From: a virus
IMG/VR virus record: IMGVR_UViG_3300046744_000457
Coordinates: 1-22,530 of that record
Reading direction: 5' to 3' (one strand)
Length of the DNA: 22,530 bases
This document shows, piece by piece, positions 1-22,530 of the stretch. The notes below the pieces were generated by a model, which saw only the letters and a list, made by a program, of their open reading frames with translations, had not been told where the DNA came from and made no database searches. The translations under genes were made by a program, and so were the position numbers. Every line of letters starts with the position of its first letter. Position 1 is the stretch's first letter.

Positions 1-3000
1 ATATACAAATGCAGTTGCTCCACTTAAGTCATTGATACTTCCGTATTTAATAGAACTCATATCTATACCACCTCTGTTTATCTGATAAGAATTTTTTTGT
101 TGTCTTCCAATTTTTCTATCAGACTCTTTAATGTTTGACGGAATTACTCCATTTGCATTTGAAACTAAAGTGCCGGGTACTAAAATATCTACATCACTTT
201 CAATTATTTCTTCTCCCGTAGCAACCTTACCTGAAAGTGTATTCATTAATTCAATTACGTCAGCATCGGATTTTGTAAATTTCACTCCAAAGTTTAAACC
301 TAACTTTTTAGCAATATCTTGAAAAAATTTAATAATTTTATTTTTTTGTGGTTTATTTAACCTAGTATATTCTGAAGCCATTATCCCCATTAATTCTGCC
401 AACCCTTCTTCACTCTGTAAGTCAGGGTCATTGTCATAAGCAGCAACAAACTGGTCAATTCTAATAGCTAATTTATTATTTTTAGGTAACGCTTTTCTAA
501 CCGATTTCATCATAGATTTAGCCATGGCTTCTATTTCAGGTTCAGAAGATAATTTGTTTACAATTACTGCATGAAATACCTCATGTGGAACTGTAGATTC
601 TTTTGCAGTCTCTAAATTTACATGTATTATATTAGCTTTTTGGTCAAAATATCCCTTTCCAGCAGGTGCGTATTTCTCAAACTCTGTTTTAGAGTCATGT
701 AAAATAATTTTTGTATTAGGTAATATGCCTTTAATAGATGTTGCTGCTTTGTTTGCTAAATCCACAGTTATATTAGCTATGTTGCCTCGTGACTCTGGAG
801 CGTTGTCCGTGTTGATTACCAAGTTATCTGATATAACTTCAGTGGTTTTAGGTGCTGTGTCACCAAAAAATATTTTGGTAGCATTAAGTTTTTTTGTTGG
901 AGTTGGTTCAGCAAACACTTCATCTAAAGTTTCTTCAACAACATCCTCGCTGACAGGTTTTTCTTTTAATCTTTCAAGTTGAAAATTTATATCTTCAATT
1001 TCTTTTAAATCATTTTTTTTCAAGTTTTCATCAATTGTACCTGTAGCCTCTTTAATCTTTTGTTTTTTAACTAACAAATTCATTGCCATTAAATATGAAG
1101 TATCATCTAAATTTTCGGGCACAGACTTTGACAATCCTATTGCTAAGTTATAATCTGCTTTAATTTGTTTGGCTTGCTCAGTGGTTATCTCACCTGAATT
1201 TATTTGTGATTTTAATTTATTAGTAAATGCAGTTTCACTTATGTTAGGGTCTTTTTTTATTAGCTGAAAAGCTGCTAATTGTTGTGGTGTTAATTCATTA
1301 AATGATTCATTACTGTAAGCATTAGATATTGCTTTAGGCACTCCTAATATAAAACCTCCAACCGCTTCTTGTGCTCCTGCATATAAAGCATCTAAAAGAA
1401 ACTCAGTTCCTGTATCGGGAGTTTCAAAATAATCTTTTTGTTTTAAATCATTATAAACCATTTTGACTACATCCTCAGTTATCTGTTGTGATAACCCTGT
1501 CTCAAATTCTGTAGCAGCTGCTCCAGTTACAGTTAATGCTGCTTTTACAGCAGGAGAGCTCACCTCTTCTAAAATATATTGCCTTAAAGTAGAAGGAGCT
1601 GCTCCTTTTGGAGTTCTACCTAATGCTTTAGCTAAAACTTTTTGAATTATACCTACGCTTTTTCCTTCAAATATGTTTCTAAAACCAATGTTTTCTAAAG
1701 CTGCAGATGGTATAGCAATAACAGATTTTAAAGTAGCTTTTTCACTTTCTGGTACATCGTCAAACATGGGGTTGTTTGCCATCTCTTCATCTACAAAACT
1801 TGCTGTTAAAGAATATAAATTAGCCAGACGTGTAGGTTGATTTGGAGAAACTAATGCTGGTAAGGATTCTATTAATCCATAAATAGCGCCACCCCAAAAA
1901 CCTTCAGTTTTTGCAGCTTCGTATTGCTCGGACACTGATTTATTTGTCCACTCCTCCAACACATCTTCTCTTATTACATCAGAAATAGGAGCTAACTGTT
2001 TTCTGTTATCATCCCTTATTTTATCATTTATTATTTCAATAGCTGGTATTTTTTCAGTAACTTTTTCAGTCGCAAATGGAGCTGTAACCATACGTTCTTT
2101 ATCAGAATCTTTATTATAAAATTCTTCTATTTGTTCAGTGGATAAACTTTCAACGTTAGATGGAGCGCCATAGCCAAATTCTTTTCCATATTTAATTAAC
2201 TCATCCCTGTAAGCACTTCTCCCCATTTGTAATTCCAAGGGAATAAATTTAGTAGCCGCATCAATACTTAACTGTACGTTTTCCGATGCAATTCTTAAAG
2301 CTCCAGATTTTAACTTTTTTAATCCTAATCCACCTAAAGAGCCCTGCATTTCTTTCATAGCAAAATACTTCCCGGTGGCTTCGTTTAAATCTATTTCTTT
2401 TTGTTTAAATCCTTCTGTAGCATTTTCTAAATTTTCTCTAGCTAGGTTTTGTTGAATTATTCTTTTATTTAAATCTTTAATAAAAACTTGATTATTAGCT
2501 AATTCCTCTTCCGACATTCTTTCTACTTGAGTAATTTCTTTTTCTAATTCGGTAGAGTTTTTAATATATAAATCATAACCGTTTTGTAATTCTTGAGCCT
2601 CATTACTAAAAGCTTCATTGGTTTTTTTAAATTGCTCGTCAGATTCAAATTTTAATTTATTTTGTTTATAGCCAAATTCTTTTTTAATTATGTTTGTTGA
2701 CTCTTTTCTATTGTCTACAATAAATCTTTTAAGGTCTTCTGCTTTTTGTGATTCATCTTGAAATAAACCTATATCAAATTTTTCTGTAACACCATTTCTT
2801 GCTGTTACTTTTATTTTTTGTCCTGTTATATCAGCCTCTTCAAATACAAAGCCTTGGTCACCATATAAATAATTAAGTTGAGGAACAATAAAACTTTCTT
2901 TTTTTTCTAATAACTCAGGGGTTATACCGCTTACACCCCCATTTTTTATTAGTGGGTCTTTATCAACAGCGTTTATGTATTTGTTAATTTTATCAAAAGA

Positions 3001-3291
3001 CTTTGGTGGGGGAATTGTTTCTTCCACTTCTCGTTTTGTCGGCATAAGTTGCTCCGATAAACCATTTTCCAATTTTAAACCCGAATCTTCTGGTTCTGAA
3101 AAGTCTTTTTTTTTTCCAACTAATGACGCAAAGTCTTCAGAAGATTTTGTATAACCGTTAGATTGTGCATGAGAATACATGTCTTTAAAAACATCATCAT
3201 TATTATAAAGAAGATTTGTAAATTCTTCTTCAGATTTTGTATACCCTTTAGACTGAGCAACGCCATATAAATCTTTTAATACTTCTTCCAT
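1..3291 (-). CDS. Large polyvalent internal-virion protein with HExxH metallopeptidase domain (partial, runs off left end)
   Basis: Read from ATG at 3291-3289, the frame is open to base 1, giving about 1097 residues with the C-terminus missing. Residues 5-34 and 35-64 are a tandem repeat (core AQSKGYTKSEEEF / AQSNGYTKSSEDF). Residues ~150-310 are charged, helical and likely coiled-coil. Residues ~480-660 are Ala/Gly-richer helices. Near residues 860-970 sits a zincin-type domain: PHEVFHAV contains HExxH (H903, E904, H907), and about 55 residues later EEGLAEL (961-967) could supply the third, glutamate zinc ligand as in gluzincins. It starts one base after the stop of the 549-residue gene and follows two ejection-protein-like genes, the position held in T7-like phages by gp16, which carries a transglycosylase. 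I infer an injected internal virion protein whose protease acts during head maturation, at the host envelope, or on host proteins. The peptidase motif is firm; the virion role is inferred. Confidence 0.75.
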   Translation of the reverse strand, partial: MEEVLKDLYGVAQSKGYTKSEEEFTNLLYNNDDVFKDMYSHAQSNGYTKSSEDFASLVGKKKDFSEPEDSGLKLENGLSEQLMPTKREVEETIPPPKSFDKINKYINAVDKDPLIKNGGVSGITPELLEKKESFIVPQLNYLYGDQGFVFEEADITGQKIKVTARNGVTEKFDIGLFQDESQKAEDLKRFIVDNRKESTNIIKKEFGYKQNKLKFESDEQFKKTNEAFSNEAQELQNGYDLYIKNSTELEKEITQVERMSEEELANNQVFIKDLNKRIIQQNLARENLENATEGFKQKEIDLNEATGKYFAMKEMQGSLGGLGLKKLKSGALRIASENVQLSIDAATKFIPLELQMGRSAYRDELIKYGKEFGYGAPSNVESLSTEQIEEFYNKDSDKERMVTAPFATEKVTEKIPAIEIINDKIRDDNRKQLAPISDVIREDVLEEWTNKSVSEQYEAAKTEGFWGGAIYGLIESLPALVSPNQPTRLANLYSLTASFVDEEMANNPMFDDVPESEKATLKSVIAIPSAALENIGFRNIFEGKSVGIIQKVLAKALGRTPKGAAPSTLRQYILEEVSSPAVKAALTVTGAAATEFETGLSQQITEDVVKMVYNDLKQKDYFETPDTGTEFLLDALYAGAQEAVGGFILGVPKAISNAYSNESFNELTPQQLAAFQLIKKDPNISETAFTNKLKSQINSGEITTEQAKQIKADYNLAIGLSKSVPENLDDTSYLMAMNLLVKKQKIKEATGTIDENLKKNDLKEIEDINFQLERLKEKPVSEDVVEETLDEVFAEPTPTKKLNATKIFFGDTAPKTTEVISDNLVINTDNAPESRGNIANITVDLANKAATSIKGILPNTKIILHDSKTEFEKYAPAGKGYFDQKANIIHVNLETAKESTVPHEVFHAVIVNKLSSEPEIEAMAKSMMKSVRKALPKNNKLAIRIDQFVAAYDNDPDLQSEEGLAELMGIMASEYTRLNKPQKNKIIKFFQDIAKKLGLNFGVKFTKSDADVIELMNTLSGKVATGEEIIESDVDILVPGTLVSNANGVIPSNIKESDRKIGRQQKNSYQINRGGIDMSSIKYGSINDLSGATAFVY

Positions 3292-3292
3292 A

Positions 3293-4942
3293 TTATAAAT
3301 CTGTATAATCTAAACTGTCTGTAACTGTTTTGTCTGTATCGTCAACCTTAATTATATTTTCTCTTATACTAGGGTCTACGGTTAGCATAATTTGTGCTGA
3401 CTCTGCATCGCCTAATTTAGCACGCATTTTATTTTTAAAAAAATCAAAAGTGGCTTTTCTTTCACTAGCCGTCATGTTCTCTTTTGGTATTCTAACGGCA
3501 GATTCTCCAAAATCATAAAACTCTTCCCCTTCATACAAGACTTTAATGCTTCCGTTATCTTGAATAATATCAAAAGGTGATGTTTCAAACATTTTAACAA
3601 CTGTGTTGTAATCATATTTTGTAGCAGCATTTGGAGGTGTTTCTGTTAACCATGTTGGAAACCATTTTTTAAATTCATTTTGTGCTGCTGCGTTACGTCT
3701 TTTCTTTTCACCTTCTTTGAGGTCCTTATCATCTTTAATCAACTCGCCAGAAAAAGATTTTACTTCTTCATCTGAAAATCCTGCCTTCTCAAGTAAGGAA
3801 GTTAATATTTCTTTTGAAGGTTGAAACCCAGAATCTTTTATAGCATTAACAGCTTGTTTTGCATTAGTAAAGCTAGCACCTTTATCAATAACAGTTCTAG
3901 CCTCTACTCTTGTATAATCAGCAGCACCTCTAAGCATTTGTTCTGCATTTTTTAAAATAATTTCTTTGGCTTTGTCGCTTTCATATAGTCTCCCTGATAA
4001 ATCTTCATAAAATAAATATGGATTTTTGTCTTGTAATTTTTTTAATTCATTTTCTGGAATATACCCTCCAACTGTATAATCATTTATATCTGTCGTAGCA
4101 TAATTAAATTCAACAACTTCATCGGTAAGGTTTCCTTTTTCATCAATATTATAAATTGTGTTTGCCATAGCAAACCCTCTTAATGCTGTGGGTTGTGATA
4201 ACATTGCTTGAGCTGCGTTTTTCAATGCTGATTTACCTTCATTTGTTTGTATAAACGCACCAACTTCTTGCTTTCCCTGGGCAGTAGTAATGTCACGTTC
4301 ACCTGCAAAATTTTTAAGTGTAGAGTTTATTGCACCCGCAGTATCATACTGGCCTTGAAACTTCATATTAACACCATTGAAATATTGATTTATCGGCATG
4401 ACTTCATAACCGCCTTCTTTTCCTTCTCCTACTTTAATTAAACTAGCTTGATAAGAATTAGGGTCAAAAGCTATACTTACATTACCTAAATCAGAAAACT
4501 TTTGTATTTGGCTTAGTTTAAATAAATCGTAATCGCTTAATTCACCCGCTGCTTTTTTCTCTTCTATATCGTTAACCATTGTTGCGTACTTAGTCATAGA
4601 ATCTACAGTCATAGAAACCTGAGAGTTTAAGTTAGCCATCAAGATGTCATAAGTTCTCTTATCTATATCTCCGTTATTAAATTGTTGATTTACTTTGGAT
4701 GCAGATTGCATTGCAGCTTGTGATGTGTCACCAAAAAATCTATTGTATTCCTGGTTAAAACTTGTAGGCATTTTACCTAGAAGCTCTGCAAACTCACGAC
4801 TTGTATTTGCTATGCCTGCTGTTTCATCAGCTTTCTTTTGTTCGTATGCTTTTAAATCGTCACTAAGACTCTTAGTAACAGTAGCCATGTCTATGCCTAA
4901 AGCATCCCCTGGTCTTAATCTTTCGTATCCGTAATATGACAT
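3293..4942 (-). CDS. Putative internal virion (ejection) protein, 549 aa
   Basis: This 549-residue protein starts with MSYYGYERLRPGD at an ATG ten bases after the upstream stop, and ends with TAA one base before the next ATG, so it is translationally coupled on both sides. It is soluble, without signal peptide or membrane segment, and rich in predicted helix with many Ala, Lys, Glu, Asp and Gln. Residues 25-145 look like heptad-type helices. I see no catalytic motif. It lies between a gp14-like small protein and the giant peptidase protein, matching the order of the internal-core proteins gp14-gp15-gp16 in T7-like phages and the cargo proteins of crAss-like phages. The role is therefore inferred from position and composition; it could also be a tail-associated structural protein. 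Confidence 0.6.
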   Translation of the reverse strand: MSYYGYERLRPGDALGIDMATVTKSLSDDLKAYEQKKADETAGIANTSREFAELLGKMPTSFNQEYNRFFGDTSQAAMQSASKVNQQFNNGDIDKRTYDILMANLNSQVSMTVDSMTKYATMVNDIEEKKAAGELSDYDLFKLSQIQKFSDLGNVSIAFDPNSYQASLIKVGEGKEGGYEVMPINQYFNGVNMKFQGQYDTAGAINSTLKNFAGERDITTAQGKQEVGAFIQTNEGKSALKNAAQAMLSQPTALRGFAMANTIYNIDEKGNLTDEVVEFNYATTDINDYTVGGYIPENELKKLQDKNPYLFYEDLSGRLYESDKAKEIILKNAEQMLRGAADYTRVEARTVIDKGASFTNAKQAVNAIKDSGFQPSKEILTSLLEKAGFSDEEVKSFSGELIKDDKDLKEGEKKRRNAAAQNEFKKWFPTWLTETPPNAATKYDYNTVVKMFETSPFDIIQDNGSIKVLYEGEEFYDFGESAVRIPKENMTASERKATFDFFKNKMRAKLGDAESAQIMLTVDPSIRENIIKVDDTDKTVTDSLDYTDL

Positions 4943-4952
4943 ATTATTTTAA

Positions 4953-5666
4953 TTAAAAACCAAACCCAGAGCCTTTGCTATAACTTATGGTATCATTATT
5001 AGCTGTTACTCCTGACAAATCAATACCATCAAATTGACTGATATCAACTCCTGTGGAAGTGTTAAATTTAAAATCTTCAAAACCTTCAAAACCTGTAAAT
5101 CCTTCAGATTTTTCACCTCCAAACAATCCTGAGGTTAAAATTCCTGTTACTCCTTTTACAGCTTGTTGCATACCTTGCTGCTTATTGTATTGGGCCATCA
5201 TTGCTGCATCTTGCGCTGCTTTTTGAGCTCCTGCTGCCTCACCTAAATCTACAGTGGCTCTTGCTGTACCAAGTCTTGATTCTTCTTGCGCTGCTAATCT
5301 TTCTAACTGTGACATTTCCTTCGACATAGCCGCTCGTTGTTGAGCTTGTTGTTGTTGTTGAGCCATAAGAACTCTCCCAGCAACAGCACCTGCACCTCTC
5401 TGGTCACCTTCGACCCCTGCCTGTAAAGCTGAAGCACCTGCCTGAGCTAAAGCTTCTCTTTCTAATTCATAAGGTTCTTTTGCAATTGATAAACCTTTCA
5501 TATAATTTACAGATAATTCTTTTTTAGCCTGAGCTGTCGCTTTAGCTGCAGCTGCCTGAGCTTTTTTCATTATATTTCTCTGTTTCTTTGCTTCACCAAA
5601 ACTAAATATTGAACCGGCTATTTGTGCGCCAGCTGCTGCGAGAGGGATTAATAAAGGTCCTGCCAT
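4953..5666 (-). CDS. Putative internal virion protein, T7 gp14-like, 237 aa
   Basis: The N-terminus (MAGPLLIPLAAAGAQIAGSI) is a hydrophobic Ala/Gly-rich segment followed by basic Lys/Arg/Ala-rich helix. Residues ~30-165 are Ala/Gln-rich and coiled-coil-like, with a run of five Gln near residue 103. The last 60 residues are Gly/Phe/Asp-rich and likely flexible, ending in GSGFGF. Short proteins with a hydrophobic start and a long Ala/Gln-rich helix directly upstream of large ejection proteins are typical of T7 gp14-type core proteins, which are ejected first and form a channel in the outer membrane. A TAnnTTTG box lies 18 bases upstream of the ATG, so this gene may open its own transcript for the three ejection-protein genes. 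Confidence 0.6.
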   Translation of the reverse strand: MAGPLLIPLAAAGAQIAGSIFSFGEAKKQRNIMKKAQAAAAKATAQAKKELSVNYMKGLSIAKEPYELEREALAQAGASALQAGVEGDQRGAGAVAGRVLMAQQQQQAQQRAAMSKEMSQLERLAAQEESRLGTARATVDLGEAAGAQKAAQDAAMMAQYNKQQGMQQAVKGVTGILTSGLFGGEKSEGFTGFEGFEDFKFNTSTGVDISQFDGIDLSGVTANNDTISYSKGSGFGF

Positions 5667-5684
5667 AATAATTTTTTATATTTA

Positions 5685-5692
5685 CAAAGATA
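5685..5692 (-). promoter_or_regulatory. Bacteroidetes-type -7 promoter box TATCTTTG
   Basis: On the minus strand the gap between the 590-residue gene and the gp14-like gene reads TATCTTTGTAAA, 18 bases before the ATG at 5666. It fits the Bacteroidetes -7 consensus TAnnTTTG and is identical over 12 bases to the box before the gene at 20513. I found no convincing -33 TTG/TTTG at the usual spacing. Confidence 0.5.
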
Positions 5693-5698
5693 CTAATT

Positions 5699-7471
5699 TT
5701 AAGGATAGCTTTTCATTACTTCCGATTCAACAGCAAAAAGCTCAGTGGAATTAGTGCTTTCATTTATAAGTGTAAATATACAATAATGACCAAGTAAACC
5801 ATGAGATTCTGCAACTGAACTTTTAATATAAAGTATAAACGCATCTTGAGTTGTTATTGTTTTAGCACCAGTAATACTTGTGTCTATTGATATCTGGTTT
5901 ATACCCGCTCGTATATTAATGTTAATATTTGTTATCTTTCCTCCTAAATTAATACTAGTATAGTCTGGTAGGGAAAAATATAAATAATCACCAATACTTA
6001 CAATGTTTCCAATTTCAACAACTGGGTTAGTAGAAAAATTTAAAGTAGTTGTGTTTCCTACAGTTGTATAACTTGTCGACTTTCCTATCCCGTTAGCTGA
6101 CCTCATAGCGTATTGTCCTGGAAGCGCTGGTACTTCTCCGGTTTGTCTTAGAAATGCAAAATAATCACCTTCTTTTTTAATAAACCAAGTGCTGTCAATA
6201 AATCCGTTTTGTTGTATATCAGTTTCTAGATTTGCTTGCCATGCTTCATTTGATTCTAAATTAATAGTTTTAAATATCTTATTCTCAAGTGGGTTTTGAT
6301 TAAACACTGTTGTAATTTGAGAATTATATTGCTCTCCATAAAAATTATTTCTACTTCCATTAGCATTGTGCTGGTATAAATTACCACCATTAAATGTATA
6401 AAAGTATTGATTCATACCAAGCATATAATCAGGTATGTATGAATAAAACGATGGCCACCCTTTTGAAGTTTGACTATATGTTAAAGTATACTCCGTTTCT
6501 ACCGGTGAAGGTATTGGAGGAACAACACTAGTCGGAGTAGGTGCTGTCGGAGTAGGCGTTGGAGTTGGAGTAGCTGTTGGAGTAGCTGTCGGCGCTCCAG
6601 GCGTTGGCGTTGGCGTAGGAACTGGAGTCGCAGTTGGCGTGGGAGTAGGAGATGAACATGCAACATTTTCACTACGTGCTTGTCCATTTTGTACAGTTGG
6701 TATATTACCATCTTTTACACAAACTTCATAGTCTGTGTCAGTGAACAAAGTACCGCTTTGTACTACATTACTACAATCCCTATAAGAATAATTACATGTC
6801 GTGGCACTACTAGGACACACTAAAACCCATTCTGTACATCCTGTTGAAGGAGTAGGTGTTGGAGTAGGAGGACCTGGCGTAGGTGTCGGACCTGGCGTAG
6901 GTGTCGGATTTACTGAACATGCAGCACTAGGCCCTACTGCTGTACCACCATTTACTATTGGAGTGTTTGGAAATAAAACACAAGCGTCTATGTCTCTATC
7001 CGGCTCAATTGTCCCGGTTTGAGTTACTGCGTTACAGTCTATGTATTCATAACTACAACCATAAGCACTTGTACTTGGACATAATAATTCCCACTCATAA
7101 CACTGAACACTTATTGGCGTAGGCGTGGGAGTGGCTGTTGGTGTTACTGTTACTGTTGGTGTCGGTGTTGGTGCTCCAGGCGTTGGCGTTGGCGTAGGAA
7201 CTGGAGTCGCAGTCGGAGTAGGTGTTGGTGTTTGGGTAGGTGCTATAGGAATATCGCCACAATCAGAAGAACAAGGGTCAAATGTTTCAAAGGCTGAACC
7301 AGATAAAGATGTTACAGTAACTACTCCTTCTTCGAGTACACAAGCCTCAACAATACTATCAGGCTGCATGGTATAGTTAATTAGTTGTCCATCACAACAA
7401 TCAATTTCAAACGTACACTCATCTCCTACTGCTCCTATAGGACAAGATAATATATAAATGTTACAAGCCAT
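5699..7471 (-). CDS. Tail fibre-like protein with three Cys modules, Thr-Pro linkers and a C-terminal beta-rich domain, 590 aa
   Basis: Three Cys-containing modules occupy residues 1-75, 122-187 and 212-273. The second and third share the pattern C-x-E-W-x-L, then C-x-Y-x-Y/R-D-C, then a Val-Cys and a final Cys; the first is a divergent version. Thr-Pro linkers separate them at residues 79-120, 189-210 and 275-324. The C-terminal ~265 residues (from about 326, EYTLTYSQTSKGWPSF) look beta-rich, with Gly, Asn, Tyr and aromatic residues. To my memory they resemble a domain found in tail proteins of Bacteroidetes phages. The modules and linkers match those at the end of the 2210-residue tail protein, including a perfect 35-base DNA match. 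A surface-exposed fibre or adhesin that is possibly O-glycosylated on the linkers is the best guess; the modules have no known function that I can name. A TAnnTTTG box precedes the gene. Confidence 0.65.
   Translation of the reverse strand: MACNIYILSCPIGAVGDECTFEIDCCDGQLINYTMQPDSIVEACVLEEGVVTVTSLSGSAFETFDPCSSDCGDIPIAPTQTPTPTPTATPVPTPTPTPGAPTPTPTVTVTPTATPTPTPISVQCYEWELLCPSTSAYGCSYEYIDCNAVTQTGTIEPDRDIDACVLFPNTPIVNGGTAVGPSAACSVNPTPTPGPTPTPGPPTPTPTPSTGCTEWVLVCPSSATTCNYSYRDCSNVVQSGTLFTDTDYEVCVKDGNIPTVQNGQARSENVACSSPTPTPTATPVPTPTPTPGAPTATPTATPTPTPTPTAPTPTSVVPPIPSPVETEYTLTYSQTSKGWPSFYSYIPDYMLGMNQYFYTFNGGNLYQHNANGSRNNFYGEQYNSQITTVFNQNPLENKIFKTINLESNEAWQANLETDIQQNGFIDSTWFIKKEGDYFAFLRQTGEVPALPGQYAMRSANGIGKSTSYTTVGNTTTLNFSTNPVVEIGNIVSIGDYLYFSLPDYTSINLGGKITNININIRAGINQISIDTSITGAKTITTQDAFILYIKSSVAESHGLLGHYCIFTLINESTNSTELFAVESEVMKSYP
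6500..6649 (-). repeat. Thr-Pro-rich linker tract, third in the 590-aa protein
   Basis: About 50 codons of Thr-Pro with a few Ala, Val and Gly link Cys module 3 to the C-terminal domain. The coding strand is a degenerate ACNCCN hexamer repeat. It contains one copy (6594-6634) of a 41-base sequence repeated exactly at 7173-7213. Confidence 0.85.
6594..6634 (-). repeat. 41-base direct repeat, copy A
   Basis: Identical in all 41 bases to 7173-7213 and in the same orientation; it encodes the linker piece [13 protein letters not shown]. Perfect identity despite free synonymous choice in ACN/CCN codons argues for recent duplication or gene conversion. Confidence 0.85.
6842..6907 (-). repeat. Thr-Pro/Gly-Pro linker tract, second in the 590-aa protein
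   Basis: Twenty-two codons between Cys modules 2 and 3, with the subrepeat PTPGPTPTPGPP encoded by near-identical DNA units. Confidence 0.8.
7112..7237 (-). repeat. Thr-Pro-rich linker tract, first in the 590-aa protein
   Basis: Forty-two codons between Cys modules 1 and 2. The tract holds the 41-base unit shared with 6594-6634 and the 35-base unit (7194-7228) shared perfectly with 13690-13724 in the giant tail gene. Confidence 0.85.
7173..7213 (-). repeat. 41-base direct repeat, copy B
   Basis: Second copy of the repeat at 6594-6634. Its 5' half on the coding strand continues into the 35-base unit shared with the giant tail gene. Confidence 0.85.
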
Positions 7472-7487
7472 CCGCTAAATATTGTTA

Positions 7488-7495
7488 CAAATTTA
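7488..7495 (-). promoter_or_regulatory. Bacteroidetes-type -7 promoter box TAAATTTG
   Basis: The minus strand reads TTCGTAAATTTG in the 59-base gap after the GT32 gene, 16 bases before the ATG at 7471. It matches TAnnTTTG and shares the TTCGTAA lead-in with the box at 20912-20919. No clear -33 element is visible. Confidence 0.5.
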
Positions 7496-7530
7496 CGAAT
7501 TTAAATGCAATGTCTTTTATATTGTTTTTT

Positions 7531-9828
7531 TCAATTAAAACAATTTAATATTTTTGATTTAGGAAATTTCCAAATCCAGTTTTGGAAATCTTCTAATCCT
7601 CCAGATAGAGTTACTGTGTCTCCTGTATCTAGCATAGTCATAACAAAAAATAGTCCATAACCTATGTGTTTGTTTATAAAAGGAACAGAAGAAATTTTTA
7701 TAAAGTTAAAGTTACTGTCAAGCATTACTAACCAATGATTATACTTTCTTTCGTTATATATTTTTGTATGTATCGAATATATCAACTTATCTTCTATAAT
7801 TATAGGAGAGGTTGAACCACCGGTTGTAACTTTAGAGAAATACATTTCATCTCTTGGAATGTTGTGTTTGTTGTCTGTATCTTCTTTATGATAAATTTTA
7901 AAGTATAATGTATCCCAATCCTCACATTTGTATATCTGCAAGGTGGGTGTTGTTGAATAAATAAAATAAAGCTCATCATCCTTTTCAAAAAATAACCAAT
8001 TCTTTTCAAAGTAAACCTCTGGTCCAACCCCAAATTTCATCTTGTTATATTCGTCTATAACAACATCTCCTAAAAAAGTATATTGATAATCTAAAATAGC
8101 CATTTTTGTATTAAACTCGCCATCTATATACGCGGCACAAAAGTAATCTTTACCTTTGTATGAAAAATGTCTAAAGTCTTCAAACTTTGCTTTTTTACTG
8201 TATCCTGCTATAGGTAGAATTTTTGAGTTGATAACGTCAAAATCTTTATTAAACAAATACTCTGTTAAACTTCTACAATCACCAATCTCTTTCATAAACA
8301 AAGTCCTTTCTGTATTCTCATCATATCTTGATACACCTTTATATTCATCTCCATAAGGAAAAATTGTAAGGTTGTGTGTGACAGAGGGTCTTGTTAACGT
8401 ATCTAACTTTTTTATGTCTTTGTTTTCTGCTGTTCTCCAAGTGCCCTCAAACATGTGGGTTATATAAATATCATCTCTTGTTACTTCAAAAGGTTTTGAT
8501 GTTTTAAAAGCATTACTATGTATTTGGTTAGAGCCAAAGCGATTTATTGATAGACATACTGATTTATCTTTAGATACATCTTTTGTATAGTCTTGTTTTG
8601 TTCCAAAATAATCTATAACGTGTTTTGTAATTCTACCAGGCCCTGTGTTAACTATAGCACCTCTATCAACTGGGTTGTTCATTATATCTTGTATAACCTG
8701 TAACATAAGAGGATGATGTTTTTTAGAAGCTATTGCCCAGTTACATACGGAAAGAATTTTGTTATCTATTACATAGCCTATACCAAAAAAATTATCTTTA
8801 AAAAAACCTTCTTTAACAACGTTACCTTCTAAACCAAAAATTATATCTTGATAAGTTATCCAATCGTCCAAAGGTTGGTTACAAAAAGTATCTGTATCTA
8901 CATAAACTCCTCCGTTTTCATAAAGATAACAGTACCTAAAAAAATCACTTATCTCTCCTTTACATGAAAGTGTACGGTAAAATTCATCATATGGTGTATT
9001 TTGAAACCATTTCTCCTTTTGTGTTTCATCAAAAAATAAAAATTCATAATCAGGGTTATGTTTTTTAAAACTATCAATCATGTAGTCATTAACACCAAAC
9101 AAATCTAATGCTGTATAGATTATTGTTCTGGGTATCTCTCTAAATATTCTGTGTTTCTCAACGTTATCCCAAAAGTAAGAAGGTAAATTATCTTGTTGCT
9201 TTGTAGGGTATTCACATTTTATGTAATTTTTTTTATTAAAAACTATATGACCATTCTGATGTTGAACAACTAACATATTACTTGTTTTATCTAAACCTAA
9301 CTTAAAATCTTGTTCTGTATCCCTTCCAAGATATTGATTTATAGCTTTACCAAACATAGCAGGGCCTGTGTAATCAAGATAAAACCTTTCCTCTTTACTT
9401 TCAACGTTAGATATAATTTTCTGTATTGCAATTTTAAGAGCAGGATGTCTTGGTGTTGTAGCTATAAAACCATTCCATAACCATTTTTTAGCCATAGGGT
9501 CATCTCTACAAACTATAAGGTTAACGTTTTGATTTAATAGTCCCCCCAGGTCTTCTAATAGTACTGTGTCAATATCTGAATAAACTCCTCCATGAATATA
9601 CAAAGCACACAATCTAAATAAATCAGCTTTGAATGCACCAGGAACAAGGTCTATAAATGCGTTTACTTCTTTATGTGTAAAGTGTTGTTTAATAAATTCA
9701 AGACACTGTTTATCATCGTAAAAATTATAGGTAAAATCTTTTACAACCCATGTTTGCTGAGCTTGTTTCATACCCTCAGGTAATTCAGCTGTTTTAAATG
9801 TTTGAAATATTTTTTTTGGTATTAACAT
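7531..9828 (-). CDS. Dual GT32-type glycosyltransferase with predicted C-terminal beta-propeller, 765 aa
   Basis: Two DXD glycosyltransferase domains of the GT32 (sugar-binding region containing DXD motif) type are visible. The first spans residues ~1-220 (IPKKIFQTF; KADLFRLCALYIHGGVYSDIDT with DXD at D85/D87). The second spans ~230-475 (IPRTIIYT; SDFFRYCYLYENGGVYVDTDT with DXD at D311/D313). Both carry the preceding helix and the GGVY motif, so both are probably active. Residues ~485-765 are rich in repeated Trp/Phe/Tyr strands (for example NWLFFEKDDELYFIYST) that look like a five-bladed propeller of the GH130/GH43 kind; this part is a weaker call. The enzyme would act in the host cytoplasm with nucleotide-sugar donors, adding two sugars of a glycan. 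Its ATG overlaps the FkbM gene's stop by seven bases, so the two are translationally coupled. Confidence 0.8.
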   Translation of the reverse strand: MLIPKKIFQTFKTAELPEGMKQAQQTWVVKDFTYNFYDDKQCLEFIKQHFTHKEVNAFIDLVPGAFKADLFRLCALYIHGGVYSDIDTVLLEDLGGLLNQNVNLIVCRDDPMAKKWLWNGFIATTPRHPALKIAIQKIISNVESKEERFYLDYTGPAMFGKAINQYLGRDTEQDFKLGLDKTSNMLVVQHQNGHIVFNKKNYIKCEYPTKQQDNLPSYFWDNVEKHRIFREIPRTIIYTALDLFGVNDYMIDSFKKHNPDYEFLFFDETQKEKWFQNTPYDEFYRTLSCKGEISDFFRYCYLYENGGVYVDTDTFCNQPLDDWITYQDIIFGLEGNVVKEGFFKDNFFGIGYVIDNKILSVCNWAIASKKHHPLMLQVIQDIMNNPVDRGAIVNTGPGRITKHVIDYFGTKQDYTKDVSKDKSVCLSINRFGSNQIHSNAFKTSKPFEVTRDDIYITHMFEGTWRTAENKDIKKLDTLTRPSVTHNLTIFPYGDEYKGVSRYDENTERTLFMKEIGDCRSLTEYLFNKDFDVINSKILPIAGYSKKAKFEDFRHFSYKGKDYFCAAYIDGEFNTKMAILDYQYTFLGDVVIDEYNKMKFGVGPEVYFEKNWLFFEKDDELYFIYSTTPTLQIYKCEDWDTLYFKIYHKEDTDNKHNIPRDEMYFSKVTTGGSTSPIIIEDKLIYSIHTKIYNERKYNHWLVMLDSNFNFIKISSVPFINKHIGYGLFFVMTMLDTGDTVTLSGGLEDFQNWIWKFPKSKILNCFN

Positions 9829-10508
9829 TTTAATAAATAATCACTATGACTAATTTGTTCAATTGAATAACCTAATTCAATAAAATCTTTATATAAGGTT
9901 TTGGTGTGTTCTAAATTAGCATTTCCGCTATGGTCAGCCCAACATTCTAAAACAATTATTGGTTTATATTTTTTTATTGTATTTAATGCTCCTTCTAATG
10001 CTAAGGGTTCATACCCCTCTATATCTAATTTTATAAAATCTAATTTATTTAATTTTAAATTATCAATTGTAATACATTCAGTTTCTTTATTTGTAGATGT
10101 AGGCATTATGTTTCCCATTGGGTTATTATCTAAACCACTTCCTCCTGGGTTGTTAGAAGTAATCCAATTAAATTTTATTTTATTATTGTTATTTGATAAT
10201 GCTTTATTAAATGTTTTTACATTATTACATTTATTTTCTTTTAAGTTTTTACTTAATAATTCAAATGATGTATCTAAAGGTTCAAAACAATAAAGTTGTT
10301 TACATAATTTTGATAATTTAACACTATGTAAACCGATGTGACATCCTCCTTCAATTACAACCGAATTTTTATTTACATATTTCTCAAATATTTTATGTAA
10401 AAACTCTTCGTATATTTTATTTTTTTTTACAATATTACAAATAAGACAATCATCATATAAATGAAAGTTACAAGATTTATTATTATGATAATTTTCTAAT
10501 TCAAACAT
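9822..10508 (-). CDS. FkbM-family SAM-dependent methyltransferase, 228 aa
   Basis: This is a compact Rossmann-fold methyltransferase. Motif I is VVIEGGCHIGLHSVKLSK (residues ~50-67), the acidic end of strand 2 is CFEPLDTSFELL (74-85), and the family signature is DFIKLDIEGYEPLALEGA (157-174), followed by PIIVLECW. The NPGGSGL loop (120-126) is also typical. FkbM enzymes mostly O-methylate sugar hydroxyls of glycans or natural products. The usual family core is ~150-160 residues and is complete here. The start codon overlaps the GT60 gene's stop by one base (TAATG) and the gene overlaps the GT32 gene by seven bases, so the three form one translational unit. A role in methyl-capping the glycan made by the neighbours is inferred. 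Its composition is especially Asn/Lys-rich and AT-rich compared with the flanking transferases. Confidence 0.85.
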   Translation of the reverse strand: MFELENYHNNKSCNFHLYDDCLICNIVKKNKIYEEFLHKIFEKYVNKNSVVIEGGCHIGLHSVKLSKLCKQLYCFEPLDTSFELLSKNLKENKCNNVKTFNKALSNNNNKIKFNWITSNNPGGSGLDNNPMGNIMPTSTNKETECITIDNLKLNKLDFIKLDIEGYEPLALEGALNTIKKYKPIIVLECWADHSGNANLEHTKTLYKDFIELGYSIEQISHSDYLLKC

Positions 10509-11734
10509 TAAATAGGTATGACTAATCGTTCAGCCCACCCTTTAGATGCTGAATGTGCCCATACAATTATATTAGTTGGTTTTTTAGTATTTGATTCTAC
10601 CGGTATATTAAAATTATCTTTATTTTTTATTAATTGATTTAAATGAGTTATATCTTTTCTATATAATTCTTTTTTCTTTTCATCTTCAAATATTATAGCA
10701 CAAAATGTATAATCATTATATTGAAATTGATTTCCATGTAAATTTAATATATGAGAGAACTTAGGATGATACAATTCATCTTTTTTACCTAATGTTGGTA
10801 TTTGATTATTTAAACATGATTGTCTAATAGCTCTATCACTGAATCTAATTCCACTATATTCTTCGTAATCCTGTAAAGTTCTTTCTTTACCAAGACCATA
10901 AACACCAAAATGTTTCTCATTACAAGGAGTACAAACTTCACCATCTACTCCTAATAGCTGTCTTACCCTACTATGTGTATGTGTGTTTTTTTCTACCCAA
11001 GTTGAATCGTCGTCCCAATGTTTTGTTCTACCTGTTCTTGTGTATTCGTGATAAGCAATTATTTCATTTGGATGAAATAAATCATAGCCATGAGTAAAAG
11101 ACCTAACAGCAAGAGTTATTTCCTCACCGTGAAAATAAAAAGAAGGGTCATGCTGAACCTCTTCTACGTGTTTACCTGTTGTAAAAGCAAAATGTGCTGA
11201 ATAAAATCTTGCCGGTAAAGGTTTGCTTGTATCTTCAATTGTATAAGGAAGGAAAAACACTACACCTTCAGGCGTAAATCTATCAAATTTCATTCCCCAA
11301 ACTTCAGCGTTATCTTTAATGTTAAAATTATTTGGGTCGTATGCTGTTGCGTAAGTAGTAAGCAATGGCTTTTTATGCCCTGCTTCTTGTAGATTCTCAT
11401 ACATTTTAATCAACTTGACATCCCAATGTTTTACAAATCTGTGATGACTATCAAGTTGTAATGTATATTTTTCATTATTATATTCTTGCTGTATTAAATT
11501 ACGTGCCCAACAAGCACCGTTTGTTTCAGTATAAGGTATATCTAATATTTTTACCTTTTTGTCTTTTTTATATTTACCTAAATCATCCCACTTATCTTCT
11601 GTTGAATGTTGCCAGGCAATACATACCATTATATTATTAGGGAATTTTGCGTTGTCAAATAATGAATCTAATGTAGGTACTAATTCTGGGTCACGGTACG
11701 CTGCAATTTGGATGAATATACTGTTTTTGGACAT
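10508..11734 (-). CDS. GT60-type polypeptide GlcNAc-transferase homologue, 408 aa
   Basis: I place the start at the ATG at 11734 (MSKNSIFIQIAAYRDPEL); the frame is open from a TTG two codons earlier. Landmarks match the GlcNAc-transferase family PF11397/GT60: IFIQIAAYRDPELVPTLDSL at the N-terminus, GACWAR (~73-78), YTLQLDSHHRF with the metal/donor-binding DSHH (95-98), and FHGEEITLAVRSFTHGYDLF (~210-230) followed by a conserved His. Characterised GT60 enzymes transfer alpha-GlcNAc to Thr of mucins in Trypanosoma cruzi, or to hydroxyproline of Skp1 in Dictyostelium. Residues beyond ~300 form an extension I do not recognise. The gene lies between two Thr-Pro-rich virion proteins, making their linkers the obvious acceptor candidates. 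Substrate and donor are inference; family membership is strong from the motifs. It is coupled to the FkbM gene by a one-base overlap. Confidence 0.82.
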   Translation of the reverse strand: MSKNSIFIQIAAYRDPELVPTLDSLFDNAKFPNNIMVCIAWQHSTEDKWDDLGKYKKDKKVKILDIPYTETNGACWARNLIQQEYNNEKYTLQLDSHHRFVKHWDVKLIKMYENLQEAGHKKPLLTTYATAYDPNNFNIKDNAEVWGMKFDRFTPEGVVFFLPYTIEDTSKPLPARFYSAHFAFTTGKHVEEVQHDPSFYFHGEEITLAVRSFTHGYDLFHPNEIIAYHEYTRTGRTKHWDDDSTWVEKNTHTHSRVRQLLGVDGEVCTPCNEKHFGVYGLGKERTLQDYEEYSGIRFSDRAIRQSCLNNQIPTLGKKDELYHPKFSHILNLHGNQFQYNDYTFCAIIFEDEKKKELYRKDITHLNQLIKNKDNFNIPVESNTKKPTNIIVWAHSASKGWAERLVIPI

Positions 11735-11799
11735 AGGCAATCTATTAGATTAAATTAAATTTAATTAAATTTATTAATTATAAACGAATTAAAAAAATA
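11735..11799 (-). other. AT-only leader with palindromes before the glycan-enzyme cassette
   Basis: This 65-base gap is almost purely A/T and contains the 14-base palindrome AATTAAATTTAATT. It has no TAnnTTTG box and no G/C-rich terminator stem. It may act only as an unstructured, A/T-rich translation leader for the GT60 gene; a similar A/T-rich leader precedes the gene at 21720. Confidence 0.4.
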
Positions 11800-12234
11800 T
11801 TAAAGGCTGTATAGGGTTTTTAGTTTTTGTATTTTTTGTAAAACCCAATCTTTTTTAATGTCATTGTATATTTTTTCAAGGTGATTTATAGAGGCTTGAG
11901 GTGTAACTATTTTTAAGCCTTGAATAATTGTGTATTCAGTTGTATTGTTGCTAACAAAAACATCTAAATATTTTCTTTTTTTTCTTTCACCACACATTAC
12001 TACAAATTGATTTATAATATTTTTACCCCACACATGTCCTCCATTAATTTCAAGTGGTTTACCTAATTTAGAAATTAAATCTACCGATTCTGGAGTAATA
12101 GATACATCAACCCAGTTTTTATCATAATGCAAATTATAACCATTATAAAACTTAGACCACCCGCCTAAAATAATTACATTTCCACTGAGGTGATTGTTTA
12201 CTTCTTTAATAAAATTTTGCATTTCTAAGGACAT
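11800..12234 (-). CDS. Small protein with possible nucleotidyltransferase fold, 144 aa
   Basis: The visible pattern is [15 protein letters not shown] (residues ~20-34), then WVDVSIT (~41-47), and later KYLDVFVS (~88-95). This resembles minimal nucleotidyltransferase-fold proteins (GG-x-S, hDh, third acidic strand), but the first acidic motif is D-x-S rather than D-x-D, so catalysis is doubtful. I give the ATG at 12234. Alternatives are a TTG at 12243 and an ATG at 12222, the latter only two bases past the stop of the giant tail gene. It lies between that gene and the glycosyltransferases, so it might belong to sugar activation or to the tail module. I cannot decide which. Confidence 0.55.
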
Positions 12235-15200
12235 GATGGACAAGATGTTGGTCCTGCTGTTTTTACACCATTGAAAAATTCATAATAAGTAGAACCATCC
12301 TCTGACACGAAGATTGTACCTCTATCAAGCTCTGTACAACCTAAACCTGAATACAGTCTGGTTGCTGAAGCTACACTGTTAGCGTTAAAGTATTTAATAC
12401 CGCTGCTGTCTGGAGGCACACAACAACCATTATAAAGGCCTGTGGAGAAACCTACTTCAATTGCAATACAAGCTCCAGGCGTTGGCGTAGGTGTAGGGCT
12501 AGGTGTTGGACTCGGAGTCGGAGTCGGTGTCGGGCCATCAGGCGTCGGACTCGGAGTTGGAGTCGGACTCGGAGTTGGAGTCGGACTCGGAGTCGGACTC
12601 GGAGTTGGAGTCGGACTCGGAGTCGGAGTATTTGTAGGCAATACAGGTGGAGTTGACGTTGGTGTAGGTGGTGGAGTAGTACATGAATTACAATCTGTAT
12701 ATTCCGCATTTGCAAGCGTACCTAACGTTCCGGTAGGGTCAACAATTTCATAACAATTTCCATCAGGCATTAATAATACAGTATAAGTTGGGAATGTGTT
12801 TGCAAGTGCTCTACCCACAGTATAATTATTAAACCCACCATCACATCTTGTTATTGTATAGTTATCATAAGATATACCTGGTGTTGGAGTTGGTGTTGGC
12901 GTTCCAGGAGTTGGTGTTGGTGCTCCAGGAGTAGGGCTCGGTGTCGGTGTTGGTGTTGGTGTAACACAAGGTCCTACAAGCGTAACAGTACCACCACCAC
13001 TTGTTACAGTAGGCACCCCTAATGCACATACTGATGCTGAATCACCAGCATCTACACTTTCTGTTTGTGATGCACCACTACAATCAGTATAACTAAAGTT
13101 ACCAACTAAACCTGACGCTGCTTCTAAATCCCATTCATTACAACCTCCAGGCGTCGGGGTTGGTGTTGGAGTTGGCGTTGGAGTTGGAGTAGGGTTAGTA
13201 GCTATACAAGTATCACAATCTGGGTAAACATTAGTATAGTCATTAGCGTTTACAGTTGAACTAGTTTCATCTATCTCGTAACATCTATCGTCAGCCATTA
13301 ATACTATATCACCCGGAGCATCTCCACTAGCATCTGCTACTCTAACATTGATATAAGTTGCACTACCTTGTCCTGGACAAATTGTAACAGTGTAATAATT
13401 ATATCCAAACGTAGGAGTCGGAGTAGGGGTTGGCGTCGGGGTTGGGCTAACCGGAGTAACTGTCGGAGTTGGAGTAACAGTTGGACTACAACTTACTCCA
13501 GTGTTATTTGGCGTAGGACCGTTTACTATAGGTGTTGTTCCGTTTAATACACATACCTCAATATCAAAATCCCCTGGCATTATTCCTGTCTGTGTATTGC
13601 CATTACAATCAACATACGAGTAAGAACATCCACTACTTCCACTTTGACAGGTTAGTTCCCACACGCTACAAGAAGGAGTAGGTGTAGGTGTAGGAACTGG
13701 AGTCGCAGTCGGAGTAGGTGTTGGGGTTGGCGTTGGGGTTGGCGTTGCCGTAGGACAAGGTCCATTTAAAGTAACAGTCCCGTTACCACTTGTTACAGTA
13801 GGAACACCTACAGCACAAACTGGTATTGAATCACCATCTGGTACTGTTTCTGTTTGTGGATTACTAGAGCAATCAGTATAACCAAAAGTACCACCACCAG
13901 TGCCACCTACTAACTCCCATTCGTTACAACCACCTGGTGTAGGTGTTGGAGTAGGTGTTGGTGTGAGCGTTGGTGTTGGATTAGATGTTAAACAAGCAGT
14001 ACAATCTACATAAACATTTATATAGTCGTTAGTATTTGCTGGTGCTGCATCTTCTGTTATCTCATAACATCTACCATCGTTCATTTCTACTATATCTCCT
14101 GATGTTACACCACTTGCAAATGATGCTCTAACACTACTATATAATGTTCCTCCTCCTCCAGAACAAGGAGTAATAATAAAGTAATTATAAGGCACTGGTG
14201 TTGGTGTCGGTGTTAAAGTCGGAGTCGGCGTAGGCGTCTGAGTCGGAGTCGGCGTTGGGCCAGTGGAAGTTGGTGTAGGCGTCGGGGTTGGTGTTGGTGA
14301 TGCTGTAGACCTATAATCCCACACTAAATATAAAATACTTCCGCTTGCTGGCATAGTGAAATCTACCGAATAAATTGTTGGAGCGCCAACTGTAGATATT
14401 GGTGTTGCATCAATTGCTAAAGAGAGTAAACTTGTTATGTCTGTTACATTATTTTGATAAAAAGTGTTTGTTCTTAAATATTTTAATCTATCTGTTGAAG
14501 GGTTAAATACAAAATCATCAAAATTAATTTTGTTTGAAGATACAGTTACAGTAGACCCGTCAGTTGGAAAAACTCCACTTCCCTGTGGTCCAGAAAATAA
14601 CTGGTATTGTGATATAGCAAAGGAAGAAGATGTGCTTGTAAATTCTACTAAATTAGATTCTATAGGTGAAACAGTCACACCGTCAGTCCAACCAAATTCG
14701 TTATGTATGAATTGTCCAGCTTCAAGTGGGTCAGTAACACAAATGTTATATATATTTAATGCGCCTGCTTCTGGACAACTTACATTTATTTGAATAGTAT
14801 CGTTTTGGTCTGAATCTGAGCTAACCACTATTGTAACCTCTTCTACGCTTGGAACATTTTTATCAAGTGTAAAACTACCTGAAGTAGTAACAGAACCTGA
14901 TGTATATGTTACGCCTTTATAAATAGCTTTTATTGTATACCCAATTTGAGATTGAGACCCCTCTGTAATTAGTTGGTTTCCAGATTCATCTGTCATCAAT
15001 ACGCTAGTTTCGCTTTCAATATCTTGCTCTCCTTCTTGTGGGATTACATAACTTACTGTTACAGTTCCTGTTTGCTCAGTAACATCCACACAATAAACAA
15101 AGTCCTGATTAGCTATTATTGTTATATCTTTAGTAACACCACACGCTAAACAAACTGGTATTTCAGGTTTTAATATTGTATTTGAAGTTAATACATACTC

Positions 15201-18200
15201 GTCCATGTAAGGGTCGTAACCTCCTAATTTTTGTGTAGTAAATGCAGAAGTAAATAAATCCCTAAACCAGCTTCTCATCCCGGTTTCAGATATAACTATA
15301 AGTCTTTCGTCTGAAGCTGAACCACCCATCAATTGAAGTACAGCACCTCTTTTAACATCAGTAAAATATTTGTTTTCACCCCAAGCCACAAAACTTTCTG
15401 GGTTATTGCTTATACCATAGTTCTCTATACGTGCTATTTGATTTCCTAAAATTTCTGGGACTGAAGCTACTAAACCTCCTCCAGTTGAGTCAGATATAAT
15501 ATTTTTAGATGCTAATACGTATGATATTTTATCCTCTTGTAAAACTAAGATATCAGTTCTTCTTGCATATAATATTTCAACATCTCCATAACTTTCTTCA
15601 AGTGGTTTAAAATTGGCTAAACCTAAATTAAATTCATTTAATTTATTAACATTAGTTTCATCATTATATACACCACTATAAGTTAAATCAGCAAACCTAA
15701 GAGCTTCTTTATATTCTACGTTAGAAGTTGTAAATACTCTATTACCTAAATTAAAAGATTTACCATTTAAAGCATCTCTTATTTTGTAACTTTCTACACC
15801 ATTTCCAAACGCAAAACAATTAAAAAATTTAGTATTAACTACACCAGCAACACCTGTAGATATATCTTGATTAGTTATGTTACCGCTATGATTACCGTTT
15901 GAATCAATAGAATATGATTCATCGTTTTCATACCACACATCAGGTAATGCTTCTGTTGGTTCTGTTTCAAATACAACGACTGAATCTCTTCTAAACACAG
16001 TAAAAGTAATTTCAACACGAGACCTATATCTACTTCCTGTACTAGCACCTGGACAAGCTTCAGTACCGCTTACAAGTAAAGAATAAGTATTGTTAGTATT
16101 ATTTTCATAAAACCTATAATAGTTATTAAGTAGTAAATCACTTTCCGTCGATGGGCTGTTAAATTCCCCCCCAAATATAGTGTACATTGTTGAATTACCT
16201 AAATTATTTCCTGCGTATCCATTTGTTTCTGGAGTACCTGTAGGTGAACCAGGAACTAAACCTGAAATAACAACGTTTCCTACCGGGTCATCAGGGTTTC
16301 CACTATAAGTAGTAGCATTATTTTCTATCACATATGTTGCATTACTATCAATAAACCATTGATACATATCTGTGTAAGTATCTTGCGCAATAAATTGTTC
16401 TTCTATTACACTTTCTCTTTCTTCACATGGCCCACCCCCACCTGGTCTTCTTTGTTTTATTTTCATTACTATTCTACTTCCGCTAGGCACATTATAATTG
16501 GTGCTTGTACCTCCATCTGTAGTGTAAAAAGGATTTGCTGCAACTGGATTTTCATTAGGATTATCTGCTTTTTGCTGAAAAGTTCCTAAAGAAATTATAT
16601 CACTAGCACTTTCCTCAGTAGAAAAATCTTGAGAATTCATTTTCATATATGTCCCTCCTGGAACAGGATTCCCACTAGCAGGAGTAATAAAGTCCGCAAC
16701 TTGTGTTTGTTTTTCTAAAACAGTTGCAAATACACAAGATTCAACCGGACCGTTTGCATCTCTTTTTACTATTAATCTATCGCCTTCTTCAACTTTAGCA
16801 ATATTATCTCCTTCTAATAATAAAAACGTATTATTGGAATTTGGGTCATTAATGAATATGCTTGAATATATGGTCTCATAAGTAGTTCTATCAGGTTTTA
16901 ACACAAACTTATATCTGGTCGCCCAAGCAGGAGCTCTTTGGGTAGTTGGTATTGTTGCAATAATTTGATTTAAAGTTTGTGAGTTTCTGCAGGGAATATT
17001 TACAGTATTATTATTACTAACTAAAGCTGTCGAAGCCCTGTTAAATTCATCCATGTATACTATACCTAATTCATAACCTCTATTACTATGTAAACTTTGT
17101 AAATCTGCAGTAGCTTGTAATGTAGCGGTAATAGATGTAAAGGTATTGTATGATACAATTAAATTACTTGTTCCTGGTGATGTTTGAATATATTGAGCTA
17201 CAGGAAAAAATAGTTGTATTTCAGTTCCATTTAAAATTGAATTAATTGGTTCACCTTTATTAGTGGATGGAGGAACTGAGCTTGTGCTTGACGTTAACCC
17301 TGTTTGATTTAAAGAGTAACTAACTCCCCCACCTGATAAAGTTGGTGATAAAGAAAAATTAAACGCATCTGTTAACGTTGCACCTAAACCATTTTGAGCA
17401 TCTTCTACAGTCTGAATAGCAGAACTTATTAAACCTAGTTTAGATTGAAAATCTGAGCTATTATATAGAGCTGAAACTGTAGTATAGTTATCAACTAAAA
17501 CATATTGAAAATTAATCAGGGTTTCTCCTTGCAGTTGAGTTGGAGTATCTGTCCCATTATTGTAAGATAAATGTTGATAGGTAAAAGAAAGATTTAAACT
17601 TGCTCCTTGAATTAATTTACTTTCATATCCACCTAAATCAAAAGTAAACCCAGCCGTATTTATGTTTTGATTATTACCAAAAGCTGTATAATTGAATGTC
17701 AATAAATTAGAAGAATTTAAATCTACTCCACTAGCATCTTCAGTGTCTAAAGCAACAGTGTATTGTAAATTTAGTGGTTGATTATTTATGTCAATTAAAT
17801 TATATCCTTCTGTGTAATTACCATAAATCAATCTATTACCCATTAAAGTTTGAGCTTTCGCTAATCTAGGTACATTGTCATATAATCTTAATATTTCTGT
17901 TTCTGGTAATAAAGTGAAAATTTTACTATTAGTGAAAACATAAGTTGCATTAGTGTTATGTGGCCCTAATGATGATTTTTTTATTTTTTCAATAATTTTT
18001 ATTGTAGGGTCGTTAGCCTCTTTAAACAATAAATCTATACCAACTACTAATGAACTTCCCGTATTATATGTAATTTGTACTGCATTTTTGGAATTAACCA
18101 TTCCCTCGTTTAAAAAACTATTTGGAGAAAATTCAAAAAAACTTGGTTGAAAAGCTGGTTCACTAAACTGTGAAACAGCTGAATATTCGCCATTTGAATA

Positions 18201-18857
18201 TTTATATCTGTAAGCAAAACAAATAAAATTATCTTCTAAAAAAGAATCTTGTAAAGTAGTGCTTAATAAATTTAATGTTGGTGCAGCCAGAGGCGGTTTT
18301 TTAATCACTAAAATTTCTTCATCACTAAATTGGTCTACATTATTAAAAGGAACAGAGTAATTAAAATCTATATTTATAACTCTTGGAGCATTTAAATTGT
18401 CTGTAAAAAAAATTAAATTATCTATTTTACTTACAGAGGTTATAAGAAAATTTGAGTTAAAATTTAAAGTAGTTTTTGTATTATCACCAGAATTAATACT
18501 TACGACGTGATAAATAAGAGAGCCTGTTATAACATTATAAGAAACAATTAAATCTAATTTACCAGTAGCTCCTACAGTAAATGCTGGGTCATGAACAAAC
18601 CAATATATAGTTTCATTTGCACCATCTTCAAAAACACCAATACATCTAGCAGAGCTGCTTAATGCAGTACCGTCTATATATTGTAATGATGTAACCTGGA
18701 CGTTACCCTTAGCATTTTCAACAGCCCCTATTTCTGATTCTTCAGTAGAACCAAGCCTAACATTCAAAGCATCTATATACTCTCCGTTTGGTATAAGCCT
18801 TTCATCAAGGCTTTTGTTCATACGCCCAGCTACAAAATTTCTTTGAATGTTTGCCAT
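12225..18857 (-). CDS. Giant tail stabilisation/muzzle-type protein with C-terminal Cys modules on Thr-Pro linkers, 2210 aa
   Basis: The N-terminal part ([20 protein letters not shown]..., continuing to about MDEYVLTSN near residue 1220) looks like the P22 gp10-type tail stabilisation protein of crAss-like and related Bacteroidetes phages, much enlarged. Residues ~1230-1515 look like Ig-like beta domains. From 1520 onward, Cys modules alternate with Thr-Pro linkers. Type 1 (Y-x-x-x-x-C ... R/N-CYEI ... Y-x-D-C-x-x-C) is at ~1557-1626, 1819-1888 and 1997-2057. Type 2 (C-x-x-W-x-L ... Y-x-D-C ... V/A-C-A/V) is at ~1644-1701, 1730-1790 and 1906-1965. A unique eight-Cys terminal module is at 2130-2210. 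The stop of the preceding 306-residue gene is one base before this ATG, so the genes are coupled. I infer a distal tail protein whose C-terminal arm projects as a mucin-like, possibly glycosylated stalk with adhesive knobs. The N-terminal assignment rests on remembered homology. Confidence 0.72.
12471..12680 (-). repeat. Thr/Ser-Pro linker tract before the terminal Cys module
   Basis: The longest linker, 70 codons of Thr-Pro and Ser-Pro. Inside, an 18-base unit (one strand GGACTCGGAGTTGGAGTC) repeats at 12547, 12565 and 12595, with a 12-base variant at 12583, showing recent tandem expansion of an SPTPTP block. Confidence 0.88.
12876..12962 (-). repeat. Thr-Pro/Gly linker tract
   Basis: Twenty-nine codons between the third type 2 module and the third type 1 module, with PGAP and PGTP interruptions that also occur in the 590-residue protein. 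Confidence 0.8.
13143..13193 (-). repeat. Thr-Pro linker tract
   Basis: Seventeen codons, almost pure Thr-Pro ending in Gly-Gly, between the second type 1 module and a type 2 module. It repeats the module order seen around 13929-13979. Confidence 0.8.
13410..13487 (-). repeat. Thr-Pro/Val linker tract
   Basis: Twenty-six codons of Thr-Pro with TVTP interruptions between a type 2 and a type 1 module. Confidence 0.8.
13671..13754 (-). repeat. Thr-Pro linker tract sharing DNA with the 590-aa gene
   Basis: Twenty-eight codons between two type 2 modules. Bases 13690-13724 are identical to 7194-7228 in the second Thr-Pro gene, 6.5 kb away in the same orientation. Confidence 0.85.
13929..13979 (-). 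repeat. Thr-Pro linker tract
   Basis: Seventeen codons of Thr-Pro ending in Gly-Gly between the first type 1 module and the first type 2 module. Confidence 0.8.
14190..14300 (-). repeat. First Thr-Pro linker tract of the giant tail protein
   Basis: Thirty-seven codons of Thr-Pro with Ser, Gln and Gly interruptions mark the boundary between the conserved tail body and the Cys-module arm. Confidence 0.82.
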
Positions 18858-18858
18858 T

Positions 18859-19779
18859 TTATTTTATCCACTTATCTTCACCTCTAAGATTCATAAGCAA
18901 TCTACTTGGGTGAATGTTACTTAATCTGATTTTAGCATTTCTTAATAAAGCTTGTTTGTTTTTTCTTGCTCTATTAATAATATACTCTTGCACTCCAAAT
19001 TTACTATTTAATATAGCATATTGTATATAAGCATAAATATAATCTTCAAATAATTTATTTACACTTATTTGTGAGTCATCGCCATTTTCCATTCCATCAG
19101 ATATGTATTGTAACACACATTGTCTATTAGCCATAGTTGAATCAAAATTAATAACACCAGCTTTTTTATCAATAGTAAAAGTAGGATTAATGTTGGCTGT
19201 TTCTGTGTTTAAACCATATCTAGCTCCGATACGAGAATTGTATATGTCGCCATCACAATCAATACAGTTACCGTTCTCATCAGTTTCATTATTTTGATTT
19301 AAATAAATACTATTTAAAGACCCATCTTTTCTGGAAGTATCTAAATTTGACTCTATAGTTGATACATTATTATTTCCATCATATCCAAACACTGCAGTAG
19401 AGTTTTGAAGGTATTGAATGGAAGATTGTACTTGAATATTTTCAGTTAATTCTCTTAAGGTATTACCCTCAAACAAATAAAGCTTTACCCAGTTTACATA
19501 ATCAGACGGTAAAACAAAACGCAAATCATCATATACTGTCAACTCTAATGCTTTTATTTCTTTAAAAGCATCGTAGTTTAATTCCTGAATTGCTCTCTTT
19601 GCGTGAAATAATATCTTATATCTATTTTCATTATTGACTAACGAATGATTTCCATTATACATTAATTCAAAATTAGTCATTATGTTATCTAAGCTTACAT
19701 ATTGATAAGAACCCCAATTACTATCTGTGGGTGCAACCCCATCATTAGTATAATATTTTCGCTGATTTATATATGCCAT
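18859..19779 (-). CDS. Putative tail tubular/adaptor protein, P22 gp4-like, 306 aa
   Basis: The protein has no signal peptide. Its N-terminal half contains [20 protein letters not shown] and a helical [19 protein letters not shown] segment followed by beta strands ([17 protein letters not shown]). The C-terminus is helical and basic ([20 protein letters not shown]), as expected for a ring protein packing against portal or DNA. I recognise this as the tail tubular (P22 gp4-like) type found just before the stabilisation protein in crAss-like phages, from memory only. A short acidic loop [10 protein letters not shown] near residues 168-177 carries two Cys and could bind a metal. It starts two bases after the upstream stop and ends one base before the giant tail gene, so all three are probably made together. 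Confidence 0.65.
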
Positions 19780-19781
19780 AA

Positions 19782-20513
19782 TTATGTATTAGTTTGATTT
19801 TGCTGTTGCTCTTCTATTTGTCCAAACTGAAATACATCAGCTTCTCTTATTGATATACCTGCATATTGTAATATTCTTGCTACTAAATTATTAGAGTCAT
19901 CTATTGGTAATTCAAAATCTTGGTAATCACTTTGCGTTTGGTCAAACAAAGGTTCACCATTATATAAAGTAACATAAGTCCATTTTGGGTCTAATGGATA
20001 TCGAACGTAAGTTGCTTGTATATCTAAAGCTCCACTGAATGTGGTAGGAAAAATAGTTATAGAATCTCCCTTTTGAGTATAAGCTGGGTATTGAGATGAG
20101 GGAGCGGTTAAAAGAGATTTGTTTAACAGGTCTATTTTATTAATACTAACTTTTTCTGCTTGACCCTTTAAAACACCTCCCACGTAACACAGAACTTTAT
20201 TTAATAAATAATAATCATCACCCGTAGTTGTTTGACTAGGAAGATAATATATGTTATTAGAGTTTTGTACTAAAGTTTTTGTAACAGAAAAAGTATCAAT
20301 CACCTCTTCATAACCAAGTTTTATATCAGCATATCCCGTTCCCGAAACCCTTGCATTTTCCTCGTTTATTTGCTGATTATAATTTATAAAATATTCGTCA
20401 AACAAATCTAATTGTGCTTGTTTAGCAAACAAATTAAAATCGCTAGGAGATATATATCCGTAGTTATTTTTGTTGATAATAGCAAGCACAGTATTTCTTA
20501 CAGAATTTATCAT
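19782..20513 (-). CDS. Putative head-tail connector/tail adaptor protein, 243 aa
   Basis: It begins MINSVRNTVLAIINKNNYGY, a helical start followed by SPSDFNLFAKQAQLDLFDEY. A beta-rich middle carries YYLLNKVLCYVGG and ITIFPTTFSG ... ATYVRYPLDPKW, typical of ring-forming adaptor proteins in podoviral tails. The C-terminus is Gln-rich (EEQQQNQTNT). It is the first gene after the second terminator and has a TATCTTTG box 15 bases upstream, so it probably heads the tail operon. The role is inferred from position, length and the fold impression; no enzymatic motif is seen. Confidence 0.6.
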   Translation of the reverse strand: MINSVRNTVLAIINKNNYGYISPSDFNLFAKQAQLDLFDEYFINYNQQINEENARVSGTGYADIKLGYEEVIDTFSVTKTLVQNSNNIYYLPSQTTTGDDYYLLNKVLCYVGGVLKGQAEKVSINKIDLLNKSLLTAPSSQYPAYTQKGDSITIFPTTFSGALDIQATYVRYPLDPKWTYVTLYNGEPLFDQTQSDYQDFELPIDDSNNLVARILQYAGISIREADVFQFGQIEEQQQNQTNT

Positions 20514-20528
20514 TTGAAAATCTTTTTA

Positions 20529-20536
20529 CAAAGATA
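20529..20536 (-). promoter_or_regulatory. Bacteroidetes-type -7 promoter box TATCTTTG for the tail operon
   Basis: TATCTTTGTAAA on the minus strand, 15 bases before the ATG at 20513, directly follows the intrinsic terminator. The same 12 bases precede the gene at 5666. Terminator followed at once by a TAnnTTTG box is what a transcription-unit boundary should look like. The -33 element is not obvious because that region is the terminator stem. Confidence 0.55.
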
Positions 20537-20540
20537 CATA

Positions 20541-20572
20541 AAATAAAAAAGCACCTAGGATTTAGGTGCTTT
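20541..20572 (-). terminator. Intrinsic terminator after the head-module genes
   Basis: A perfect 10-bp stem (20548-20557 paired with 20563-20572, core GCACCTA/TAGGTGC) closes a 5-base loop. On the minus-strand transcript it is followed by TTTATTTT, the required U-rich tail. It sits between the stop at 20598 and the next promoter box. Confidence 0.85.
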
Positions 20573-20597
20573 CTCGCTGTCGATAGTAAAGGAAGGA

Positions 20598-20882
20598 TTA
20601 TATTGTTCCTACTGCTACACTAGTAAACACTAGTCCACCAGCTTTCGATACTGGTACTGCTGCGTTTGTCCAAGAAGTTTCTGCTGCAGTAACTAATGCT
20701 GCATTAACATTCTCGCTAAACCCAGAAGTTAATCCAGTTCCAGTAACTGTCATTTTGTGTGTTCCATTAGTCAGATAAATTTCTCCTGCAGTTGAACTTG
20801 CTGTTTCTGCATAAAGAATTGAATCTGTGTTGATGTGAACATTACCGTCACTTGCTGTATCTAAAGTTATATATTTTGCCAT
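20598..20882 (-). CDS. Small head-module protein, possible decoration protein, 94 aa
   Basis: A 94-residue, Thr/Ser/Ala/Gly-rich, beta-type protein (MAKYITLDTASDGNVHINTD...) with no motif of known enzymes and no Cys. Its place among capsid-region genes, between a TAnnTTTG box and a strong terminator, suggests a separately and highly expressed small virion component such as a head decoration or stabilising protein. That role is inference. Confidence 0.6.
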   Translation of the reverse strand: MAKYITLDTASDGNVHINTDSILYAETASSTAGEIYLTNGTHKMTVTGTGLTSGFSENVNAALVTAAETSWTNAAVPVSKAGGLVFTSVAVGTI

Positions 20883-20911
20883 GTTAAAAATTTTATGGGT
20901 TAAACAAAAAG

Positions 20912-20919
20912 CAAAGTTA
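20912..20919 (-). promoter_or_regulatory. Bacteroidetes-type -7 promoter box TAACTTTG
   Basis: The minus strand reads TTCGTAACTTTG; the TAA of the box is also the stop codon of the 267-residue gene. It lies 29 bases before the ATG at 20882. The TTCGTAA lead-in is shared with the box at 7488-7495. Confidence 0.45.
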
Positions 20920-21720
20920 CGAATTTTTTGCTAACGCTTTTAAATGTTTAAAAGACTCTAAACCATCATCACTTTGAAAGTAAGAACCTATTATGAATAA
21001 AGGGTCTTCACCGTATGGTATATTACACATTTTCTTTTTATTTGAATCTGTGTTAAACCACACCTCTTTCTTATTGTTTCTTAACTGTATTAGATTTTTA
21101 TCTAAAATGTTTTGTATGTCAGCATTAAATTTAAGAGCCGGGTCTTTTAATAAATTCATAAAACCACCAGGGTTTTGTTTTGCAAATATTAATATATCCC
21201 TTCTTAATTCAGCTGTTGTAACTTTTGATACATCATTCTGAAATAAAACTCTAGCTACGTTTTCAACTTGTTCAACTGTTAGCTGTCTTGCTTCAATTAA
21301 AGCATCAACTTCTAAGTTTAAGTCTTCAACTAATTCAGCAGCTTCTTTTGCTTTATTGACTTCTACAAATATTCTTCCTTTTCCTGGATGTAAATCCATG
21401 AACTTTTGAAGTACCTGATTATTCTTTGGCACGTGTAAGAATCCATCTTCAAATACAATTGGCTCAACAATAGCATTATCATCTTGCTCATCTTGAAATG
21501 GTGAGTTTTGGTTTCTTGCATATCTAAGTGGTCTATTAAGACCTGTGTCCTCGTCAAAGTGTAACAGCGGAAATCTTGTTGTATGCCTTGATGCTAATAT
21601 CAAAGATAAGGGAGCTGTTTCTCTTGTAAGTTTATATTGTTTATCTACGAACTTTGGTGTAGATTTTTTAGGAGTAATTTTAACTGTGTCCATATTAGGA
21701 CTTGTCTTTTCTTTTTTCAT
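20917..21720 (-). CDS. Head-module protein of unknown function, 267 aa
   Basis: The N-terminus is basic and likely disordered (MKKEKTSPNMDTVKITPKKS). A mixed region (LILASRHTTRFPLLHFDEDT; FEDGFLHVPKNNQVLQKF) follows, then a long helical stretch of Glu/Leu/Val (~120-215), and a C-terminal part with KKMCNIPYGEDPLFIIGSYF. I recognise no domain. It follows the capsid gene after a terminator and lacks its own TAnnTTTG box, so it may be read by read-through at lower level. The modest length and helical centre could suit a scaffolding, capsid-associated or regulatory role. I do not assign one. Confidence 0.6.
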   Translation of the reverse strand: MKKEKTSPNMDTVKITPKKSTPKFVDKQYKLTRETAPLSLILASRHTTRFPLLHFDEDTGLNRPLRYARNQNSPFQDEQDDNAIVEPIVFEDGFLHVPKNNQVLQKFMDLHPGKGRIFVEVNKAKEAAELVEDLNLEVDALIEARQLTVEQVENVARVLFQNDVSKVTTAELRRDILIFAKQNPGGFMNLLKDPALKFNADIQNILDKNLIQLRNNKKEVWFNTDSNKKKMCNIPYGEDPLFIIGSYFQSDDGLESFKHLKALAKNS

Positions 21721-21744
21721 TTGATTTAATTTAATTTAAAATTT

Positions 21745-21772
21745 AAAAAAGGGGCACATTGCTGTACCCCTT
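21745..21772 (-). terminator. Intrinsic terminator after the major capsid gene
   Basis: The minus-strand transcript forms AAGGGG/CCCCTT plus ACA/TGT around a single mismatch with a 4-base loop (21749-21772), followed by a run of T. It begins 12 bases after the capsid stop. Confidence 0.85.
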
Positions 21773-21783
21773 GTAATTAAGTA

Positions 21784-22530
21784 TTAGTCTTGGAATAAGA
21801 AGAAGTTGTTTGCACCTAAAGTACATACAGCTCTCTCAGACAAGAAGTTTACTTGCATGTTATCGATATCTGACGTTGCAGCACCACCAGCAGAACCAGT
21901 AATCCAAGTCTTATATCTTCTGTCTTCAGTTTCTGAAGCTCTATATCTAACATGTAAGAAAGGTCTCTTAGCGTTTTTACCAAGAATTTGGTCATAAACA
22001 CTTGTAGAACCAGCTGGAACTAATAGTCCATTGATTTTACCTGAACCTGCACCTGATGGTAAACCACCTCTCATTGTAGGGTCGTTTAAATATTTCCAAT
22101 CAGTCTTATAGAAATCGTATCCTCTTCTGAATCCAGAGAATCCTAAGTTCAATGCCATTTCTTCGTCATTGTCAAATAGACCGTAAGAAGTACCACCCGC
22201 TCCGTAAGAGTTTTGAGCAGCTAACATATCGTCCATATCAAAAATGAATTGTCTGTTTGCAAAAATTACATTTTCTTCAATAGCTCCTTGTTTGTCTAAT
22301 CTACTAATGATTGAATCGAAGTCTGCTAAGGTAGTTGGATTACCACCGTCCCAGATGTTTCCTCTTTGAGAAACTGCATAGAAAATACCGTCTGACCCAG
22401 CACCTGGGTTAGCAGCACCACCTGCGCTTCCTAAGATTGCAGCAGCTCCAGAGTTTTGCTCTGCAGGTACAGCTTCAATCATAGCTGTTTCTAAATAGTC
22501 ATCGAATCTTAATCTTGTTTCGTGCTCAGA
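21784..22530 (-). CDS. Major capsid protein, C-terminal part (5' end beyond the window)
   Basis: The frame is open to base 22530, so the ATG at 22482 is internal; 248 residues are visible. The segment starts SEHETRLRFDDYLETAMIEA and contains Gly/Ala-rich loops, KKTD-like and RYRASETEDRRYKTWITGS strands. It ends ERAVCTLGANNFFLFQD, the type of ending I associate with HK97-fold capsid proteins of crAss-like and Cellulophaga podoviruses. Codon use differs from its neighbours (more C-ending codons), as expected for the most highly expressed phage gene, and a strong terminator follows directly. About half of a typical ~490-residue capsid protein is missing. Confidence 0.7.
   Translation of the reverse strand, partial: SEHETRLRFDDYLETAMIEAVPAEQNSGAAAILGSAGGAANPGAGSDGIFYAVSQRGNIWDGGNPTTLADFDSIISRLDKQGAIEENVIFANRQFIFDMDDMLAAQNSYGAGGTSYGLFDNDEEMALNLGFSGFRRGYDFYKTDWKYLNDPTMRGGLPSGAGSGKINGLLVPAGSTSVYDQILGKNAKRPFLHVRYRASETEDRRYKTWITGSAGGAATSDIDNMQVNFLSERAVCTLGANNFFLFQD

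Follow-up and report, generated by a model that had tools for sequence, protein, structure and literature searches.

The window analysed here is the whole of a 22,530-nucleotide stretch of viral DNA (IMG/VR record IMGVR_UViG_3300046744_000457). On its minus strand, genes for a GT60-type glycosyltransferase, an FkbM-family methyltransferase and a protein with two GT32 domains overlap by 1 base (GT60/FkbM) and 7 bases (FkbM/GT32; Table 1). Coordinates and family matches confirm these three overlapping genes, which an earlier note had read from the sequence. The same note placed them exactly between two genes that alone carry long Thr-Pro (TP) stretches. The enzyme genes do lie between these two, although not exactly, since a gene for a 147-residue protein shares the interval. 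That only two genes carry such stretches is borne out by the density of [TS]P dipeptides: the peak count per 30 residues is 15 and 9 in the two TP proteins, and at most 3 in every other gene of the window.

Table 1. Features of the locus and their positions in the window.
Feature	Position	Strand	Basis
Predicted C-terminal half of muzzle, 590 aa, with N-terminal TP/Cys modules	5699..7471	-	PF25729 crAss_MUZ_C, E=1.2e-19
Three TP tracts with two Cys modules, residues 75-323 of the 590-aa protein	6503..7249	-	
GT32-GT32-propeller protein, 765 aa	7531..9828	-	two PF04488 matches; Och1 match; AlphaFold model
Predicted GH130-like beta-propeller domain, residues about 481-756 of the 765-aa protein	7561..8388	-	model all-beta; Foldseek
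FkbM-family methyltransferase, accessory	9822..10508	-	PF05050, TIGR01444
GT60 (PF11397), polypeptide glycosyltransferase-like; likely first-sugar enzyme	10508..11740	-	E=1e-75; DSHHR motif invariant
147-aa protein, no assigned family	11800..12243	-	73% identical in L303
Predicted N-terminal half of muzzle, 2210 aa, with C-terminal TP/Cys-module extension	12225..18857	-	phrog_14478 virion structural protein, E=6e-215; elemoC alignment
Seven TP tracts alternating with six Cys-containing modules of about 60-70 aa, residues 1517-2127 of the 2210-aa protein	12477..14309	-	

The seven tracts of the larger protein comprise 237 residues (90 Thr, 99 Pro) and the three tracts of the smaller one 126 residues (44 Thr, 48 Pro). 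Since tracts were detected by Pro density, the constancy of Pro within them is partly a product of this definition. By sequence count, a Thr/Ser/Pro-rich region of the acceptor type is encoded in the same genome as the enzymes. Such tracts are rare: of 119 viral stretches taken at random (1.05 Mb), 4 contain one. The tracts contain some short repeats of 6 to 21 bases. Because they use all synonymous Thr codons, we can rule out that they are only a DNA microsatellite.

Alignment with the single 1493-residue muzzle-like protein of Flavobacterium phage elemoC accounts for both TP proteins. Residues 1-1223 of the 2210-residue protein align with elemoC residues 1-1238, and residues 330-590 of the 590-residue protein with elemoC residues 1262-1493. 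The MUZ_C domain (PF25729) and this collinearity with a one-piece muzzle identify the two proteins, as far as sequence can, as the N- and C-terminal halves of a single crAss-like tail muzzle. The locus shares with the Crassvirales muzzle of phi crAss001 (gp44, PMC10172136) the C-terminal PF25729 domain and the gene order beside tail ring-type genes, but differs from it in the division into two genes, the TP-rich extensions and the enzyme cassette between them.

The PF11397 domain of the GT60 protein is full-length, with 255.9 bits against a curated cut-off of 21. Its D97-S-H-H-R motif is invariant in an alignment of nine phage homologues, a statement about sequence conservation alone. The AlphaFold model of this protein (pLDDT 52.5) was too poor for fold comparison, and a search of its profile against PDB sequences found no relative. 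The methyltransferase assignment derives from matches to PF05050 (E=3.8e-13) and TIGR01444 (E=6e-25). Its gene directly follows GT60 in the unrelated locus L009 as well, and is absent from L003-L006, close relatives with the same cassette. The FkbM gene that the earlier note held to cap the glycan with methyl is thus present, but in view of L003-L006 it is accessory at best. In the third enzyme, each of the two PF04488 stretches scores above the cut-off and contains a DXD motif (GGVYSDIDT and GGVYVDTDT), and the protein matches fungal Och1 (E=1e-19). Its C-terminal part is all-beta in the AlphaFold model (mean pLDDT 77). With mannoside phosphorylases/synthase as best Foldseek matches (E 1.8e-11, TM-score by target about 0.6), this third domain is predicted to adopt a GH130/GT108-type beta-propeller fold; within it the sequence E550-D551-x-R553 is invariant. 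The earlier count of two GT32 domains holds, but how many sugars are added does not follow from it, and the propeller had been missed. Profile searches with the 147-residue protein returned no family above cut-off; in relatives its gene accompanies both GT60 and prolyl-4-hydroxylase (P4H) cassettes.

Comparison with crAss-like relatives revealed four kinds of cassettes at the same spot: GT60 with GT32, P4H with Hyp-arabinosyltransferase-like (HPAT-like) genes, P4H with GT32, and P4H with O-fucosyltransferase and carbamoyltransferase. In L303, a member of the window's own clade, P4H and HPAT-like genes stand in place of GT60-FkbM-GT32, while the flanking 147-residue gene, MUZ_C and the ring proteins are 73-95% identical to those of the window; the tract of L303 is of the SP/AP/VP kind. 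The P4H proteins of the relatives match P4H sequences in the PDB (E about 1e-33) with invariant H92, D94, H161 and K171 (HxD...H...K). The HPAT-like assignment is based on weak matching, limited to some members of the family (PF23452 with E=1e-6, above cut-off, in one member; E<0.01 in 5 of 11, best 4e-8). Some relatives of this locus contain short GT60-like genes alongside P4H. The Thr fraction of the tracts is 0.29 in loci with GT60 only and 0.16 in loci with P4H only (Mann-Whitney p=4e-7, kinship ignored), and phages with P4H, O-fucosyltransferase and carbamoyltransferase have AP/VP tracts with 7-11% Thr. As judged from these sequences, the cassette at the muzzle break is exchangeable, and tract composition follows the cassette type.

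Among 84 distinct crAss-like loci, 51 contain tract and enzyme, 3 an enzyme only, none a tract only and 30 neither. For the loci collected via muzzle genes alone the corresponding numbers are 25, 2, 0 and 31. Because the tract state changes only three times and the enzyme state once on the muzzle tree, this co-occurrence represents few independent events. The Fisher p-values (1e-19 and 2e-14) are consequently not independent evidence, and the two to three phylogenetically independent pairs afford no power. Three crAss-like lineages (L129, L162 and L239) have GT60 and almost no TP tract; two of these, L129 and L162, retain Cys-containing structural proteins.

Outside the crAss-like phages, a TP tract lies within 10 kb of GT60 in 31 of 69 loci, including the isolates XacN1 and RAS14, where the TP-rich protein is a giant one; for random viral stretches the figure is 4 of 119. 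When window lengths are matched and each GT60 cluster is represented once, a modest excess is left (5/34 vs 4/119, p=0.026). In the reverse direction, 119 stretches selected for TP tracts contained GT60 eight times and P4H five times, and 119 control stretches contained neither. These control stretches reject chance as the source of the GT60-TP pairing. The earlier note had named, as counter-evidence, GT60 homologues in phages that show no association with TP-rich proteins, and the survey bears this out only in part: GT60 is associated with TP proteins but is not confined to phages that have them. In 38 of the 69 loci the 10 kb around GT60 contain no such tract, and searching whole TP-negative records located a tract elsewhere in only 4 of 37. 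The genes after GT60 in other phages often code for glycosyl-, carbamoyl- or methyltransferases. In cellular genomes a TP tract was found near GT60 in 17 of 80 loci; this figure was left out of the argument because it has no bacterial-genome control and includes at least two loci that look like misbinned phage contigs. No Pro-rich protein was found within 10 kb of the distant P4H-like oxygenases of Erwinia phage Y3 and Salmonella phage Sen-NF.

On this basis, it appears that this Bacteroidota phage encodes a small enzyme set, open to exchange, that would attach sugars to its own Thr-Pro tail stalks. We consider it likely that the locus is a cassette for O-glycosylation of virion proteins that was inserted where the crAss-like muzzle gene is split. 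The earlier reading is partly supported as a whole; its core, that the enzymes glycosylate the flanking TP tracts, is well supported by comparison, given the co-occurrence, the in-place cassette swaps, the composition that follows the cassette and the proximity of GT60 to TP tracts in unrelated phages. Since the window cassette has no P4H, the acceptor in the window is more likely Thr than hydroxyproline (Hyp). For the substrate, the sugar, the order of steps and the benefit we infer the following scheme. GT60 would add the first sugar, probably GlcNAc from UDP-GlcNAc as suggested by its family, to Thr residues of the TP tracts that lie where the two muzzle halves are broken apart, in the cytoplasm and ahead of assembly. 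The GT32-GT32-propeller enzyme would then lengthen the glycan, and FkbM would methylate it in some strains. The product would be a stiff, sugar-coated Thr-Pro stalk with Cys-containing modules at the tail tip; the resistance to proteases or evasion of the host that the earlier note ascribed to such a stalk is a conceivable benefit. In relatives, prolyl hydroxylation followed by Hyp glycosylation may act on the same kind of tract.

Alternatively, the enzymes could act on the surface of the host cell, on LPS or capsule, with a block to superinfection as one conceivable purpose; the TP tracts would then be ordinary flexible linkers, and the enzyme genes mere neighbors of tail genes in the late operon. 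This would agree with the published interpretation of the sugar genes of cyanophage S-SCSM1 as cell-wall modification (PMC9602691). It would also agree with the GT60 phages in which TP tracts are missing. Furthermore, surface polysaccharides are among the substrates of the GT32 and FkbM families. We nevertheless consider this explanation unlikely: the cassette interrupts what would be a single structural gene, its replacements include P4H and Hyp-arabinosyltransferase-like enzymes that by family act on polypeptide, tract composition tracks the cassette, and tracts without enzymes occur in 0 of 84 crAss-like loci. Somewhat less probable still is that virion proteins are glycosylated mainly elsewhere, for example on the Cys-rich modules or on another virion protein, with the tracts as mere spacers. 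L129 and L162, in which GT60 and Cys-containing structural proteins persist almost without a TP tract, would fit, as would the mycobacteriophages described below; the variation of tract Thr content with cassette type and the recurrence of TP tracts near GT60 in unrelated phages argue against it. Finally, it is very improbable that the tracts and the enzymes have a single origin in one clade and were inherited jointly with no functional link. The few state changes on the muzzle tree speak for this option, but the enzyme set turns over while the tracts persist, and the independent association in unrelated phages and the reverse search weaken it further.

The enzymes of the proposed cassette resemble protein-glycosylating enzymes of protists and plants. 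The T. cruzi UDP-GlcNAc:polypeptide alpha-GlcNAc transferase, a GT60 enzyme, adds alpha-GlcNAc to Thr in mucins; it shares its family with the window enzyme but works in the eukaryotic secretory pathway. Plant extensin glycosylation by P4H and Hyp arabinosyltransferases has its likeness in the P4H-like and HPAT-like genes beside Pro-rich proteins in the relatives, with the difference that here the setting is a phage and the target would be a split muzzle, and that HPAT membership derives from the weak partial match noted above. Characterized GT60 enzymes act on polypeptide, namely Hyp of Skp1 and the substrate of the T. cruzi enzyme (PMC6939170). In the Skp1 system of Dictyostelium and Toxoplasma (PhyA and Gnt1, PMC6939170) GT60 is the first transferase, and some relatives of our locus pair P4H with short GT60-like genes; that system however modifies a single Pro of a cytoplasmic eukaryotic protein, and the window cassette has no P4H. 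Virion glycosylation in phages is already known from the mycobacteriophages Che8, Corndog and Myrna (Freeman et al. 2023, as cited in PMC12619734 and PMC12363180). According to these citing papers, glycosyltransferases encoded by these phages act on proteins of their own virions, as we propose here, but the glycans are at the C-termini of capsid and tail-tube subunits, whereas the acceptors proposed here are Pro-rich tracts of the muzzle, and the genes (GT60/GT32, or P4H with HPAT-like and others) are placed inside a split muzzle gene. With the muzzle as its proposed target, the locus is not classed here with the mycobacteriophage type of virion glycosylation. In the open-access literature we found no phage Hyp/HPAT or mucin-like system, and none with swappable Thr- or Hyp-type cassettes aimed at a Pro-rich tail stalk.

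Whether crAss-like and other phages share a swappable module that builds eukaryote-style Thr-O- or hydroxyproline-O-glycoproteins on Pro-rich tail stalks, with enzymes and acceptors co-evolving, appears to us evenly balanced. Should the proposed cassette be confirmed, phages would make plant- and protist-like glycoproteins within bacteria, and would exchange glycan chemistry at a fixed site on the tail tip, a likely place of contact with the host cell. The proposal makes the roles of phage GT60, O-fucosyltransferase, carbamoyltransferase and 2OG-Fe(II) oxygenase genes testable. The viral functions of 2OG-Fe(II) oxygenases have not been specifically investigated, according to PMC9602691, and isolate S-SCSM1 combines 24 of them with Pro-rich virion proteins, Pro-rich peptides of gp19 and gp217 included, and a published virion proteome (PMC9602691). 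This proteome may already contain the answer as unassigned spectra. If the swappable-module reading is correct, many of the marine-phage 2OG-Fe(II) oxygenases that lack an explanation would hydroxylate proline in virion proteins.

The window, 22,530 bases and a complete IMG/VR virus record, is placed by its PHROG and Pfam matches among the crAss-like podoviruses and is related to Bacteroidota phages (Cellulophaga, Flavobacterium, Maribacter). Its main genes all lie on the minus strand. Alignment with Flavobacterium phage elemoC indicates that the two Thr-Pro-rich (TP) proteins, of 2210 and 590 residues, are one muzzle, the crAss-like tail-tip protein, split in two. A single 1493-residue virion protein of elemoC covers both: residues 1–1238 align with residues 1–1223 of the larger protein and residues 1262–1493 with residues 330–590 of the smaller one. 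TP/Cys arrays lie on both sides of the break and enzyme genes inside it. In Cellulophaga phage phi19:3, the muzzle parts are encoded by neighbouring genes without enzymes between them. At positions 1–3291 of the window (minus strand), an HExxH motif (VPHEVFHAVI) lies in an open-ended protein, 1097 residues or longer, possibly marking a zinc-metalloprotease domain in a large, maybe virion-packaged protein.

Features of the split-muzzle region and its surroundings
Feature	Position	Strand	Basis
590-aa TP protein	5699-7471	-	
MUZ_C domain PF25729 (C-terminal muzzle domain)	within 5699-7471	-	Pfam match
Two-GT32 protein	7531-9828	-	domain match
FkbM	9822-10508	-	domain match
GT60	10508-11740	-	domain match
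147-aa gene, also between the TP genes	11800-12243	-	no family over cut-off
2210-aa TP protein	12225-18857	-	
Virion structural proteins	18859-20513	-	PHROG/Pfam match
Virion structural (capsid-type) protein, its end	21784-22530	-	PHROG/Pfam match

The larger protein contains seven TP tracts (90 Thr, 99 Pro) and the smaller one three (44 Thr, 48 Pro). In both, the tracts alternate with modules of about 60–70 residues containing 3–6 Cys; related modules are common to the two proteins, with partial similarity. An equally dense tract occurs in only 4 of 119 random viral stretches. Thr codons in the tracts of the 2210-residue protein are mixed (ACA 29, ACC 6, ACG 17, ACT 38), which argues for selection at the protein level over a bare DNA repeat.

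The earlier note had placed GT60, FkbM and two-GT32 genes between the only two TP-rich genes of the window, and we could confirm this arrangement; the three genes overlap end to end. The GT32 part matches the fungal α-1,6-mannosyltransferase Och1 (E=1e-19). The C-terminal third of this protein (residues about 481–756) is all-beta in a structure model and predicted to be a GH130-like propeller, with GH130-type mannoside phosphorylases and a mannoside synthase as best structural matches (E about 1e-11). In relatives (25 loci), the 147-residue gene accompanies both GT60 and prolyl-4-hydroxylase (P4H) cassettes, which are mutually unrelated.

We collected crAss-like loci by way of their muzzle genes, and further loci by way of GT60 and the oxygenase. 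The spot between the muzzle halves is occupied either by GT60 and GT32-propeller genes, with or without FkbM, or by a P4H-like 2OG-Fe(II) oxygenase with one of four kinds of partner: an HPAT-like (Hyp-arabinosyltransferase) gene (PF23452); a small GT32; an O-fucosyltransferase-like gene plus a carbamoyltransferase; or short GT60-like genes plus epimerase or radical-SAM genes. The N-terminal half of the oxygenase matches solved prolyl-4-hydroxylases (E about 1e-33). One such protein (L105:4870-6180) and its aligned relatives show a tandem architecture, in which a P4H-like domain comes first and the second half has its own conserved H-x-D/E...H...R pattern and is perhaps another oxygenase. In some cassettes, a radical-SAM/SPASM protein lies between the P4H and a short GT60-like gene (L153:7161-8069, L065:10077-10979). 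Tract-free phages have just one or two small genes at this spot (mostly one, ~160–550 residues) and lack cassette enzymes. Among 84 distinct crAss-like loci, 51 have tract and enzyme, three the enzyme only, none the tract only, and 30 neither; the muzzle-gathered loci alone give 25, 2, 0 and 31. Both traits change only 1–3 times on the muzzle tree, so raw Fisher values for their co-occurrence look stronger than they are. Cassette type switches more often, with five changes among three coarse types. The closest comparison, that of the window with L303, is telling. This locus of the same clade has 95% identical ring-type proteins, 80% identical MUZ_C and a 73% identical 147-residue gene, yet carries a P4H/HPAT-like cassette where the window has GT60-FkbM-GT32.

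Tract composition differs with the cassette. The median Thr fraction of Pro-dense tracts is 0.29 in GT60-only versus 0.16 in P4H-only phages (p=4e-7, uncorrected for kinship); the window itself has 0.30 and L303 0.17. Phages with P4H, O-fucosyltransferase and carbamoyltransferase genes have AP/VP/IP tracts with 7–11% Thr. The constancy of Pro is partly built in, since Pro-dense tracts were chosen by definition. The Thr difference would be expected if the acceptor is Thr for GT60 and hydroxyproline in P4H phages.

The association of GT60 with TP-rich genes extends to unrelated phages: in GT60 loci without muzzle genes, a TP tract lies within 10 kb in 31 of 69 cases, compared with 4 of 119 random stretches. 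Clustering these GT60s at 75% identity leaves 13 of 34 clusters with a tract nearby; trimming to equal length leaves 17 of 69 loci, and both combined, with one representative per cluster, 5 of 34 (p=0.026). The reverse search of 119 TP-tract stretches found GT60 eight times and P4H five times (controls 0), one or the other in 11 (p=0.0008 versus controls). In the isolates XacN1 and RAS14, a giant TP-tract protein is encoded about 9 kb from GT60, in XacN1 after a baseplate wedge gene. The gene following GT60 is often a sugar enzyme (GT32, HtrL/YibB, GT25, carbamoyltransferase, FkbM, GT34). However, 38 of the 69 loci have no TP tract within the 10 kb searched, so GT60 must also act on different substrates or recognise different acceptor sequences. 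Two contigs binned as Planctomycetaceae and Gammaproteobacteria (NHBP01000112.1, NYWC01000088.1) encode GT60s 93–95% identical to that of the window with adjoining TP proteins, and look like misbinned phage contigs.

Cyanophage S-SCSM1 encodes 24 2OG-Fe(II) oxygenases, a protein O-fucosyltransferase and carbamoyltransferases, which its authors assigned to host metabolism and cell wall (PMC9602691). It also has two Pro-tract proteins annotated as virion proteins, gp19 (L658:23462-31273) and the central spike gp217 (L661:6259-9018); their proline tracts are long and of PR/SP/TP type. This isolate fits a glycosylation reading, as a single anecdote without a base rate.

The GT60 enzyme Gnt1 transfers GlcNAc to hydroxyproline of Skp1 once the prolyl residue is hydroxylated, and the family also contains a polypeptide transferase of T. 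cruzi (PMC6939170). Going beyond domain family and gene order, we infer that GT60 most likely acts in the cytoplasm, attaching the first sugar to Thr residues in the TP tracts, that the GT32-GT32-propeller enzyme most likely lengthens it, and that FkbM, where present, most likely methylates the glycan. Among mycobacteriophages, phages glycosylating their own virion are already known (cited in PMC12619734 and PMC12363180). The system proposed here would do likewise, but differs in its GT60 or P4H/HPAT-like chemistry, its location in a muzzle break and its exchange in place, a combination for which we found no precedent in the open-access literature searched. Such a sugar coat could form a stiff stalk, protect against proteases or receptor mimics, or serve evasion.
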